Source: a bacterium
GTDB taxonomy: Bacteria > Latescibacterota > Latescibacteria > Latescibacterales > Latescibacteraceae
Direction of reading: 5' to 3'
Assembly: GCA_021372535.1 (NCBI GenBank)
Contig: JAJFUH010000042.1
Span: 1 to 60,827, forward strand
DNA: 60,827 nt
Positions 1 through 60,827 of this stretch are shown piece after piece (the stretch's first letter is position 1; each line of letters begins with the position of its first letter). A program made the translations under genes and the position numbers. Under the pieces are notes generated by a model that ran no database searches, was not told the DNA's origin, and was given only the letters and a program-made list of their open reading frames with translations.

Positions 1-90
1 GGCATAAGGCACAAGGCATAAGGGAAAAGACCATAAACCATAGACCACAAACCATGAACAATAAACGATAAACCACAAACCATAAGACTT
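1..90. repeat. low-complexity A-rich tract with heptamer-like repeats
   Basis: The first 90 bases are built from variants of short units such as GGCATAA/GGCACAA and AAACCATA/AAACCACA. No gene is visible. The tract abuts the first gene, whose start codon has no clear Shine-Dalgarno sequence. It resembles the degenerate short-unit repeats found elsewhere in this window between genes. The upstream context is cut off by the window edge. Confidence 0.6.
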
Positions 91-95
91 ATCAA

Positions 96-1370
96 ATGAT
101 TATCGGAAAAGGTTCAGAAACGGATTTCCTGGGCGAGCAGGAAGTGTATGATCTCTGTGCGGAAGCGTTTGCGCAGAAAAAGCTGGATGGCAGAAAAGTA
201 CTTGTCATCATACCCGACTATACCCGCTCAGGGCCGTTCGATCTCATGTTCCGCATGGTATACAGGCTTCTTGCGGAACGGGTAAAACTCCTCGATTTCC
301 TCATCGCTCTCGGTACTCATCCCCCGATGAGCGATGAGCAGATATACCAGCTCCTCAGGATTACCCGTGACGACCATATTCACCGGTACCCAAAAGCGCG
401 GTTTTTCAATCATAACTGCCAGGACCGTGAACAGCTCAGGCTCGCAGGCACATTCGGCGAGGATGAGATCGCGGAAATCTCGAACGGTCTTCTCCGTAAA
501 CGGGTGGATGTAACCGTCAACAGGATGGTGTACGATTACGATCTCCTCCTGATCATCGGTCCTACATTCCCCCACGAGGCGATGGGATTTTCCGGCGGCC
601 ACAAGTACCTGTTCCCCGGCATCAGCGGCGAGGACATCATCGATACGTTCCACTGGATCGGCGCTCTGATCACCATGCCGGTATTTATCGGCACCAAAAA
701 CACGCCCATGCGCAGGCTTGTTGAAAAGGCCGCGGGATTCATTCCGGTCGAGCGCATGTGTCTCAACCTCGTGGTGAAGGAGCATAACCTGTCTGGTCTC
801 TATATCGGCCCTCCTGAGGAAACCTTTCATGCAGCCGCCAGCCTGTCCGACAAGATTCACATCATCTACAAGGATCACCCGTTCAGACGTGTGCTGTCGT
901 GCGCTCCTTCGATGTACGACGAGATATGGACCGCGGGCAAGTGCATGTACAAACTTGAATCGGTTGTGGCCGATGGCGGCGAGCTCATCATCTATGCCCC
1001 GCATGTCACCCATCTTTCAAAGGTTTACGGCCACCTGCTCGAGAAAATCGGATACCACTGCCGCGACTACTTTGTCAAACAGTGGGACAGATTCAAGGAT
1101 ATCCAGGGAGGGATACTCGCCCACTCGTGCAATGTGCGGGGAATCGGTTCATTCGAGAACGGAACGGAAAAACCGCGTATCAGCGTCGTACTGGCAACAG
1201 CGATGCCCGAGGATTACTGTAAAAAAATCAATCTCGGTTACCGTGACCCGAAATCGATCGATCATGACGTCTGGAAAGACCGTGAGGACGAGGGATATCT
1301 GTATGTCCCCAAGGCGGGCGAAATGCTGTATCTGCTCAAAAACAATCCGTTCCGCTCACAGGAACCATGA
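96..1370 (+). CDS. LarA-family nickel-pincer 2-hydroxy-acid racemase/epimerase
   Basis: Belongs to the lactate racemase family (LarA, DUF2088), cytoplasmic enzymes that racemise or epimerise 2-hydroxy acids by hydride transfer to a nickel-pincer nucleotide cofactor. Seen: PDYTR at residues 40-44, GTHPP with His75, His160, and FSGGHKYLFPG with Lys170 followed by His186. The 10- and 16-residue spacings from His160 to Lys170 to His186 equal those of His174, Lys184 and His200 in the Lactobacillus enzyme, so the cofactor lysine and a nickel ligand appear intact. At 424 aa it has normal length. Known family members act on lactate, malate, gluconate and others, so the substrate is open; the sugar-degradation setting favours a sugar acid (inference). 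larB, larC and larE are not in the window. The ATG lacks an obvious ribosome binding site. Confidence 0.85.
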   Translation: MIIGKGSETDFLGEQEVYDLCAEAFAQKKLDGRKVLVIIPDYTRSGPFDLMFRMVYRLLAERVKLLDFLIALGTHPPMSDEQIYQLLRITRDDHIHRYPKARFFNHNCQDREQLRLAGTFGEDEIAEISNGLLRKRVDVTVNRMVYDYDLLLIIGPTFPHEAMGFSGGHKYLFPGISGEDIIDTFHWIGALITMPVFIGTKNTPMRRLVEKAAGFIPVERMCLNLVVKEHNLSGLYIGPPEETFHAAASLSDKIHIIYKDHPFRRVLSCAPSMYDEIWTAGKCMYKLESVVADGGELIIYAPHVTHLSKVYGHLLEKIGYHCRDYFVKQWDRFKDIQGGILAHSCNVRGIGSFENGTEKPRISVVLATAMPEDYCKKINLGYRDPKSIDHDVWKDREDEGYLYVPKAGEMLYLLKNNPFRSQEP

Positions 1371-1399
1371 ATTATCAACCGCAAACAGGGAATAATGCC

Positions 1400-2182
1400 A
1401 TGTCATTCGTTGAAGAACTGTTCAGTCTCAAGGGAAAAGTAGCCGCCGCTGTCGGCGCGGGCGGCGTGCTCGCAGGCGCCATGGTGCGAGGGCTGGCTCA
1501 GGCGGGAGCAAAAGTCGCCATACTCGACCTCAATCCTGAAAATGCCGAAAAAACCGCAACGTCGATCAGGACCGACCTGAAAGGCGACGCTCTTGCTATA
1601 AAAATGGACGCCACCGATAAAGAGGACATCCAGAAAGCCCTCGATGAAATTGTTGCCGCATGGGGGCATGTCGATATTCTTATCAACGCTCCGGGCATCA
1701 ACTCGGCGACCCCGTTTTTCGAGATTTCCGAGGACGAGTGGGAAAAGATACTCAGGGTGAACCTGAAGAGCATGTTCCTCGCCTGTCAGGTTTTCGGAAA
1801 ACACATGATCGAGCAGGGAAAAGGCGGAAGCATCATCAATATATCGTCCGTATCATCGAGCATTCCCCTTTCCAAGGTATTCACCTACAGCGTATCAAAG
1901 GCGGGAGTCAACAACCTGACCCAGTTTCTGGCCCGCGAATTCGCTCCCCACAAGGTACGGGTGAATGCCGTCGCTCCCGGTTTTTTCCCGGCTGAGCAGA
2001 ACAGGAAGATACTCACCGAAGAACGCGTGGCATCCATTTTCCGCCACACACCCATGGATCGTTTCGGGGAACCCGAGGAGCTCGTGGGAGCGGTCATCTG
2101 GCTTTCCTCGCCGAAAGCCTCATCGTTCGTCACCGGCGCGATTATCCGTGTGGACGGCGGTTACACGGCGATGACGATCTAA
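1400..2182 (+). CDS. short-chain dehydrogenase/reductase (SDR), sugar-acid type
   Basis: A 260-aa classical SDR, NAD(P)-dependent oxidoreductase of alcohols or sugar acids. Seen: glycine-rich nucleotide loop GAGGVLAG near residues 19-26, NAPG in place of NNAG, a serine-rich SSVSSSIP segment and the catalytic YSVSK (Tyr163, Lys167). The C-terminal SFVTGAIIRVDGG stretch is typical of the family. The start at the second ATG is preferred because AGGGA lies 8 nt upstream and family members start at this point. A first in-frame ATG at 1367 overlaps the racemase stop codon, so the two genes are in any case tightly linked and probably one operon. The nearest relatives by pattern are gluconate or mannonate oxidoreductases, but the substrate cannot be read from sequence. 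Confidence 0.88.
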   Translation: MSFVEELFSLKGKVAAAVGAGGVLAGAMVRGLAQAGAKVAILDLNPENAEKTATSIRTDLKGDALAIKMDATDKEDIQKALDEIVAAWGHVDILINAPGINSATPFFEISEDEWEKILRVNLKSMFLACQVFGKHMIEQGKGGSIINISSVSSSIPLSKVFTYSVSKAGVNNLTQFLAREFAPHKVRVNAVAPGFFPAEQNRKILTEERVASIFRHTPMDRFGEPEELVGAVIWLSSPKASSFVTGAIIRVDGGYTAMTI

Positions 2183-2201
2183 TGAGAGGCATGCAATCAT
2201 A

Positions 2202-2396
2202 TTGAGCAACTATACGGCAAAATACACCAGAATAGAATCCGGATATATGGAGCAGCTGGTTGAATGGCCGGAAGTGGTTACTGAAGGAAAAACCTTATGT
2301 AAATGCCGGTCGATGCTCAAAGATGCTCTTAGTGAAATGATATTGGCATACAGGCATCAAGGGAAAGAAATTCCGATAAAAACACAGCTCTCATAA
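2202..2396 (+). CDS. HicB-like small protein, orphan
   Basis: A 64-aa protein resembling the HicB N-terminal domain: a short beta-rich start (YTAKYTRIESGYMEQLVEWPE), a glycine before the helix and a final amphipathic helix. HicB proteins are antitoxins that mask HicA mRNA interferases. No hicA-like frame is seen on either side. The start is TTG, with AGAGG about a dozen bases upstream; the nearby ATG at 2190 runs into a stop. It may be a solitary regulator or a relic. It lies directly behind the dehydrogenase. Confidence 0.6.
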   Translation: MSNYTAKYTRIESGYMEQLVEWPEVVTEGKTLCKCRSMLKDALSEMILAYRHQGKEIPIKTQLS

Positions 2397-2509
2397 CAAG
2401 ATAACAGCACATGAATTATGTAAACAGGCCGGATTGAAACATAAATTCTGATATATCATCAGGCAATTCTTAACTTTTTATACAATACAAATTTCAGGAG
2501 GATTTTTCC

Positions 2510-3394
2510 ATGTCCGATCCACAGGCCCCGTTGAAAGACCTGCAACCGAACCATGAATTTCTCATCGCCATCGATTCGGACGGCTGCGTGTTCGATTCGA
2601 TGGAAATCAAGCAGAAGGAATGCTTCATCCCGAACAACATAAAATACTGGAATCTCCAGCCGGTATCGAAGTATGCCCGTACCGCATCGGAATTTGTCAA
2701 CCTCTATTCGAAATGGCGCGGTGAAAACCGTTTCCCTGCCCTGCTCAAGGTTTTCGATCTGCTCGTCGACTGGTCCGAGGTGCAGAAACGCAAAGTCGAA
2801 ATCCCGGTCGCTCAGCCGCTCCGTGACTGGGTCGCCCGTGAGACAAAGCTTGGCAATCCAACACTCAGGGCCGAAGTCGAGCGTACCGGCGACCCCGTCC
2901 TCAAGCAGACCCTGGCATGGAGCAATGCGGTCAACGCTTCGGTCGAGGACATCGTCAAGGGTGTTCCGCCATTCCCCCTCGTCCGTGAGAGCCTCGAAAA
3001 AATCACGAAATGGGCGGATATTCTCGTCTGCTCGGGAACACCTGGAGAAGCGCTCGCCCGTGAGTGGGAGGAAAACAACATCGACGAATTTCCCCGCGTT
3101 ATCGCCGGACAGGAGATGGGTAAGAAAAAGGATCATCTCCGGCTCGTCGCGGGCAAGTATCCTCAAGGTCATGTCATCATGATAGGCGATGCATTCGGCG
3201 ACCTGAAAGCGGCGAAGGCAAATGACCTCCTGTTTTACCCCATCAATCCGGGACATGAGGAAGACTCGTGGGAACTGTTTTACAATGTGGTTGCCGATAA
3301 ATTCCGCAACGGCGGATATACGGCTGATTACGAAGCACAATTCATTGCGGAATTCGACAAACTCCTACCCGAAATCCCGCCCTGGAAAAAATAG
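2510..3394 (+). CDS. HAD-superfamily hydrolase
   Basis: A 294-aa haloacid-dehalogenase-fold protein, most likely a phosphatase. Motif I is DSDGC with Asp22 as nucleophile and Asp24 as acid/base, motif II is the serine/threonine in VCSGT, a lysine-rich KKKDH segment fits motif III, and IGDAFGD gives the motif IV acidic pair. The long insertion between motifs I and II (about 150 residues with IKYWNLQP and WRGENRFPALL) fits a helical C1-type cap. A strong CAGGAGG ribosome binding site precedes the ATG. Its place between sugar-acid enzymes and a thioesterase suggests a sugar phosphatase, but the substrate is unknown. Cytoplasmic; no signal peptide. Confidence 0.85.
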   Translation: MSDPQAPLKDLQPNHEFLIAIDSDGCVFDSMEIKQKECFIPNNIKYWNLQPVSKYARTASEFVNLYSKWRGENRFPALLKVFDLLVDWSEVQKRKVEIPVAQPLRDWVARETKLGNPTLRAEVERTGDPVLKQTLAWSNAVNASVEDIVKGVPPFPLVRESLEKITKWADILVCSGTPGEALAREWEENNIDEFPRVIAGQEMGKKKDHLRLVAGKYPQGHVIMIGDAFGDLKAAKANDLLFYPINPGHEEDSWELFYNVVADKFRNGGYTADYEAQFIAEFDKLLPEIPPWKK

Positions 3395-3511
3395 TACCCG
3401 TGCATATGTACCTAACGCGTTTATGGCTCATGAGGATCTCCGCGTATTGGAACGTAATCTTTTCCATGCAGCCATAGATGGGAATAATCCACAAGGAGAT
3501 TGTTACAGACC

Positions 3512-3910
3512 ATGGAAGAACAAACCGATATAATCGACCTGATCCGCAAAAAAGACACCTTCGCCCTTAAACTCGGCATGGAGATTATCGAGGCTAAGGA
3601 CGGATGTTCCCATGTGACCATGCCGCTCGATGAGAGCACCGCAAACGCTGTCGGCAACGTTCACGGCGGCGCTATCTTTTCTGTTGCCGATTATGCTTTT
3701 GCCACCGCATGTAACTCCGAAGGCATTCTCTCGGTGGCAATCGAGGCAAGCATACAGTATATGGCGCCCTGTCCTTCGCAGGGACGGCTCGAAGCAAAAG
3801 GGAAAAAAATACGCGAAACGAGACGTCTCGGATTCTACCGCATCGAGATTTTTGATGCTAACGGGGATCTGATCGCGGTCATGCAGGCGGTCGCGTATAA
3901 AAAAGGATGA
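3512..3910 (+). CDS. PaaI-type hotdog-fold thioesterase
   Basis: A 132-aa single hotdog domain of the PaaI/YbgC kind, which hydrolyses acyl-CoA thioesters. The hallmark NVHGGAIFSVAD contains the family HGGA followed by the catalytic acidic residue, and the terminal strand VMQAVAYKKG is typical. The ATG at 3512 is chosen because AAGGAGAT ends 11 bases before it; an in-frame TTG four codons upstream would overlap that ribosome binding site. Expected to be a cytoplasmic tetramer. Its substrate is unknown; it may be a housekeeping gene carried in the same transcription unit as the HAD hydrolase and transporter. Confidence 0.85.
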   Translation: MEEQTDIIDLIRKKDTFALKLGMEIIEAKDGCSHVTMPLDESTANAVGNVHGGAIFSVADYAFATACNSEGILSVAIEASIQYMAPCPSQGRLEAKGKKIRETRRLGFYRIEIFDANGDLIAVMQAVAYKKG

Positions 3911-3949
3911 AAGCCGGTTTCCTGGCAGCCTTAATTAACAGGAGGGGCT

Positions 3950-5230
3950 ATGCCTCATGACTTTTCCGTACTATCACCAATCAGGCGCATCTGGCTTGTC
4001 ATGCTTTCGGTAGGACCCGGTATATTCTGCATCGGGTATACCATCGGAACGGGGAGCGTCACCTCCATGGCCAAGGCTGGATCGCAGTTCGGAATGGAGC
4101 TCACCTGGGTGCTCTTTCTGAGCTGCCTGTTCTCGTGGGTGCTCATGGAAGCTTACGGCAGGCTTGCCGTCATCACCGGCGAAACATCGATGCATGGTTT
4201 CAGGAACGGCCTGAGGTTCGGAAAACCGCTCGCGATAATCACCATGACCGGAGTGATCATCGCCCAGTGGAACTCACTCACCGGCATACTCGGATTGTGC
4301 TCGACAGCTCTTTACGAGGGGCTTAACATCTTCATCCCCGGTCTTACCCTTCCACGGTATGGTACTGTTCTCGGCATCGCCATCGTCGTTATCCTGATCA
4401 TGTATGCCTTTCTCTGGGTCGGCAGATATTCGTTTTTCGAGAAGATTCTCGTGTTTTTCGTCACGCTCATGGGACTGTCATTCATCATTTCCATGGTGGT
4501 CGTTTTCCCTTCACCGAAAGAGATTGCCGCAGGTTTTATCCCCCGGATACCGGGCGCCGAGGGCGGAAAGCTCATGGTCGCGGCGTTTGTCGGCACGACG
4601 ATGGCGGCTCCGACATTCGTTGTCCGCCCCCTCCTCATGAAAGGCAAGGGATGGACAGCAGCAAACTCCCGCGACCAGAGCAGGGACGCTCTTATCTCCG
4701 CCTTGCTCATGTTCGTCATCAGCGCCTCGATCATGGTAGCCGCTACCGGGGCGCTGTTTCATCGCGGGCACGCCATCGAGAAAGTCCTCGACATGGTGTA
4801 TACGCTCGAACCGATAGCGGGAAAATACGCGGTCGGAATCTTCCTTGTCGGCACACTGAGCGCCGGTCTGTCCTCCGTGTTCCCCATACTCATGGTGGCT
4901 CCGCTCCTTATCGGCGATTATCGCGCAGGCACCCTCGACACGCGATCACGGCTTTTCCGTATCCTCACCGGGATTGCGTGCCTGTTCGGGCTTACCGTTC
5001 CCATCTTCGGCGCCAACCCGATCGCAGCACAGATAGCGACACAGGTCGCCGGTGTTTTTGTCCTGCCCGTGGTCATTTTCGGTATCATCGTGCTCGTCAA
5101 CCGCAGAGATACCATGGGTGAACACCGTGCCGGGATACTGCTCAACACCGGTCTTGCGGCGTCGTTCATTTTTTCGTGTATCATCTCGTATACCGGCATA
5201 CGTGCGCTCACGGAGTTTTTCGGCGGATAA
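3950..5230 (+). CDS. Nramp-fold membrane transporter lacking canonical metal-ligand motifs
   Basis: A 426-aa polytopic membrane protein with about 11 hydrophobic segments and the Nramp (SLC11-like) pattern: GPG at residues 22-24, then TSMAKAGSQFG in the first helix. In true Nramp metal importers helix 1 carries DPGN and helix 6 carries MPH, which bind Mn2+ or Fe2+. Here the aligned residues are GTGS (33-36) and AAP (in VGTTMAAPTF). The fold therefore looks kept while the metal site is lost. This could be a Nramp-related carrier for another ion or for an organic solute (inference). A good CAGGAGG site precedes the ATG. The next gene is the alpha-fucosidase, 70 bases on. Confidence 0.8.
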   Translation: MPHDFSVLSPIRRIWLVMLSVGPGIFCIGYTIGTGSVTSMAKAGSQFGMELTWVLFLSCLFSWVLMEAYGRLAVITGETSMHGFRNGLRFGKPLAIITMTGVIIAQWNSLTGILGLCSTALYEGLNIFIPGLTLPRYGTVLGIAIVVILIMYAFLWVGRYSFFEKILVFFVTLMGLSFIISMVVVFPSPKEIAAGFIPRIPGAEGGKLMVAAFVGTTMAAPTFVVRPLLMKGKGWTAANSRDQSRDALISALLMFVISASIMVAATGALFHRGHAIEKVLDMVYTLEPIAGKYAVGIFLVGTLSAGLSSVFPILMVAPLLIGDYRAGTLDTRSRLFRILTGIACLFGLTVPIFGANPIAAQIATQVAGVFVLPVVIFGIIVLVNRRDTMGEHRAGILLNTGLAASFIFSCIISYTGIRALTEFFGG

Positions 5231-5299
5231 CACGGTAATACCGACAGAAACTTTAGTTATGATCTCCCCGCGAAAGAGAAAGATTGACAGAGTTTTTCG

Positions 5300-6760
5300 A
5301 TGGCAGGAAAAGACACGAAAATGGGTAATGTATCTCGACAGTGGAAGCTCTCACGGCGTTCGTTTCTGAAATCGGCGGCGGGAAGCGCCATCGCGGCAGG
5401 GCTGAGCAGCTATATTCCAACCGGATGCGCAAAAGAAATTCCCATAAAGCCCTTTGAAGCGACATGGGAATCCCTCGATACACACCGGTGTCCCGGATGG
5501 TTCAATGACGCGAAACTGGGAATGTATTTCCACTGGGGCATCTGCTCGGTACCCGCCTGGGCGCCGAGAAAAGAAGGGATTTCCTATGCCGAGTGGTACT
5601 GGTACAACATGAACGACAGGGAAAACCCGACATGGCAGTACCACCGCGACACCTACGGCGAGCATTTCACCTACGATGACTTCATTCCCCTCTTCAAAGC
5701 CGGACACTATAATCCGGAGAAATGGGTGGCATTTGCGAAAAGCGCGGGAGTACAGTATATCTTCGTGAACGCCAAACACCATGATGGATTCTGTCTCTGG
5801 CCGACACGGTACACCAACCGCAATGCCATGAGAATGGGCCCCAAACGCGATCTCATCGGCCCCCTTATCAAGGCGGCACGGAAGGAAAACCTGAAAGTCG
5901 GATTTTACTACTCGTTCTATGAATGGTACAATCCCCTTTATACGGGCAAACCATTCCCGTACGCAGGCCTGATAACGGTCAACAACTATGTCGACGATTT
6001 CATGGTCCCGCAGGTACATGAGCTCATCGAGCTCTATCATCCCGATTTTCTCTATTTCGACGGCGAATGGGATCAGCCGCCCGAGTTCTGGAAAAGCAGA
6101 GAGCTTGTGGCACATTACTACAACCAGGCAGGCAGGCGCGGACAGGATGTCCTCGTCAACGACCGGTTCGGGAAAGATTCGAGGGGGCATCACGGCGACG
6201 TGTACAATGTCGAGTACCATTACGGCACGGAAACTGAGGGGCTGCTGACCCACAAGTGGTCATACTGGCGCGGAGTCGGCAACACCTTCGGCTATAACAG
6301 GGACATGAATCCCGAAGACTGCCTCACCGTCAGGGAGCTCATCCATATGGTGGTCAACGGCGTCAGTAAAAACGGCAACTTCGACATCAACGTGGGACCC
6401 ACCGCCGACGGTCTGATATCGGATGTCGAGCGTGAACCGCTCCTCGCGCTGGGCAGATGGCTCAGGGTCAATGGTGAGGCAATATACGGCACTCGCGTCT
6501 GGAATACTACCGAAGAGGGCGATATACGGTTTACCGCGAAAGGGGAGTATGTCTATGCCATCTTTCTGAAATGGCAGGGCGAGAAATTCCTCATCAGATC
6601 GGTGCGCGCAGCCGCGGGATCGGAGATAACCATGCTCGGCATCCCCGGGAACCTCGCGTGGAATCAGGATGAAAACGGCCTCACGATCGAGTTTCCCCTG
6701 TCAAAATCGAGGCCCTCGGAATGCGCCTATGCATGGGCATTCAAAATCAGGGTGAGTTGA
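5300..6760 (+). CDS. GH29 alpha-L-fucosidase, exported
   Basis: Glycoside hydrolase family 29, retaining exo-alpha-L-fucosidase. Seen: early WFNDAKLGMYFHWG, KHHDGFCLW, the nucleophile region FLYFDGEWD (Asp254 most likely the nucleophile) and NFDINVGPTADG near the end of the barrel, followed by a small beta-sandwich. The N-terminus carries a twin-arginine signal (SRRSFLKSAAGSAIAAGL), with a cysteine soon after (PTGCAK) that could serve as a weak lipobox, so the enzyme should act outside the cytoplasm. A second ATG at 5321 would also keep the Tat motif. It would release L-fucose from glycan side chains, matching the rhamnose and uronate genes in the window. Confidence 0.93.
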   Translation: MAGKDTKMGNVSRQWKLSRRSFLKSAAGSAIAAGLSSYIPTGCAKEIPIKPFEATWESLDTHRCPGWFNDAKLGMYFHWGICSVPAWAPRKEGISYAEWYWYNMNDRENPTWQYHRDTYGEHFTYDDFIPLFKAGHYNPEKWVAFAKSAGVQYIFVNAKHHDGFCLWPTRYTNRNAMRMGPKRDLIGPLIKAARKENLKVGFYYSFYEWYNPLYTGKPFPYAGLITVNNYVDDFMVPQVHELIELYHPDFLYFDGEWDQPPEFWKSRELVAHYYNQAGRRGQDVLVNDRFGKDSRGHHGDVYNVEYHYGTETEGLLTHKWSYWRGVGNTFGYNRDMNPEDCLTVRELIHMVVNGVSKNGNFDINVGPTADGLISDVEREPLLALGRWLRVNGEAIYGTRVWNTTEEGDIRFTAKGEYVYAIFLKWQGEKFLIRSVRAAAGSEITMLGIPGNLAWNQDENGLTIEFPLSKSRPSECAYAWAFKIRVS

Positions 6761-6893
6761 TAAACCACAGGAGAATATTATACTGTATTGTATTAATAAA
6801 CCTCTTTCCCATCGATTTATCTCAAAAAGAAAAACTCCCCCCATTTCAAATCAGATTTTACCCAATCCGGTTTCTATCTCCGAATTATACCCG
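6761..6893. other. convergent intergenic spacer
   Basis: AT-rich spacer between the fucosidase and the oppositely oriented giant secreted protein. No convincing hairpin with a T-run was found, so the terminators serving the two convergent genes are not identified. Confidence 0.4.
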
Positions 6894-9800
6894 TTATTTA
6901 TTTACAACGGACAGACTGACAGTATTGTTTCTCCGGGTTATTTCCTCGATCTTCTTCTCCGGATCGATCACTATCGAGCATCCCGTGATTTTCGCGCCCG
7001 CGGGAAGCGTGAGGGTGACCTGTTCCGTTTTCGGCACAAGGTCAAGAGGCGCCTTGATGGCCGGCACCCTGGCCGTTGCGAGTCCCCATCCCCCGCTGTC
7101 CACGATCGCGATATCGCTCTGCGGAGCATCCACCGAACCGAGGTTGTGCACGGTGACTGTGATGGTGTTCCCGGTCACTTTGATATCGTCCTTCCCTATT
7201 CCGAGGTCCGTCCGCTCCCAGAGCGGTGTCGCAGGACGAACCAGCTTCATCGATATAACCGTGGTTGTACGGGGATCGAAGGTGATATTCATGGTTCCGG
7301 TTTTCTGGAGCTCCACCGTCTGTCTGCCGGTCGTGGTGTCGGAAATCGTATCGCCGTTCGTATCCTTCCCGAATGTAGCCTCCCATGTACCCGGGGCGAT
7401 ATCCCATGCGGTCATCACGGCGGCAACGGGCTCACGGTCGAGGTTGCAGGCGATTACCGTGAACTCATCCGTTTTTGCCTTCTGCACGAGGATGGCGACA
7501 CTCTCGCCGTTTGCCGGGGCCATGAATTTCCAGCTCACCACGTGACCGGAATACTGGTTGCTTCTCCATCCGCCTATGCCGCCGAGCCGTGACCGCTGGA
7601 GTTCCGCCGAATTGACACTCACACGGTCAGACCAGAACTGTCCTTCGGTATTGATATACATCCGCTGGGACGCTACCTGTATCTGGTCGGCGTAGTATTC
7701 CTCGAGGAACTGGGTATTCCCGGTCATCTGCCAGGCAATATGCCGCCAGAGATCGTTCCCGGAATGCGGGGTAATCTGCGAGACGATCTCCTTCCCCCAT
7801 GTGTCGCGTTTGTCGAGTAGATCGAGGATGTCGGCGCCAATACTGCCGATGCTTCCCGTACCGCTGTCGAGAATCGGCAGGAGATACTTGTCATCGCCTG
7901 TCCAGCGCCACGCCGCCCAGAAGAGCTGGATAGCGGGCCCGATACCCGGCCTGCGGTCTTCGTCGGTCGAGAAATTGATGATTCCTGGAATGACATACCT
8001 GCCGTTCTCGTCCTTTTTCCGGTGGGCAAGGAGTCCGTCCGCAACCTCGAGGAGAAGCTTTTTCGCCATCGGATTACCGTTATATTCGACAAGAACCATA
8101 CCCGGATGGAGGATAAGATATGAGTACGGGTAGGAGTATTCCCAGATGCCTTCATCGGCGATTTTCGTCCCGCTGTAGAAACTCGACCGGAAGTGACGGT
8201 GTCCGGCCTTGTTGATTCCGGTGATACGGTCATAGGCGCGGGCGGTATTCATGAGACGCTCCACCGCCTTGGGATCGCCGTACGAGAGGAGCATATCCTG
8301 CGGGAGAACCTGGCATCCCTCCTCGTATGTGTGAAGCTCGTCGGTCTGGATGGTCGGAAGCCCGTTGGTAAACATGCCGTTCGTAAAAAACGCATCCATC
8401 TCACGACGGATGGAGTCGGTGATTCTCTCCGGCTCGACACCCATGAGGGCCGCTCCCGCAAACTGGTGCGTCAGGTCGCCATCGTCGGAAAGCCCGCCGC
8501 CGAACTCACCGTTCCCGATCTGGCGTTCGTCGATCCACCACATGACAAATTTCTTTACGAGCTTAAGGTCCTCGATCTGACGGAATGCCCAGAGGGGAAC
8601 ACCGGAGGGCGGCACGGGCTGGGTGAAAGCGGGCCACTGCTGCTCGGGATTCTTCCAGTACCAGTATACCCTGCCGGGGTAGTGGTTCGGATTGATACGG
8701 AGGAGATCGGTCAGGTCGTTGCTGAAACGCTGGTAGAGGCGGTATTTCTTGGAATTCGCTCCCGGCTCGACAATATGCCCCGCATTATCCTTCACCTGGA
8801 CAAAGCGGTCAGCTTCGTGCTCTTTCCGGGATTCCTCGTAGTCCTTGAAGATAAGCCTTACCTGAGCGCCTTCGAGGACATCGGGGCCGAAATCCTCACC
8901 CGCTCCGGCTATGGTGAAATAGAGCGGATACCCGTTCGGAAGGATGCGGTCGCGGGTATCGAGCCAGAGGGTCCTGGGCTCACCCGGTTTCACCGAGAAG
9001 GTAAAGTCGAACATGTTCCGCGCAGGCCAGACAGGATCCTTGATCTGGATATTGAGGGGGAAATAATCGCCGTGTGTCGCCTTCACCTTGAGCGGTGGGA
9101 GGTCGATCGCTATACCATCGAGACCGCCATACAGGTTTTCCCATGTATACGAAGGGAGTGTTCCGCCGCTGTTGTACCAGCCGAGGCTGATGATGGGATT
9201 TTCCGGCAGCCTGAACTCGAAGGGAATGAGCACATGAACGATGGGAAGCATGTTCGTGCGCACGGTACTGAGCGGCCGGGACGGAGCGCGGTTCGGAAGC
9301 GCCACCATGATGCTCCGCTCGTCGGGGAAATACCGCCCGTTGATATATCCGACAATCGAGGTGAGCGTGGAATTGTCGGGCTCGACCTTGCCGTTGAGAC
9401 GGTAATAGAGCGTGGTTACGCCCTCGGGCTCTTTTCCCGCCGTGACGTTGTACGCCATGAACTCTCCGATGGGCGTCTCCTGCACATCGTTGGTGAACTC
9501 CACTTTCCCGCCTCGGACAGAATTGTCGAACCGGTAGAATGTCCGCTCCTGGTCGGCGGGACGGGTAAAGAGCGGAGATTTCGTGCATTCATGGCTTGCC
9601 GGATCGACGGTCAGAAGCGACGCGGAGCCGTATGCAGCTCCGGCGATCTCGATGTGGTTCCACGGTTCGTCGGGCATGGTAAAGGTTACCGACTTGCCCG
9701 AGAGCGAATAACAGTTCCAGTCGGGCTGTACGATGTAATCATGCCGTCCCGGAATCCGCGAACGGTTGTAGACGGACGGCCATGTCGTCTCACGGATGCC

Positions 9801-10772
9801 GTCCGTTCCTTTCCACCACCACTGCTTGAGGTCATAGACATCGTGAATCTCGACCTTCCGTATCGAAACCTCACGTCCCGGGAGCGCAGGGGGAATATCG
9901 CCCGGCCTGTTCCAGCCGTACCTGAGCCACCATTCATCGCGCACCGAGGGGTCGCTGAGGCTCCGGATAACCGGTTTCAGGCCTGTCGTGGAATTTCCCC
10001 GGGCAATCCGTGCAACCTGGTCATCGGGAAGCATGCGGTCGTATATGCGGAACTCGTCGAAATCACCGCCGCGGAGGAAATTTCCCTCGCTCCCGACAAA
10101 ATGAGGGGTAATTCCCCTGCAGCCGGTTCCGAACTGGTCAAGACCCGAATACAGCACGGTCGCCGTATCTTTCTGGGCGATAAGCCTGCCATCGAGATAG
10201 AGGCGGACACCCTTCGTTTCATCCCACGAAAAGGCGATGTGGTACCACCGGTCAGCCTTCGGTAAATCCTTCGACTTGTACGAAACCCGTATACAGGCGA
10301 GATTGATATCGGTCACGAACGCATCATAGCCGCCCTCGCCGTTATAATCGATGCGCAGCCAGGTCATGACGAGGTCTGAATGGTCGGACGGCCCTGCCTG
10401 AATGATATGGAACGGTGTTTTCCCCACAGGGTCGCGCGGTCTCCAGAAAAAGGCAAAGGTGCCCCGCTCGGCGTACATGTTTCCCGGAGCGTCGTAGGCA
10501 AAAAGCTGAGACACATGGGCGGTGCTGAAACCGGGACCTTTCGCGCCGTCATTGACGATAGTGACATCGTTCAGAAATGTCGGGTTCGGGTTTCCGCAGG
10601 CATAATCGGCGGTAAAACTTTTATCGCCCGACAGCCGGAACAGCAGTCCCGTCTCTTCTGCCTGGGCGGCCCATGCCAAAGAAAGGCCATAACCGGACAC
10701 CAGCAGAAACATCAGGGCGCTAACCATCTTATATGATGCCCATGAAGAGCACCCTCTTTTAATCGGGATCAC
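6894..10772 (-). CDS. giant secreted LamG / alpha-toroid / CARDB-like protein
   Basis: 1292 aa, start GTG directed by a strong AAAGGAGG site. A Sec signal covers about residues 16-36 (hydrophobic, ending AWAAQA). Residues about 75-260 match a LamG/concanavalin-like sandwich (GTFAFFWRP, WYHIAFSWDE, VRLYLDGRLIA). The middle holds beta-rich segments with WWWKGTDG, then about 740-1080 a helical toroid-like region (EGIWEYSYPYSYLILHPG, IQLFWAAWRWTGDDKYLL) of the kind seen in polysaccharide lyases and hydrolases. The last 110 residues resemble a CARDB adhesion domain (VTVHNLGSVDAP). It is likely a cell-surface or secreted glycan-active enzyme, but no catalytic family can be named. It is the last gene of a minus-strand run with Ldh2, SIS and TRAP genes. 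Confidence 0.75.
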   Translation of the reverse strand: MIPIKRGCSSWASYKMVSALMFLLVSGYGLSLAWAAQAEETGLLFRLSGDKSFTADYACGNPNPTFLNDVTIVNDGAKGPGFSTAHVSQLFAYDAPGNMYAERGTFAFFWRPRDPVGKTPFHIIQAGPSDHSDLVMTWLRIDYNGEGGYDAFVTDINLACIRVSYKSKDLPKADRWYHIAFSWDETKGVRLYLDGRLIAQKDTATVLYSGLDQFGTGCRGITPHFVGSEGNFLRGGDFDEFRIYDRMLPDDQVARIARGNSTTGLKPVIRSLSDPSVRDEWWLRYGWNRPGDIPPALPGREVSIRKVEIHDVYDLKQWWWKGTDGIRETTWPSVYNRSRIPGRHDYIVQPDWNCYSLSGKSVTFTMPDEPWNHIEIAGAAYGSASLLTVDPASHECTKSPLFTRPADQERTFYRFDNSVRGGKVEFTNDVQETPIGEFMAYNVTAGKEPEGVTTLYYRLNGKVEPDNSTLTSIVGYINGRYFPDERSIMVALPNRAPSRPLSTVRTNMLPIVHVLIPFEFRLPENPIISLGWYNSGGTLPSYTWENLYGGLDGIAIDLPPLKVKATHGDYFPLNIQIKDPVWPARNMFDFTFSVKPGEPRTLWLDTRDRILPNGYPLYFTIAGAGEDFGPDVLEGAQVRLIFKDYEESRKEHEADRFVQVKDNAGHIVEPGANSKKYRLYQRFSNDLTDLLRINPNHYPGRVYWYWKNPEQQWPAFTQPVPPSGVPLWAFRQIEDLKLVKKFVMWWIDERQIGNGEFGGGLSDDGDLTHQFAGAALMGVEPERITDSIRREMDAFFTNGMFTNGLPTIQTDELHTYEEGCQVLPQDMLLSYGDPKAVERLMNTARAYDRITGINKAGHRHFRSSFYSGTKIADEGIWEYSYPYSYLILHPGMVLVEYNGNPMAKKLLLEVADGLLAHRKKDENGRYVIPGIINFSTDEDRRPGIGPAIQLFWAAWRWTGDDKYLLPILDSGTGSIGSIGADILDLLDKRDTWGKEIVSQITPHSGNDLWRHIAWQMTGNTQFLEEYYADQIQVASQRMYINTEGQFWSDRVSVNSAELQRSRLGGIGGWRSNQYSGHVVSWKFMAPANGESVAILVQKAKTDEFTVIACNLDREPVAAVMTAWDIAPGTWEATFGKDTNGDTISDTTTGRQTVELQKTGTMNITFDPRTTTVISMKLVRPATPLWERTDLGIGKDDIKVTGNTITVTVHNLGSVDAPQSDIAIVDSGGWGLATARVPAIKAPLDLVPKTEQVTLTLPAGAKITGCSIVIDPEKKIEEITRRNNTVSLSVVNK

Positions 10773-10810
10773 TTCAGCCTCCTTTTATCGATTTTCACAT
10801 GCCGCTCCGC

Positions 10811-11914
10811 TCACAGTACCATGGGCGGCTCTATACCGTATTCTTTCCCTGTTGCACATATCTCGTCGAAGGTTTCCCTCAGTACCGGAACACCGAGTCT
10901 CGTGCACTCCTCTTCTTTCTCGAATTCCTTCTGCCCGGCGAACCAGACCCGTTCGGCGCCCTCGGCAGGGGGGCATTTCCTCAGCCGTTCGAGCATGATG
11001 TCCATGTCACGGCGGAAATCCGCGGGATCACGGAATGTGTCGATCCTTATGGCGCCGAAGAAATGGCTGACCCGGGCGGACGATGTCTCCGTATCGGCGA
11101 GATCGGTTCCGAAAGGAGCGCCGCACAGCACCGAACAGAGGATATCGACCATAACCGCAAGTCCGTATCCCTTGTGACCGCCGAATTCCTCTCCCTCGCC
11201 TCCGAGCGGCAGTATTCCTCCGCCGACACGGTAGAACATGTCATCGAGCGTAGTCCGTGTGTCATGGGCGGTACGGCCTTTTTTGTCCACAGCCCATCCC
11301 GACGGCAGTTCCTTTCCGAGACGGTCGTAGACCTCGATTTTCCCCCTTGTAACCACGGTGGTCGACATATCGAGCACAAAGGCACGTTCCCTTTCCGCGG
11401 GCGCCGCAAACGCAAGCGGATTGGTGCCGAACATCACCTGACGGCCGAATGTGGGGACGCCGAGGGCTGCCGTATTGGTCATGGCAACTCCGAGCATATC
11501 GCCGGAAAGCGCCATCATTGCATAATATCCCGCGATACCGAAATGGTTCGAGTCGCGGACACACCCGAAAGCGGCACCGGTGGTTTTCGCCTTGCCGATT
11601 ATCCGCTCCATGGTCATGACACTGACCGGAGCACCCATGGCGCCATGAGCATGAACTACGAGCGATGAGGGCGTCTCCATGAGCGTCTCGACCGATGCAT
11701 CGGGAACCATGAGACCGGTTTTGAGGCCGTTCACATACCGCCACAACCGCCCGACACCGTGAGACGGAATCCCCCGCGCATCGGCGGCAACGAGTACAGC
11801 GGATGTGGCTTTCGCATCATATTCAGACAGGCCGAGAGACTGAAACACGCTGCGACAGAACCGTTCAAGCGACTCGCGATTTACTTGTACGGAGTCAGTA
11901 TTCACCACATTCAT
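10811..11914 (-). CDS. Ldh2/MDH2-family NAD(P)-dependent dehydrogenase
   Basis: 367 aa, malate/L-lactate dehydrogenase family 2, unrelated in fold to classical LDH. Members include YiaK (2,3-diketo-L-gulonate reductase), ureidoglycolate and sulfolactate dehydrogenases. Seen: IPSHGVGRL with the family histidine (His52), SNHFGIAGYYAMMA, TNTAALGVPTFG, FGTNPLAFAAPA and the glycine-rich GGHKGYGLAVMVDIL. Cytoplasmic. A GAGGAG site lies about 11 bases before the ATG. It shares strand and neighbourhood with a TRAP transporter, which parallels the yiaK-yiaMNO arrangement for a keto sugar acid; that substrate is inference. The next upstream gene is separated by a 305-base spacer holding a repeat element. 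Confidence 0.9.
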   Translation of the reverse strand: MNVVNTDSVQVNRESLERFCRSVFQSLGLSEYDAKATSAVLVAADARGIPSHGVGRLWRYVNGLKTGLMVPDASVETLMETPSSLVVHAHGAMGAPVSVMTMERIIGKAKTTGAAFGCVRDSNHFGIAGYYAMMALSGDMLGVAMTNTAALGVPTFGRQVMFGTNPLAFAAPAERERAFVLDMSTTVVTRGKIEVYDRLGKELPSGWAVDKKGRTAHDTRTTLDDMFYRVGGGILPLGGEGEEFGGHKGYGLAVMVDILCSVLCGAPFGTDLADTETSSARVSHFFGAIRIDTFRDPADFRRDMDIMLERLRKCPPAEGAERVWFAGQKEFEKEEECTRLGVPVLRETFDEICATGKEYGIEPPMVL

Positions 11915-12219
11915 ATCGATGATTTCTCCTCATCATGGATTCTGTATACACCAGAAAATATTTACGATTGAGTTATTTGCCTATGTTAGAGTGTCATTCC
12001 CGTGAAAACGGGAATCCATCATCTATCATTCCTGACAGAGTGATATTATACTGGATTCCCAATTCACTTCGTTCTTGGGAATGACAATACACATATAATA
12101 AATTGGTGATTATGAGCTAATTGCATAACCAGATAAATAAAATACAAATCCGCGAAAATCCGTGTTCTATTATAATGTGTTGACATGTCGGACTACATAT
12201 TTTTGTGTTTTTTCACGAT
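11915..12219. other. 305-base spacer with a MITE-like element and a short repeat
   Basis: No gene is seen. The spacer holds a 95-base element with inverted ends (listed separately) and, at 12147-12167, the reverse complement of the GGATTTTCGCGGATT unit that also occurs near 37.0 kb. It separates two genes that run in the same direction, so it may interrupt or punctuate that transcription unit. Confidence 0.6.
11992..12086. repeat. MITE-like element with 10-bp terminal inverted repeats
   Basis: The element begins TGTCATTCCC and ends GGGAATGACA, a perfect 10-base inverted pair. Each arm can also fold on itself: the left as ATTCCCGT-loop-ACGGGAAT and the right as ATTCCCAA-loop-TTGGGAAT, and each arm contains the GGAATCCA/TGGATTCC unit. 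This double-hairpin layout is typical of small non-autonomous transposon derivatives found in many bacterial genomes. No transposase is encoded. It could act as a terminator or RNA-stability element in the minus-strand operon. Confidence 0.7.
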
Positions 12220-13590
12220 TTAATAGCCCCTTCGCTGACCGGCGTTGTGTATCCTTCCGAATTCAGCGTACGGCGGACCTTCAATGGCCGCATTCGGATA
12301 AATATATGGTGTATTGCCGGTTCTTTCAATAATCAGCTCGGCCATTCGCATGCATACGGCATAAAACATCTGGTTGACGAGCACTCCGGATGTGGGACAC
12401 ACTTTTCTTTTCACCCCGGGAACGGCAAAAATGCCATAGGTATCGCACATGAGCCCGAGGTGGACATCGGCCCGGGACGGTACATTCTTCCCATCCGCAA
12501 AGACGCCATTCCTGGTTGCCGGACCGATCGACGCCGTCCGTATTTTGAGTTTACGGAGAGTGTCAAGAAAAGCGAGATCGGCCTCGTCATCGGGCTGATA
12601 GATACCCATAATGACGAAATCCTTGTCGGTTCCTTTGAAATTTTTCGTCAAACCCCATTCGGGACCTTTCGTGAACACCGACTTGAACATGGTCAGCCCC
12701 CCCCGCCGTGTGTTCGACTCGACGGCAAGGGTTTCCCAGAGCCTGCTGTAAATATATACCTTCCCGCCGGAGAGAATGGTGCTGACCGCCGTGTCCGCGA
12801 TTTTTTCGACCGAGCCGAGCTCTGCCTCGATACGGTTGATCTGGCTGATCATCTCATCGAAATACCGTTCACCCAGAGGTTCGTTGAGGCTTGTATACCG
12901 TGCCTTGTCGTCGAGGTCAGGTTCGTCTCCCATGACATTGACATATACATCATCAGCCGCAAGAATCCTCACCGCATCGGCGATCATCATCCAGAAGGTT
13001 GTCATCCCGAGTACGCCGGATACGGCCCCCATGGGATATTTCGCCCCGGGCAGCCACATTATCGCTCCGAGGGTCGAGATGTGCGTGTCGATCCACAGGT
13101 CGGAATAGGGACGGATTCTGAGTTTCTGATGAAAATCGGACAGCAGGTGCGCATCAGGAGTTTCACCGCACCACGGCGCGGGGCCTCCGATGACAAAAAC
13201 GCCCCTTGCGCGCGGGTCTTCGAACGGCTGTCCGAACACATTGGCAAGGAGCAGATCACCATTTTGAGCCTTGTCTGCGGGGTATCCTGAGGTGAAAATG
13301 TCGGGATTGCCGGGACGGTTTTCGAATATGTCCTCCATGGTGCTGTGTCCCAGATCCCACAATGAATAGCATTTACCGCCTTTTTTATATGTTCCGGCGA
13401 TATGGTACGCTGCTTCGAGCAGGTTGTCGGACTCGGTGCTCCGGATGTGTTCTAGCATCTCCTTCACACGGTCGAAATAGCGAAGGGAAAGTGGCTTAGA
13501 ATCTTCAACAGCACTGGCGTCCGGTATGGACAAACCCAGCATACCGGCAGCAGAGAGCGGAACAAGACTGATTGCATCGCGACGTTTCAT
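12220..13590 (-). CDS. exported double SIS-like (sugar isomerase fold) protein
   Basis: 456 aa. The N-terminus reads as a Tat/Sec signal (MKRRDAISLVPLSAAGMLGL, cleavage near ASA-VE). The mature part looks like two tandem SIS-type domains: the first with a helix of LLEAAYHIAGTYKKGGKCYSL type followed by LGHSTMED, the second with IADTAVSTILSGGKVYIYSR and WETLAVESNTR. SIS domains normally bind phosphosugars in the cytoplasm, so an exported copy is unusual. The domain call rests on pattern only and the function is unknown. A CTGGAG site precedes the ATG. It lies between the TRAP transporter and the Ldh2 dehydrogenase on the same strand, so a sugar-acid binding or processing role is possible. Confidence 0.6.
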   Translation of the reverse strand: MKRRDAISLVPLSAAGMLGLSIPDASAVEDSKPLSLRYFDRVKEMLEHIRSTESDNLLEAAYHIAGTYKKGGKCYSLWDLGHSTMEDIFENRPGNPDIFTSGYPADKAQNGDLLLANVFGQPFEDPRARGVFVIGGPAPWCGETPDAHLLSDFHQKLRIRPYSDLWIDTHISTLGAIMWLPGAKYPMGAVSGVLGMTTFWMMIADAVRILAADDVYVNVMGDEPDLDDKARYTSLNEPLGERYFDEMISQINRIEAELGSVEKIADTAVSTILSGGKVYIYSRLWETLAVESNTRRGGLTMFKSVFTKGPEWGLTKNFKGTDKDFVIMGIYQPDDEADLAFLDTLRKLKIRTASIGPATRNGVFADGKNVPSRADVHLGLMCDTYGIFAVPGVKRKVCPTSGVLVNQMFYAVCMRMAELIIERTGNTPYIYPNAAIEGPPYAEFGRIHNAGQRRGY

Positions 13591-13677
13591 GGGGCAGTCT
13601 CCAGAGAATCAATGATATTTAAAAGTGATAGCTGTAATATAGCATAAGAATCTGTTCGTTTGAGATTTCTTGAGTAT

Positions 13678-15006
13678 TTATTTCACGAAATCTGCCAGAA
13701 ACAATGTCAAAGGCGGTATGAACGTTATGAGAAGCTGTACCAGAATCATGACCGGCAGCAGGAGCAGGATATAAGGAACAACCTCGCTGATTTTGATTTT
13801 TGCGACACCGCTGGCTACGAACAGCGTCGTGCCGACCGGAGGCGTAACAAGGCCGATGACCAGATTGATGACCACCACGAGAGCGAAATGAACGGGGTCC
13901 ATGTGCAGCTCACCCGTCAGGGGCATGAGCACCGGAACCACGATGAGCAGGGCGGGTCCGGCATCCACGAACATTCCTACAACAAGGAGCGCACCGTTCA
14001 GCACCAGAAGAATGACAACTTTCTTCACCAGGAAATACACATCCGGATGCAGAAATCCGTACAGGGGGCTCAGCATATGTTCGGCGCCCGAAAGTATCGA
14101 GGTAGTGAGTATACGCGGTATGAAACCGAGGGTCAGAACCCAGGAAAAAAGTCCCGCGGAACAGATGAGAAAGCTCAAAGCCGCCGTATTTTGAACCACG
14201 GTCACAAGAATTGAGGGCATATCACGAAGCCGTATCCCGCGGTATACTAAAAAACCCACGATAAACGCATAAACAACCGCGACTGCGGCCGCCTCGGTAG
14301 CGGTGAATATGCCTCCGAGAATCCCGGCAAAGATGATGATCATCAGCAGAACAGCAAGGAAAGAACCGGTCAGGCTCTTCATGATACCTTTCAGAGAGGC
14401 CCCCGGTGCTGTCGGAAGATCGTGTTTTGCCGCATACAGATAGCTGACCCCGATAAGCCCCGTGCCGATAAGGATTCCGGGGATTACCCCAGCCATGAAC
14501 AGGCGTTCTATCGAAAGATTCGCGATGACCCCGTAAATGATGAGCACCATGCTCGGCGGAATCATGGCACCCGTCGTCCCGGAACAGGCAACGAGCGCGG
14601 TTGCAAAACCATCGGGGAACCTGCTCTTTTTCATGGCGGGGATCATCACAGTGCCGATCGCTGCGGTCGTCGCGCTCGAAGCGCCCGAAACCGCGCCGAA
14701 AATCATGCACGACAGTGTGGTTGCCATCGCCATACCACCGCGTTTGTGCCCGACAACCGCGCGAGCAAAATCGATGATTTTGTTCGACAGTCCGCCTTTC
14801 GCCATGAGCTCGCCCGCGAGCATGAAGAAGGGAACGGCTATAAAGGGATAAAACGACGCCATCGAACGGCTCATTTCCAGCCCGACCACGATTGGATCGA
14901 TCCCGGCATAGATCAGCGCGGCAAGCGAGGAAATCATGAGGCAGAACGCCACCGGTACATCGAGGAGCAGCAGGAGTATAAAAACACCGAACAGCAGTAC
15001 GGTCAT
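13678..15006 (-). CDS. dctM: TRAP transporter large permease (DctM)
   Basis: 442 aa with about 12 hydrophobic segments. This is the DctM subunit of a tripartite ATP-independent periplasmic transporter, the ion-coupled channel. Typical stretches are LLDVPVAFCLMI at the start, PFFMLAGELMAKGG, GAVSGASSATTAAIG, ACSGTTGAMIPPSM and NLVIGLVTPPVGTTLFVAS near the end. The ATG at 15006 is preferred to a TTG five codons upstream because GTGGGGA sits 6 bases before it. It follows the small permease gene by 21 bases and completes a P-Q-M operon. The substrate is expected to be a carboxylate, perhaps a sugar acid given the Ldh2 neighbour. Confidence 0.93.
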   Translation of the reverse strand: MTVLLFGVFILLLLLDVPVAFCLMISSLAALIYAGIDPIVVGLEMSRSMASFYPFIAVPFFMLAGELMAKGGLSNKIIDFARAVVGHKRGGMAMATTLSCMIFGAVSGASSATTAAIGTVMIPAMKKSRFPDGFATALVACSGTTGAMIPPSMVLIIYGVIANLSIERLFMAGVIPGILIGTGLIGVSYLYAAKHDLPTAPGASLKGIMKSLTGSFLAVLLMIIIFAGILGGIFTATEAAAVAVVYAFIVGFLVYRGIRLRDMPSILVTVVQNTAALSFLICSAGLFSWVLTLGFIPRILTTSILSGAEHMLSPLYGFLHPDVYFLVKKVVILLVLNGALLVVGMFVDAGPALLIVVPVLMPLTGELHMDPVHFALVVVINLVIGLVTPPVGTTLFVASGVAKIKISEVVPYILLLLPVMILVQLLITFIPPLTLFLADFVK

Positions 15007-15027
15007 GTACAGTCCCCACAAGGATTT

Positions 15028-15537
15028 TCAGGTTTCTTCAACAGGCTTGCGGTCTTCCTGTTTTCGAATTTTTCCGAGGCTTCCGCAGTCTGTCGCGAAA
15101 TTCCGCAGAGCATACAGAAGCATAAACAATCCGCCAACCGGACAGGCGCCATAAACCAGCGACCTGCTGATTCCCGTTGCAGGCATGACCCACCTGCTTA
15201 TCTGGATGGTCACATCGCCGCTCCAGTAGATGAGCAGTGCGGTCATGGCAATGACGATCAGACGGTTCACTACTGTGAACACCATTCCGGCTTTCGATGG
15301 CAGAGAGCGAACGAGATAATCGAACGCATAATGCGAGTCATTCCGCATGGCGATGGCCGCGCCGAGAAATGTCATCCACACGAGGAGTATCTGGGCTGTT
15401 TCGTCTCCCCACGACAACGAAAAAGACAGCACAAAACGGCAGAAAACGTTGACCGCGACAACAATGGTCATGACGGCAAGAACCATGCATACTGTTGTGT
15501 CGAGCAGTCTATCGAGCCAGCGGAAGAAGATTTTCAC
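15028..15537 (-). CDS. dctQ: TRAP transporter small permease (DctQ)
   Basis: About 169 aa with four membrane helices (LDTTVCMVLAVMTIVVAVNV, ILLVWMTFLGAAIAM and two later ones), the DctQ subunit of a TRAP transporter. SWGDETAQILLVW is the conserved region. The start is taken as GTG at 15537: AAAGGA lies about 8 bases upstream and the protein then starts just before its first amphipathic helix. Longer in-frame starts would extend deep into the solute-binding-protein gene. With this start the gene overlaps the end of dctP by 29 bases, suggesting translational coupling. Confidence 0.88.
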   Translation of the reverse strand: MKIFFRWLDRLLDTTVCMVLAVMTIVVAVNVFCRFVLSFSLSWGDETAQILLVWMTFLGAAIAMRNDSHYAFDYLVRSLPSKAGMVFTVVNRLIVIAMTALLIYWSGDVTIQISRWVMPATGISRSLVYGACPVGGLFMLLYALRNFATDCGSLGKIRKQEDRKPVEET

Positions 15538-16558
15538 TGTCCGCTTCCTTTCTGATACGCAGGACAAGCTCCGGCGGCACACTATCGCGGTATTCTTCAT
15601 AAATCGGCTGAACACGTTCGATGAATGCCCGTTTATCATCGACTCCGTTTACCGAAACGTTTCGTTCCGCCATTCTGGTCATCGCCTCCGCGACCGCTTC
15701 ATTCCATGCCCGGTTGTACTCGGGTATGATGTCACGGGCGACAGCGCGGATAAGCTCCCGGAATTCGGGCTTCAGCGAATCCAGCCACTTTTTGTTGGCA
15801 ATGAGTACATGCTGATTGGCGAAGTGCCCGGTGAGCGAATAAAATTTGCAAGCGTTGCTGTAATGCTGAGAAATGAACACCTGGGGATTGTTTTCGGCGC
15901 CATCGACGACACCGGTTTTCAGAGCGCTGTATACTTCCGATGCATCGAGCGGTGTCGCGCTCGCTCCCATGGAGTTTATCGAATTGAGCATGACCGGGCT
16001 TTCCATGGCCCGAATCTTCATGCCCCTGAGATCGTCCGGTCCATACACGGGCCTTTTTGAATTGAAAACATCACGGAAACCGCAGGAATAGAACGCGAGT
16101 CCCTGCAGCCTTATCCCTGACAGGCTATCGAGAAGCTCCCGCCCGATGGGGCCGTTGAGGACTTTCTGGTGGTGCTCCTCGCTGACAAACAGATAGGGCA
16201 TGTCAAGCGTGCTGAAAACCGGGCCGATGGTGGTGACAACAGACGATGTCACCTGCACGACCTCGATAACATCGAGGTAACACGCTTCGAGAATCTGACG
16301 TTCCGCTCCGAGAACGCCCGAATCGTAAAACATCACCCGTATCCTGCCGTTCGACCGTCTTTCGAGCTCACGGCGGAACAGATCGGTGGCGACCCAGACC
16401 TTGTTCGAGGAATCATGCTGGACCGCCATGCGGAAAACAAGCTCCGCGTTCTGCTCCGGGGTTTCATTACGGCAGCCTCCGGTGAGCAGGAGAAGGAAGA
16501 ACGGTAAAACGTACCGGGAGAACCGGGAATACAATCTGTTTCGGGATACAAAAATCAT
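15509..16558 (-). CDS. dctP: TRAP solute-binding lipoprotein (DctP)
   Basis: 349 aa. A short positively charged and hydrophobic leader ends in LLTGGC, an acceptable lipobox, so the protein is probably a lipid-anchored periplasmic receptor. The mature part has DctP features: FRMAVQHDSSNKVW, FRRELERRSNGRIRVMFYDSGVLGAERQI, LRGMKIRAMESPVMLNSI (containing the arginine that usually pairs with the substrate carboxylate) and GVVDGAENNPQVF. It delivers the substrate to the Q-M permease encoded downstream. A GGGGAG site lies before the ATG. The exact ligand cannot be read. Confidence 0.93.
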   Translation of the reverse strand: MIFVSRNRLYSRFSRYVLPFFLLLLTGGCRNETPEQNAELVFRMAVQHDSSNKVWVATDLFRRELERRSNGRIRVMFYDSGVLGAERQILEACYLDVIEVVQVTSSVVTTIGPVFSTLDMPYLFVSEEHHQKVLNGPIGRELLDSLSGIRLQGLAFYSCGFRDVFNSKRPVYGPDDLRGMKIRAMESPVMLNSINSMGASATPLDASEVYSALKTGVVDGAENNPQVFISQHYSNACKFYSLTGHFANQHVLIANKKWLDSLKPEFRELIRAVARDIIPEYNRAWNEAVAEAMTRMAERNVSVNGVDDKRAFIERVQPIYEEYRDSVPPELVLRIRKEADSENLLPLAR

Positions 16559-16592
16559 CGTACGGGTCTCCCCGACAGTTGTCCGGTCTTGG

Positions 16593-17138
16593 TCATTTCT
16601 TCAGCCGGGGAATAAACATGGGCACCCTTTTCCGGTAGTCGCAGTAATCCCTGCCGAGACGGCGTTCAAGCTCGGGTTCTTCGACGAGTTTTAATTCAAG
16701 TATTATAAAAACACCGATAATGGGCGTGGAAACAAAGGTGAGAAATAACGATCTGAAAAAAATTCCCAGCCCGACAAAAACAAAAAAACAACCGGTAACC
16801 ATGGGATTCCTCGTGAAAGCGTAGGGGCCGTCGGTAATGACCCGTTTCGGCGGATTGAACGGCACCGGGGTTCCACGAGCCCTTAAACAGTGGAGCAGCG
16901 ACCACAGTATCAGCATTATACCCCCCGTAAGGACAGGGACGGAGATGACAACATTATACGGCGCCGGCGGAATATGCGGCAGGTGCAGAAAGGAATCGAT
17001 CTTCAGGGACAGAACGATAAAGAGAAAAAGAAATCCGAAAAAGAGCGTCAATCCCACCGGTGTGAGCAGAATCCGGATAAACCTGCTGCCGGTCGCCGCC
17101 CTATAGAACATATCGATTATTGTACCCTGTATCTTCAT
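16593..17138 (-). CDS. isoprenylcysteine carboxyl methyltransferase-like membrane protein
   Basis: 181 aa, four to five membrane helices, with the ICMT/PEMT signature near the C-terminus: TDGPYAFTRNPMVTG followed by LVEEPELERRLGRDYCDYRKRVPMFIP. Bacterial members are S-adenosylmethionine-dependent methyltransferases of unknown substrates (lipids, thiols or prenylated compounds). Two adjacent ATGs occur; the second is taken because CGGAGGA then has 6 bases of spacing. It lies between the TRAP operon (35 bases downstream) and a UROD-like gene on the same strand. Its role in this locus is unclear. Confidence 0.8.
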   Translation of the reverse strand: MKIQGTIIDMFYRAATGSRFIRILLTPVGLTLFFGFLFLFIVLSLKIDSFLHLPHIPPAPYNVVISVPVLTGGIMLILWSLLHCLRARGTPVPFNPPKRVITDGPYAFTRNPMVTGCFFVFVGLGIFFRSLFLTFVSTPIIGVFIILELKLVEEPELERRLGRDYCDYRKRVPMFIPRLKK

Positions 17139-17224
17139 CATATTCCTCCGGAGCAAAACACTATTACGAGCATATATGCGATATTATCCCTGTTCAGCGG
17201 TAAAATTTCACAGAATGAAAAGCC

Positions 17225-18304
17225 TCAACGTTTCCAGTGGTTTTTAATAAAAGCTCCGAACTCATCCTCGGAGCGTATAAATTTGTCGGATATGACCATA
17301 TAAAGTCCGTCATGCGGAATGCTGCGAAGCACTTCCGGCAGATCCTCGAAAAAATGGTATACAAACACGATAAGCCGCGACCGTTCGAGGATTTCTCGCA
17401 GAACCGGTATCATATCACGCAGCCGGGGGCCGTTTTCCTCGATCGTTATCTCAAGACCGGCGAGACCGGGTATGCGGAGCACATCGCGGTAATGCTGAAA
17501 TCCGGTGCTGTGCAGGTGAAAGAATATGTACGGCCCCAGATTCTCGACAAGCTCGATGTTATATTTCATGAACATCGCCCTGTATACATCCGGGGAACAC
17601 ATACCGAGCGCATCCTCCTGTATGGTGATAGTCCTTCCCGGCGCCCAGTAGCCGTAAATGTGCCCGTAGCCGCCGAGTTTCGGCCCGACGAGTGAAAAAT
17701 GGAGCTTCAGCACATCCAGAAACAGACGGTTCACCCGTGAGGCCATCTCATCAACTGCACGTGGATTGTCATACAGATCGCAGAAAAAACCGGTCAATCC
17801 ACGCATCGCCGCGATGACATCGGACGGCCCCCGCAGTATCGACGGGCTTATCCAGCAATCAGGAGGAACCGATGCCGCGAGGTCTTCGGTCAGTTTTTTC
17901 ATGCAGTCGAGCCACTGCCCCCCTACCGGCAGCGCGACACTTGTCAGGTCAGCGGCAGAATCGACCCAGTGCCCGGGCGCCAGAGACCCGGAGGCATAGC
18001 GGACGGGACACCCGCACATCGCTTCGAGCCATGGTATCGCGCGCCATGCCGCCGAGAAGGGAATCCAGTCATCCGAAACAACGCGGCGTTCCGGTGAGAT
18101 ATACTCGTAATCGCTCATGCATAACCCGGCATTCACATCGTCAGGATTCAGCTCGTCGACATGCAGTTCCCTGCGGAGGTAATTGATGGGCATGTTCGAC
18201 CCTTCGCTCGATACTCCGACCGGCGGGCGATCACAGGCGGCTCTGTCCCAGAAGGAACGGCGGAAACGGTCGATGCTTTCCTGTATCTGTTCGAGGCTCT
18301 TCAT
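17225..18304 (-). CDS. uroporphyrinogen decarboxylase-like (UROD-like) enzyme
   Basis: 359 aa TIM-barrel protein of the UROD superfamily, which holds haem-pathway decarboxylases and cobalamin-dependent methyltransferases. Seen: WFDRAACDRPPVGV-like opening (SFWDRAACDRPPV), MRGLTGFFCDLYDNP, YGYWAPGRTITIQEDALGMCSP and FFHLHSTGFQHYRDVL around residue 260. Methyltransferase members bind zinc through His-x-Cys plus a later Cys; here the position reads His-Leu-His and no matching later Cys is seen, so the chemistry may differ. Many such proteins sit in sugar-degradation loci of FCB and PVC bacteria with unknown roles. GGGAG precedes the ATG. Confidence 0.8.
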   Translation of the reverse strand: MKSLEQIQESIDRFRRSFWDRAACDRPPVGVSSEGSNMPINYLRRELHVDELNPDDVNAGLCMSDYEYISPERRVVSDDWIPFSAAWRAIPWLEAMCGCPVRYASGSLAPGHWVDSAADLTSVALPVGGQWLDCMKKLTEDLAASVPPDCWISPSILRGPSDVIAAMRGLTGFFCDLYDNPRAVDEMASRVNRLFLDVLKLHFSLVGPKLGGYGHIYGYWAPGRTITIQEDALGMCSPDVYRAMFMKYNIELVENLGPYIFFHLHSTGFQHYRDVLRIPGLAGLEITIEENGPRLRDMIPVLREILERSRLIVFVYHFFEDLPEVLRSIPHDGLYMVISDKFIRSEDEFGAFIKNHWKR

Positions 18305-18578
18305 AAGCTCCCTACACTGCGGTTATTGAAATGAATACGTAAATATATAGCATGGAATGAAACAAAAGCAAAGGAGAGAATAAAAAAATCCGAACCGGGA
18401 TTTACAGGATTATTATGATTACCGGGATAAAGAACCTGAGCAGATAAAAAGGCTGAAAAATTTCCTTGCTACAGTAAAGTCTCGACTCTATTATTGATTG
18501 AACGTAAATTACGGATATATACTATTCATCACCCCCTGTATTAGCAGCATGCACTTATATGCGCCGGAGACGCTCGCC

Positions 18579-19715
18579 ATGATACACATTGTCGACCAGG
18601 GTATTCTCTACCGGAATCCACTACCCCAGCTGCAGCCGGTTCATGCCTCGTTTCCGTTCATCATCCAGATATCGGAAAACGAATTTCTCTGCACGTTCCG
18701 CCGCGGCTCGGCATGGGAGAGCGCCGATGGTGTCATCTGCAGGCTGCGCTCGACCGACGGCGGCAGAACATGGATCGACGAGGGCGTGATATGGGACGGT
18801 TCCGGTGACGACAGACCCTACAGCTACCGTACCGGAGCGATGACACGCCTGTCGGACGGCACCCTTCTCATGACAAGCTGCCGGTTCGACCGCTCAGACC
18901 CCGAAAAGCCCATTTACAATCCCCTGACCGAGGGATATCTACCGGTGGATGCGGCCCTGTTCCGATCTACGGATGGAGGCAGAACATGGTCTCTCCCGCA
19001 ATCGGTAAGCCTGCCGGAGGGTGAGATCGGAAATCCCGCCGGCCCGGTAATCGAGCTGAGTGACGGCCGCTGGCTCATGCCCTTTGAAACGTGGAAGGCA
19101 TACGATGACCCTCATCCGGCTCGTCAGCGGACAGTTGCCCTTTTTTCCGGCGACCGGGGAAAAACTTGGGGCGACCGTACCACCATTGCCGACGGCCATG
19201 AACATGGAATTGTCTACTGGGATTCAACGATCGTCCCCGTTGAGGATGGCCGTCTCGTCAGTCTGCTGTGGACACGCAACATGAAGGCTGACAAAGACCT
19301 TGCCCTCCACCGCACGATATCGGACAACAACGGAGCAACATGGAGTGCACCGGAACCGGTCGGCGTCATGGGACATACGACAGCTCTTGTTAACATCGGC
19401 GGCGGATGTCTTTGTATGCTCTACAGCCTGCGGGCAGCGGAACAGCCCGGAATCATGGTAATACTTTCCGAAAACGAGGGGAAAACATGGTATTGCAGCA
19501 CTCAGGTCATGATCTGGGATGCGCGGGGACAGTCACATGTCGGTACAGCGGCCCGTGACCGGTGCCTTGCCGATATGGCGACCTATGCGTTCGGCAAGCC
19601 ACAGGCGATTCTCACATCGGATGACGATATTCTGGCAGGTTTCTGGTGCACCGTGGCATGTGTCACCCATATCCGCTGGTGCAGGCTGAGGATTACATAT
19701 CCGTACAATGGCTGA
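18579..19715 (+). CDS. BNR/Asp-box sialidase-like six-bladed propeller protein
   Basis: 378 aa with repeated Asp-boxes: STDGGRTW twice, SGDRGKTW, SDNNGATW and SENEGKTW, one per propeller blade. The overall pattern (FLCTFRRGSAWESADGVIC, MTRLSDGTLLMTS, GPVIELSDGRWLMPF, YWDSTIVPVEDGRLVSLLW) is that of exo-sialidase-like proteins of family GH33 and relatives. ATG at 18579 is preferred because GGAGA lies 8 bases upstream; in-frame upstream TTG and ATG lack one. With that start no signal peptide is visible, so it may be cytoplasmic and may act on another sugar or as a lectin. It is an isolated plus-strand gene. Confidence 0.8.
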   Translation: MIHIVDQGILYRNPLPQLQPVHASFPFIIQISENEFLCTFRRGSAWESADGVICRLRSTDGGRTWIDEGVIWDGSGDDRPYSYRTGAMTRLSDGTLLMTSCRFDRSDPEKPIYNPLTEGYLPVDAALFRSTDGGRTWSLPQSVSLPEGEIGNPAGPVIELSDGRWLMPFETWKAYDDPHPARQRTVALFSGDRGKTWGDRTTIADGHEHGIVYWDSTIVPVEDGRLVSLLWTRNMKADKDLALHRTISDNNGATWSAPEPVGVMGHTTALVNIGGGCLCMLYSLRAAEQPGIMVILSENEGKTWYCSTQVMIWDARGQSHVGTAARDRCLADMATYAFGKPQAILTSDDDILAGFWCTVACVTHIRWCRLRITYPYNG

Positions 19716-19722
19716 AAAATCC

Positions 19723-19791
19723 CCTCTGTCCCTCTATCCCTTTATCACTTTGTCTCTTTGTCACTCTGTCCCTCTGCCACATTGCCCTACT
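19723..19791. repeat. pyrimidine-rich degenerate short-unit repeat
   Basis: Tandem-like variants of CCCTCTGTC/CTTTGTCT fill the gap between two convergent genes, beginning 8 bases after the sialidase stop. Its reverse complement (AGGGACAGAG units) matches the purine-rich tracts at 43.06 kb and 60.51 kb. Confidence 0.7.
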
Positions 19792-21004
19792 TTTTCACAA
19801 TAAAACTGTAAGGCTCACAGCACTTCTTGAATTTCTTCCCGCTGCCACAGATACAGGGATCGTTTCTTCCGATTGATGGCGCAGGCTGGTTGGCATGACG
19901 GCGTATAATATCCCATGTTAAAAACCGGTAACGGTCTTTCGAGTATTCGAAAAACGTTCTGTATGAGTCGCAGAGATAATTGCGCGCACTGTAATTCATC
20001 TCGGGCAGGTAGCGGAGCTTCACGCATCCGCGCTGACAGAATCCGAGCCACGGGCAGGTTTCGCACTCGATGCATTCCAGACGTCTGAGACCTGCGAACT
20101 CCTGGTATTTCGGCGTTTCCATAATCTCGTCGGGTGTGTTCACAAGAATATTGCCGATATGCCATTCCTCCGTAACAAAAAAGTCACAGGTGAAAACATC
20201 GCCGTTGTGCTCGACCACGAGATATTCCCCGCATGAATCCTTGTACATGCAGCATTCGGGTGTGTAACCCGCATAGTACTGGAGGAGGTTGTCAAAAAGG
20301 CGTATGCTCACATACGGATAACCGTCCTCGAACCATATGTCGAACAGGTCGCAGAGAAACCGCCCGTACTCGTCGGCAGGCACCGAAAACGGCGCCTTCT
20401 CGCCATCGACAACTTCGAGACAGGGTATGAACTGGAGATAATGGAAGCCGTGACTGACCAGAAAACGGTAAATTTCCACCGGATGCCTGACCGTATCGCA
20501 ATTCACCACCGACAGGATATTGAAATCGACTTTATGCTTGTCGAGTATCGCGCAGGCATTCATGACACGGTCGAAAACACCCTTGTGCGACCGCGTGAAC
20601 CGGTGAATGTCATGCAGCTCACGGGGGCCATCCAGGCTGATGCCGACAAGAAATCGGTGCTCGGCAAACAACCGAGCCCAGTCATCGTCGATGAGGATAG
20701 CGTTCGTCTGTATCGTGTTTGATACGGTCTGGTCGGGCTGACGGTGTGATTCCTGAACAGCGAGCGCCTGCCGGTAAAAATCGATTCCCATGAGCATGGG
20801 CTCACCCCCCTGCCACATGTATGAGACCGCCTGGCGGCCCGGTACCTGAGCCTTGTGTACGAGTTCCGTAAAGGTATCGAGAGTGAGACGGTGTACGGTG
20901 GTTTCAGGATAGGCTTCCGCCGTCTTGCGGTAAAAACAGTAGTCGCAGAAAAGGTTACAGTCCGATGACGCCGGTTTAATAAGGAAGGACAGGTTTTTTC
21001 TCAT
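19787..21004 (-). CDS. anaerobic sulfatase-maturating radical SAM enzyme with SEC-C tail
   Basis: 405 aa radical SAM/SPASM protein of the anSME type, which oxidises a Cys or Ser of sulfatases to formylglycine without oxygen. Seen: CNLFCDYC (Cys16, Cys20, Cys23) for the SAM iron-sulfur cluster, YMWQGGEPMLMG, QTNAILIDDDWA, GISLDGPRELHD, and the SPASM cysteines around CCMYKDSC, FTCDFF and CETCPWLGFCQRGC. The last 25 residues add a SEC-C zinc motif (GRNDPCICGSGKKFKKCC), which is not part of the core enzyme. No sulfatase gene lies in this window, so its client is elsewhere, or the client is not a sulfatase. It implies growth on sulfated glycans without oxygen (inference). No clear ribosome binding site. 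Confidence 0.88.
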   Translation of the reverse strand: MRKNLSFLIKPASSDCNLFCDYCFYRKTAEAYPETTVHRLTLDTFTELVHKAQVPGRQAVSYMWQGGEPMLMGIDFYRQALAVQESHRQPDQTVSNTIQTNAILIDDDWARLFAEHRFLVGISLDGPRELHDIHRFTRSHKGVFDRVMNACAILDKHKVDFNILSVVNCDTVRHPVEIYRFLVSHGFHYLQFIPCLEVVDGEKAPFSVPADEYGRFLCDLFDIWFEDGYPYVSIRLFDNLLQYYAGYTPECCMYKDSCGEYLVVEHNGDVFTCDFFVTEEWHIGNILVNTPDEIMETPKYQEFAGLRRLECIECETCPWLGFCQRGCVKLRYLPEMNYSARNYLCDSYRTFFEYSKDRYRFLTWDIIRRHANQPAPSIGRNDPCICGSGKKFKKCCEPYSFIVKK

Positions 21005-21109
21005 GATTTTACTGAGGGAAAGGCAGTAAAGCGCTGCTGATATGAATTATAACCACAAAGACACGAAGACACTAAAGATATCAGATATAAAGAGAGTTTT
21101 ATTTTTCAC

Positions 21110-21139
21110 TCCGGGGATCATATTAATATGATCCCCGGA
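21110..21139. terminator. perfect 30-bp palindrome, possible terminator
   Basis: Two 15-base arms, starting TCCGGGGATC and ending GATCCCCGGA, form a perfect palindrome 60 bases beyond the stop codon of the TIM/DUF1080 gene. The plus-strand copy is followed by CTTTT; on the minus strand, the direction of both flanking genes, the tail is A-rich with only weak U content. It could be an imperfect intrinsic terminator, an RNA-stabilising hairpin or a protein-binding site. Confidence 0.5.
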
Positions 21140-21199
21140 CTTTTAAACGGTTACCAGGGTACATCAATTGCACTATCATCGAATATCAGAAGGTCTGAT

Positions 21200-22639
21200 C
21201 TATTTAAGCTCCTTGACAAAGATATTCTTGAAGTATACCGAGGTATCGTAATCGTGGTTCTGGAGCCCGATATATCCCTCGAGCGCATACTCGCGAATCT
21301 TCCCGCGGGGTTCCATGTTCCAGTCGACAACGAGCTTGTCGTTGAGCTCCACCTTGACGTTCCGGCCTTTGAGGGTGATCTTGAAATGGTTCCATTCACC
21401 GGTCTTGTTGAAGGCGGCTAACTTCGGCGCTTCCGCATCATACACGGAGCCGGTCTGGTGAATACCCGTCTGTGAATCGTCAATCTGTATCTCGAAGGAG
21501 TTATAGATGTACGCATCGCTCGTCGGAACATCGGGAACCCGGTAAAAAATGCCGGAATTCGCGTTGGGCACCTCGGTCTTGTAGTCGACTTCAAGAATAA
21601 AATCCTTGAACTTCTTCTTGCTGTACCAGAAAAGCCCCATTCCCTTGTGCGATTTCAGGATTCCGGTTTTCTCGTCGAGCTCGAAGTACCCGGGGCCGTA
21701 ATGGTTCCAGCCATGCTTGCCGCACCGGCCGTTATTCCACGAGAGCAGTTCCTCATAGCCCTTGAAGTAGGTTATGCTGTCGATGTAATCGAGACCCTTT
21801 TTGATCGACGGCGAGGGATTTTCGAGTTCGTTCGGATTTTCATGCTCAATGGTGAGGAATCCACGGTAATTCTGCTCGGTCAGTTCGGCCAGAATGTCAT
21901 GAATATTGGCCTTTCCCGAACCGAACGGCACATCGACCGCATCCTTGTCTCCGAAAACATTGAGGTCCTTGAGATGAACATCGATGATACGTCCATCGAG
22001 CATCCTGAGGGCGTCGAGGGGATTGACGCCGGTTCTCATCCAGTGCCCCGTGTCGGCGCAGGAGCCGATACGGCTGTCGAGACCTTTCACAGCCTTTACC
22101 ACAACCTCCGGGCGGGCGAATTTGCTCGGCTCGGGATGGTTGTGAATGGCGATACCGATGTTGTATTCACGGACCAGCTTTTCGAGCAGGGTGTAATCTT
22201 CAAAGGATGGCTCGGCGCAGATGGTGCGAATTCCCATCTTCCGCGCAAAATCGAAGACCTCCCGCATGGATTTTTCGGTTGTGCCGATATCCACAACACC
22301 GTACGCCACGATGGTTATACCGTTTTCGGCAAGAACTTTTTTAACCTGCTCCATATCAGCGTCGGACATGGTGTGAATGAGTTTTTTGTCGGGATTGTCC
22401 TTGCTCAGCACCTGACCGGGATACGCCTGAAGGTATTTGATACCCAGCGCTTTTACCTTCGGAAGTGTTTCATAAAAGCTGAATGTGTGGAATGTCCAGC
22501 ACTGCATGGCGACGGGAAATTCCCGTATCCGGACTTTTGAATAGTCAACCTTTTCAGCTGCAGAAGCGCTCGTTCCCTGCGCAATGAATAACGTCACCGT
22601 AAGCAATATAAGCATCACGGCCGCCATGATCTTTTTCAT
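21200..22639 (-). CDS. exported sugar isomerase-like TIM barrel fused to DUF1080
   Basis: 479 aa. A Sec signal (MKKIMAAVMLILLTVTLFI, ending near ASAAEK) is followed by a xylose-isomerase-like TIM barrel (about 35-295: AMQCWTFHTFSFYETLPKVK, AIHNHPEP, GSCADTGHW, DVHLKDLN, FLTIEHEN, with the usual Glu/His/Asp metal ligands) and then a DUF1080 (3-keto-disaccharide hydrolase-type) jelly roll (about 305-479: GYFELDEKTG, FILEVDYKT, SGIFYRV, FEIQIDD, YIGLQNHD). DUF1080 proteins cleave 3-keto-glycosides in the oxidative glycan pathway; barrels of this type are encoded beside them. Here both are one chain. GAAGGAGATG before the ATG at 22639 fixes the start. The two neighbouring Gfo/Idh proteins could supply the keto-sugar. 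Confidence 0.85.
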   Translation of the reverse strand: MKKIMAAVMLILLTVTLFIAQGTSASAAEKVDYSKVRIREFPVAMQCWTFHTFSFYETLPKVKALGIKYLQAYPGQVLSKDNPDKKLIHTMSDADMEQVKKVLAENGITIVAYGVVDIGTTEKSMREVFDFARKMGIRTICAEPSFEDYTLLEKLVREYNIGIAIHNHPEPSKFARPEVVVKAVKGLDSRIGSCADTGHWMRTGVNPLDALRMLDGRIIDVHLKDLNVFGDKDAVDVPFGSGKANIHDILAELTEQNYRGFLTIEHENPNELENPSPSIKKGLDYIDSITYFKGYEELLSWNNGRCGKHGWNHYGPGYFELDEKTGILKSHKGMGLFWYSKKKFKDFILEVDYKTEVPNANSGIFYRVPDVPTSDAYIYNSFEIQIDDSQTGIHQTGSVYDAEAPKLAAFNKTGEWNHFKITLKGRNVKVELNDKLVVDWNMEPRGKIREYALEGYIGLQNHDYDTSVYFKNIFVKELK

Positions 22640-22705
22640 AGCATCTCCTTCGTTGATGCGTTCCAGTTCGGCATTTTCAGCCACAATCCATATGTCCGAT
22701 GCCGA

Positions 22706-23959
22706 TTACTTCGATTTTCTGGGATTCCACTCGCCCCGTGCAACCGGCGGAATGTACTTATCGAGACCCTTCCACGGAAACTCAATGGTTTTTTCCGCTT
22801 CCGCGCTTCTGTACGCGGTCATGAGGAGCTCGGTTACCTCGACGCCATCATCGAAATTTTCATCGGGCCGTTTCCCGGCGAGGAAGCTCTGGACCATGTG
22901 ACGGTTTTCGCCCGTATAGCCGTATGCACCTTCCTCATCGCTTACAATCGGCATGAGGCCGATTTCGGCATTCTGCTTTTCAACGAGGTCTTCCCCGGCC
23001 TGTCCCTTGACTTCGCGGCTCATGAAAATTTTCAGATCGGTATCGAGAGAATTGATGCTCATGGAATACTCGGGACCGAGCACTTCCATGGCGAGCCTGA
23101 GACCCGCACCCACATAGCTCCACGAGGTCGTCGTTTCGACAACAATCGGATTTCCCTTTTCATCCTCGTATTCCACGAGCGACCGGGCAAAATCTTCCGC
23201 CGGTTTCTTCAGATAATCGAGTTTCCCTTTACTGTATTCCGAAAGCTTCTTCGCGTATTTCGGAAGCTGCCATTTGAGGCAGTTTGTATAGGCTGTGACT
23301 TTCTTTGGCCTGATGACATTGCGGGGAGCGCCGGGAGGGGTGAGCAGAAAGCGCGCGGTCTCAACCGAATGACACATCATGTCGTTGAGCACGCCGCCGC
23401 CCTGGAGAACGCCATCCCAGAACCACGGCATGTGCGGTCCGCTGTGTTCTTCCGCAGCGCGCGCGAGGTACGGTCTGCCGGCAACCGCGGCTCCTCTTCC
23501 CCAGAGGATGTTTTTTCCGCGGACTGTCGAAACGGAAAATATCTGATCCTCGAGATATCCATCGAGGAGATTGACACGTTTCACGAGCGCCTGTAGTTTT
23601 TTCGCCTCCGCAACGTTTCTGCCGAGCGGCTTTTCGCAGCATACACCGATCAGTTTGCCCTTGCCGGACTCGATAGTTCCAACGATCTCTTCCATGACAT
23701 CGATACGGGTGAAATTCGGGGCGCAAATCCATACGGCATCTATTGAAGGATCGGCTACCATATCGGCGATGGATTTGAACACCTTCGGTTCACCGACATC
23801 GAGCTTTTTACAGAGGGCGGCAGCTTCTTTGGATAGTTCTGATTTTTTATCAACGATTCCGAGAATATCCGCATTACGGACACCAACCCATGACTTGATA
23901 TGGAATTTGCCGATAAATCCTGCTCCGATCAATCCTACTCCCAGTCTTTTCTTTGCCAT
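22706..23959 (-). CDS. Gfo/Idh/MocA-family oxidoreductase
   Basis: 417 aa, NAD(P)-binding Rossmann domain plus an alpha/beta C-terminal domain. Seen: GVGLIGAGFIGKFHIKSW for cofactor binding, DAVWICAPNF, CCEKPLGRN (the family EKP motif with its catalytic lysine), QGGGVLNDMMCHSVET near the active site. No export signal, so cytoplasmic. The start at 23959 follows a CGAGGT site; an upstream in-frame ATG adds ten unlikely residues. Members oxidise or reduce sugars, often at C3. It lies 66 bases upstream of the TIM/DUF1080 gene in the same direction and most likely in one operon. Confidence 0.92.
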   Translation of the reverse strand: MAKKRLGVGLIGAGFIGKFHIKSWVGVRNADILGIVDKKSELSKEAAALCKKLDVGEPKVFKSIADMVADPSIDAVWICAPNFTRIDVMEEIVGTIESGKGKLIGVCCEKPLGRNVAEAKKLQALVKRVNLLDGYLEDQIFSVSTVRGKNILWGRGAAVAGRPYLARAAEEHSGPHMPWFWDGVLQGGGVLNDMMCHSVETARFLLTPPGAPRNVIRPKKVTAYTNCLKWQLPKYAKKLSEYSKGKLDYLKKPAEDFARSLVEYEDEKGNPIVVETTTSWSYVGAGLRLAMEVLGPEYSMSINSLDTDLKIFMSREVKGQAGEDLVEKQNAEIGLMPIVSDEEGAYGYTGENRHMVQSFLAGKRPDENFDDGVEVTELLMTAYRSAEAEKTIEFPWKGLDKYIPPVARGEWNPRKSK

Positions 23960-24173
23960 CTGTAACCTCGCTTCCTTGAATGATGCCATTTACTCGCAAT
24001 TACTTGTAATAAACCCACACTCTTCCGATCGACACCGGAAACAATCCCGTATTCCTCTCACTATCGTCGATCACGGTTATTCGAATCTTCTTTTCATGCC
24101 TGCAGCTACAAAAGGAAAAGTCTTATCCACCTGATGCTACAATACTTTTATACGGCATACCGGCTGAAATACA

Positions 24174-25388
24174 TCACTGAGTCACTGCGGACTGTTTGTT
24201 GTCATCTTTGAAGAATACAATCAAAGCAAACGCGCAGATAATGGTCAGCACTGTCGGCACAAGAAACACTCCTGTCCAGTTCGTTACATTATCCGCAGTA
24301 AAGTAATCCCGTATCCATCCGGTGAAGAGGCTGCCGAGGAAATTCCCGAGCCCGAGTGTCACGATTGCAATGAAACTCTGTGCGGATGCCCTGGTATCCG
24401 GAGGAGCCACCTTGTCAACATACACCTGAATGGCGGTGAAAAAAAACACATAACAGAAACCATGGAGCGCCAGCGATGCGATAACAAGCCAGGCCGGATA
24501 TCCTATGGCAAAAATGATATACCGGACCGGCCAGGCAAGAATGCCAAACACCATTGTTTTACGGATACCGTATTTGGGCATGAAATACGGCAGCGCAAAC
24601 GCCATGACGAAAATCTCGGCAAGCTGGGCAATCACCATGACCGTAGTCATGTTCGATGTGGAAACGCCTATACGATCCGATACAAGGAACGGCCCGGTAA
24701 GAACATAGTAAAACATGAGTTCTGTGCTGACAATGAACGCAATGACAATCAGAATGGCGAAATTCTTATCCTTGAGCATTTTAAAAGACTCCACGAACGC
24801 CCAGGGATTCGATGCCTCTTTTTTCGGCGGCGTATGAGGAAGCGTTAATGCCTGCAAACCCATGACAAAGGAAAGTACCCCCGCCATCAGCAGAGTGTCG
24901 CCTGCGACCGAAGCTCCCAAAATCTTGTTTGCGCCGATACGCCATGCCGACAGACCAATCCCGGCGGCTATCCAGCCCAGAGTTCCCCATACCCGTATCC
25001 GGCCGAAGTCTTTCTCGGGATTATCCAGATTGACAAGGGCAATGGAATTGGTCAACGCGAGCGTCGGAGCAAACAGCATGCAGTAGAGAAACATCAACCA
25101 CATCATGGTTGTGTAATCGGTAACACGCGAAACAAAAATCAGGAAGGCGCCGCCAGCAAGGTGAAGAAACGCAATAACATACTGTGTTGCAAAATAACGG
25201 TCGGCGAACTGCCCCCCGATAAACGGTGCAATTGCCGTCGCAAACGGCAACGTGGCATAAATCGCTCCGACCTGCGCACCTGTAAAACCGAGGGTATTAA
25301 TCAAATACTCGGACAATCCCGGATACCACGATCCCCAGACGGCATACTGCAAAAACATCATGAAACTGAGACGGAATTTTGCGCTCAC
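24174..25388 (-). CDS. MFS permease of the nucleoside:H+ symporter (NupG-like) family
   Basis: 404 aa, 12 membrane helices. The opening MSAKFRLSFMMFLQYAVWGSWYPGL and GRIRVWGTLGWIAAGIGLSAW are characteristic of the nucleoside:proton symporter branch of the major facilitator superfamily. In FCB and PVC genomes these permeases are common next to Gfo/Idh, DUF1080 and sugar isomerase genes, where the cargo is probably a sugar or keto-sugar (inference). Start GTG directly behind a GGGGGG-rich ribosome binding site. It lies between the two Gfo/Idh genes. Confidence 0.88.
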   Translation of the reverse strand: MSAKFRLSFMMFLQYAVWGSWYPGLSEYLINTLGFTGAQVGAIYATLPFATAIAPFIGGQFADRYFATQYVIAFLHLAGGAFLIFVSRVTDYTTMMWLMFLYCMLFAPTLALTNSIALVNLDNPEKDFGRIRVWGTLGWIAAGIGLSAWRIGANKILGASVAGDTLLMAGVLSFVMGLQALTLPHTPPKKEASNPWAFVESFKMLKDKNFAILIVIAFIVSTELMFYYVLTGPFLVSDRIGVSTSNMTTVMVIAQLAEIFVMAFALPYFMPKYGIRKTMVFGILAWPVRYIIFAIGYPAWLVIASLALHGFCYVFFFTAIQVYVDKVAPPDTRASAQSFIAIVTLGLGNFLGSLFTGWIRDYFTADNVTNWTGVFLVPTVLTIICAFALIVFFKDDNKQSAVTQ

Positions 25389-25503
25389 AATCCCCCCTTG
25401 CGGTTTGCGACAAGATTAACGACCCGAAAACAAAACCACCATGCTCTCCCGTCACGGCCCTTTATAATAAAAAGAGTACGATATCATTGTGCATCACAAT
25501 GTG

Positions 25504-27192
25504 TTATATCGTGTTCTTGCCGATACTCGCAATACAGCGCTGTATTTCCTCGTCGGTCCAGTCATTCGGGGGTGTCAGGTCTTTAACCCTGTTGTTTTCG
25601 AAATCCCATTCGACTTTTCTGCCGATCTTATACGAAAGAGTTCCCATATGGGCGGTAATCGCTTCCTCGAATCCCCGGTCGATATTGCAGCTCGTATCGC
25701 CGCCGGTACGGATTGCATCGAGCCATTCACGAATGTGAAGATGGGTCGTGTCAACCCGTTTCCCCTCACGGTAGGTATAGAGGAGCCCCCTGCCGGCAAA
25801 ATATTTCTCGGTGGCGGTTGTTACCGCGTCGAAACCCTTGGAACCCGGGGTGTATGAAAACATCGGTATTTCCGGGTCAATGAGACCCTGATCGATCTTC
25901 TCACGGAACCGTGTCGAGCCCGAATCGGCGGTGACCGCAAGGGCGCTTGCATGGAGCTGTCCGAGGTCCATGGTGGCATCATTGCCCATGATGAGCTTGC
26001 CTCTTTTGGCGTTGCTGGACAGGGTCGCCGAATATACGAGGGTCAGATCCTTGTCGGGATATTCGTAGTTCGCCTGGTAGACATCGGGGACTTCACGGCC
26101 ATCCTTGTAAAAATACACGCCACCGGTCGCAACCGCGTTTTTCGGTATCCCGAGGTCGATAATCATATTCATTGCATCGAATTCATGGGTAAAAAGATCG
26201 CCCGAAAGACCGGTCCCGTAATCATACCATAATCTCCACCTGAAAAAACGCTCCATATTGAAGGGCATACGGCGCGAACTGCCGATGAACTGACGCCAGT
26301 CGATATTCATGGGGCTCGCTTCGGGATGAATGCTGTAAACCCATGCGCCGTTCGGATCGTTACGGTTCGTCGAGAGGGTAACAAGGGTTATTTTCCCGAG
26401 AACGCCTTTCTTTACAACCTCATGCGCCATCATATAGGCATCGGTCTGACGGCTCTGGTGTCCGAGCTGGAACTTGATACCGCTCTCCCTGACCGCGGCT
26501 ACGACATCATATGCCTGCGGAATGGAAAGACACAGGGGTTTTTCGAGGTAGACATGTTTCCCCGCCTGTGCAGCATCGATAGCAATCTGGGCGTGCCAGT
26601 GCTCGGGAGTGGCGACGATGACCGCATCGATTTCATCGCTTTCGAGCATGTCTTTGTACCGGCGGAACCGCTTCGCTCCCTTGTTCTCTTTCCCCTTGTT
26701 CGAGCCTGTCTTAACGGTTTCAAGCGCCGCATCCGCCCTGATATCAAAAACATCGCAGATACCATTGAAGACGATATTGAGATCATCCTGGTCGATGAAA
26801 TCCTTAAGCCGGAAGTCGTTTTTATTTTCTACCATAGCCTGTTTCATGCTCTCAACCCAGCTCGGATGAGCAAATCCGGCCGCTCTCAGCAGGTATTCCC
26901 CGCGGCTTCCGCAGCCGATGATGCCGAGCCTCAATGTCTGGTTGGAATTCTTGAGCGATCCGGAAGGCAGTATCGATGGGGCTTCATCACTCAATCCGAG
27001 CTCGGCAAGAAACTGCTTGCTCTTGGTGTCTTCCGTTTTGACCATGTACCATTTTTTATAGAGCTTGGCAAAAAACAGTCCCACGATGGGTAATGTCGCC
27101 AGACCCTTCAGGACATCCCGCCGGTCGAAATACCGTTTTTTTTCAGGTTCCTGCCGCACCTGCTCATTATCGTTATGTACATCCTGTTCCAT
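25504..27192 (-). CDS. Tat-exported, possibly membrane-anchored Gfo/Idh/MocA oxidoreductase
   Basis: 562 aa. The N-terminus has a twin-arginine type segment (FDRRDVLKGLATLPIVGLFF) followed by basic residues and a linker, so the enzyme is probably sent across the inner membrane and may stay anchored. The catalytic part starts near residue 85 with LGIIGCGSRGEYLL, then DAVIVATPEHWHAQI, YLEKPLCLS (family EKP) and GHQSRQTDAY; the C-terminal half is typical of the long planctomycete-type members. The ATG at 27192 is chosen since GGAGGTGAT overlaps an alternative GTG. Exported members usually keep a tightly bound NAD(P), so an electron acceptor is needed; DoxX, 31 bases upstream, is a candidate. Confidence 0.88.
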   Translation of the reverse strand: MEQDVHNDNEQVRQEPEKKRYFDRRDVLKGLATLPIVGLFFAKLYKKWYMVKTEDTKSKQFLAELGLSDEAPSILPSGSLKNSNQTLRLGIIGCGSRGEYLLRAAGFAHPSWVESMKQAMVENKNDFRLKDFIDQDDLNIVFNGICDVFDIRADAALETVKTGSNKGKENKGAKRFRRYKDMLESDEIDAVIVATPEHWHAQIAIDAAQAGKHVYLEKPLCLSIPQAYDVVAAVRESGIKFQLGHQSRQTDAYMMAHEVVKKGVLGKITLVTLSTNRNDPNGAWVYSIHPEASPMNIDWRQFIGSSRRMPFNMERFFRWRLWYDYGTGLSGDLFTHEFDAMNMIIDLGIPKNAVATGGVYFYKDGREVPDVYQANYEYPDKDLTLVYSATLSSNAKRGKLIMGNDATMDLGQLHASALAVTADSGSTRFREKIDQGLIDPEIPMFSYTPGSKGFDAVTTATEKYFAGRGLLYTYREGKRVDTTHLHIREWLDAIRTGGDTSCNIDRGFEEAITAHMGTLSYKIGRKVEWDFENNRVKDLTPPNDWTDEEIQRCIASIGKNTI

Positions 27193-27223
27193 TCGTATCA
27201 CCTCCGATATAGTAAAAGAGAAT

Positions 27224-27733
27224 TCATATGCTTTTTTTAGGGAAGAGCAATCTGTCGAGCCCGATCATTTTCCCTGTCGGGAATACTATCAGGACAAGCA
27301 GCGCCCATGCTTCGATAAGATTTTTATTGACAATCATATAGCTGCCTTCAACAGGCACCGAATAGGTATACCCGATAAAGGGTGGTGTGGCAAAATAGTA
27401 GAGCATGATAAGAAGAATGCCGAAAAGGCTTGCCAGACGGGTAAGCGTGCCGGTCATCAGCCCGAGACCGATCGCAATAAGCCCGAGCTTGTTCGACAAG
27501 TTGACCATTGCCAGAATCTGGGGATTCTGAGCCATCGAGACAAAAAAGGGTGAAAACAGGCCTTTCGATTCCAAAAGGAACGGCGCCGCCGACCAGTTCT
27601 GATTAAATACTTTCGCAAATCCCTCATACAGAAAATGCCAGCCGATAAGAAGCCGTAAAATCACCAGCGAGGACAACTGCAGTAAACTGTACGGATAAGA
27701 ATTTACCGGTCTGACAGGTTGTGATTTCTCCAT
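27224..27733 (-). CDS. DoxX-family membrane protein
   Basis: 169 aa, four membrane helices. RLLIGWHFLYEGFAKVFN is the DoxX signature, followed by GLIAIGLGLMTGTLTRLASL and the last helix LIEAWALLVLIVF. DoxX proteins are linked to quinone-dependent oxidations (thiosulfate:quinone oxidoreductase, redox homeostasis). The gene lies 31 bases upstream of the exported Gfo/Idh gene and is co-oriented. Pairing of DoxX with exported Gfo/Idh and DUF1080 genes suggests it passes electrons from periplasmic sugar oxidation to the quinone pool; that link is inference. Confidence 0.85.
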   Translation of the reverse strand: MEKSQPVRPVNSYPYSLLQLSSLVILRLLIGWHFLYEGFAKVFNQNWSAAPFLLESKGLFSPFFVSMAQNPQILAMVNLSNKLGLIAIGLGLMTGTLTRLASLFGILLIMLYYFATPPFIGYTYSVPVEGSYMIVNKNLIEAWALLVLIVFPTGKMIGLDRLLFPKKSI

Positions 27734-27945
27734 TGTTGAACGCCTTTCAAGAAATAAAATGGTTAAGTCTTTCCCGACGTTTGATGCGAGGGAAACAATA
27801 ACATACTCATAATTATACAGTTACAGCCATATCATGAAACAATATGGTACAGGCTAATGTATCAGGAAATACCGAATCATTGTGAATGTGCATGAAAACA
27901 TACAATAGAATAGAAAAATAGGAAGGAATGATTCGTTTGTCAACT

Positions 27946-28014
27946 ATCAAGTACTGCTGACCGGCAATCAACCATTCTTTTCAGAACACATTTTTCATAT
28001 GTTACTTCCTTTGC
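27946..28014. repeat. dispersed repeat, copy 1
   Basis: Begins ATCAAGTACTGCTGA and ends at CTTCCTTTGC. It matches the stretch at 28267-28333 with a handful of substitutions and one single-base indel. Its right end is the first arm of the hairpin at 28001-28032, which the second copy lacks. Confidence 0.8.
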
Positions 28015-28032
28015 ATACCCAAAGGAAGTAAC
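28001..28032. repeat. perfect 13-bp-arm hairpin
   Basis: GTTACTTCCTTTG and its exact reverse complement CAAAGGAAGTAAC flank a 6-base loop. It is not followed by a T-run on either strand, so it is more like an extragenic palindrome than a classic terminator. Confidence 0.75.
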
Positions 28033-28266
28033 CAGGGAAAAGGCACCTCGTAAAAAGCCTGTTTCCCCGTTCACTGCCCGTTTTTCGGGAATGTGTGAAC
28101 TCACGAGCCTTTGGCTCGCTCGAAAAGCACCCACTCTTTTTCCGAAAACCGGTTGTGACCGTGGGGCTTTTCAACGGGGTTTAAATACACAGGCCTTGAT
28201 GGTCTATATTCTATTTATAATCAATGTATTACAATACAATTCATCGTGGATTTTGGGGGTTCACCA

Positions 28267-28333
28267 ATCAAGTATTGCTGGCGGACAATCAACCATTCTT
28301 TCAGAACACATTTAATGTGATACTTTCCTTTGC
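28267..28333. repeat. dispersed repeat, copy 2
   Basis: Second copy of the repeat at 27946-28014 in the same orientation, with ATCAAGTATTGCTGG at the left and CTTTCCTTTGC at the right. After this point the two copies diverge. Confidence 0.8.
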
Positions 28334-28434
28334 GCGCCGGCTTGTATGGTTTAAATGCTATATATTTCAGCGCGGCTTTCGGAGTGTTTCCAGATAAAGG
28401 AGCATATACCGTCATCATTTTATTTCCGCCTCAA

Positions 28435-31284
28435 TCACTTCTTTTCGGCGAAACGGTACTTCACCGGCTGCAGCCTGACCGGCCCAATGAGACCGGAATC
28501 CACAGGCAGCCAGACAGAGGCATTAAACTCCTCGTACTTGATATTGACGAAATTGATATCGTAAAAGATTTTCCATGGCACCCCGCGGCGATCCATATCC
28601 GCAATACGGTTCGCGCCGAGATTGGTTACCTCTATTTCGAGGATATTGTCGCCATCTCTGATAGATGAGCCCAAACTCAGAGTATAAGGAAAACACCATA
28701 CGCACCCTTTATCTTCCCCGTTCAGCCGGACACGGGCGCTTTCGCAGACACGGCCCAGATCGAGCATCCAGTCATCCGCTTTCAGGGCCGGATTCCGGAA
28801 TGTGACCGTATACCGGGCGGTTCCTCCGAAGTTTCGGGCATCAGTGTCCCTGAGTTCAGTCCAGGAAACCAGACTGTCCGTCCTGACTTTCTGCGGAAGC
28901 TTCGGGCCGCCGTCCACAAAAGTGATCTCCCATGGTCCCTGTATCCCGACCGAATCCCCGTCAGGCTCACGATATTCCCATTTCGGGCCACCGATTTTAC
29001 CGGAAGAGACCGTCCGCAGAATGAGCGACTGTCCGGGCTCAAGATGAAGATATACCTGTGTTTCACCGTTATTACCTTTACGGATTTCCGCAGAGCCGTT
29101 ATGGGCCGAGAGCGGATCAAAGATAACTGCGGAAGCCGCCTTCACACCGAGCGGCACCCATCCATCGACAGTCTTTTCGCCGAGATTGGTCATAAAATAA
29201 TGATATCCGCTTCCGTATGTCCGCCGCACGAATTCGATACCCTTATCGACGACCGGTTCACGGCTCACTCCGGCCATTGTCAGCATTCTTTCGAGGTCGC
29301 TCCCGACAAGAAATGCGCCCTTTCCGACCGGCGACACCTTTATTCCGTCGCGCTCAGCGGTTTTCCGCCTGATCTCGTCCAGCGATGCATGTATCTTCTG
29401 ACGGCCTTCCCTGAGATTCGCCAGACCGGGAACATCTTCCGGAAGCGACCCGGTGACAATAATGATCGCACCGCTCCGTGCAAGATTCACAAGCTTTTCC
29501 AGCGTTTCACCCGGCATATACCCGCATCCTGGAACAATGAGCACTTTACAGGCATCAGCCCCTGTTCTGATCTCCCCGGATGAATATTTCAAAACGGCAA
29601 TCTGGCGGTCCGAAATATAATCGAACGTAAAACCCCTGTCCCACATGGTTTGCGCGGCATCATGAAACGGGGTACCGTAGAACCACTGGTTTGCATTGTG
29701 AACCTGGAAGTGGTGAAGCATATCCTCGTCCGCTCCCGTGCGCCATACATCATGAATCGGCCAGTACAGGAGGACATCATGAGCGGGCAGACCGTTCTGG
29801 AGGAACGACTGGCAGCGCGCGATATAGGCGTTCAGTTCGGGGAAATCACGCCAGAATGTATTGGACTGGCCGAAATTCGTCGAGGCATAGAACAACCATC
29901 CCGGCCAGGGAGTATCTTTCGGCGAATATGCTATCCCATGGAAGAATACGTGGTTGATCCCTGCGACAAAAAGGGCGTCGATTTCCGGTTTGACCTGTGA
30001 CAGCGCAACCTTGAAGTGCTCACCAAGCCAGGTGCACGATTCGGATGATACGAGCTGTTTCCCCGTGACATGAGCAGCCGAGGAAGCGAATTTCTCCACA
30101 AGAATATCGGGTTTCCCGAAATGCTCCGGCATATCGGGATCGATCCTGAGGCCCGGAATGGGAAATCCGCTCGTACCGAACGCCTCCGTTTCGGGGATGT
30201 CTGCGGCGGCGTAAAGATCGAGAAGATTCCCCGGAGAGCCGTGGGCCTGGTCGCGCGTAAAACATCCTTTGTCATGCGACCACATCACCCATGGAACGGT
30301 GAACTGTGTGAGCAAAAGATCGGAGACGGTTTCGTTGTAATCGTGCCTGACACGGGCGACTATATCATTCTGCCCTTTTCCGGTAAGCTCGGGCAGAAAC
30401 ATCCGGAGATCATATGCCCGGAGCCGGATAAATTCTCGGAAGAGATCGTCCGTCCAGTTGCTACCGTAAACCTCGTATGAATCATTGTAAAAAGCCCGCA
30501 GAGGGATGGTTTTCCCGTACCGGGCAAAGGCGCTGTCAAACCGGGCGAGATAATTTTTGAGCGAAACGGCTGAAAAGTAATCGATGACATTGCCCTCGCC
30601 GCCCGGCGCGGCGCGTTTGACCTGCTGCCCGGTACCCTCCTGAAAAACCGCATAGAGACTCCAGGAATTGCCGGAAGGGGCTTCCCAGTCAATATTCCCC
30701 GTTCCACGGTCGACTTTGTCGGTGAGATCGAGGGCTGTCCCTTCCTTCGGAAACGCCATGAGCGCCATGAAACCGTTCATCGCGAAGGTATGTGTGAAGC
30801 GATTTCCGCCCTCAAGAAGGGTAAATGTCTCGAACCGTACCTTCGATGAGGCATTTCCGGGGTCGACATTCGGGCCGCCGTACGGCCATCCCGTTCCGGT
30901 CGTCATATCGACTCCCATACCGAGACGGGCCGCTTCCTGAGACGTGAACGCGAGCATCTCCATCCATTCCTGACTCAGGTAGGGAATGAAGTGATTCTCA
31001 TACCCTTTCACTCCATAGATAGGAATTATATGCACTCCGCCGATACCCGCTTTGTTGTAGTCTTCGAGGTTTTTCGTAAGACTGGATTTATCGACCGCGC
31101 TTCCCATCCACCACCAGTATGTCCAGGGTTTGCATTCCCTGCTCACATCGGGCCACTTGAATGCGGACAGACTTTTCTGTTTCGATCCGCACGATAAGAC
31201 GATCAGCAGAATCGGAACGATAAGAACAGCCATACCGGCATGAATCATTCGGCCCGATCCACCGCGGTTGTTTCTCTGTATCAT
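28435..31284 (-). CDS. GH106-like alpha-L-rhamnosidase lipoprotein
   Basis: 949 aa. A hydrophobic leader ending IVLSC is a lipobox, so the enzyme should sit on a membrane surface. The opening PWTYWWWMGSAVDK, GIGGVHIIPIYGVKGYE and GMGVDMTTGTGWPYGGP match GH106 alpha-L-rhamnosidases (related to GH2-like barrels). Later parts include LVSSESCTWLGEHF, VFFHGIAYSP, LPAHDVLLYWPIHDVW and a C-terminal GH2-type sugar-binding sandwich (ARYTVTFRNP, DWMLDLGRVCESARVRLNGE, GDNILEIEVTN). It would release L-rhamnose from pectic or ulvan-like glycans. A second ATG twelve codons in would also give a good lipoprotein leader; the first has AGGAG with almost no spacing. Confidence 0.88.
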   Translation of the reverse strand: MIQRNNRGGSGRMIHAGMAVLIVPILLIVLSCGSKQKSLSAFKWPDVSRECKPWTYWWWMGSAVDKSSLTKNLEDYNKAGIGGVHIIPIYGVKGYENHFIPYLSQEWMEMLAFTSQEAARLGMGVDMTTGTGWPYGGPNVDPGNASSKVRFETFTLLEGGNRFTHTFAMNGFMALMAFPKEGTALDLTDKVDRGTGNIDWEAPSGNSWSLYAVFQEGTGQQVKRAAPGGEGNVIDYFSAVSLKNYLARFDSAFARYGKTIPLRAFYNDSYEVYGSNWTDDLFREFIRLRAYDLRMFLPELTGKGQNDIVARVRHDYNETVSDLLLTQFTVPWVMWSHDKGCFTRDQAHGSPGNLLDLYAAADIPETEAFGTSGFPIPGLRIDPDMPEHFGKPDILVEKFASSAAHVTGKQLVSSESCTWLGEHFKVALSQVKPEIDALFVAGINHVFFHGIAYSPKDTPWPGWLFYASTNFGQSNTFWRDFPELNAYIARCQSFLQNGLPAHDVLLYWPIHDVWRTGADEDMLHHFQVHNANQWFYGTPFHDAAQTMWDRGFTFDYISDRQIAVLKYSSGEIRTGADACKVLIVPGCGYMPGETLEKLVNLARSGAIIIVTGSLPEDVPGLANLREGRQKIHASLDEIRRKTAERDGIKVSPVGKGAFLVGSDLERMLTMAGVSREPVVDKGIEFVRRTYGSGYHYFMTNLGEKTVDGWVPLGVKAASAVIFDPLSAHNGSAEIRKGNNGETQVYLHLEPGQSLILRTVSSGKIGGPKWEYREPDGDSVGIQGPWEITFVDGGPKLPQKVRTDSLVSWTELRDTDARNFGGTARYTVTFRNPALKADDWMLDLGRVCESARVRLNGEDKGCVWCFPYTLSLGSSIRDGDNILEIEVTNLGANRIADMDRRGVPWKIFYDINFVNIKYEEFNASVWLPVDSGLIGPVRLQPVKYRFAEKK

Positions 31285-31400
31285 CTCCTGAATCCCCGTT
31301 ATTATTATATCAAGCTACCAAAAAAGATTTTTATCACTCTCATTTCAGTATAATGAATTTACATCGAGAAATCCATGTGCAACAACCCAGGTGTTTTATT

Positions 31401-32636
31401 TCACTGTTGTTCGGCAATAATGGGTGTTATAGAACCTGTCAGATAGAGATCGGGATGGTGCCCGTAATATTCACCCTCAACCGTGGCTCCGCCTGTTTCA
31501 CCGCCGATGAGGTGGAGACGGTCTCCATATAATACCACCATGGGAAGGTTGTTATTGAGCGGTATAGGGCTTGCGGTTCCGAAGATGTTGAGATGGGTGT
31601 CGAAGACAAACACATCGCTGAAATAGTCCTTTTCGGGATAGTATCTATAAGGTGTTCCATAAGCCTCCCTGCACGAACCATCAGGTTGTTCAATCATCGG
31701 ATACTGATAACCTCCCACAAGAAATATGAAACGATCCTCATAGACAATCTGTCCTGCGGGGAAATTGCCGCTCGAAATCAGTAAATCAGGTAATCGTTCC
31801 CATGAGCCAATCCGGGGATTATACATCCAGTTATCGACAACAGTGTTGTATGCCTTGTTCGGGCTATCATTACCTGTCGCCCCGCCAAGGATATAAATCT
31901 TACCTCCAGCCGAAGCTGCAGCGGGAATCCATCTCGGTGTTCCGGGACAGTCCGGCAACACCTGCCATCCATCTTCGAGGTTTTTCGTATCGATCATAAG
32001 CAGATGCGCACCCAAACGGGTATTTCCATGTGAACGGTCGGAATGAGTATAAAATTGCTGTGCATCGTAGTCAGCCCCGCCGAAAATATAAATTTTCGAC
32101 CCGACAGCACATATTCCGCTTGATGCCAGCGGATACGGCAGAGAAGGCAGAGGTATCCATTTCCATGATCCCGAAGCTCTCGACAGTTTGAAACCATCAT
32201 CATACGTAAACGGAGGGTCGTAGCTGAAACCACCCCAGCAGTACAGTTCACGGTCAATCACAATCGAAAAGAGCTCTTGTCTCGCAGCGCCCGGGAACTC
32301 CGGTAGTTCCATCCAGCCCGAATCCGGATTGCCGAGATCGAGCCCCCAGACTTTTTTCAGGAAACCGCGAGGATACACTCCGGGTTTATCAGGGGCTTTT
32401 TCTCCGCTGCAAAATCCACCCACAGTGATCAGTATACCATCGATAATACCGCCATCACTGTCCTGAAAACCCTGCGGCAGGTTCGGTCCTTTTCTCCAGG
32501 TGATGGTAAACAGACGTTTTATATCTGTCTGTTTCCGAGGTTTATTATCGAGCCCCGAACCTGAAGGTATCATAATGAAAAACACGGCACAAGCAGCTGA
32601 AGCACAAAGCAGCGCGAGCAGAGCACGACTTTTCAT
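31401..32636 (-). CDS. secreted kelch-repeat beta-propeller protein
   Basis: 411 aa with a signal anchor (ALLALLCASAACAVFFIMI) and kelch-type repeats: ITVGGFCSG, YCWGGFSYD, SKIYIFGGADYD, GKIYILGGATGN, FIFLVGGYQYP and DRLHLIGGETGG, about six blades. Kelch propellers in sugar loci can be sialate mutarotases (NanM) or carbohydrate-binding scaffolds; the exact role is unknown. The ATG overlaps the stop codon of the DUF4434 gene (ATGA), so translation is coupled. The same start is supported by GGTGAG 7 bases upstream. Confidence 0.8.
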   Translation of the reverse strand: MKSRALLALLCASAACAVFFIMIPSGSGLDNKPRKQTDIKRLFTITWRKGPNLPQGFQDSDGGIIDGILITVGGFCSGEKAPDKPGVYPRGFLKKVWGLDLGNPDSGWMELPEFPGAARQELFSIVIDRELYCWGGFSYDPPFTYDDGFKLSRASGSWKWIPLPSLPYPLASSGICAVGSKIYIFGGADYDAQQFYTHSDRSHGNTRLGAHLLMIDTKNLEDGWQVLPDCPGTPRWIPAAASAGGKIYILGGATGNDSPNKAYNTVVDNWMYNPRIGSWERLPDLLISSGNFPAGQIVYEDRFIFLVGGYQYPMIEQPDGSCREAYGTPYRYYPEKDYFSDVFVFDTHLNIFGTASPIPLNNNLPMVVLYGDRLHLIGGETGGATVEGEYYGHHPDLYLTGSITPIIAEQQ

Positions 32637-33703
32637 AAGTTTCTCACCATACCGGGATACGTTTTTTTCAGCCATGCGACATAATCGGCGTACAGAACGG
32701 CCGAATCCTTATGACCGGCGAAAGCCGGTGAATCCGGCTTGTTCATCATACCCTGGTACTGGTAGACAAGAATAATGTCGACATACGGAGATACCGCCTC
32801 GAGCTGCTTATTCACCCGCGCAAAAGACGCCGGAATAAGCGGACTCCGGTATACCTCGCCCTCGAACTCGAAGATTTCCACATCGGCCCATATTTTTATA
32901 CGCGGCACACGGTCATGGGCTCTGCGGAGACCCTCGAAGAACCGTGCACTCTCCTCGACTTTCGTCTTCCGGACGCCGATCTCGTCCTGGTAGGCGATTA
33001 TATCGACATCGAGCATTTCGAGCTGCCGGACGAAACGGTCGTCCGGCTTCGCGATGCGCGTGCCGTACGGAGCTATGAGCGTACGGGCGTTCGGCATATG
33101 TTTGCGGGCTTCTTTCGAGCAGTCGTTGACGTAGGTTATGAATTTTTCATGGAAATAGGGGGTAATCGCCGCTTCATTGGGCCAGTACCAGCCGTAAAAG
33201 CTTTTGTGATGACCAAACAGCCCGGCAAGCTCGCCGATGGCACGGAGCCGTTTTTGTGTCGCATCGGGATCATCGATGATTCCGGGGCTGTCCCACTGGC
33301 CGAAGAATCCTCCGCCGATGAAAAATTTCACACCATACCTGTCGGCGGCAGTAAGAACCGCTTCGATGGGGTCATCGCACGCTATCTCGAACTTCGGGAA
33401 TATCCCGGTCGTATAGAAAGCCTTGAAATAGAGCGCGGTGTTCATGAGCACGAGGTACTCCATGCCAATATCGGCAATTTCCTTAACCTTCGCATCCCAC
33501 TGCGAGCAGGAGAATGCGGCGCAGGCGGGATTCCAGTACTTACCTTCGGGCTGGTTATGGTGCTGGAATTCGAACCAGCTCCCCTGTATCGGCTTGATTT
33601 TCACGATGCCCGAACCGTTACCGGCTTCCGCCCCGGCAGAAGCCGCCATTGTCGCCGAACCAGCAAGAGCACCGAGAAACGCCCGTCTTGTCCATATATC
33701 CAT
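32633..33703 (-). CDS. Tat-exported DUF4434-type TIM-barrel protein
   Basis: 356 aa. The N-terminus TRRAFLGALAGSATMAASA is a twin-arginine signal. The mature part fits the DUF4434 barrel, a putative glycosidase fold: IKPIQGSWFEFQHHNQ, WDAKVKEIADIGMEYLVLMNTA, YGVKFFIGGGFFGQWD, FYGWYWPNEAAITPYF, DVDIIAYQDEIGVRK, IKIWADVEIFEFEG. The two acidic residues in WPNEA and WADVEIFE are plausible catalytic positions (inference). The start at 33703 is chosen for the signal peptide; GGAGG is 11 bases upstream, and an ATG six codons earlier is possible. It precedes and overlaps the kelch gene. Confidence 0.78.
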   Translation of the reverse strand: MDIWTRRAFLGALAGSATMAASAGAEAGNGSGIVKIKPIQGSWFEFQHHNQPEGKYWNPACAAFSCSQWDAKVKEIADIGMEYLVLMNTALYFKAFYTTGIFPKFEIACDDPIEAVLTAADRYGVKFFIGGGFFGQWDSPGIIDDPDATQKRLRAIGELAGLFGHHKSFYGWYWPNEAAITPYFHEKFITYVNDCSKEARKHMPNARTLIAPYGTRIAKPDDRFVRQLEMLDVDIIAYQDEIGVRKTKVEESARFFEGLRRAHDRVPRIKIWADVEIFEFEGEVYRSPLIPASFARVNKQLEAVSPYVDIILVYQYQGMMNKPDSPAFAGHKDSAVLYADYVAWLKKTYPGMVRNL

Positions 33704-33765
33704 GCTCAAACATACCTCCATTCATCCAATCATGGTAAGAACAGGTATTTCATCTAAAAAAACGC

Positions 33766-35532
33766 TTATGAATCGGATACGGACGATCGTGTCCGAATCC
33801 ACATGATGATACCGATAAGAAACAGTATCCCGGCCGCAATCAGATTGAAAACCAATGCTTTCCGGTCGCCAGCCATGAACTGCATTATCAGCCCGGTGGC
33901 AAGCAGGACAACAGCCATGAGAATAATCGCGATGCTAACGATTGAGAATGGGGATTTCACTTTTCCTGCCTTCTCGACCTTCGGTTCGGTGGGCACATCC
34001 ATAACTTTAAAGAACTCGGCCACCCGGGCCTTTTCGTCTTCAGGTGTCCGCGAAAACCGTGTACCCGCCCACATTCCGAGATATGTGACAAATATATTGA
34101 CGCCGATCGACATCGAATTGAAACCCTGCTTGAGCCAGTATGAAAGTACTGGATTGGTATCGATTGCATTCTTGTATATTCCCAGGAGGATGGTATTGAT
34201 CACCACAAGCCCGACACCGGAGAGAGTTCCGGCGAGAACTCCGGTCATGGCGCCGCGGGCATTGATCCGCTTGAGAAACAGGCCGCCGATCAGGGGAAGC
34301 ATGATGGCGGGGCCGAGCGCACCGAACGCTTTGACCATGATGTCATAGAGGTTGAAGCCCTTGACATAATTGATACCGATGGCAAACACTATGGTTATAA
34401 GACCGATGATGGCTGTGTTTATTCTGCCCCATTTAATGAGACTGACCTCATCGGCATCGGGACGGATAACCTTGCCATAAAAGTCCTTGGTCAGCACACC
34501 CGACAGGACATTATAATCATTGCCGAGGGTGGACAATGTCGCGCTGAACATCCCTGCTACAAGGAGACCCATGATCCCCGTGGGGAGTACACGGAGCGCA
34601 ACGGCAACATAAACTTCGGCGCTCCCGCCGGGCTTGTCCATCAGCTCGGGAAGGAGAATCCTTCCCGCCATCGCCGGAACAAAAAAGATCAGGGGGCCGA
34701 CAAAACTCAGTGCACCCATGAGAATGGCGACTTTACGGGCATCAGCCTCTGTGGCGACACAGTTGTATTTCTGCACGAGCCCCCATGTCGCGTTATACGA
34801 CAGCGTTATCATGACCGCGAACATCACCCAGTCGAACACACCGTACGGCGGTGAGAGAAAATGGAAAAAACTCTCGGGAACATGGGAAACGAGTCCTCCG
34901 AATCCGCCGACAGCAATGAGCGAGAGAGGAAAAAGAATGAATACAGCGAGACAGAGAATGAAAAACTGGAAGAAATCGGTGATCAAAACTGCCCACTGCC
35001 CGCCGAGAATGGTGTACAGTATCATGATGATGCCGACAACCCCTATACATACCTCAAGCGTAAACCAGCTCTGCCCGATGGCGACAGTCAGAAAAATAGC
35101 AGTCGACAGAACACGGATGGAATTGTCGATCATACGGAGCGGAATCCCGGTCCATACAAATATCTGATGGACTGTCCTGTTATACCTCTGTTCCATGAAG
35201 CCGAGCGGGGTCATAACACGCGCCCGCCGCCACCGTGAAGAGAGGAATACCGCCGCCACAATCATGGCGGGTATAACCACCCAGCAGAGACTGACCGATA
35301 CGAAGCCGTATTTATAGGCGAGCTGCGAATATATCACAAATGTCATGGCGCTGAAGGATGCCATCCAGAGCGATATTCCGGCAAGCCACCACGGCACCGC
35401 GGCGCCGGCGGCAAAATAATCCTTCGCCTGCCTGATGTACTTCTTGAATGACATCCCAACATAGATGACGATGGCGAAATAGCTCAATACGACCAGGTAA
35501 TCGAGCGGATGAAGCGTATGAGTTTCCTGCAT
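33766..35532 (-). CDS. sodium:solute symporter (SSS family)
   Basis: 588 aa, 13-14 membrane helices, of the LeuT-fold sodium/solute symporter family. Seen: HPLDYLVVLSYFAIVIYVG, DYFAAGAAVPWWLAGISLWMASFSAMTF (first helices), YTILGGQWAVLITDFFQF and GLLVAGMFSATLSTLGNDYNVLSGVLTKDFY (helix 8 region with the sodium-site serines). A GGGAGG site precedes the ATG. It lies between the DUF4434/kelch pair and the DUF4861 genes, so import of a sugar or sugar acid released by them is likely. The cytoplasmic linker near residues 500-525 is charged and lysine-rich. Confidence 0.9.
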   Translation of the reverse strand: MQETHTLHPLDYLVVLSYFAIVIYVGMSFKKYIRQAKDYFAAGAAVPWWLAGISLWMASFSAMTFVIYSQLAYKYGFVSVSLCWVVIPAMIVAAVFLSSRWRRARVMTPLGFMEQRYNRTVHQIFVWTGIPLRMIDNSIRVLSTAIFLTVAIGQSWFTLEVCIGVVGIIMILYTILGGQWAVLITDFFQFFILCLAVFILFPLSLIAVGGFGGLVSHVPESFFHFLSPPYGVFDWVMFAVMITLSYNATWGLVQKYNCVATEADARKVAILMGALSFVGPLIFFVPAMAGRILLPELMDKPGGSAEVYVAVALRVLPTGIMGLLVAGMFSATLSTLGNDYNVLSGVLTKDFYGKVIRPDADEVSLIKWGRINTAIIGLITIVFAIGINYVKGFNLYDIMVKAFGALGPAIMLPLIGGLFLKRINARGAMTGVLAGTLSGVGLVVINTILLGIYKNAIDTNPVLSYWLKQGFNSMSIGVNIFVTYLGMWAGTRFSRTPEDEKARVAEFFKVMDVPTEPKVEKAGKVKSPFSIVSIAIILMAVVLLATGLIMQFMAGDRKALVFNLIAAGILFLIGIIMWIRTRSSVSDS

Positions 35533-35712
35533 TGATCCTCCCTTAAATTCTTCATATGTTGAAAACCGTTCCGGCTGAACATATAACTTATATCATCCAC
35601 TATTATCCATAATAATCTATGGAACAGGGAGTTACGCGGATTTAATTATAAACCATATTTTTGAATTTTTTAAAAATGCAATAATTTTTATTAGTTCTCG
35701 TATGTACCACGA

Positions 35713-36942
35713 TCAGACATCAATTTCAACCATCACCGGTTTGCTGAATCCGAACGCCAGATTGCCAACCATGGCGGAAAATGCATCCTGATCCGCAGGC
35801 TGTTCCGCGCTCGCCCGGTACCATACGGCCAACGTACAATACGATACGGTTCCGTTGTCCGAAGGCTCCAGTTTTACGAGCCGGGCATCAGTTGTCTCAT
35901 GAATACCTCCAGATTGCAGAGGATTCCAGATGAACGCCGTTCCGATGGTGCCGTACTCCCCGACCGGTATTCCCCATGCGAACATGAAACCGCCGTCCTC
36001 ATCGACCGTCACATGCTCGTCATCGAACTTCTTCATCCCCGGCGCGACAAACCATCCTTTATCTGAATGAGCCGTTGAGGGAGCGGCAGTGACATGGTTC
36101 TCATATCGTCCATGATACAGGGAAGTAGCCGCCTCAATCAGAAAATCACCGGTTGTTTTATCTACGGTCCGAAGCACAACTCCAGCACAAACCGGGCCTC
36201 CCCCAAACGCCCTGTACTCATACGTATTGGACGGCGCATCATCGGGATACCCGTAGCATTTTACAATATTGTCACCCCTGACAAGCGAGATGCCGCCAAG
36301 TCCCGGGGTCTTGCCAACCGCATACGGGTCCTGTCCCCAGAGCCGCTCATGATGATAGGAATCCGACCTGAGCCCGTCCAGACTGAGAACCGGGTAGCTC
36401 TTACCGAAATAATCGACCATACCGTAATAATAACGGTAAGCAATGATCTCGTTTTCCCATGCGCTGTTCGAGCCGTCACGATACCATGATTCGAACGACC
36501 GGGTTCTGATCGGATAATCGGGGAGATCATTTCCTTCCGGATTATACTGAAGTTCTACCGTTTTTCGTTCATGGGGATCGAGATCGACCTGAAAAACGAG
36601 TTCTTCACCGCCGACAACCGTTCCGGGCACCGAACGTATCTGCGACGGTATATCGAGCGGCTCAAACCGTGTCGCCGGATGTTTGACCCTGAAAAATTTT
36701 CGGTTGAAATCGGGCGCTTTTTTTAAAATCGACTGCACGGGAATTATGACCGGCTCCTGATGGCGGGATATATCCAGAGAATTTGAAATATGGAGCTTGA
36801 TTTTCCTTCCGAATTGTACCGGCGGATCATCGAGCTCCTGTGAAAAGCCGGAAAAAACTGCCCCCACAATTGTGATCAGCCCCATACACAATGCCGCTGC
36901 CCCGAAAAGTTGAACTTCAGGCGGTATCAGACATAAAACCAT
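35713..36942 (-). CDS. DUF4861-like secreted protein
   Basis: 409 aa with a hydrophobic N-terminal segment (GAAALCMGLITIVGAVFSG) that should act as an export signal. The body shares a clear set of motifs with the C-terminal half of the next gene: YYYGMVDYFGKSYPVLSLDG, HHERLWGQDPYAVGKTPGLGGISL, GPVCAGVVLR, and GMKKFDDEHVTVDEDGG with AWGIPVGEYGTIGTAFIW. This is the DUF4861 pattern, found in polysaccharide-utilisation loci; its activity is not known to me. AGAGGAGG precedes the ATG. Confidence 0.72.
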   Translation of the reverse strand: MVLCLIPPEVQLFGAAALCMGLITIVGAVFSGFSQELDDPPVQFGRKIKLHISNSLDISRHQEPVIIPVQSILKKAPDFNRKFFRVKHPATRFEPLDIPSQIRSVPGTVVGGEELVFQVDLDPHERKTVELQYNPEGNDLPDYPIRTRSFESWYRDGSNSAWENEIIAYRYYYGMVDYFGKSYPVLSLDGLRSDSYHHERLWGQDPYAVGKTPGLGGISLVRGDNIVKCYGYPDDAPSNTYEYRAFGGGPVCAGVVLRTVDKTTGDFLIEAATSLYHGRYENHVTAAPSTAHSDKGWFVAPGMKKFDDEHVTVDEDGGFMFAWGIPVGEYGTIGTAFIWNPLQSGGIHETTDARLVKLEPSDNGTVSYCTLAVWYRASAEQPADQDAFSAMVGNLAFGFSKPVMVEIDV

Positions 36943-36985
36943 GGTATTCCTCCTCTTCCGGCCTGCTCACAAAAATTGAATGGAA

Positions 36986-37030
36986 CGCGGATTTTCGCGG
37001 ATTGGACGGATTTTCGCGGATTTTTTTCCT
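36986..37030. repeat. tandem GGATTTTCGCGGATT-type repeat
   Basis: The unit CGCGGATTTT recurs in quick succession, ending in a run of T. The same unit occurs in the opposite orientation at 12147-12167. Such CGCGGATTT tracts are common non-coding repeats in FCB-type genomes. Confidence 0.7.
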
Positions 37031-37049
37031 ACCTGTTCGATGTAATATT

Positions 37050-37077
37050 GTAGGAGTAATTTATGAATTACCCCTAC
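37050..37077. repeat. near-perfect palindrome (12-bp arms)
   Basis: GTAGGAGTAATT pairs with AATTACCCCTAC across a 4-base loop with one mismatch. Palindromes of this form (GTAGGGG...CCCCTAC) are a widespread class of interspersed bacterial repeats. Confidence 0.75.
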
Positions 37078-37107
37078 TCCGTGTCTTGTTGGTGAAATAA
37101 TAAAATG

Positions 37108-37190
37108 AATAAACTTCATACCCATAGAAGGTCAAAACGAAGGACGAAAATATGTAAATACATAATAGTTTTTCTCCGTGTTCTCCGTGG
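37108..37190. repeat. dispersed intergenic repeat, copy A
   Basis: Starts AATAAACTTCATACCCAT and contains GGTCAAAACGAAGGACGAAAAT, then after a variable middle TTTTTCTCCGTG and CTCCGTGG. The same order of blocks occurs at 60584-60680 with few changes in the first 45 bases. Confidence 0.75.
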
Positions 37191-37255
37191 TGAGAGTAAT
37201 TTATTCTTTTCATATATATACGGGCGCTGTGTGAATATCCGATTTTTATACTGTG

Positions 37256-40090
37256 TTATTCAATCTTGTAGCCCACATGCACAGGCGCACGGAGTCCGAA
37301 ACCGAGTTCCTCGACCTCCCGCGCCCAGTCTTTCGGCGATGGTGCAACCGGGCTCGGAAACCCCTTGCGCCAACCGCCGATAATCCAATGTGTACAGCGC
37401 ATACCCGCAGGGATTCTGAGCTTCACATAACGGTCGAGACCGGATTCGGCATAGCCTGCATACTCTTCCGGATCAAACATGAGACCAAGACCGATATCTC
37501 CTATCTCATGGTCCGAAAGTCCCCAGCTCGCCAGAACCCCCGTGCCCGAATCAATTACCCAGGTATCGTTCGGGAGTTTCTGCAGGCCGGGGCTGTAAAC
37601 GACAGAATCGCCGGCAGTCGATGTAACCATGATATCCTGCCGTGAAAAACGGTTGTCGGCAAACGCCGACATGAGCATGGAAACCGTATAGGTCGCCCCT
37701 GGTGAACGGACATTAGTGAAATCGACCCTGACAAGCGACCGGACGGGGCCGCTCGAAATGATCTTCCGATCGATCCGGACATCACCCTCTCCCGCGGGAT
37801 TCATCACCGGGATGCGCGTTTCGCCCTCCCAGATGCTGATGCCGCCGATGCCGGAGCTTTTACCCACATGGAGAACATCCATACCCCAGTCACTTATGCG
37901 GTGATAACTCTCCACGGTATTTTTAAGGCGCAGACCCTCACGGCGTTTACCGAAGAAATCGATCTGACCATAATACATACGGTATCCGCACCAGTTCGAT
38001 TCCCAGCCGATGTTGACCTTGAGGTCGAGCCAGTCGCGGTGTGTATCGGTTTTCATGGGATACGATACTGCGGCTGTTCCCGGCGGCGAATAGAAGCAAT
38101 ACAGTTTCGTCGTCGAAGAGGGCAGAAGCGAGTGCACGAAGACGAGTTCATCAGGCCTGCCATCGCCGTCGATATCGTCAGCCTGCGAAGGAACCGGCCG
38201 CCAGTCGATGCGGCGTTCGGTTTCGACAATGCTGTAATTGCAGGGGTTGAAATCCGGGATGCCTTTAATGATCCCGTCGATTCCGAGCACAAAGGGATGG
38301 TTTTCGAGATAGCGCTCGCCGGGATTGGTCAGCTCGATTGTAAACCGCTTCGTATATGAACCGTACCACGCCGACACAGCTTTACCGAGCACCTGTTTTT
38401 CGAGCAGTTGCGACGTACGTGAATAGTCTCCCGTCTCATAGGCGGTCTTAATTTCCGGGAAAACAGCATTCCGCGATACCGGTGACTCGCAGAGGCGGTG
38501 CCAGTAACGTTCCCTGATAAGGTCGCCGTAATAACGGGTTCCCTCCATGCTGTTCCTGATCTTTTCGCCGAGATGAAATTCCCCGCCGTAACCGGACAAC
38601 TCCGTATTGAAATACGTTTCAACAGGGTCTGGAGTAAAATCCTTCCCGACCTTCACCAAAACTGCCTTGAGGGTTTCGATGAGCGTCTGGTTATCGTTCA
38701 GCGCTCCGGTCAGAGTGGGCATGTACAGTTCGTGGAGTATTTGGTAATCGAGCGGATAGAGTTCGGCAGTATATAATGCTGTTTTATATTCACGGTCGAA
38801 CGTGCTGTCGGCATCGACATCATATTTCCATGTATCGAAAAAGCCGTCTTTGTCTTTATCTTCCATTGAAATGACCATGTCAGGCCTGTTGTCATAATCG
38901 TAATCGACCTTTATCCAGCCGATGTCAGCACCGTAAAGATGAATTCGGCGATCCACGGGAGAATAGTAGAACCTGAAATCTCCGGAACCTTCGAAATCTA
39001 TTTCATTCCGCTTGTTATACGGGCCGCAGGAAGGTCCGCCGACCTGTGTATCGTAATCCTTACCAAAATTGATGACTCCTTCCCATCGCTCGTAATGCTG
39101 CCTGCCTTCGACAGGATCGATATTGTTATCGTTCTCGTCCCAGGTGAAGTGGACTTTTTTCCATTTCCCCGTTTTCGCCACACGACGCACATGATCCCAG
39201 CCAATGAACTGGCCGGTATCGATGCCGCGCAGCGTGAGCTTCATGCACCGGTCCGATGGAACGGCGACCGGCCCGAAAGCTGAGACGGAGAAATCATAGT
39301 CGTGACGGTTGCTTCCACGGGAATCGTTGTCGATGTCCATGCTGTACCTGAGTGTTTTTGCCGTGAGCCCGTCGGCGCCGAGACGAACCACTTCCTCCGA
39401 ATACGAATCGCCGTCGAGGTCATAAAACGCAAAGGGATTCTCGAAACCGGGGATGAACCTGTTGTTGTCATAATCGTAGAAAAAAGCATACACAAATATC
39501 TCATCGCCGTTAAAATCGGTCAGCCACTGGGTCGTCGGCTGGCTGTACTCATAATTTATATCATACCACAGACGGTTGTCGTCGCCGTAATCCTTCGCCC
39601 AGACGGCGCAGTAGGCCTTGCCGTCGAAATTCCTCGGAGACTGGGCCAGAAAGTGAGCCATATCGCTCCACTGATAGAGGACCTGTTCATCGACATCGTT
39701 ATCGTTGTCGAGGTCGATGTAATCGACGACACGATCGATGGTACCGTCCCCGTACCAGTCGGCGATATAGAGATCGCTGTCAAGATCGCCTTCCCCATTC
39801 ACGAACATATCGCCGTCCTCATCGACAACCTTGACGAGAAGGGGTGCGCGGGCGTTTTTGTGACGGTCGTCGGTATCGATCATATAGAGGGTATCGATTT
39901 TCCCGTCCCCATCCGAATCCACAGTGACTCTGCTCCCCGGTCCGGCCCGGAGAACCCGGGCGGAAATCGCCTCATCCATCAGAACTTTACGGCCAACCAT
40001 CCTGACAAACAGGTCATTATTCGTCTGTGCCGATGCCGATGATAACATCCCTGATATGAGAAGCATGGTGATAAACATGCAATTTTTCAC
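37256..40090 (-). CDS. large secreted protein: EF-hand-like Asp repeats plus DUF4861-like domain
   Basis: 944 aa. The GTG start has AGGAG 9 bases upstream and gives a clean signal peptide (MFITMLLISGMLSSASA) right after it. The N-terminal and middle parts contain many Asp-rich calcium-loop motifs: DSDGDGKID, DTDDRHKN, DEDGDMFVN, DLDNDNDVDE, DLDGDSYSE, DKDKDGFFD, DVDADSTFD, DIDGDGRPDE. The last 340 residues resemble the preceding DUF4861 protein (YRMYYGQIDFFGKRREGL, HVGKSSGIGGISI, GPVRSLVRVDF, LASWGLSDHEIGDIGLGL). It is probably a calcium-stabilised extracellular glycan-binding or glycan-active protein. Divergent from the TonB receptor gene across a 530-base spacer. Confidence 0.75.
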   Translation of the reverse strand: MKNCMFITMLLISGMLSSASAQTNNDLFVRMVGRKVLMDEAISARVLRAGPGSRVTVDSDGDGKIDTLYMIDTDDRHKNARAPLLVKVVDEDGDMFVNGEGDLDSDLYIADWYGDGTIDRVVDYIDLDNDNDVDEQVLYQWSDMAHFLAQSPRNFDGKAYCAVWAKDYGDDNRLWYDINYEYSQPTTQWLTDFNGDEIFVYAFFYDYDNNRFIPGFENPFAFYDLDGDSYSEEVVRLGADGLTAKTLRYSMDIDNDSRGSNRHDYDFSVSAFGPVAVPSDRCMKLTLRGIDTGQFIGWDHVRRVAKTGKWKKVHFTWDENDNNIDPVEGRQHYERWEGVINFGKDYDTQVGGPSCGPYNKRNEIDFEGSGDFRFYYSPVDRRIHLYGADIGWIKVDYDYDNRPDMVISMEDKDKDGFFDTWKYDVDADSTFDREYKTALYTAELYPLDYQILHELYMPTLTGALNDNQTLIETLKAVLVKVGKDFTPDPVETYFNTELSGYGGEFHLGEKIRNSMEGTRYYGDLIRERYWHRLCESPVSRNAVFPEIKTAYETGDYSRTSQLLEKQVLGKAVSAWYGSYTKRFTIELTNPGERYLENHPFVLGIDGIIKGIPDFNPCNYSIVETERRIDWRPVPSQADDIDGDGRPDELVFVHSLLPSSTTKLYCFYSPPGTAAVSYPMKTDTHRDWLDLKVNIGWESNWCGYRMYYGQIDFFGKRREGLRLKNTVESYHRISDWGMDVLHVGKSSGIGGISIWEGETRIPVMNPAGEGDVRIDRKIISSGPVRSLVRVDFTNVRSPGATYTVSMLMSAFADNRFSRQDIMVTSTAGDSVVYSPGLQKLPNDTWVIDSGTGVLASWGLSDHEIGDIGLGLMFDPEEYAGYAESGLDRYVKLRIPAGMRCTHWIIGGWRKGFPSPVAPSPKDWAREVEELGFGLRAPVHVGYKIE

Positions 40091-40620
40091 GGACAGCAAC
40101 TCCTGTAACAATCGGGAGAAACCAACGACTGATTGTGATAGATTAACGTACATCCCGGCGGGAATCAAGGACAATTTATTTCGGCTCACAGCAAATTTTC
40201 ACGGTGTTTCGGGTATAAGCGGTATCATATCCGACACCATCGATACTATTTTTACTCCATAACAGTACTATTCCGGATAATGGAAGAAGAGAGATAGAAA
40301 ACGATGCACGTGCAAGTTATTATCACGTAATGAGGTAAAAATAATCAGCAGCCGACACATTTTTTACTTGACAAATAATATTATTATATGTATTGTATAT
40401 GTGTAATCTATATGTGCACCTCTGCGGTTCTTTTTCGATAATTCACCATAATTCACAATTTTTTTAAATTATCAGGATAGTGATGCAGATAATAATGGCG
40501 TATACAATACATTATATATAGTTACATGCAGTTTTTACTGAGATATTCCGGTAAGTTAACAGTTATTATCAGCTTCTTCCTTCCGCAAACATTTGTTCGA
40601 CGGAGAAAGGTGATAAAAAA
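40091..40620. other. 530-base divergent regulatory spacer
   Basis: AT-rich spacer between the minus-strand DUF4861 gene and the plus-strand TonB receptor. It holds one good sigma-70-like promoter pointing to the receptor (listed). The rest shows no gene; minus-strand promoter elements were not placed with confidence. Confidence 0.55.
40368..40396 (+). promoter_or_regulatory. sigma-70-like promoter for the TonB receptor
   Basis: TTGACA, 17 bases of A/T-rich spacer, then TATTGT. It would give a leader of about 220 bases before the receptor GTG, long enough for post-transcriptional control. Bacteroidetes-type promoters differ (TTTG/TAnnTTTG), so a classical -35/-10 pair hints at another phylum. 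Confidence 0.5.
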
Positions 40621-43047
40621 GTGAAAAAACGTGAAGAAAACCTTTCATCAAACCCGAGACGGATATTTTTACTCTGGAGTATCGTTGTACTCTTCTCACA
40701 CATTTCGTTTGCCCAGACTGAAAAACAGACAGGAAACATTTTCGGGACAATTTCCGACCGGGTAACAAATTCGAGCCTGCCGGGGGCCGCTGTGAAAATT
40801 GTCGATACACAGCGTGGCGGAATCGCTGACAATGATGGTAAATATACCATCGACCGCATACCGCCGGGAACATATAATGTCAGGTTTTCCATGATCGGTT
40901 ATGAAACACTCACTAAAACCAATGTCATCATCAAGCCGGGACGCGGTACGGAAATTTCGGTCAGTCTCGAACCGGAAGCTGTCGAAATGGAAGGCGTTAC
41001 GGTCAAAGCAAAAGAAACATATTTCGAGAAAAACCCGGAAGCCGAGGTTTCGGAAAGAACGATCGACACCCAGGAAATCCTCGATTCTTCCGGTTCGATG
41101 ATGGACATCCAGCGGGTTGTTCAGGTCCTTCCATCAGTTGTTTCGGGCGCAGATATGTTCAACGAGATTATCGTCCGTGGCGGCAACTTCGGTGAAAACC
41201 TTTTCGTCATGGACGGCATAGAAATCCCCAATCCAAACCATTTTGCATTTCAGGGTGTCGGCGGCGGCCCGATATCGCTTCTCAGGACGGAATTCACAAA
41301 AGATGTGAGTTTTCTTGCCGGGGCGTTTCCGGCAAAATACGGCGATAAGGCCTCGTCGGTCATGGATATCTCGCTCAGGAGCGGTAGCAACGACAAGTAT
41401 CTGACCAGCCTCGATATGGGCATGGCTGGTATTGGTGTCATGGCAGAAGGTCCGGTGAGCGAGAAAGGATCATTTCTGTTTTCGGCACGGAAAAGTTATC
41501 TCGATCTTATCATCTCGAATACCGGATTGACCGCTGTTCCCCGCTATTACAACCTTCAGGGAAAAATGACCTACAGCCTGAGCCCGAATAACACGCTCCT
41601 GTGGAATACGGTATACGGTGCCGATTCGATCCGTATCAAACCGGGAGAAGACGATGACGATGAAGACGAGAATGTCGACGAGTCAACCGATCTTGTCATT
41701 ACCGGATTCACCCTTAAAAGCGCATTGGCAAAATCGCTCTATTCCGAAGCGGTGCTTTCATATGTTCAGAACCACTGGAAAACCGATGTATGGGATGAAG
41801 GCGAAACGAGAAGCGATTCGTTCTATAATAACACATCGATCGAATCGGAAACGAATCTCAAATACGATATTACATGGTTTATCGGAAAACACGATCTGTC
41901 CGGCGGATTTTCACTGAAGAACAGCAGGTTCGATCATGACATATACGCCGAGGAAGATACGGTATTCACCTATGACACATCGTTTGCCACCGCTGAAGAT
42001 GATACGGTGACCGGTATATACCGTATATATCCGGCATGGCGCGACCGTAAAAAAGTAGACACGCTCAAGAGCGCACTCTATTCCCAGCTCAGACTGAACC
42101 CGACCAGCAGGCTCACCCTCCGTATCGGTGGACGATACGATCATGTGGAATACAACAACGACAGCAATTACTCACCGCGTCTCGGCGCAAGATACCGTCT
42201 GACCGACACACTCTGGCTCAACGGGGCATATGGTATTCACTATCAGAGTCCGTCGTATATCGAGTTCACTGCTAATGAAAAAAACAGAAACCTTAAAAAC
42301 TATCACACGAAACAGTTCGTTGTCGGAACCGAATGGCAACCGAGACCCGACACCCGTATCACGCTGGAAGGATACACGAAAAAATACCGCGATGTACCCG
42401 TTTCCAAATCATGGACGACACCCGATCCATGGGACTCCTACAACGGTGAGATGGTGAATGCCGCCAGGGGCCGTTCGGAGGGTATCGAACTGTACCTGCA
42501 CCGCAAGATGAGCTCCTCGTATATGTATATCGTGTCGTACTCGTTCTACCGGGCATGGTTCACCGACCCGCGGACCGGCGAAGAACGCCCATGGGATTTT
42601 GACCACCGCAATGTGTTTACCGCCAATTTCGCCAAACGGTGGAACCTTACGAAATCCGAATGGTACCAGGGAGTAAAGGGCAAAATCTGGTACAAACCGC
42701 TGGCGTGGATTCTTCCTTTCGGCGATGAGGTGCTGCTCTCGGCAAAGTGGCGGTTCACCGGGGGACGGCCATATACCGACCCTTCCTATCTGAGAGATTA
42801 CCATGAATGGATCGTACCGGATGATACCCGGTACAATACCGAACGTCTGCCCGATTATCACCGTCTCGATATCCGTCTCGACAGGCGGTACTATTTCAAC
42901 AAATGGAGCCTCGTTGTTTATTTTGATATCATGAATGTCTACGGCAGAGACAATGTATGGGACTATTCGCGTGATGAATACGGCACTGTTGATAAAGTAT
43001 ACCAGTTCAGCACCATGCCGATCGGCGGCTTCAGTATCGAGTTTTAG
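40621..43047 (+). CDS. TonB-dependent outer-membrane receptor
   Basis: 808 aa. Signal peptide (FLLWSIVVLFSHISFAQ), a CarboxypepD_reg-like domain (about 38-120: GTISDRVTNSSLPGAAVKI, GKYTIDRIPPGTYNVRFSMIGYE), a plug (about 125-235: IQRVVQVLPSVVSG, EIIVRGGNFGENLFVMDGI) and a beta-barrel ending in the aromatic-terminated GGFSIEF needed for barrel assembly. It should import bulky glycans or siderophore-like ligands using TonB energy. A strongly acidic stretch (residues about 341-355, GEDDDDEDENVDES) lies in what is probably an extracellular loop. No SusD-like partner is next to it. Start GTG behind AAAGGTGAT. Confidence 0.9.
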   Translation: MKKREENLSSNPRRIFLLWSIVVLFSHISFAQTEKQTGNIFGTISDRVTNSSLPGAAVKIVDTQRGGIADNDGKYTIDRIPPGTYNVRFSMIGYETLTKTNVIIKPGRGTEISVSLEPEAVEMEGVTVKAKETYFEKNPEAEVSERTIDTQEILDSSGSMMDIQRVVQVLPSVVSGADMFNEIIVRGGNFGENLFVMDGIEIPNPNHFAFQGVGGGPISLLRTEFTKDVSFLAGAFPAKYGDKASSVMDISLRSGSNDKYLTSLDMGMAGIGVMAEGPVSEKGSFLFSARKSYLDLIISNTGLTAVPRYYNLQGKMTYSLSPNNTLLWNTVYGADSIRIKPGEDDDDEDENVDESTDLVITGFTLKSALAKSLYSEAVLSYVQNHWKTDVWDEGETRSDSFYNNTSIESETNLKYDITWFIGKHDLSGGFSLKNSRFDHDIYAEEDTVFTYDTSFATAEDDTVTGIYRIYPAWRDRKKVDTLKSALYSQLRLNPTSRLTLRIGGRYDHVEYNNDSNYSPRLGARYRLTDTLWLNGAYGIHYQSPSYIEFTANEKNRNLKNYHTKQFVVGTEWQPRPDTRITLEGYTKKYRDVPVSKSWTTPDPWDSYNGEMVNAARGRSEGIELYLHRKMSSSYMYIVSYSFYRAWFTDPRTGEERPWDFDHRNVFTANFAKRWNLTKSEWYQGVKGKIWYKPLAWILPFGDEVLLSAKWRFTGGRPYTDPSYLRDYHEWIVPDDTRYNTERLPDYHRLDIRLDRRYYFNKWSLVVYFDIMNVYGRDNVWDYSRDEYGTVDKVYQFSTMPIGGFSIEF

Positions 43048-43056
43048 GGGATGAAC

Positions 43057-43100
43057 TCAGGAGCAAAGGGGCTGAGGAACAAAGGGACAAAGAGACAATA
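43057..43100. repeat. purine-rich degenerate short-unit repeat
   Basis: Variants of AGGGACAAAGAGACAA and GGAGCAAAGGGG start 10 bases after the TonB receptor stop codon. Same family as 19723-19791 (opposite strand) and 60513-60547. Confidence 0.65.
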
Positions 43101-43222
43101 AGATTTATAGCGTGTTTTATGAATGGCTTGTGTCGATAACCTCGTAAGTAGTTAGGTTTTTATTATAGCATATTTTTAATGAAATCAGATGAGTTGACAA
43201 GATAAAAGAGAGAATAAACAAC

Positions 43223-43504
43223 ATGAAAAATGTTTTGTGGAAGATTAGTAATTCTGTATATTCCATGTGTAAGATGACAGTAAACGGATTGAACCAAAAA
43301 TATATAAACGAGGATGAATGCATAATCACAAAAATGAAGATGCTGCAGGCTGTTCAGGAACTGCCGGATGATGCCTCTGTTGAAGATGCCATGGAACGTT
43401 TTCTTATGCTGGCAAAAATTGAACGCGGGATTGCACAGGCCGACCATGGTGAAACCGTCCCTCACCAGGCAGTAAGGGACCGGATGGCAGAATGGCTGAA
43501 ATAA
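43223..43504 (+). CDS. RelB/ParD-type antitoxin
   Basis: Up to 93 aa. The conserved part is the last 56 residues: MLQAVQELPDDASVEDAMERF, LAKIERGIAQADHGETVPH, then a basic helix ending AEWLK. This is the standard form of small antitoxins encoded before ParE/RelE toxins, with the C-terminal helix that covers the toxin. The conserved form would start at the ATG at 43334; neither start has a strong ribosome binding site, so the N-terminus is uncertain. Its end overlaps the toxin frame by 13 bases, the usual coupled arrangement. The toxin itself is broken. Confidence 0.78.
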   Translation: MKNVLWKISNSVYSMCKMTVNGLNQKYINEDECIITKMKMLQAVQELPDDASVEDAMERFLMLAKIERGIAQADHGETVPHQAVRDRMAEWLK

Positions 43505-43728
43505 GGTGGACGATTCAGGCCGCTGATGATATTGAGAGTATTGTCAACTTCATCTCGGCGGATTCCGAGCACTATGCCCGTTTGCTTGCTGTTGACATAT
43601 TGGGAGCTGTGGAGCGTGCAGGAGCTTTTTCAGAGTCCGGCCGTGTCGTTACGGAAATAAACATACCGTAAATACAATAAATTCTTTTAAGGAACTACCG
43701 CATCATTTACCACATCAAACTGGATTAG
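43492..43728 (+). pseudogene. ParE/RelE-type toxin broken by two in-frame stops
   Basis: The frame opens MAEIRWTIQAADDIESIV, the usual start of a ParE toxin (its first helix), and runs to VVTEINIP. Then come TAA at 43669 and TAA at 43678, and the same frame continues ILLRNYRIIYHIKLD to a normal TAG. The last segment is the conserved closing strand of ParE (xxYRIIYxI). Changing both TAA codons to Glu codons (GAA) would restore a complete family-length protein, so this looks like loss by point mutation without frameshift. The antitoxin upstream is intact. Confidence 0.8.
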
Positions 43729-43774
43729 GTTGAAATTCTTACGATATATTAAAAAAGAAGTGGAAGGCGATGAA

Positions 43775-44452
43775 ATGGAAAAAGTTTCCCCAATCGACGA
43801 GTATTTCAAAAACTGGGATAGTGATATAAAAAAAGCATCAGAGTTACTCGCCAACCAGCACTATTATCTTGAGGGTATATTGGTACTCAGTTGTTATATT
43901 GGGGCCTTTGCTGCAATGCGATATCCTTCTCTTAAGGATGGAGAAGCGTATGTCAAAGTTGTACTCGAATACTCAGGAAATCGGGACTTTTTTGAACAGA
44001 TAGATCTTCTCTTTCTTTACCAATGGCCTCGGTCCATACTTCGTAAAAATGGGAATTACACGAAACTAAAGAACTACACCGAGATCATCGACATTCTCAT
44101 TCATAAATATGGGAAAGAAGAAGATATAAAAGCAGGTAAACGTTATGTATCCCCGTCGGAAATTATTGAACATGTGAAAAATGCTTCTATTCCTGGCTTT
44201 AATGAGAAAAACTTAAAAGAGAAGCTTCCTCTTTTTTCAAACGTTGAGATTCTTTATCGTTACGTGAGATGTGGTGCTGTACATAATTTTCAATTCCCAT
44301 TAATAAACCAAGGGATAGACAAGCACGGAAACGTCATCTACGAGGATAACCACGCAATAACAGGCCAGGTATTGCTTAAAACAACTCAGGATATACTTAA
44401 CGCACTTCGGAAAGAATGCCTTTCCCAAAGTAAATGGCCAGACGAGTTGTAG
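43775..44452 (+). CDS. hypothetical HEPN-like protein
   Basis: 225 aa, mostly helical, no signal. I do not recognise a named family, but the layout resembles HEPN proteins: an N-terminal helix pair (ASELLANQHYYLEGILVLSCYIGAFAAMRYP) and, near residue 180, YRYVRCGAVHNF, which contains Arg-x4-His as in the catalytic motif of HEPN ribonucleases. HEPN proteins are often toxins or defence effectors. It follows the broken toxin by 46 bases, which fits a small defence or addiction islet. The ATG at 43775 has GGAAGG 7 bases upstream; a TTG 15 codons earlier lacks one. Low GC compared with the sugar genes suggests transfer. Confidence 0.5.
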   Translation: MEKVSPIDEYFKNWDSDIKKASELLANQHYYLEGILVLSCYIGAFAAMRYPSLKDGEAYVKVVLEYSGNRDFFEQIDLLFLYQWPRSILRKNGNYTKLKNYTEIIDILIHKYGKEEDIKAGKRYVSPSEIIEHVKNASIPGFNEKNLKEKLPLFSNVEILYRYVRCGAVHNFQFPLINQGIDKHGNVIYEDNHAITGQVLLKTTQDILNALRKECLSQSKWPDEL

Positions 44453-44623
44453 TCACGGAAACAGAATATATCATAAATTCCTAAATAAGCCACGTTTAAT
44501 TTCGTTATGAGTGAATTGCATCTCATTTAATATCCCCGATGTCAATGTGCCGCCATCGAGTTAACACTTGATAAATCTTTTCTTCACACCTATATTATGG
44601 AAAATTTCATTATGGAGATAATC

Positions 44624-44827
44624 ATGAAATTAAAAACAATCCTTGTCCCTTCAGAAGATGGAGGCTACACCGTGTATGTGCCGTCCCTTCCGGGCTGCAT
44701 CAGCGAGGGCGATGCGTACGAGGAAGCCCTTGCAAATATACGCGAGGCTATTGAATTGTACCTCGAACCGGTCGATGACGATTTCTCGCCCGATGGAAAC
44801 TGTCGTATAGTGGAACTTGAATTGTGA
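44624..44827 (+). CDS. HicB-family antitoxin-like protein, orphan
   Basis: 67 aa: MKLKTILVPSEDGGYTVYV, PSLPGCISEGDAYEEALANI, then EAIELYLEPVDDDF. This is the classic HicB partial RNase-H fold (GGYTVYVPSLPGCISEG). GGAG 6 bases before the ATG fixes the start; upstream ATGs lack one. No hicA gene is found next to it. HicB genes without HicA may act alone in regulation or be left-overs. It shares the small islet with the broken toxin and the HEPN-like gene. Confidence 0.85.
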   Translation: MKLKTILVPSEDGGYTVYVPSLPGCISEGDAYEEALANIREAIELYLEPVDDDFSPDGNCRIVELEL

Positions 44828-44992
44828 ATAAATTGTCTGTATTTTCTAATAACCATATATATTATTGAATAAGAATACCCTCCTGCGTATTCTCAAACAA
44901 GCCCGTCTCACTCCTGAAGAATTCAAAAAACTCCTCACATGACATAAGAGTGCAGGAAACAGAATCATACCTTTTATAATCTGTCCACTCGT

Positions 44993-47068
44993 TTATTTTT
45001 CAAGAACAAGCCCGTCGGGGCCGTTTTTATACAGGTAGCTGTATGTTTTTCCTGACTTTTTGAAAGAGAGTTTCAGGTTTCCGGCGCCATCAACCGACCG
45101 GCCAACGGATTTCACGATTTCACGGGCTTCGCTGTCATCCTTAACCGGGAGAATTATGGTACCGATGATGGTCTTGTCGTTCTTTGCGTTCACAACCGTA
45201 CCGAAATAATCGACCCAGAAGAAGTTGCGCGTTGCGTTGACCGCCTGGCAGGCATGCCTTCCCGGTCTGAGGGTAAATCCGCCGTCGACGACCGGGATGA
45301 GCGCCATGGCGCCCTTATCGCCTTTGAGCATGGCATAACCGTCCTTCATCTGCGCCAAACACTCCGAATGGAAACGGGCCTCGATTTCGGCGCCCCTGTC
45401 CGATCCGACCTCATCCAATACGACGGTTATCACCGGTTTTTCGAGAATGATGTGGCGGCGCCAGCTTTTCATCTCCTTTTTCGGATAAGCATTTGTCGGA
45501 TCCATAATGACATAGTCGCGTTTTTCCGTTGTCCGGAATTCGAGAACCTTCCCGCCGATATCGTAATTATACGGCTTTTTCCTCATTTTTCCCGGAAGCT
45601 GCTTTTCGCCGTTGACAAAGACGACGTTGTGCCCGACACTCGATGCCTGCGGATAATCCCACCTGACATCGTCGAAGTACTTTTCATCGTAAGAGCCGCT
45701 GCCGATATCGCGGATATAGTACTGCCCACGCCAGCTGACAATGAAGTGCCCGATATCGAGATGACCGTGATGGGGATCATCGTTCTTTCCGGCTTTCCCG
45801 GCAACCATGACATTCTCGGGGTTGTCGAAATCGCTCCGCATCACCCACCAGTCGATGGTACGGAAATGAATCGAGGATTTATCGGGAGGAACAGGCTTCA
45901 CCACTGTCGGGCGGGGCCAGACGATATCGAAAATATCGTCGCCATTCTTATAGAATTCATTGCGATACCATGCAGCCATACCGTTCTTTGTCTCGGTCGC
46001 CAGCTTGTTGATGAAATAGGAATCCCCCATTCTTCCCCCGCCGGAGTCCTCGAAATTGAGCGATCCTTTACCGGGAACGGATATATAGACAGCAAATGAA
46101 ACGGGATTGTTCCTGAGGCGCTCGTTCTGAAAAAGATCGTACTTCCCGTTTGTGAGACGTTTGAGGGCATCGGCGAAAAATGCGGATGTATGGACGCCGT
46201 AATTCCAGTAACCGCCTCCCTCCTGCCAGCCGCCATCCACACCGAGCTCGTTGAGCATTTTGTCGATGCGGTTGTATGATTCCGCGACAACATCGGTCAA
46301 CTGCGGGTCTTCGGTCAGGAGCGCCAGCCCGGCGAGTCCGACACCGGAATTACACACGCCGCACCAGTTGCACCGGTACGCCACGGCCCACCAGTGATAC
46401 TCGTAATCGCCGCGCACACGGGTGATGACTTTTTCGATGAGGGCACCTCTGATGCGGTCACGCTGGGCTTCGTCAAGGGCAGGATACAGCCAGTCGTATA
46501 CCGCTGCCATGATACGGCCCGAATCACCGTTAATGTGATCGAAACTGAAATTGACCTGGTCGTCCGGGACATTCCAGGGCATGATCCTGCTGTAAATAAC
46601 CGGGAACTCGTGGGGACGCTGTGTCCATGTGGTGAGATCGCAGAAGGCATCGGCAAATTCGAATGCTTTCCGGGCATATTTTTCATCACCGGTTATCTGG
46701 TATGCAAAAGCGAGATCGAATGCGTTGCTTCTTGCCGCATAATAGTAGCTCGCATATTTGCCGTCCTTGTCGTATTCCGACCAGCCGGCCCGCGTATTCT
46801 TCCCCTGAATGGGTATGTTGTAATCCACCGGTGTTGAAAGGAGCCGGTTTGCTTCGGCGAGTAACCGTGCAACGATATCCCTGCATTCTGGATCGGATTT
46901 AATTCGCTCGAGCATTACAGGTTTATCCCCGTCGTTGAAGTAAAGATACGGGTGTTTGAGGCTCGATTTGTTAATTGCGCTGTCGATATCGGCTTGTGTC
47001 AAATCCGCCAATACCTGCGATGCGCTGAGCAGAAGAAACAGACCTATAAGCGCTGCTCTCTTAACCAT
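44993..47068 (-). CDS. heparinase II/III-type polysaccharide lyase
   Basis: 691 aa. Signal peptide (AALIGLFLLLSASQVLA), then an alpha/alpha-toroid region (about 40-380: LFQNERLRNNPVSFAVYI, WQEGGGYWNYGVHTSAF, WWAVAYRCNWCGVCNSGV) and a heparinase II/III beta-sandwich with DDPHHGHLDIGHFIVSWRGQ holding the usual histidines, followed by IGSGSYDEKYF and SVGHNVVFVNG. Such enzymes cleave uronic-acid-containing glycans (alginate, heparin-like, ulvan-like) by elimination. Tyr in WNYGVH and the His in GHNVVFV are candidate catalytic residues. GGGAGG precedes the ATG. It stands alone between unrelated plus-strand genes. Confidence 0.88.
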   Translation of the reverse strand: MVKRAALIGLFLLLSASQVLADLTQADIDSAINKSSLKHPYLYFNDGDKPVMLERIKSDPECRDIVARLLAEANRLLSTPVDYNIPIQGKNTRAGWSEYDKDGKYASYYYAARSNAFDLAFAYQITGDEKYARKAFEFADAFCDLTTWTQRPHEFPVIYSRIMPWNVPDDQVNFSFDHINGDSGRIMAAVYDWLYPALDEAQRDRIRGALIEKVITRVRGDYEYHWWAVAYRCNWCGVCNSGVGLAGLALLTEDPQLTDVVAESYNRIDKMLNELGVDGGWQEGGGYWNYGVHTSAFFADALKRLTNGKYDLFQNERLRNNPVSFAVYISVPGKGSLNFEDSGGGRMGDSYFINKLATETKNGMAAWYRNEFYKNGDDIFDIVWPRPTVVKPVPPDKSSIHFRTIDWWVMRSDFDNPENVMVAGKAGKNDDPHHGHLDIGHFIVSWRGQYYIRDIGSGSYDEKYFDDVRWDYPQASSVGHNVVFVNGEKQLPGKMRKKPYNYDIGGKVLEFRTTEKRDYVIMDPTNAYPKKEMKSWRRHIILEKPVITVVLDEVGSDRGAEIEARFHSECLAQMKDGYAMLKGDKGAMALIPVVDGGFTLRPGRHACQAVNATRNFFWVDYFGTVVNAKNDKTIIGTIILPVKDDSEAREIVKSVGRSVDGAGNLKLSFKKSGKTYSYLYKNGPDGLVLEK

Positions 47069-47276
47069 GGTTCCTGACCTCCCTGATTATAACGTGTTCA
47101 TTATTTTTACCATATTCTTTGAATATACAGCGACATGCGCCCGGGTTCAAATCATTTTTATTACCTGAAGGATACACCGGGGAAAAAAAAGAAGCATGTA
47201 GGCACAGCCTTTCATTATAAACCGGGCATAGTATTTATAAACCATCCCGGCAGTAACACTGATTCGAAAACTTTCC

Positions 47277-47304
47277 TTGACTGGATTAGCTGAGCGTGTA
47301 TACT
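47277..47304 (+). promoter_or_regulatory. strong sigma-70-like promoter
   Basis: TTGACT, 16 bases, TATACT, lying 35 bases before the ATG of the UPF0316 gene. An AAGGAG site sits between, 7 bases before the ATG. Transcription probably starts near 47311, giving a short leader. Confidence 0.6.
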
Positions 47305-47338
47305 ATTACTTGTCATGTGCATTTTAAGGAGATAATTC

Positions 47339-47947
47339 ATGGATATCGCTTCATTTTTTCATTCTCACACATTTTCATATCTCGTTCTTCCCCTGTTTAT
47401 ATTCTGCGCCCGTATCATGGATGTGAGTATCGGTACCATGCGCGTTATTTTCGTTTCAAAAGGTTTTAAAGCCTTTGCGGCGATGTGCGGTTTTTTCGAA
47501 GTACTCATATGGATTTTCGCCATAACCACGATCATGAGAAATCTCACCAACGTCTTCAATTATTTCGCCTATGCGGCCGGATTCGCCACCGGTAACTATG
47601 TCGGCATGGTAATCGAAGAGAAAATCGCCCTCGGAACCGTGCTTGTCCGTGTGGTTGCCAGAAACAGCGTTCTCGATCTCATCGAGTATCTGAAAAACAA
47701 CAATTATGGGGTCACAATTCATGATGCGCAGGGATTGTACGGGAATGTCACGATACTTTTCACCATAATACCCCGTCAGAATCTTGCCTCGGTTGTTTCA
47801 TTCATCAAACAGATAAACCCGCAGGCATTTTATACTGTTGAGGATGTAAGATTTGTCAATCAGAGAATATTCCCTAATAGAGCAATATCGTCTTTCGATA
47901 AACGGCAGCGGTTCTCTTTACGGTACCCTTTCCGCAAGGGAAAATAA
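47339..47947 (+). CDS. UPF0316 membrane protein (DUF5698/DUF2179)
   Basis: 202 aa. Three membrane helices in the first 95 residues (YLVLPLFIFCARIMDVSIGT, FFEVLIWIFAITTIM, VFNYFAYAAGFATGNYVG) followed by a small soluble DUF2179 domain (YGVTIHDAQGLYGNVTILFT, IKQINPQAFYTVEDVRFV). DARIMDVSIGTMR-type residues are the family hallmark. Function in the cell is unknown; the DUF2179 domain resembles nucleotide- or ion-sensing domains. It has its own promoter. The next gene follows after 37 bases and may be co-transcribed. Confidence 0.88.
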   Translation: MDIASFFHSHTFSYLVLPLFIFCARIMDVSIGTMRVIFVSKGFKAFAAMCGFFEVLIWIFAITTIMRNLTNVFNYFAYAAGFATGNYVGMVIEEKIALGTVLVRVVARNSVLDLIEYLKNNNYGVTIHDAQGLYGNVTILFTIIPRQNLASVVSFIKQINPQAFYTVEDVRFVNQRIFPNRAISSFDKRQRFSLRYPFRKGK

Positions 47948-47984
47948 TAAAAAACATACTTTATATATGAGGAATTCTGCGCCC

Positions 47985-49028
47985 ATGACATCAAGAGACA
48001 GGATTTTAACATCGTTCGCTCATGAAGAGCCCGACCGTGTCCCGGCCTGGTGCGGTTCATCTCCCGAGTTCTGGGAAAAGTCACGGCAAGCGCTGGGCCT
48101 TGACGACGAGGGACTGAGGCTCCGGTTCGGAGATGATTTCCGTCGGGTGTATGCGCGGTATACCGGCCCTGATTTTACGCTTTCATCCGGGGCTGCATAC
48201 CGCTCCCCCTTCGGTGTCGAACGCAACGGGATAGGATACGGGCAACCGCTCAGCCATCCGCTTTACAATGCGACAATCGCGGAAATCCACGATTATCCAT
48301 GGCCCGACCCCACATGGATGGATGTATCCGAAATACGAACGGAAACAGAACAGTATCATGGCGAATATGCCATACTCGGCGGGGACTGGTCTCCCTTCTG
48401 GCACGATGCGATAGACCTCATGGGGATGGAAAATCTCTATTACTTGATGTACGACGAGCCGGAAAAAGTCGATGCGGTCATGACACATCTTGTGGACTAT
48501 TATTTCGATGTGAGCCGTCGTATTTTCGATGCGGCGGGAGATGCTATCGATATATTCTTCATCGGCAACGACCTGGGCAGCCAGACCGGTCCCCTTTTAG
48601 GTGAAGCACAATTCAAACGCTTCATTTTGCCGCATATAAAACGGCTCATCGACCTCGGCCACGGGTACGGTTTAAAGGTGATGCTCCACTGCTGCGGGGG
48701 ATTTGCGCCGTTGATTCCCTCGATGATCGATGCCGGGCTCGACGGGCTTCATGCTGTTCAACCCTGCTGTCACGGTATGGATTTACGAACGCTCAAGGCC
48801 GCGTTCGGGGATAAAATCCTCTTCAACGGCTGCATCGATTCACAGCATGTCCTCATAGAGGGAAATCCGGAGTATGTCCGCAGAAAAACCCGTGAGGTCA
48901 TCGATATCATGAAGCCCAGCGGCGGTTTCGTAGCAGGCGCCAGCCATGATTACATCCTCGAGGAAACCCCGCTCGAAAATGTTCTGGCCATGTTCGATAC
49001 CATCCGGGAATACGGCGTATATTCATGA
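47985..49028 (+). CDS. UROD-superfamily methyltransferase/decarboxylase-like protein
   Basis: 347 aa TIM barrel. Seen: SRDRILTSFAHEEPDRVP at the start, GNDLGSQTGPLL, MLHCCGGFAPLIPSMIDAG (about residue 235), VQPCCHGMD and ILFNGCIDSQHVLIEG. The His-Cys-Cys-Gly site plus later cysteines match the zinc site of the corrinoid-dependent methyltransferase branch (MtaA/MtbA type) rather than haem UROD. The start at 47985 is preferred since GAGGA lies 11 bases upstream; an ATG six codons before is possible. No corrinoid protein gene is nearby, so the methyl donor, if any, is unknown. Confidence 0.85.
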   Translation: MTSRDRILTSFAHEEPDRVPAWCGSSPEFWEKSRQALGLDDEGLRLRFGDDFRRVYARYTGPDFTLSSGAAYRSPFGVERNGIGYGQPLSHPLYNATIAEIHDYPWPDPTWMDVSEIRTETEQYHGEYAILGGDWSPFWHDAIDLMGMENLYYLMYDEPEKVDAVMTHLVDYYFDVSRRIFDAAGDAIDIFFIGNDLGSQTGPLLGEAQFKRFILPHIKRLIDLGHGYGLKVMLHCCGGFAPLIPSMIDAGLDGLHAVQPCCHGMDLRTLKAAFGDKILFNGCIDSQHVLIEGNPEYVRRKTREVIDIMKPSGGFVAGASHDYILEETPLENVLAMFDTIREYGVYS

Positions 49029-49123
49029 TCCGCAGATCATATCATGGGAACGGAGAGCCGATGGTTTCCATGGGCATGACCGTCTCGGTCGCGGTAATTG
49101 CCTGAATTCCGGATTACACAGCA

Positions 49124-49480
49124 TCAGTCAGTATGGAAGACCTCTTCCATGAGAGCCCATGATTCCTCGCCGGGCAGCGGCAACTGACAGGGTTTGGTCA
49201 CTCCCCACCATTTCTGCGTGGTCGGATCGGCGGCCATGCTCGCCATATCAGCATCAAAATCGCCGCCGGTATATTCGAAATATGAGAACAGATAATATTT
49301 TCCCGGTTCGAGCTCCCTGAGATAGATGGAGTAGTTTACGATATTGCATGAGCGTATTTTTGCGAGAACTCCGGGCCATGTCTCAGCATGGAGCCGTTTG
49401 TATTCCTCGATTTTTTCTGGTTTGACACCGATAACCATCCCGTAACGCCGCACGGCATAATCCGAATTCTTAGCGGTCAT
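49124..49480 (-). CDS. rhaM: L-rhamnose mutarotase (RhaM-like)
   Basis: 118 aa dimeric ferredoxin-like fold enzyme that interconverts alpha and beta L-rhamnose (relatives act on L-fucose). Seen: YGMVIGVKPEKIEEYKRLH with Tyr27 and His31 at the spacing of the Escherichia coli Tyr18/His22 pair, AETWPGVLAKIRSCNIVNYSI, YYLFSYFEY and the closing WWGVTKPCQLPLPGEESW. GAGGAGG precedes the ATG. It is an isolated minus-strand gene, but it fits the rhamnosidase and fucosidase of the window: it would speed use of the released deoxy sugar. Confidence 0.9.
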   Translation of the reverse strand: MTAKNSDYAVRRYGMVIGVKPEKIEEYKRLHAETWPGVLAKIRSCNIVNYSIYLRELEPGKYYLFSYFEYTGGDFDADMASMAADPTTQKWWGVTKPCQLPLPGEESWALMEEVFHTD

Positions 49481-49900
49481 ACCACGACCTCCTCACGTGT
49501 GGATTGTATGTGCACAGGTAACAACAGCATCATGAATAGAACAGTTTTTCGTTCTCTGCCAATGAAAAGAATTGAAAATCAAAGAATAACTGGGTATAAT
49601 TATATGTTGCATAATACCACGTGAGCTGAAATATATCACTCTTGTATACTAACATAAAATTTATCCACAGTCAAGGGAAACATAACCATAATATTGTCAA
49701 TATGTTAATTTTATATAATCCATTCATGCTTATGAAATTTTCCCATAATCTTCCGCGGATATTTTACGGCACATCACAGCGATTGATTCGTTGTATTACC
49801 GTTAAAACCAACTTATCTGCAACCGGAATCCATGTACGGGCTGTCGGTATATATTCAGACAGGTAACCGGAAAACCATATTTTTAAGGAGAACTGATTCG
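49481..49900. other. 420-base AT-rich divergent spacer
   Basis: No gene. It lies between the mutarotase and glutamate synthase starts, so it should hold both promoters. A small palindrome ATATTG-T-CAATAT occurs at 49691-49703 and could be an operator, but it is weak evidence. No riboswitch-like fold was recognised. Confidence 0.4.
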
Positions 49901-52900
49901 TTGAATAATTACTATGATCTTAAACAATCAAAAGGCTTGTATAATCCGTATTTTGAACATGACAGCTGCGGTGTCGGTTTTGTCGCGCGGATGAATGGTA
50001 CTCCTGATCATTCGATAATACGCGATTCCATACGGATTCTCCTTAATCTTGAACATCGCGGAGCTGTCGGCAGCGATCTGGCCACGGGTGACGGCGCGGG
50101 GCTCCTTACCGAAATTCCCGACCTGTTTCTCAGGCACAGATGCTCAGATCAGGGGTTCGAACTCCCCGAAAAGGGCGATTACGGCGTTGGGATGATTTTT
50201 CTCCCCGCACATGATAAACGTGCCGAATCCTGTATATCAACCATCGAGCGAATCGCCGGAGAAGAACGATGCGATGTTATCGGATGGCGTAATGTCCCTG
50301 TCAGCCCCTGTTCCATCGGCGACATCGCACGCTCGTCACAGCCGGTGATCCGTCAGATATTCCTCTCGCGCGGCCCATGGGAACTTGATGCGTTCGAACG
50401 GAAACTCTATGTCATCCGCCGGAGGATCGAAAACAGCATAAATGCTTATTCCGGGACGGAAATGAGCCAGTTTTATATCGTGAGCCTTTCGAGCCGAACG
50501 CTCAATTACAAAGGGTTCATGAACGGCAAGGACCTGCCCTGTTTCTATCCCGATCTCGAGGACGAAGACTTTACAAGCGCTTTTTCTATCATCCACCAGC
50601 GTTACAGCACCAACACGTTCCCTTCATGGAGTCTTGCCCACCCATTCCGTATCCTTGCACACAACGGCGAAATCAACACGCTCAGCGGCAACAAGAACCA
50701 TATGGCGTCGAGGGAAGCCGATCTTGCGTCGCGGGTGTTCGGAGAGGATATCGAGAAGATTAAACCAGTCATACTTCCGGGCGGCAGCGATTCATCATCG
50801 TTCGACAATGTGCTCGAAATGCTCGTCATGGCAGGACGTTCTCTTCCCCATGCCGTCATGATGATGATACCGGAGGCATGGGGCTCGAAGTACCTCATGG
50901 GTGAGGATAAGCGGGCTTTTTACGAGTATCATGCCGCATTCATGGAGCCGTGGGACGGTCCCGCTGCGCTGGTGTTTACCGACGGGCGTTATCTTGGCGC
51001 GACACTCGACCGTAACGGTCTCCGTCCGGCGCGGTATACTATAACAAAAGACGGCACGGTGGTGCTCGCATCCGAAGCCGGCGTGCTCGAATTCCCCGAC
51101 GACCGTATCAGGTCTCACGGCCGTCTGCAGCCCGGAAAGATGTTCCTGCTCGATATGGAACGTAGCCGCATCATACCGGACAACGTAATCAAGGCGCGAA
51201 TATGCCGTCAGCGTCCCTACCGTCACTGGGTCAAGAACAACCGTATCGAATTGAAGGGATTGTCCGTATCCACGGTTATTCCTCCCGAAGACCCCGCTAT
51301 TCTGCGACGGAAACAGATCGCTTTCGGATATACAGAGGAAGAGTTGAAAATGATCCTCGCCCCCATGGGGAACCACGGCCAGGAGCCGGTGGGATCGATG
51401 GGTGACGATACCCCTCTCGCGGTGCTTTCAAACCGTCCACAGCTCCTTTTCTCTTATTTCCGGCAGCTTTTTGCACAGGTCACCAATCCGCCGATCGATC
51501 CGCTGCGCGAGGAGCTCGTCATGTCGCTCATGAGATTTTCCGGACGCGAGAAAAATCTCCTCGATGAAACACCCGAACACTGCCGTCAGCTCAAGATTCA
51601 TCACCCCATCCTCACGCCTGAGGATATGAAACGCCTGCGGACGGTTCAACATCCGGACATCACGGTCGGAGAAATCGACATACTCTTCCCCTCCGGCGGA
51701 GACGGGGACATGCTCCGGTCATCGCTGGAATCATGCTTTCAGCAGGCTGAACGGCACATCGAAAACGGCGTCTCCTTTCTGATCCTGACCGACAGGAACA
51801 TGGATGAGGAGCATGCGCCCATACCGGTGCTGCTTGCTGCTTCCGGACTTCATCATCACCTGATACGGAAGGGCAAGCGCTCGTTCGTATCGATTATCGC
51901 GGAAACCGGCGAGGCTCGCGAAATCATGCATTTCGCCCTTCTCATCGGGTTCGGAGCCAGCGCTGTCTGCCCGCATCTCGCGTTCTCTACAATCCGCCAG
52001 ATTTCCGAGAGCGGTATCTATGAAAAGCCGGTCAACGCGGAAATGGCGGCCGATGCATACATCACCGCGCTCAAAAAGGGACTCATGAAAACCATGAGCC
52101 GTATCGGCATATCGACAATCAGGAGCTATTTCGGTGCGCAGATATTCGAGGCTGTCGGCCTGAGCCGTGAGCTCGTCGACACGTATTTCTGCGGTACTGT
52201 TTCCCGTATCGGCGGCATCGGCCTCAACGAGATCGCACACGAGACGCTCGCACGATACAGGAATGCATATGAACATGAAGTGACCGGCGAAACACTGCTT
52301 AATTCGGGCGGAGCTTACCAGACAAGGGTCGGCGGTGAAAAACATCTTTGGGCGCCGGAAGCGATAGCCGTTTTTCAGCAGGCTGTCAAACTGAACGACT
52401 ACACCCTGTTTAAAAAATATTCGGCGATTATCAACAACCAGACAGATGAACCCGTCACACTCCGCAGTTTACTGCAGTTCAAAAAAGGAAATCCGGTTCC
52501 AATCGCCGAGGTTGAACCTGTTGAAAGCATTATCAGGCGTTTTGCTTCATCGGCGATGTCGATGGGTTCGATAAGCAGGGAAGCCCATGAAACCATCGCA
52601 ATAGCGATGAACAGGCTCGGAGCGCGAAGCAACTCGGGTGAAGGCGGTGAAGACCCCCGCCGGTTCAAGCCCTCGGACGATGGGAACAACAGGTGTTCGG
52701 CAATCAAGCAGGTTGCATCTGCACGGTTCGGCGTGACCATGAACTATCTGGCGAGCGCGCAGGAGCTTCAGATCAAGATCGCCCAGGGAGCGAAACCCGG
52801 CGAGGGCGGTCAGCTTCCCGGACACAAGGTAAGCAGGGAAATCGCGGAAATCCGCCATTCCACACCGGGAGTGACCCTCATTTCACCACCGCCGCACCAC

Positions 52901-55870
52901 GATATATACTCCATCGAGGATATCGCGCAACTGATTTTCGACCTGAAGACAGCCAATCCGCAGGCGCGGGTATCGGTCAAGCTTGTTTCCGAAGCCGGGG
53001 TAGGCACGGTTGCTGCGGGTGTGGTGAAAGCCAAAGCTGATACCGTCGTGATTTCGGGGTGTGACGGCGGAACGGGCGCTTCACCTCTTACATCTATCAA
53101 ACACGCCGGTCTTCCATGGGAACTCGGGCTCGCGGAAACACAGCAGACGCTCGTTTTGAATAATCTCCGCCACACTGTTCGCATTCATGTCGACGGCCAG
53201 ATGCGGACAGGCCGCGACCTCGCAATTGCCGCGCTCCTTGGAGCTGATGAGTTCGGATTCGGAACGCTGACGCTCGTTTCGATCGGGTGCGTACTCCTTC
53301 GTAAATGTCATCTCAATGCCTGTTCCGTGGGCGTGGCAACTCAGGACCCGAAACTCAGGGCGCATTTCGCAGGTAAACCGGAATATGTCGAAAACATGAT
53401 GCGCTTTCTCGCGCAGGAGCTCCGTGAGCACATGGCTCAGCTCGGATTCAAAACGCTGGACGAGATGATCGGCCGCACGGAGATGCTCGGTGTGCGGCCG
53501 GACATAAGCCATTACAAGGCTAAAACAATTGATTTCAGCGGAATTCTGGCTCCTGTCGGAAACGATGACAGAACTAAGATATATAACAGCTTAAAACACA
53601 CGAATCCGGCGGAAGTATCCTCCCTGGACGAAGCGATACTCTCGGCAGCTCAACCGGCGCTTGAAAACGGCAATAAGGTTTCTTTTTCATCGACGATACG
53701 GAATGTGAACCGCACCGCCGGAACACGGCTCAGCTCCGAAATCATCAGGCGTTATGGAGACAGGGGGCTTCCGGATGATACGATAAGCATACGGCTTACC
53801 GGAACCGCAGGCCAGAGCTTCGGAGCGTTTCTTGCTCCGGGCGTTACAATGCACCTTGAAGGCAATGCCAACGATTATACGGGTAAAGGACTGTCCGGAG
53901 GTAAGATCATTGTCGTACCGCCCGAAAAAACCACATTCCTTCCCTGGGAAAACGTCATTGTCGGCAACACTGTCCTGTACGGCGCCACAAGCGGTGAGGC
54001 TTACTTTTACGGGACAGCCGGGGAACGATTCGCCGTCCGCAACAGCGGCGCGATTGCCATGGCCGAAGGAGTCGGGGATCACGGCTGCGAATACATGACC
54101 GGCGGCATCGTCGTCATCCTCGGGGAAACAGGAAACAACTTCGCTGCGGGCATGAGCGGAGGCATAGCATTCGTCTACAACGAATCGGAGATGTTCGACA
54201 CACGGTGCAATATGGACATGGTCGATATAGAAAGCGTCGAGACCGTGGCGGATGAAACGCTCCTGCGGAATCTGCTGGAAAAATATCATGCCTATACACA
54301 GAGTATCCGTGCGAAAACGATCCTCGATAACTGGGAATCGTCACTCCCGCTCTTTGCCAAGGTAATGCCCGTCGACTACCGGCTCTCGCTCCAGCGCATC
54401 CAGTACGAGGAAGACCCGGACAATGAAACCCTGTCCGCAACCGAAGAGGTCTTCATGCCGAGCTATATGGAACACAAACGGAAAGACCCTCCGAAACGTC
54501 CTGTCGAACAGCGTATCCTCGATTACCATGAAGTCGAGGAGCGGCTTCCGGCCAGGGATGTTGAAATTCAGGCATCACGGTGCAGGGACTGCGGTATCCC
54601 CTATTGCCACAGTTTCGGGTGCCCGGTAAACAACAGAATCCCGGACTGGAATCTCCTCGTGACCGGGGGTTCATGGCGCAGCGCTCTGGAGATACTCCAT
54701 ACATGCAACAATTTTCCGGAAATCACCGGAAGAGTCTGCCCCGCCCCGTGCGAGGAGGCATGCACGCTTTCGATCAACATGCCCCCCGTATCGATACGTC
54801 ATGTCGAGCTGCAGATAGTCGAGCGCGGGTGGGAAAACGGATGGATAACACCGAAACCAGCCCTTTCCGTAACCGGGAAAAAAGTGGCGGTGATCGGCTC
54901 GGGACCCGCCGGACTCGCAGCTGCCCAGCAGCTTGCACGCAGGGGTCACTCGGTGACCGTTTTTGAAAAAAGCTGCCGTATTGGCGGCATGCTTCGATTC
55001 GGAATCCCCGATTTCAAGCTCGAAAAACGGGTGCTCGACCGCCGTCTCGACCAGATGAGCGCGGAGGGCGTTTCCTTCGAGGTCAATGTCAATGCCGGAG
55101 TCGATCTCTCCGCCGGATACCTCCTCAGATCGTTCGATGCGGTCGTCATCACAACCGGATCGAGAGAACCGCGGGACCTCAAACTGCCGGGCCGTGAGCT
55201 GAACGGCATTTCTTTCGCCCTCGATTTCCTTACCGGACAGAACAAGGAAAATGCCGGTATTCAAATACCCGAAGCCGGGAAAATTTCGGCGAACGGTAAA
55301 AACGTGCTCGTTATCGGCGGCGGAGACACGGGATCGGACTGTGTGGGCACAAGCCGCCGTCAGGGGGCACATGCCATCCGCCAGATCGAAATCCTCCCGA
55401 AACCGGCGGAATCGCGTACTCCCGACAACCCCTGGCCTCACTGGCCGAACACTATGCGGACATCGTCATCCCATGAAGAGGGGTGCGAACGGTTCTGGGG
55501 GATTCTGACGAAGGAATTCACCGGCGGGAATGGCGGGGTATCCTCGGTTCGCATGGCAAAAGTCGAGTGGACGAAAAATAATGGCGTTCAGGAATATCGT
55601 GAGATTCCCGGTTCCGATTTCGAGATCGAGGCCGATCTCGTCCTGCTCGCGACAGGATTTCTTCATGCGGAGCACGGCCCGCTCATCGGGGAGTTGGGGC
55701 TGAAAACCGACAAGCGGGGCAATATCGAGGTCGATACGAACATGATGACATCGACGCCGGGGGTATTCGCAGCCGGTGACTGCGTATCGGGCGCATCGCT
55801 CGTGGTACGCGCCATCAGCCAGGGCAGAAAGGCAGCCGGGGCCGTCGATACATTTCTGACCGATATCTGA
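49901..55870 (+). CDS. gltB: fused glutamate synthase, GltB-GltD in one chain
   Basis: 1989 aa. GltB part: Cys23 (HDSCGVGF), the N-terminal nucleophile after propeptide removal; a class II amidotransferase to about 430; an FMN barrel (about 840-1200: SNSGEGGEDPRRF, GAKPGEGGQLPGHKV, SGCDGGTGASPLTS) with the 3Fe-4S ligands in CVLLRKCHLNAC; and a GXGXG domain to about 1480. GltD part from about 1515: cysteines in RCRDCGIPYC and CPAPCEEAC for 4Fe-4S clusters, then FAD (VAVIGSGPAGLAAAQQ) and NADPH (VLVIGGGDTGSD) sites. It makes two glutamates from glutamine and 2-oxoglutarate. TTG start fixed by AAGGAG 10 bases upstream. In most bacteria these are two genes; the fusion is like plant and fungal NADH-GOGAT. 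Confidence 0.95.
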   Translation: MNNYYDLKQSKGLYNPYFEHDSCGVGFVARMNGTPDHSIIRDSIRILLNLEHRGAVGSDLATGDGAGLLTEIPDLFLRHRCSDQGFELPEKGDYGVGMIFLPAHDKRAESCISTIERIAGEERCDVIGWRNVPVSPCSIGDIARSSQPVIRQIFLSRGPWELDAFERKLYVIRRRIENSINAYSGTEMSQFYIVSLSSRTLNYKGFMNGKDLPCFYPDLEDEDFTSAFSIIHQRYSTNTFPSWSLAHPFRILAHNGEINTLSGNKNHMASREADLASRVFGEDIEKIKPVILPGGSDSSSFDNVLEMLVMAGRSLPHAVMMMIPEAWGSKYLMGEDKRAFYEYHAAFMEPWDGPAALVFTDGRYLGATLDRNGLRPARYTITKDGTVVLASEAGVLEFPDDRIRSHGRLQPGKMFLLDMERSRIIPDNVIKARICRQRPYRHWVKNNRIELKGLSVSTVIPPEDPAILRRKQIAFGYTEEELKMILAPMGNHGQEPVGSMGDDTPLAVLSNRPQLLFSYFRQLFAQVTNPPIDPLREELVMSLMRFSGREKNLLDETPEHCRQLKIHHPILTPEDMKRLRTVQHPDITVGEIDILFPSGGDGDMLRSSLESCFQQAERHIENGVSFLILTDRNMDEEHAPIPVLLAASGLHHHLIRKGKRSFVSIIAETGEAREIMHFALLIGFGASAVCPHLAFSTIRQISESGIYEKPVNAEMAADAYITALKKGLMKTMSRIGISTIRSYFGAQIFEAVGLSRELVDTYFCGTVSRIGGIGLNEIAHETLARYRNAYEHEVTGETLLNSGGAYQTRVGGEKHLWAPEAIAVFQQAVKLNDYTLFKKYSAIINNQTDEPVTLRSLLQFKKGNPVPIAEVEPVESIIRRFASSAMSMGSISREAHETIAIAMNRLGARSNSGEGGEDPRRFKPSDDGNNRCSAIKQVASARFGVTMNYLASAQELQIKIAQGAKPGEGGQLPGHKVSREIAEIRHSTPGVTLISPPPHHDIYSIEDIAQLIFDLKTANPQARVSVKLVSEAGVGTVAAGVVKAKADTVVISGCDGGTGASPLTSIKHAGLPWELGLAETQQTLVLNNLRHTVRIHVDGQMRTGRDLAIAALLGADEFGFGTLTLVSIGCVLLRKCHLNACSVGVATQDPKLRAHFAGKPEYVENMMRFLAQELREHMAQLGFKTLDEMIGRTEMLGVRPDISHYKAKTIDFSGILAPVGNDDRTKIYNSLKHTNPAEVSSLDEAILSAAQPALENGNKVSFSSTIRNVNRTAGTRLSSEIIRRYGDRGLPDDTISIRLTGTAGQSFGAFLAPGVTMHLEGNANDYTGKGLSGGKIIVVPPEKTTFLPWENVIVGNTVLYGATSGEAYFYGTAGERFAVRNSGAIAMAEGVGDHGCEYMTGGIVVILGETGNNFAAGMSGGIAFVYNESEMFDTRCNMDMVDIESVETVADETLLRNLLEKYHAYTQSIRAKTILDNWESSLPLFAKVMPVDYRLSLQRIQYEEDPDNETLSATEEVFMPSYMEHKRKDPPKRPVEQRILDYHEVEERLPARDVEIQASRCRDCGIPYCHSFGCPVNNRIPDWNLLVTGGSWRSALEILHTCNNFPEITGRVCPAPCEEACTLSINMPPVSIRHVELQIVERGWENGWITPKPALSVTGKKVAVIGSGPAGLAAAQQLARRGHSVTVFEKSCRIGGMLRFGIPDFKLEKRVLDRRLDQMSAEGVSFEVNVNAGVDLSAGYLLRSFDAVVITTGSREPRDLKLPGRELNGISFALDFLTGQNKENAGIQIPEAGKISANGKNVLVIGGGDTGSDCVGTSRRQGAHAIRQIEILPKPAESRTPDNPWPHWPNTMRTSSSHEEGCERFWGILTKEFTGGNGGVSSVRMAKVEWTKNNGVQEYREIPGSDFEIEADLVLLATGFLHAEHGPLIGELGLKTDKRGNIEVDTNMMTSTPGVFAAGDCVSGASLVVRAISQGRKAAGAVDTFLTDI

Positions 55871-55879
55871 TATACGGTT

Positions 55880-57493
55880 TCATGAAAAAATGATATAGAG
55901 CGTAACCATAGTTACAAAAAGCAGCGCGGAAAGAAGCTTGTAATTCCCGAGCCCGGGCCATGCTTTTCCCCGCAGAGCTTCGAGGGGATTTTTCCATACA
56001 AGGGATCTGCTTTCCTCGGTATGCCGGTGCGGTTTCCATAACGAGATGAGCACCATGATGCATAGACATATCACAAACAGGTAGAATGTCGACATCATGG
56101 GCGGAATATTCCATCCGGTTTTATCCTTGAACCAGTCCATCAGAAAAACGAAAAATCCCATCACCGAACCACTCCACAACGTTGCCTGAGCACCGCTCGA
56201 TGATGCACGCTGCCAGAAAACGCCGGTAATGAACACTACGGTGATCGGCGGGGCAATGTAACAGATAATCGCGGTAATTCCCTGGAAAATACTCTGAAAG
56301 TGGCTCACGAACGGAGACCAGATGATAGCTCCGATCATGGCGACAAAGGTGGCAATACGACCGATAATGACGAGTCGTCGCTCCGGTGTTTCGGGATGCC
56401 ATCGCCCGTAGATATCGTAACTGAACAGTGTCGCAATCGAGTTCAGCGCACCCGAGACCGTGCTCATGAGCGCCGCGAGAAGCGCCGCCGCGACAATACC
56501 CTTGAGTCCTATCGGCAGAAGATGACTGATCATGAAGGCGTAGGTATCCGCCGAATCGGTAAGCTCGTTAGGAAGCACACCTTTATTAATAAGCCCGAGA
56601 CAGAGTAGTCCGGGGAGCACGAAAATGAATACGGGGAGAATTTTGATGAATCCCGCAAAGAGCGGCCCGACCCGGGCATGATTCTCATCCCGGGCTCCGA
56701 GAACGCGCTGGACGATGGTCTGATCTGCGCACCAGTACCAGAGACCGATAATCGGATAACCGAGGAACACCGAATACCACGGTAATCCGGAGTGATCATC
56801 TGCCGAACGGAGAATCGTAAGCATTACCGGGTTGACATGGACGGAAAGTTCGGACCAGCCACCGAGCTTGAAATATGCGATGGATGTGATACATACGGCG
56901 CCGATTATCAATACTATTGTCTGGATCGATTCGGTCAGAACGACCGCAAGAAGACCCCCGATAATGGTATAGAGGCCGGTAAGAATTGAAATGGAGATGA
57001 TGCTCACCAGGATATCGATTCCGAAAAGCCCCCTCAGAACAACTGCGCCGGTATAGAGTGAAAATCCTATATGAATAAAGACCGCGGAGATGATGGACAG
57101 TATCGCAAGCCAGTCGCGGCAGGGGCGGCTGTAACGTTTTTCGAGAAAATCGGGTAACGTCGCCACATTGGAACGGATATAAAACGGGGCGAAAAAGAGC
57201 GCGAGCGCGATCAGGGTGAACGCCGCCATCCATTCGAAATTACCGTACGCGAGGCCGTTCACATACCCTTCCTGCGCGAGGCTTACGAGATGTATGGTCG
57301 ATATATTGGTCGAGAACAGCGCAAGGCCGATTATCGGCCACGAGAGGGATTTGTTTGCCAGAAAATATCCCTTCCCCTCCGTCACAGTCCGCTTTCGCAA
57401 ACCGGCCCAGCAGCCCAGGCCGACAATACCGACAAGGTATGCAACTATAATCACAAGGTCGATGGGATGAATAGCGAGTGATACTCCGTTCAT
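55880..57493 (-). CDS. SGLT-type sodium/sugar symporter
   Basis: 537 aa, 14 membrane helices, SSS family close to vSGLT: LVIIVAYLVGIVGLGCW, GYFLANKSLSWPIIGLALFSTNISTIHLV, GLAYGNFEWMA, GLYTIIGGLLAVVLTESIQT and AALLAALMSTVSGALNSIATLFSYDIY. The latter holds the helix-8 serines of the sodium site; YWCADQTIVQRVLGA is typical of sugar carriers. The start at 57493 follows GGGAAG and removes 30 charged residues that do not look like a signal. It would import a free sugar with Na+. Stop codon lies 10 bases from the convergent glutamate synthase stop. Confidence 0.9.
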   Translation of the reverse strand: MNGVSLAIHPIDLVIIVAYLVGIVGLGCWAGLRKRTVTEGKGYFLANKSLSWPIIGLALFSTNISTIHLVSLAQEGYVNGLAYGNFEWMAAFTLIALALFFAPFYIRSNVATLPDFLEKRYSRPCRDWLAILSIISAVFIHIGFSLYTGAVVLRGLFGIDILVSIISISILTGLYTIIGGLLAVVLTESIQTIVLIIGAVCITSIAYFKLGGWSELSVHVNPVMLTILRSADDHSGLPWYSVFLGYPIIGLWYWCADQTIVQRVLGARDENHARVGPLFAGFIKILPVFIFVLPGLLCLGLINKGVLPNELTDSADTYAFMISHLLPIGLKGIVAAALLAALMSTVSGALNSIATLFSYDIYGRWHPETPERRLVIIGRIATFVAMIGAIIWSPFVSHFQSIFQGITAIICYIAPPITVVFITGVFWQRASSSGAQATLWSGSVMGFFVFLMDWFKDKTGWNIPPMMSTFYLFVICLCIMVLISLWKPHRHTEESRSLVWKNPLEALRGKAWPGLGNYKLLSALLFVTMVTLYIIFS

Positions 57494-57865
57494 ACGATAC
57501 TTCCCTTCACGTGTATGGATGGATTTATTTCTTATAGAGCGATAATTTCCGAGTTCTGCGGTTCTACCTTCTTTTATATCCATTTACATGATTGAAGTCA
57601 AGCACGATTATTGAGTAAAATAAATTTTATCCGGTCATGTTTTGATATACCAGACAGTGCTCTTAAACAAAAAACGGGTTTACAGACAGGACTGCCGTTT
57701 ATATCTTTTTCATTGTACTGTCACGCTATATTGTGTAATGTTACTTATGTGGTGCAATCAGTGACAGGATATAGTCATGTTATTCATCGGATTCTTTTTT
57801 ATTCAGCCGTCAATAGACAAGATACATATGATATTTGTTGTCATTCCAGACAGGAGAACAACGGC
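57494..57865. other. 372-base divergent spacer
   Basis: No gene is called; the in-frame upstream extension of the plus-strand lyase gene reads as non-coding (no signal, no family match). It should hold promoters for both divergent genes. No clear hairpin or operator was found. Confidence 0.4.
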
Positions 57866-60508
57866 ATGCAGCCCGGAAAAATTCATCTCACGGGTACGTA
57901 TCGTAAAAAGCTGAAAAACGCTTTTATCACGGCGCGCACTAATACTCCGCTTCTTCATTTTTTCATCGCCCTCAATCTGATTACATGCACAGTATGGTTA
58001 CTGTCTGCGGGACATTGCCGCGCCGGAGAGACAGCGGTATGGGGTTTCGAGTCCGGGCTTTCCGGATGGAAGCCGTCTGATAAAACGATGACCGTATCAC
58101 GATCCGAAGGCAACGAAGCCCCTGATAGCGGCGGGCCTTTTCTGCGAATCAGAGGCACTGTCCATGGTGGATCGACGCTCGCCATATCCGAACGGAAACC
58201 GATGAACGGATTTCAGCATTACCGCATATCCGCATGGGTTCGTATCGATACGGTAACCGTAATCAGGCCGAACCCGTTTTCGAATTTACCGGTTCCCTGC
58301 ATTCACTGTGAATTCATGACATCGGACACGAAAAGCTCGCTCGGAGTGATTTCAGTATCCGATTACTCGATGCTGTTCACCGGACAGTGGACCCGTCTTA
58401 CCGGGGAGCTCCGCGCACCATGGGGAACGGAATTCTGCAGACTGTCGGTCGTAATGGGAACCACCTCATGGATGAAACCGGATGACATGGTTAAGATGGA
58501 TGTATCGGTGGACACCATCACTGTCGAACCGATTCCCCATTATACGGTCGATGAGAAATACCGTCTCGATCCTCTTCCCCAATCCCTCGAAAAGGTACGG
58601 GGCATTCATCCGCGGATTTTTCTCAACAGCAAAAAAATTACCGAATTGCGTGCAAAAACCGGCGGCGAGTATGCCCATTTCCGGAGCGAACTCCTCAGTC
58701 AGGCCAACGAGCTCGTTAAAAGCGGGCCTCCGAAATATACGAGCTACGATGACGGCAGGTATGACGAACAGTGGTGGGAGGTCAATGTCGGAAACTCGCT
58801 GTCAACGCTTGCCATGGCTTGTGTTCTGACCGGAGACAGGCGATACCTCGACAGCGTCCGCGACTGGGCGCGGACTTCCTGTGCATATACGACATGGGGG
58901 TTTGGATGGATAGACGGCATGGACTGCGCCACCGGGCACCAGCTTTTCGGGCTCGGCCTTGTCTATGACTGGTGTTACGACAGCCTCGACAAGGAAACGC
59001 TCGGCATCATTCGTGCGACGCTCATACGTCGTGCGGCTGCGATGTTCAACGCTGCAACTAAAGGGAGAATCGTCCCCGACCGCGAAGAATATAGGATACA
59101 TCCCTGGCCCGAATGGGACGAGGCGTATCTCCAGAATCACCTGTGGGTCAATACATCGGGCCTGGCCGTTGCAGGGCTTGCGCTGTTCGACGAGGTCGGA
59201 GAGGCATCGCAGTGGATCGGCTTCACCCTCGACAGATACGGACGAACGATGAAAATGCTCGGGCCGGACGGCGCCAGTCATGAAGGAATCAATTACTGGA
59301 GCTACGGCATCGAACACCTCCTCAAGTTCATGTACTGCGCCCGTGAACTGCTCGGTGCCGACATGTACGATAACGAGTGGTTCCGTAATACCGCCCGATA
59401 CCGTCTCTACACCTCCCTCCCGAGACATGCATGGGCTCGCGGCAATACTGCGGTCGATTACGGCGACAGTTACCGCAAGGACTCCTACGGCGCCGATTAC
59501 CAGCTGCGGGCGCTGGCTGGAGAGTATCGCGACGGTTATGCGCAGTGGCTGGCTGATGAACTCGACAGCGCCGATGTGCTCTTTCCGTACACCCAGTGGC
59601 TCAACCTGATCTGGTATGACCCTTCGGTTCCCGCACAATCTCCGTCAGACCTGCCCACGTTATTTCACTTTACCGACATGGACTTCGTATCCGCGCGGTC
59701 GGACTGGTCGGGCGACGAATCGTTCGTATTCTTCAAGTGCGGTCCGTACATCGGTCATAAAGCCATTCAGGAGATGGTGTATTGTCCTTCCTCGGCTCAT
59801 CATACCCACCCCGACCAGAACCACTTCATCCTCTTCGGCGATGGAGAATGGCTCATCCGTGACGATGGCAACTACGGCAAGTACACCGGTCAGCACAATA
59901 CCCTGCTCATCGATGGGAAAGAACAGCTCGGCGGCGGTGATTCCATTCTCGATGCCGTGACGCTCCACGCAAAAAAGGCCCGACCACATATACTCCGAGC
60001 CGAATCGACACCCGGACTCGATCACATCACGGGCGATGCCACGGAGGCATATCCACGGAATTCGGGCCTGCAACGGTTTGTGCGGCATTTTCTGTTCATA
60101 AAGCCGGATGTTCTCATAGTTGCGGACGATATTGTACTCGACAATGCCCATGATCTGGAGCTCCGTTTCCATCCCGAACAACAGAAGGCTGAGCAGAACG
60201 ATAATGTCTTTATCATGCGGGGACAACAGGCTGTTCTGCGTCTCGACCTGCTGACACCCGACGGTATCGAGATGAGCGCCGAAATGCTCGAAGCAATCCG
60301 CCGGAACTATGAGAAAGACCCCTATTATACCATTATGATGAAAACGCATCGCAATGTATGGCGAAATGCCGTTGCCATGTCATGGTCGAAATCAGCCACC
60401 CGGCCGGTTACGGTGAATCTCAGCCAAGACGGGAATAACTGGAAATTTGATGTCGAAGGAAAAACCGTTGTGCTGAACTGGTCGACAGGAACGGCTGAAT
60501 TGAAATGA
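57866..60508 (+). CDS. secreted heparinase II/III-type lyase with N-terminal sandwich domain
   Basis: 880 aa. A hydrophobic stretch at about 31-52 (FFIALNLITCTVWLLSAG) ending near CRAGETA acts as signal peptide. Next is a carbohydrate-binding-type sandwich (about 55-225: AVWGFESGLSGWKPSDKT, FQHYRISAWVRIDT), then a toroid (IHPRIFLNSKKITELRAKTG, GFGWIDGMDCATGHQLFGLG, SHEGINYWSYGIEHLLKFM) and a heparinase-type sandwich with SSAHHTHPDQNHFILFGDGEW. The Asn-His-Phe of this motif and Tyr in YWSYG are candidate catalytic residues. AGGAG 9 bases before the ATG at 57866 fixes the start. It is larger than the other lyase of the window and shares its domain order, so the two are distant paralogues. Confidence 0.86.
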   Translation: MQPGKIHLTGTYRKKLKNAFITARTNTPLLHFFIALNLITCTVWLLSAGHCRAGETAVWGFESGLSGWKPSDKTMTVSRSEGNEAPDSGGPFLRIRGTVHGGSTLAISERKPMNGFQHYRISAWVRIDTVTVIRPNPFSNLPVPCIHCEFMTSDTKSSLGVISVSDYSMLFTGQWTRLTGELRAPWGTEFCRLSVVMGTTSWMKPDDMVKMDVSVDTITVEPIPHYTVDEKYRLDPLPQSLEKVRGIHPRIFLNSKKITELRAKTGGEYAHFRSELLSQANELVKSGPPKYTSYDDGRYDEQWWEVNVGNSLSTLAMACVLTGDRRYLDSVRDWARTSCAYTTWGFGWIDGMDCATGHQLFGLGLVYDWCYDSLDKETLGIIRATLIRRAAAMFNAATKGRIVPDREEYRIHPWPEWDEAYLQNHLWVNTSGLAVAGLALFDEVGEASQWIGFTLDRYGRTMKMLGPDGASHEGINYWSYGIEHLLKFMYCARELLGADMYDNEWFRNTARYRLYTSLPRHAWARGNTAVDYGDSYRKDSYGADYQLRALAGEYRDGYAQWLADELDSADVLFPYTQWLNLIWYDPSVPAQSPSDLPTLFHFTDMDFVSARSDWSGDESFVFFKCGPYIGHKAIQEMVYCPSSAHHTHPDQNHFILFGDGEWLIRDDGNYGKYTGQHNTLLIDGKEQLGGGDSILDAVTLHAKKARPHILRAESTPGLDHITGDATEAYPRNSGLQRFVRHFLFIKPDVLIVADDIVLDNAHDLELRFHPEQQKAEQNDNVFIMRGQQAVLRLDLLTPDGIEMSAEMLEAIRRNYEKDPYYTIMMKTHRNVWRNAVAMSWSKSATRPVTVNLSQDGNNWKFDVEGKTVVLNWSTGTAELK

Positions 60509-60512
60509 GTTG

Positions 60513-60547
60513 AGAGGGGCAGAGAGACATAGGGACAGAGGGGCAAG
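60513..60547. repeat. purine-rich degenerate short-unit repeat
   Basis: GAGAGGGGCAGAGAGACA and AGGGACAGAGGGGCAAG units start 5 bases after the lyase stop codon, the third member of the family also seen at 19.72 kb and 43.06 kb. Confidence 0.65.
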
Positions 60548-60583
60548 TTATTGAGATGAATAAAGTATTATGTATGTTGTTGT

Positions 60584-60680
60584 AAATAAACTTCATAACC
60601 ATGGATGGTCACAACGAAGGATGAAAATGTATTTTCAGATAAATATTGAGTTTTTCTCCGCATCTCCGTGTCTCCGTGGT
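60584..60680. repeat. dispersed intergenic repeat, copy B
   Basis: AATAAACTTCATAACCATGG, then GGTCACAACGAAGGATGAAAAT, then TTTTTCTCCG and TCTCCGTGTCTCCGTGG. Same block order as 37108-37190. The right part resembles the reverse complement of AACCACAAAGACACGAAGAC at 21051-21071. Confidence 0.75.
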
Positions 60681-60693
60681 TAAATTAATGAAC

Positions 60694-60718
60694 TACCCCG
60701 CAGCAGAGCTGCGAGGTA
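60694..60718. repeat. subterminal hairpin of an IS200/IS605-like element
   Basis: TACCCCGCAGC pairs with GCTGCGAGGTA over a 3-base loop with one mismatch. Hairpins at this position and of this shape are recognised by Y1-type transposases at the ends of IS200/IS605 elements. It lies 9 bases beyond the stop of the partial transposase gene. Confidence 0.6.
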
Positions 60719-60726
60719 TCAAACTC

Positions 60727-60827
60727 TCACCCAAGGCCATCAAGAAATGAGAGTTGTGCATCATAGATTTGTTTGTACTGTTTACCTTGTTTTTCAACAT
60801 AGTTGCGTATCACTTCTTCATTGCCAT
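60727..60827 (-). CDS. IS200/IS605-like transposase, C-terminal end (partial)
   Basis: The last 32 codons of a minus-strand gene cut by the window edge: GNEEVIRNYVEKQGKQYKQI, then YDAQLSFLDGLG and a TGA stop. The EEVIRxYVExQG helix matches the C-terminal end of Y1 (TnpA) transposases of IS200/IS605 elements, and the downstream hairpin supports this. Most of the gene lies outside, so the call is tentative. Confidence 0.5.
   Translation of the reverse strand, partial: GNEEVIRNYVEKQGKQYKQIYDAQLSFLDGLG

Follow-up and report, generated by a model that had tools for sequence, protein, structure and literature searches.

We propose, with a probability of roughly 0.55, that a DoxX-family membrane protein and the Gfo/Idh/MocA oxidoreductase encoded beside it (here RR-Gfo) in a Latescibacteraceae bacterium form a two-subunit, membrane-bound, periplasm-facing sugar dehydrogenase, which carries covalent FMN and delivers electrons to quinone via DoxX. 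The window, meaning the whole stretch of DNA analyzed, comprises 60,827 nucleotides. The initial annotation had described a co-oriented five-gene cluster, and we confirmed all five open reading frames, intact and on the minus strand, together with their Pfam identities. The cluster and the elements within RR-Gfo are as follows:

27224..27733, minus strand: DoxX-family membrane protein, 169 aa (PF07681, 8e-7).
25504..27192, minus strand: RR-Gfo, predicted Tat-type signal-anchored Gfo/Idh/MocA oxidoreductase, 562 aa (PF01408, 1e-17).
27052..27123, minus strand: twin-arginine motif and predicted short transmembrane anchor of RR-Gfo, residues 24-47 (RRDVLKGLATLPIVGLFFAKLYKK), assessed by conservation in 62 sequences.
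25735..25866, minus strand: insertion specific to DoxX-partnered Gfo proteins, residues 443-486.
25810..25830, minus strand: ApbE flavinylation-like motif, D455-A-V-T-T-A-T461.
24174..25388, minus strand: MFS permease of the nucleoside H+ symporter family, Nuc_H_symport (PF03825, 2e-104).
22706..23989, minus strand: cytoplasmic Gfo/Idh/MocA protein (PF01408, 1e-18), with no signal.
21200..22684, minus strand: TIM-barrel and DUF1080 fusion (AP_endonuc_2, 1e-20; 3keto-disac_hyd/DUF1080, 3e-36).

The RR-Gfo frame as listed runs to a GTG at 27201 (25504-27201), and its true start is most likely the ATG at 27192, 31 bp past the DoxX stop and behind a GGAGG. Translation probably begins at ATG 23959 for the cytoplasmic Gfo/Idh protein and at ATG 22639 for the TIM/DUF1080 protein. 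The order DoxX, RR-Gfo, MFS, Gfo and (TIM)DUF1080 was found again in three further phyla (Aminicenantes, KSB1 and Neomarinimicrobiota), yet the source genome contains only about six DUF1080 places in 5.35 Mb; the five-gene grouping is therefore far beyond chance expectation.

The window DoxX exceeded the PF07681 cutoff (30.0 bits against 23.6), and an alignment of 49 sequences revealed invariant positions at R27, GWHFLYEG, K41, W47, E129-G130 and E141. When loci were gathered using DoxX alone as the query, an RR-anchored enzyme was adjacent to or fused with DoxX in 78 of the 80, across about ten phyla. In the reverse search of an independent Bacteroidota sample, DoxX lay upstream of all eight full-length RR-Gfo orthologues, and DoxX and RR-Gfo distances were correlated (r = 0.56; 0 of 2,000 permutations). 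A second RR-Gfo subfamily (L028, L031, L033, L050 and L078) also adjoins DoxX; at L034, DoxX is present in the cluster and RR-Gfo is absent from the whole genome. Fusions of DoxX to an RR-transmembrane element and an enzyme occur in the source genome and at five other loci. The element behind DoxX in these fused proteins is also that of RR-Gfo, and one type of fusion carries an RR-anchored aldo-keto-reductase-like domain. The predicted structure of the natural fusion L065 contains four DoxX helices and the RR helix (residues 195-219), with a pTM of 0.56. The DoxX link had been offered as an inference, with conserved adjacency proposed as the check; the adjacency found from both directions and the fusions, including that in the same genome, now support it strongly. 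The genome comparisons brought up neither of the two outcomes named earlier as contrary to the module. These data suggest that DoxX probably carries off the electrons of RR-Gfo.

No PDB match to DoxX was found by sequence. To our knowledge no cofactor has been assigned to DoxX, and only DoxD of thiosulfate:quinone oxidoreductase is known to bind quinone. Thiol chemistry via DoxX was rejected because this DoxX is free of cysteine, and a heme relay near the pair was discarded, as a protein with at least two CxxCH motifs occurred only at L050 among the 80 loci.

The N terminus of RR-Gfo (FDRRDVLKGLATLPIVGLFFAKLYKKW) has a Tat-type motif of the form RR-x-phi-L-K, a short hydrophobic stretch and positive charges thereafter, features of a predicted Tat signal anchor; an AxA site is absent, so the anchor would remain uncleaved. 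Across 62 sequences R25, P35 and G38 are invariant and R24 and K29 nearly so. Together with the conserved adjacency, this anchor agrees with the earlier description of an exported, membrane-anchored Gfo/Idh protein paired with DoxX. RR-Gfo has the Gfo/Idh fold and a Rossmann domain with GxGxxG, and its AF2 model (pLDDT 84) matches levoglucosan dehydrogenase and the glucoside-3-dehydrogenase AL3 (8TDF), its closest solved relative (profile match to 8TDH/8TDF at 1e-35). A GH109-type glycosidase identity was rejected, since the matches were weak only (2IXA, 9e-8; 6T2B, 6e-6).

The insertion at residues 443-486 is found neither in the BT2158-like Gfo proteins that share operons with RR-Gfo nor in a different Tat-Gfo, and residues 458-471 were modeled at pLDDT below 50. 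Within it, T461 is the proposed FMN attachment site. Compared with the ApbE motif D-x-x-[S/T]-G-A-[S/T] (rules from PMC12052999), the D-x-x-T-S-A-T loop of the main RR-Gfo subfamily retains D and the final T/S in 57/57 sequences each, with the canonical Gly replaced by Ser or Thr in 56/57; 11/57 deviate further. Both invariant positions were also kept in 8/8 members of the independent Bacteroidota sample. The motif was detected in 43 of 59 RR-Gfo proteins versus 6 of 662 other open reading frames, and it is missing from the second DoxX-adjacent subfamily.

Of the 80 loci, 13 had an ApbE gene no more than about 6 kb away, versus about 0.4 expected, and ApbE was present in 29 of the 30 genomes checked. 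In the genomes of L063, L091 and L071, ApbE lies beside the DoxX/RR-Gfo pair, and a search of these genomes for FMN_bind, NqrB/RnfD, DUF2271 and DUF3570, four families already known to be substrates of ApbE, found none. The fused protein L080 contains a TGATIT motif and has ApbE next door. The source genome has one ApbE, located with NQR, and one Aminicenantes cluster adjoins RNF genes. Among Bacteroidota, ApbE occurred in 8/8 RR-Gfo-positive and 51/70 RR-Gfo-negative genomes, a profile that is weak evidence because ApbE is common anyway. The motif and the ApbE co-localization, both overlooked in the initial annotation, would supply an electron route. Taken together, the sequence features suggest that the DoxX/RR-Gfo pair probably uses a covalently attached flavin.

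From the gene content, the pairing and fusions, the motif and the co-localized ApbE genes, we infer the membrane location, flavinylation, electron direction, quinone acceptor and substrate as follows. RR-Gfo would fold and load NAD(P) in the cytoplasm before Tat export, and the uncleaved RR helix would keep it anchored beside DoxX, where it would oxidize a glycoside, probably at C3. The resulting NAD(P)H could not leave the enzyme, and the hydride would therefore pass to the FMN attached by ApbE to T461 of the DxxTSAT loop, from which electrons would flow through DoxX to the quinone pool. Alternatively, RR-Gfo may be redox neutral with permanently bound NAD(P), in the manner of GH109, other NAD-dependent glycosidases or glucose-fructose oxidoreductase (GFOR), with DoxX serving solely for anchoring or assembly and the loop structural. 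Exported Gfo/Idh proteins that retain a bound cofactor are known, with GFOR (1H6A) and GH109 (2IXA/6T2B) among the distant matches, and motif-free RR-Gfo variants also pair with DoxX; nevertheless, these enzymes match far more weakly than glucoside-3-dehydrogenase, and a dedicated membrane partner kept across about ten phyla and orphan ApbE genes beside the pair make this the less likely account. It is improbable that electrons flow outward, with DoxX drawing them from quinol and RR-Gfo reducing periplasmic keto-sugars. Gfo enzymes can run in both directions, and most flavinylated systems in the literature send electrons outward (PMC8238504), but a cytoplasmic Gfo suited to reduction is already in the cluster. 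Reduction of a sugar ketone by quinol via NAD is also unfavorable.

Under the proposed dehydrogenase mechanism, the keto-glycoside would be cleaved by the exported TIM/DUF1080 protein, by elimination/hydration or hydrolysis, and the keto-sugar imported by the MFS permease and reduced by the cytoplasmic Gfo/Idh protein. The fusion has a Sec-type signal (MKKIMAAVMLILLTVTLFIAQGTSASA-AE), a TIM barrel at residues 77-303 (nearest solved relative 3P6L, 2e-54) and a DUF1080/3keto-disac_hyd domain at residues 324-491 that exceeds the PF06439 cutoff (125.9 bits versus 26.8). The TIM half shares its fold family with 3-keto-glycoside eliminases/hydratases, a likeness missed earlier, and cleavage may thus proceed by elimination and hydration. 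The same MFS gene has the same neighbors in 12 loci, where close orthologues of the cytoplasmic Gfo/Idh gene adjoin it. The association with DUF1080 claimed previously was upheld but is not obligatory, as DUF1080 occurs in 23 of the 45 loci with full flanks. That proportion and the very varied substrates of Gfo/Idh proteins would fit a module acting on a cell-envelope sugar, cyclitol or polyol, its frequent DUF1080 association being due to both residing in sugar islands. We consider such a non-catabolic substrate unlikely: in Dysgonomonas the pair is followed by a BT2158-like Gfo, DUF1080, TIM and ApbE, all facing the same way, and the window cluster lies among GH106 and further glycan genes.

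An ordinary BT2158-type keto-glycoside pathway with an incidental DoxX neighbor overlaps in gene content, and 62/62 RR-Gfo members match BT_2158_fam, but this reading is already disfavored and very improbable given the near-universal DoxX adjacency from both query directions, the DoxX fusions and a window RR-Gfo well under the family cutoff (114.8 of 750 bits). BT2158 and AL3 (Bacteroides, Alistipes) share with RR-Gfo the fold, a nearby DUF1080 and export, which is predicted for RR-Gfo, and are the closest solved sequence relatives; however, the BT2158-like proteins encoded at these loci carry a shorter RR signal at the N terminus and lack the membrane-anchor element and the insertion. In Caulobacter, the lactose 3-dehydrogenase LacABC likewise oxidizes C3 at the membrane on the periplasmic side, and the DUF1080 protein CCNA_01705 then cleaves the product (PMC9007349), but the dehydrogenase is an unrelated three-component enzyme, and the available portion of that paper names neither Gfo/Idh nor DoxX. 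The AtOGE/AtHYD operon of Agrobacterium (PMC10628242) leads from oxidation through elimination and hydration to reduction; its TIM-barrel proteins have 3-keto-glycosides as substrates, and 3-keto-glucose is reduced by a Gfo. The oxidase there is instead the flavoenzyme GlycDH, and DoxX and RR-anchored Gfo go unmentioned in the accessible part of that source. ApbE-flavinylated extracytosolic electron-transfer systems (PMC8238504, PMC11334425) resemble the pair in their DxxTSAT-like motif, ApbE neighbor and membrane electron carrier (for the pair, DoxX as proposed) and differ at the Gly, mostly Ser/Thr in RR-Gfo; these papers mention neither Gfo nor DoxX. Dual Sec/Tat-inserted polytopic proteins (PMC5449189) also have RR directly before a low-hydrophobicity TMD5 with positive charges after it, but the DoxX fusions fall outside the reported families. 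Thiosulfate:quinone oxidoreductase DoxDA is a quinone-linked member of the DoxD/DoxX family with a different partner and substrate, to which the window DoxX matches weakly (E 2e-4; 21.3 bits against the 300-bit cutoff of TQO_large_DoxD).

The novelty of a periplasmic oxidation and cleavage pathway, as first worded, does not hold: BT2158 has been described as a periplasmic glycoside 3-dehydrogenase (PMC11300592), and putative hydrolysis of keto-glycosides by DUF1080 in the periplasm is in print as well (PMC9007349). What is apparently new is the use of DoxX as outlet for the electrons and of a Gfo/Idh protein as substrate for ApbE; among open-license papers, nothing relevant was found linking DoxX with flavinylation or sugar oxidation. 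Tentatively, at slightly short of even odds, the pair would be a transmembrane sugar dehydrogenase of a new class: a nicotinamide that does not dissociate would hand its hydride to an FMN placed by ApbE on that very protein, and DoxX would convey the electrons to quinone. Gfo/Idh would become a new ApbE substrate family and DoxX a new carrier for flavinylated proteins, orphan ApbE genes would be explained, and the DoxX-RR-aldo-keto-reductase-like fusions would form a second branch.

For the reoxidation of sugar dehydrogenases that contain NAD(P) in the periplasm, where a soluble NAD pool is lacking, the module offers a specific answer. If the flavin reading is true, it accounts for the orphan ApbE genes seen in at least three genomes. 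Within the DoxX family, which is poorly understood, it also gives a role to one branch, spanning about ten phyla, and would mean that some bacteria gain respiratory electrons from sugars before uptake.

The initial annotation had described five co-oriented open reading frames, and all five were found at the positions given, on the - strand; they head the list below, followed by other genes of the window:

27224-27733, - strand, DoxX, first gene of the cluster
25504-27192, - strand, Tat-type (RR) signal-anchored Gfo/Idh/MocA oxidoreductase (RR-Gfo), second gene
24174-25388, - strand, MFS permease, third gene
22706-23989, - strand, cytoplasmic Gfo without a signal, fourth gene
21200-22684, - strand, TIM-barrel/DUF1080 fusion with a Sec signal, fifth gene
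19787-21004, - strand, radical SAM/SPASM protein with a SEC-C motif, directly downstream of the cluster
5300-6760 (+), 28435-31284 (-), 35713-40189 (-), 44993-47068 (-) and 57611-60508 (+), glycan genes

The genome is 5.35 Mb and 96% complete. The best start of RR-Gfo is the ATG at 27192, preceded by GGAGG and 31 bp past DoxX. The radical SAM/SPASM protein resembles anaerobic sulfatase-maturing enzymes. Upstream of DoxX, at 27940-28330, a stretch of ~50 bp (TGTGTTCTGAAAGAATGGTTGATT...) occurs in two copies ~330 bp apart, separated by inverted-repeat-rich sequence. The many glycan genes include a GH29 fucosidase with a Tat-type signal, GH106, DUF4861 proteins and heparinase II/III-like proteins.

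The pairing of DoxX with RR-Gfo was surveyed in one scan of genome contigs, with a DoxX alignment as the only query. An RR-anchored enzyme was adjacent or fused to DoxX at 78 of 80 loci, these being the closest 80 of 475 DoxX relatives, of which the remoter may behave differently; a strict automatic pattern counted 69 of the 80, and the rest were assigned by eye. The loci are titled as Latescibacterota, Aminicenantes, KSB1, Neomarinimicrobiota, Bacteroidota, Chlorobiota, Calditrichota, Acidobacteriota, Planctomycetota and Gemmatimonadota. At L046 the contig runs out within the partner gene, and L034 (5163-9747, +) reads DoxX-MFS-Gfo-TIM/DUF1080, with no RR-Gfo at the locus or elsewhere in its genome. 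Reciprocally, an RR-Gfo query against 392 Bacteroidota genomes recovered eight full-length orthologues (E < 1e-195), the starting genome not counted, and in every one of these DoxX is the gene directly upstream. DoxX and RR-Gfo distances were correlated (r 0.56; 0/2000 permutations). Comparative genomics shows that the adjacency of DoxX to a Tat-type Gfo/Idh, which the initial annotation had proposed to look for in other genomes, is conserved.

DoxX also occurs as the front part of single proteins that continue with the RR helix seen in RR-Gfo and then a soluble domain. Two of these fusions are encoded in the window's genome (L020, L021) and five at other loci (L065, L066, L069, L096, L080); they argue for DoxX and the RR helix going together. 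Three of these are as follows:

L020, 5753-7333, - strand, DoxX-RR fusion, own genome, contig C107
L021, 5402-6970, - strand, DoxX-RR fusion, own genome, contig C63
L080, 3555-6286, + strand, DoxX-RR fusion, acidobacterial, carrying a TGATIT motif (linker HAITGATIT), ApbE gene directly after

In L020 and L021 the sequence DAxS[RS]ATxKT immediately follows the RR helix and the soluble domain is an aldo-keto-reductase-like TIM domain, suggesting a second type of DoxX-wired enzyme. The predicted model of L065 has four DoxX helices, the RR helix at 195-219 and then a domain whose top structural match is an aldo-keto reductase.

The RR-Gfo N terminus, FDRRDVLKGLATLPIVGLFFAKLYKKW, runs from a Tat-type motif through a short hydrophobic helix to positive charges, and this N-terminal sequence contains no cleavage site. 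In proteins inserted jointly by Sec and Tat, the Tat-dependent transmembrane segment has low hydrophobicity and C-terminal positive charges (PMC5449189). The closest solved relatives are the Alistipes glucoside-3-dehydrogenase AL3 structures 8TDF/8TDH (profile E 1e-35, with a structural match too); against the BT2158 equivalog RR-Gfo scored 115 bits, below the 750-bit cut-off, and is not a member.

RR-Gfo carries an insertion (residues 443-486) that is missing from the BT2158-like Gfo of the same Dysgonomonas operons. It holds the motif D-x-[VI]-[TSA]-[STG]-[AP]-[TS], in which the D and the last T/S are each conserved in 57/57 members of the main subfamily and in 8/8 of a new Bacteroidota sample. 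ApbE attaches FMN to the last residue of D-x-x-[S/T]-G-A-[S/T], and replacing Gly with Ala lowers modification by about half (PMC12052999); RR-Gfo differs in having Ser/Thr at the Gly position. The motif loop (458-471) is the lowest-confidence part of the predicted folded domain, as would fit the absence of a cofactor from the model, though this proves nothing. A second, shorter RR-Gfo subfamily precedes DoxX at L028, L031, L033, L037, L050 and L078 and lacks the motif; it often has a conserved exported companion with 'MF[IV]GTPQN'. At L050 there is, in addition, a gene for a tetra-CxxCH cytochrome, which perhaps substitutes for the flavin.

ApbE lay within ~6 kb at 13 of the 80 loci (closest 80 of 475), against ~0.4 expected from its density, although these come from roughly four or five lineages and so do not count as 13 separate events. 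In Dysgonomonas the genes run DoxX, RR-Gfo, BT2158-like Gfo, DUF1080, TIM, ApbE, and in Neomarinimicrobiota L071 the sole ApbE of the genome adjoins the DUF1080 gene. No FMN_bind, NqrB/RnfD, DUF2271 or DUF3570 was found in the genomes of L063, L091 and L071; some ApbE substrates are still to be identified (PMC8238504). In Aminicenantes L029 (4055-12294) the DoxX/RR-Gfo/TIM-DUF1080 cluster lies between ApbE and RNF genes (RnfB, RnfA), so this ApbE may serve RNF; the same type of RR-signal protein flanks the cluster on either side. The only ApbE of the window's genome shares a contig region with NQR. RR-Gfo is probably flavinylated, an inference that has good support.

The order DoxX-(RR-Gfo)-MFS-Gfo-DUF1080 occurs at 12 loci of Aminicenantes, KSB1, Latescibacterota and Neomarinimicrobiota, with L034 the exception in lacking RR-Gfo; the TIM half is missing from the DUF1080 protein of some Neomarinimicrobiota. 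DUF1080, found at only about six places in the window's genome, was present at 23 of 45 full-flank loci, and the proposed link therefore stands as a frequent partnership but not as an obligatory one. Periplasmic glycoside 3-oxidation and DUF1080 cleavage are both already described (PMC11300592, PMC9007349). In the open-access literature, to which the search was confined, we found no paper linking DoxX or flavinylation with Gfo/Idh.

Its relatives and the DUF1080 association suggest that RR-Gfo oxidizes C3. The keto-glycoside would be cleaved by the TIM/DUF1080 protein, judging from its families (PMC10628242, PMC9007349). Import and reduction of the keto-sugar would presumably follow. Exported folded via Tat, RR-Gfo would retain NAD(P) and would require either a second substrate, on which glucose-fructose oxidoreductase relies, or an outlet for its electrons, and it is the outlet that the flavin motif and the conservation of DoxX as partner favor. 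NAD(P)H would then hand its electrons to FMN, and DoxX would carry them on to quinone, the quinone step being proposed by analogy with DoxD of thiosulfate:quinone oxidoreductase.
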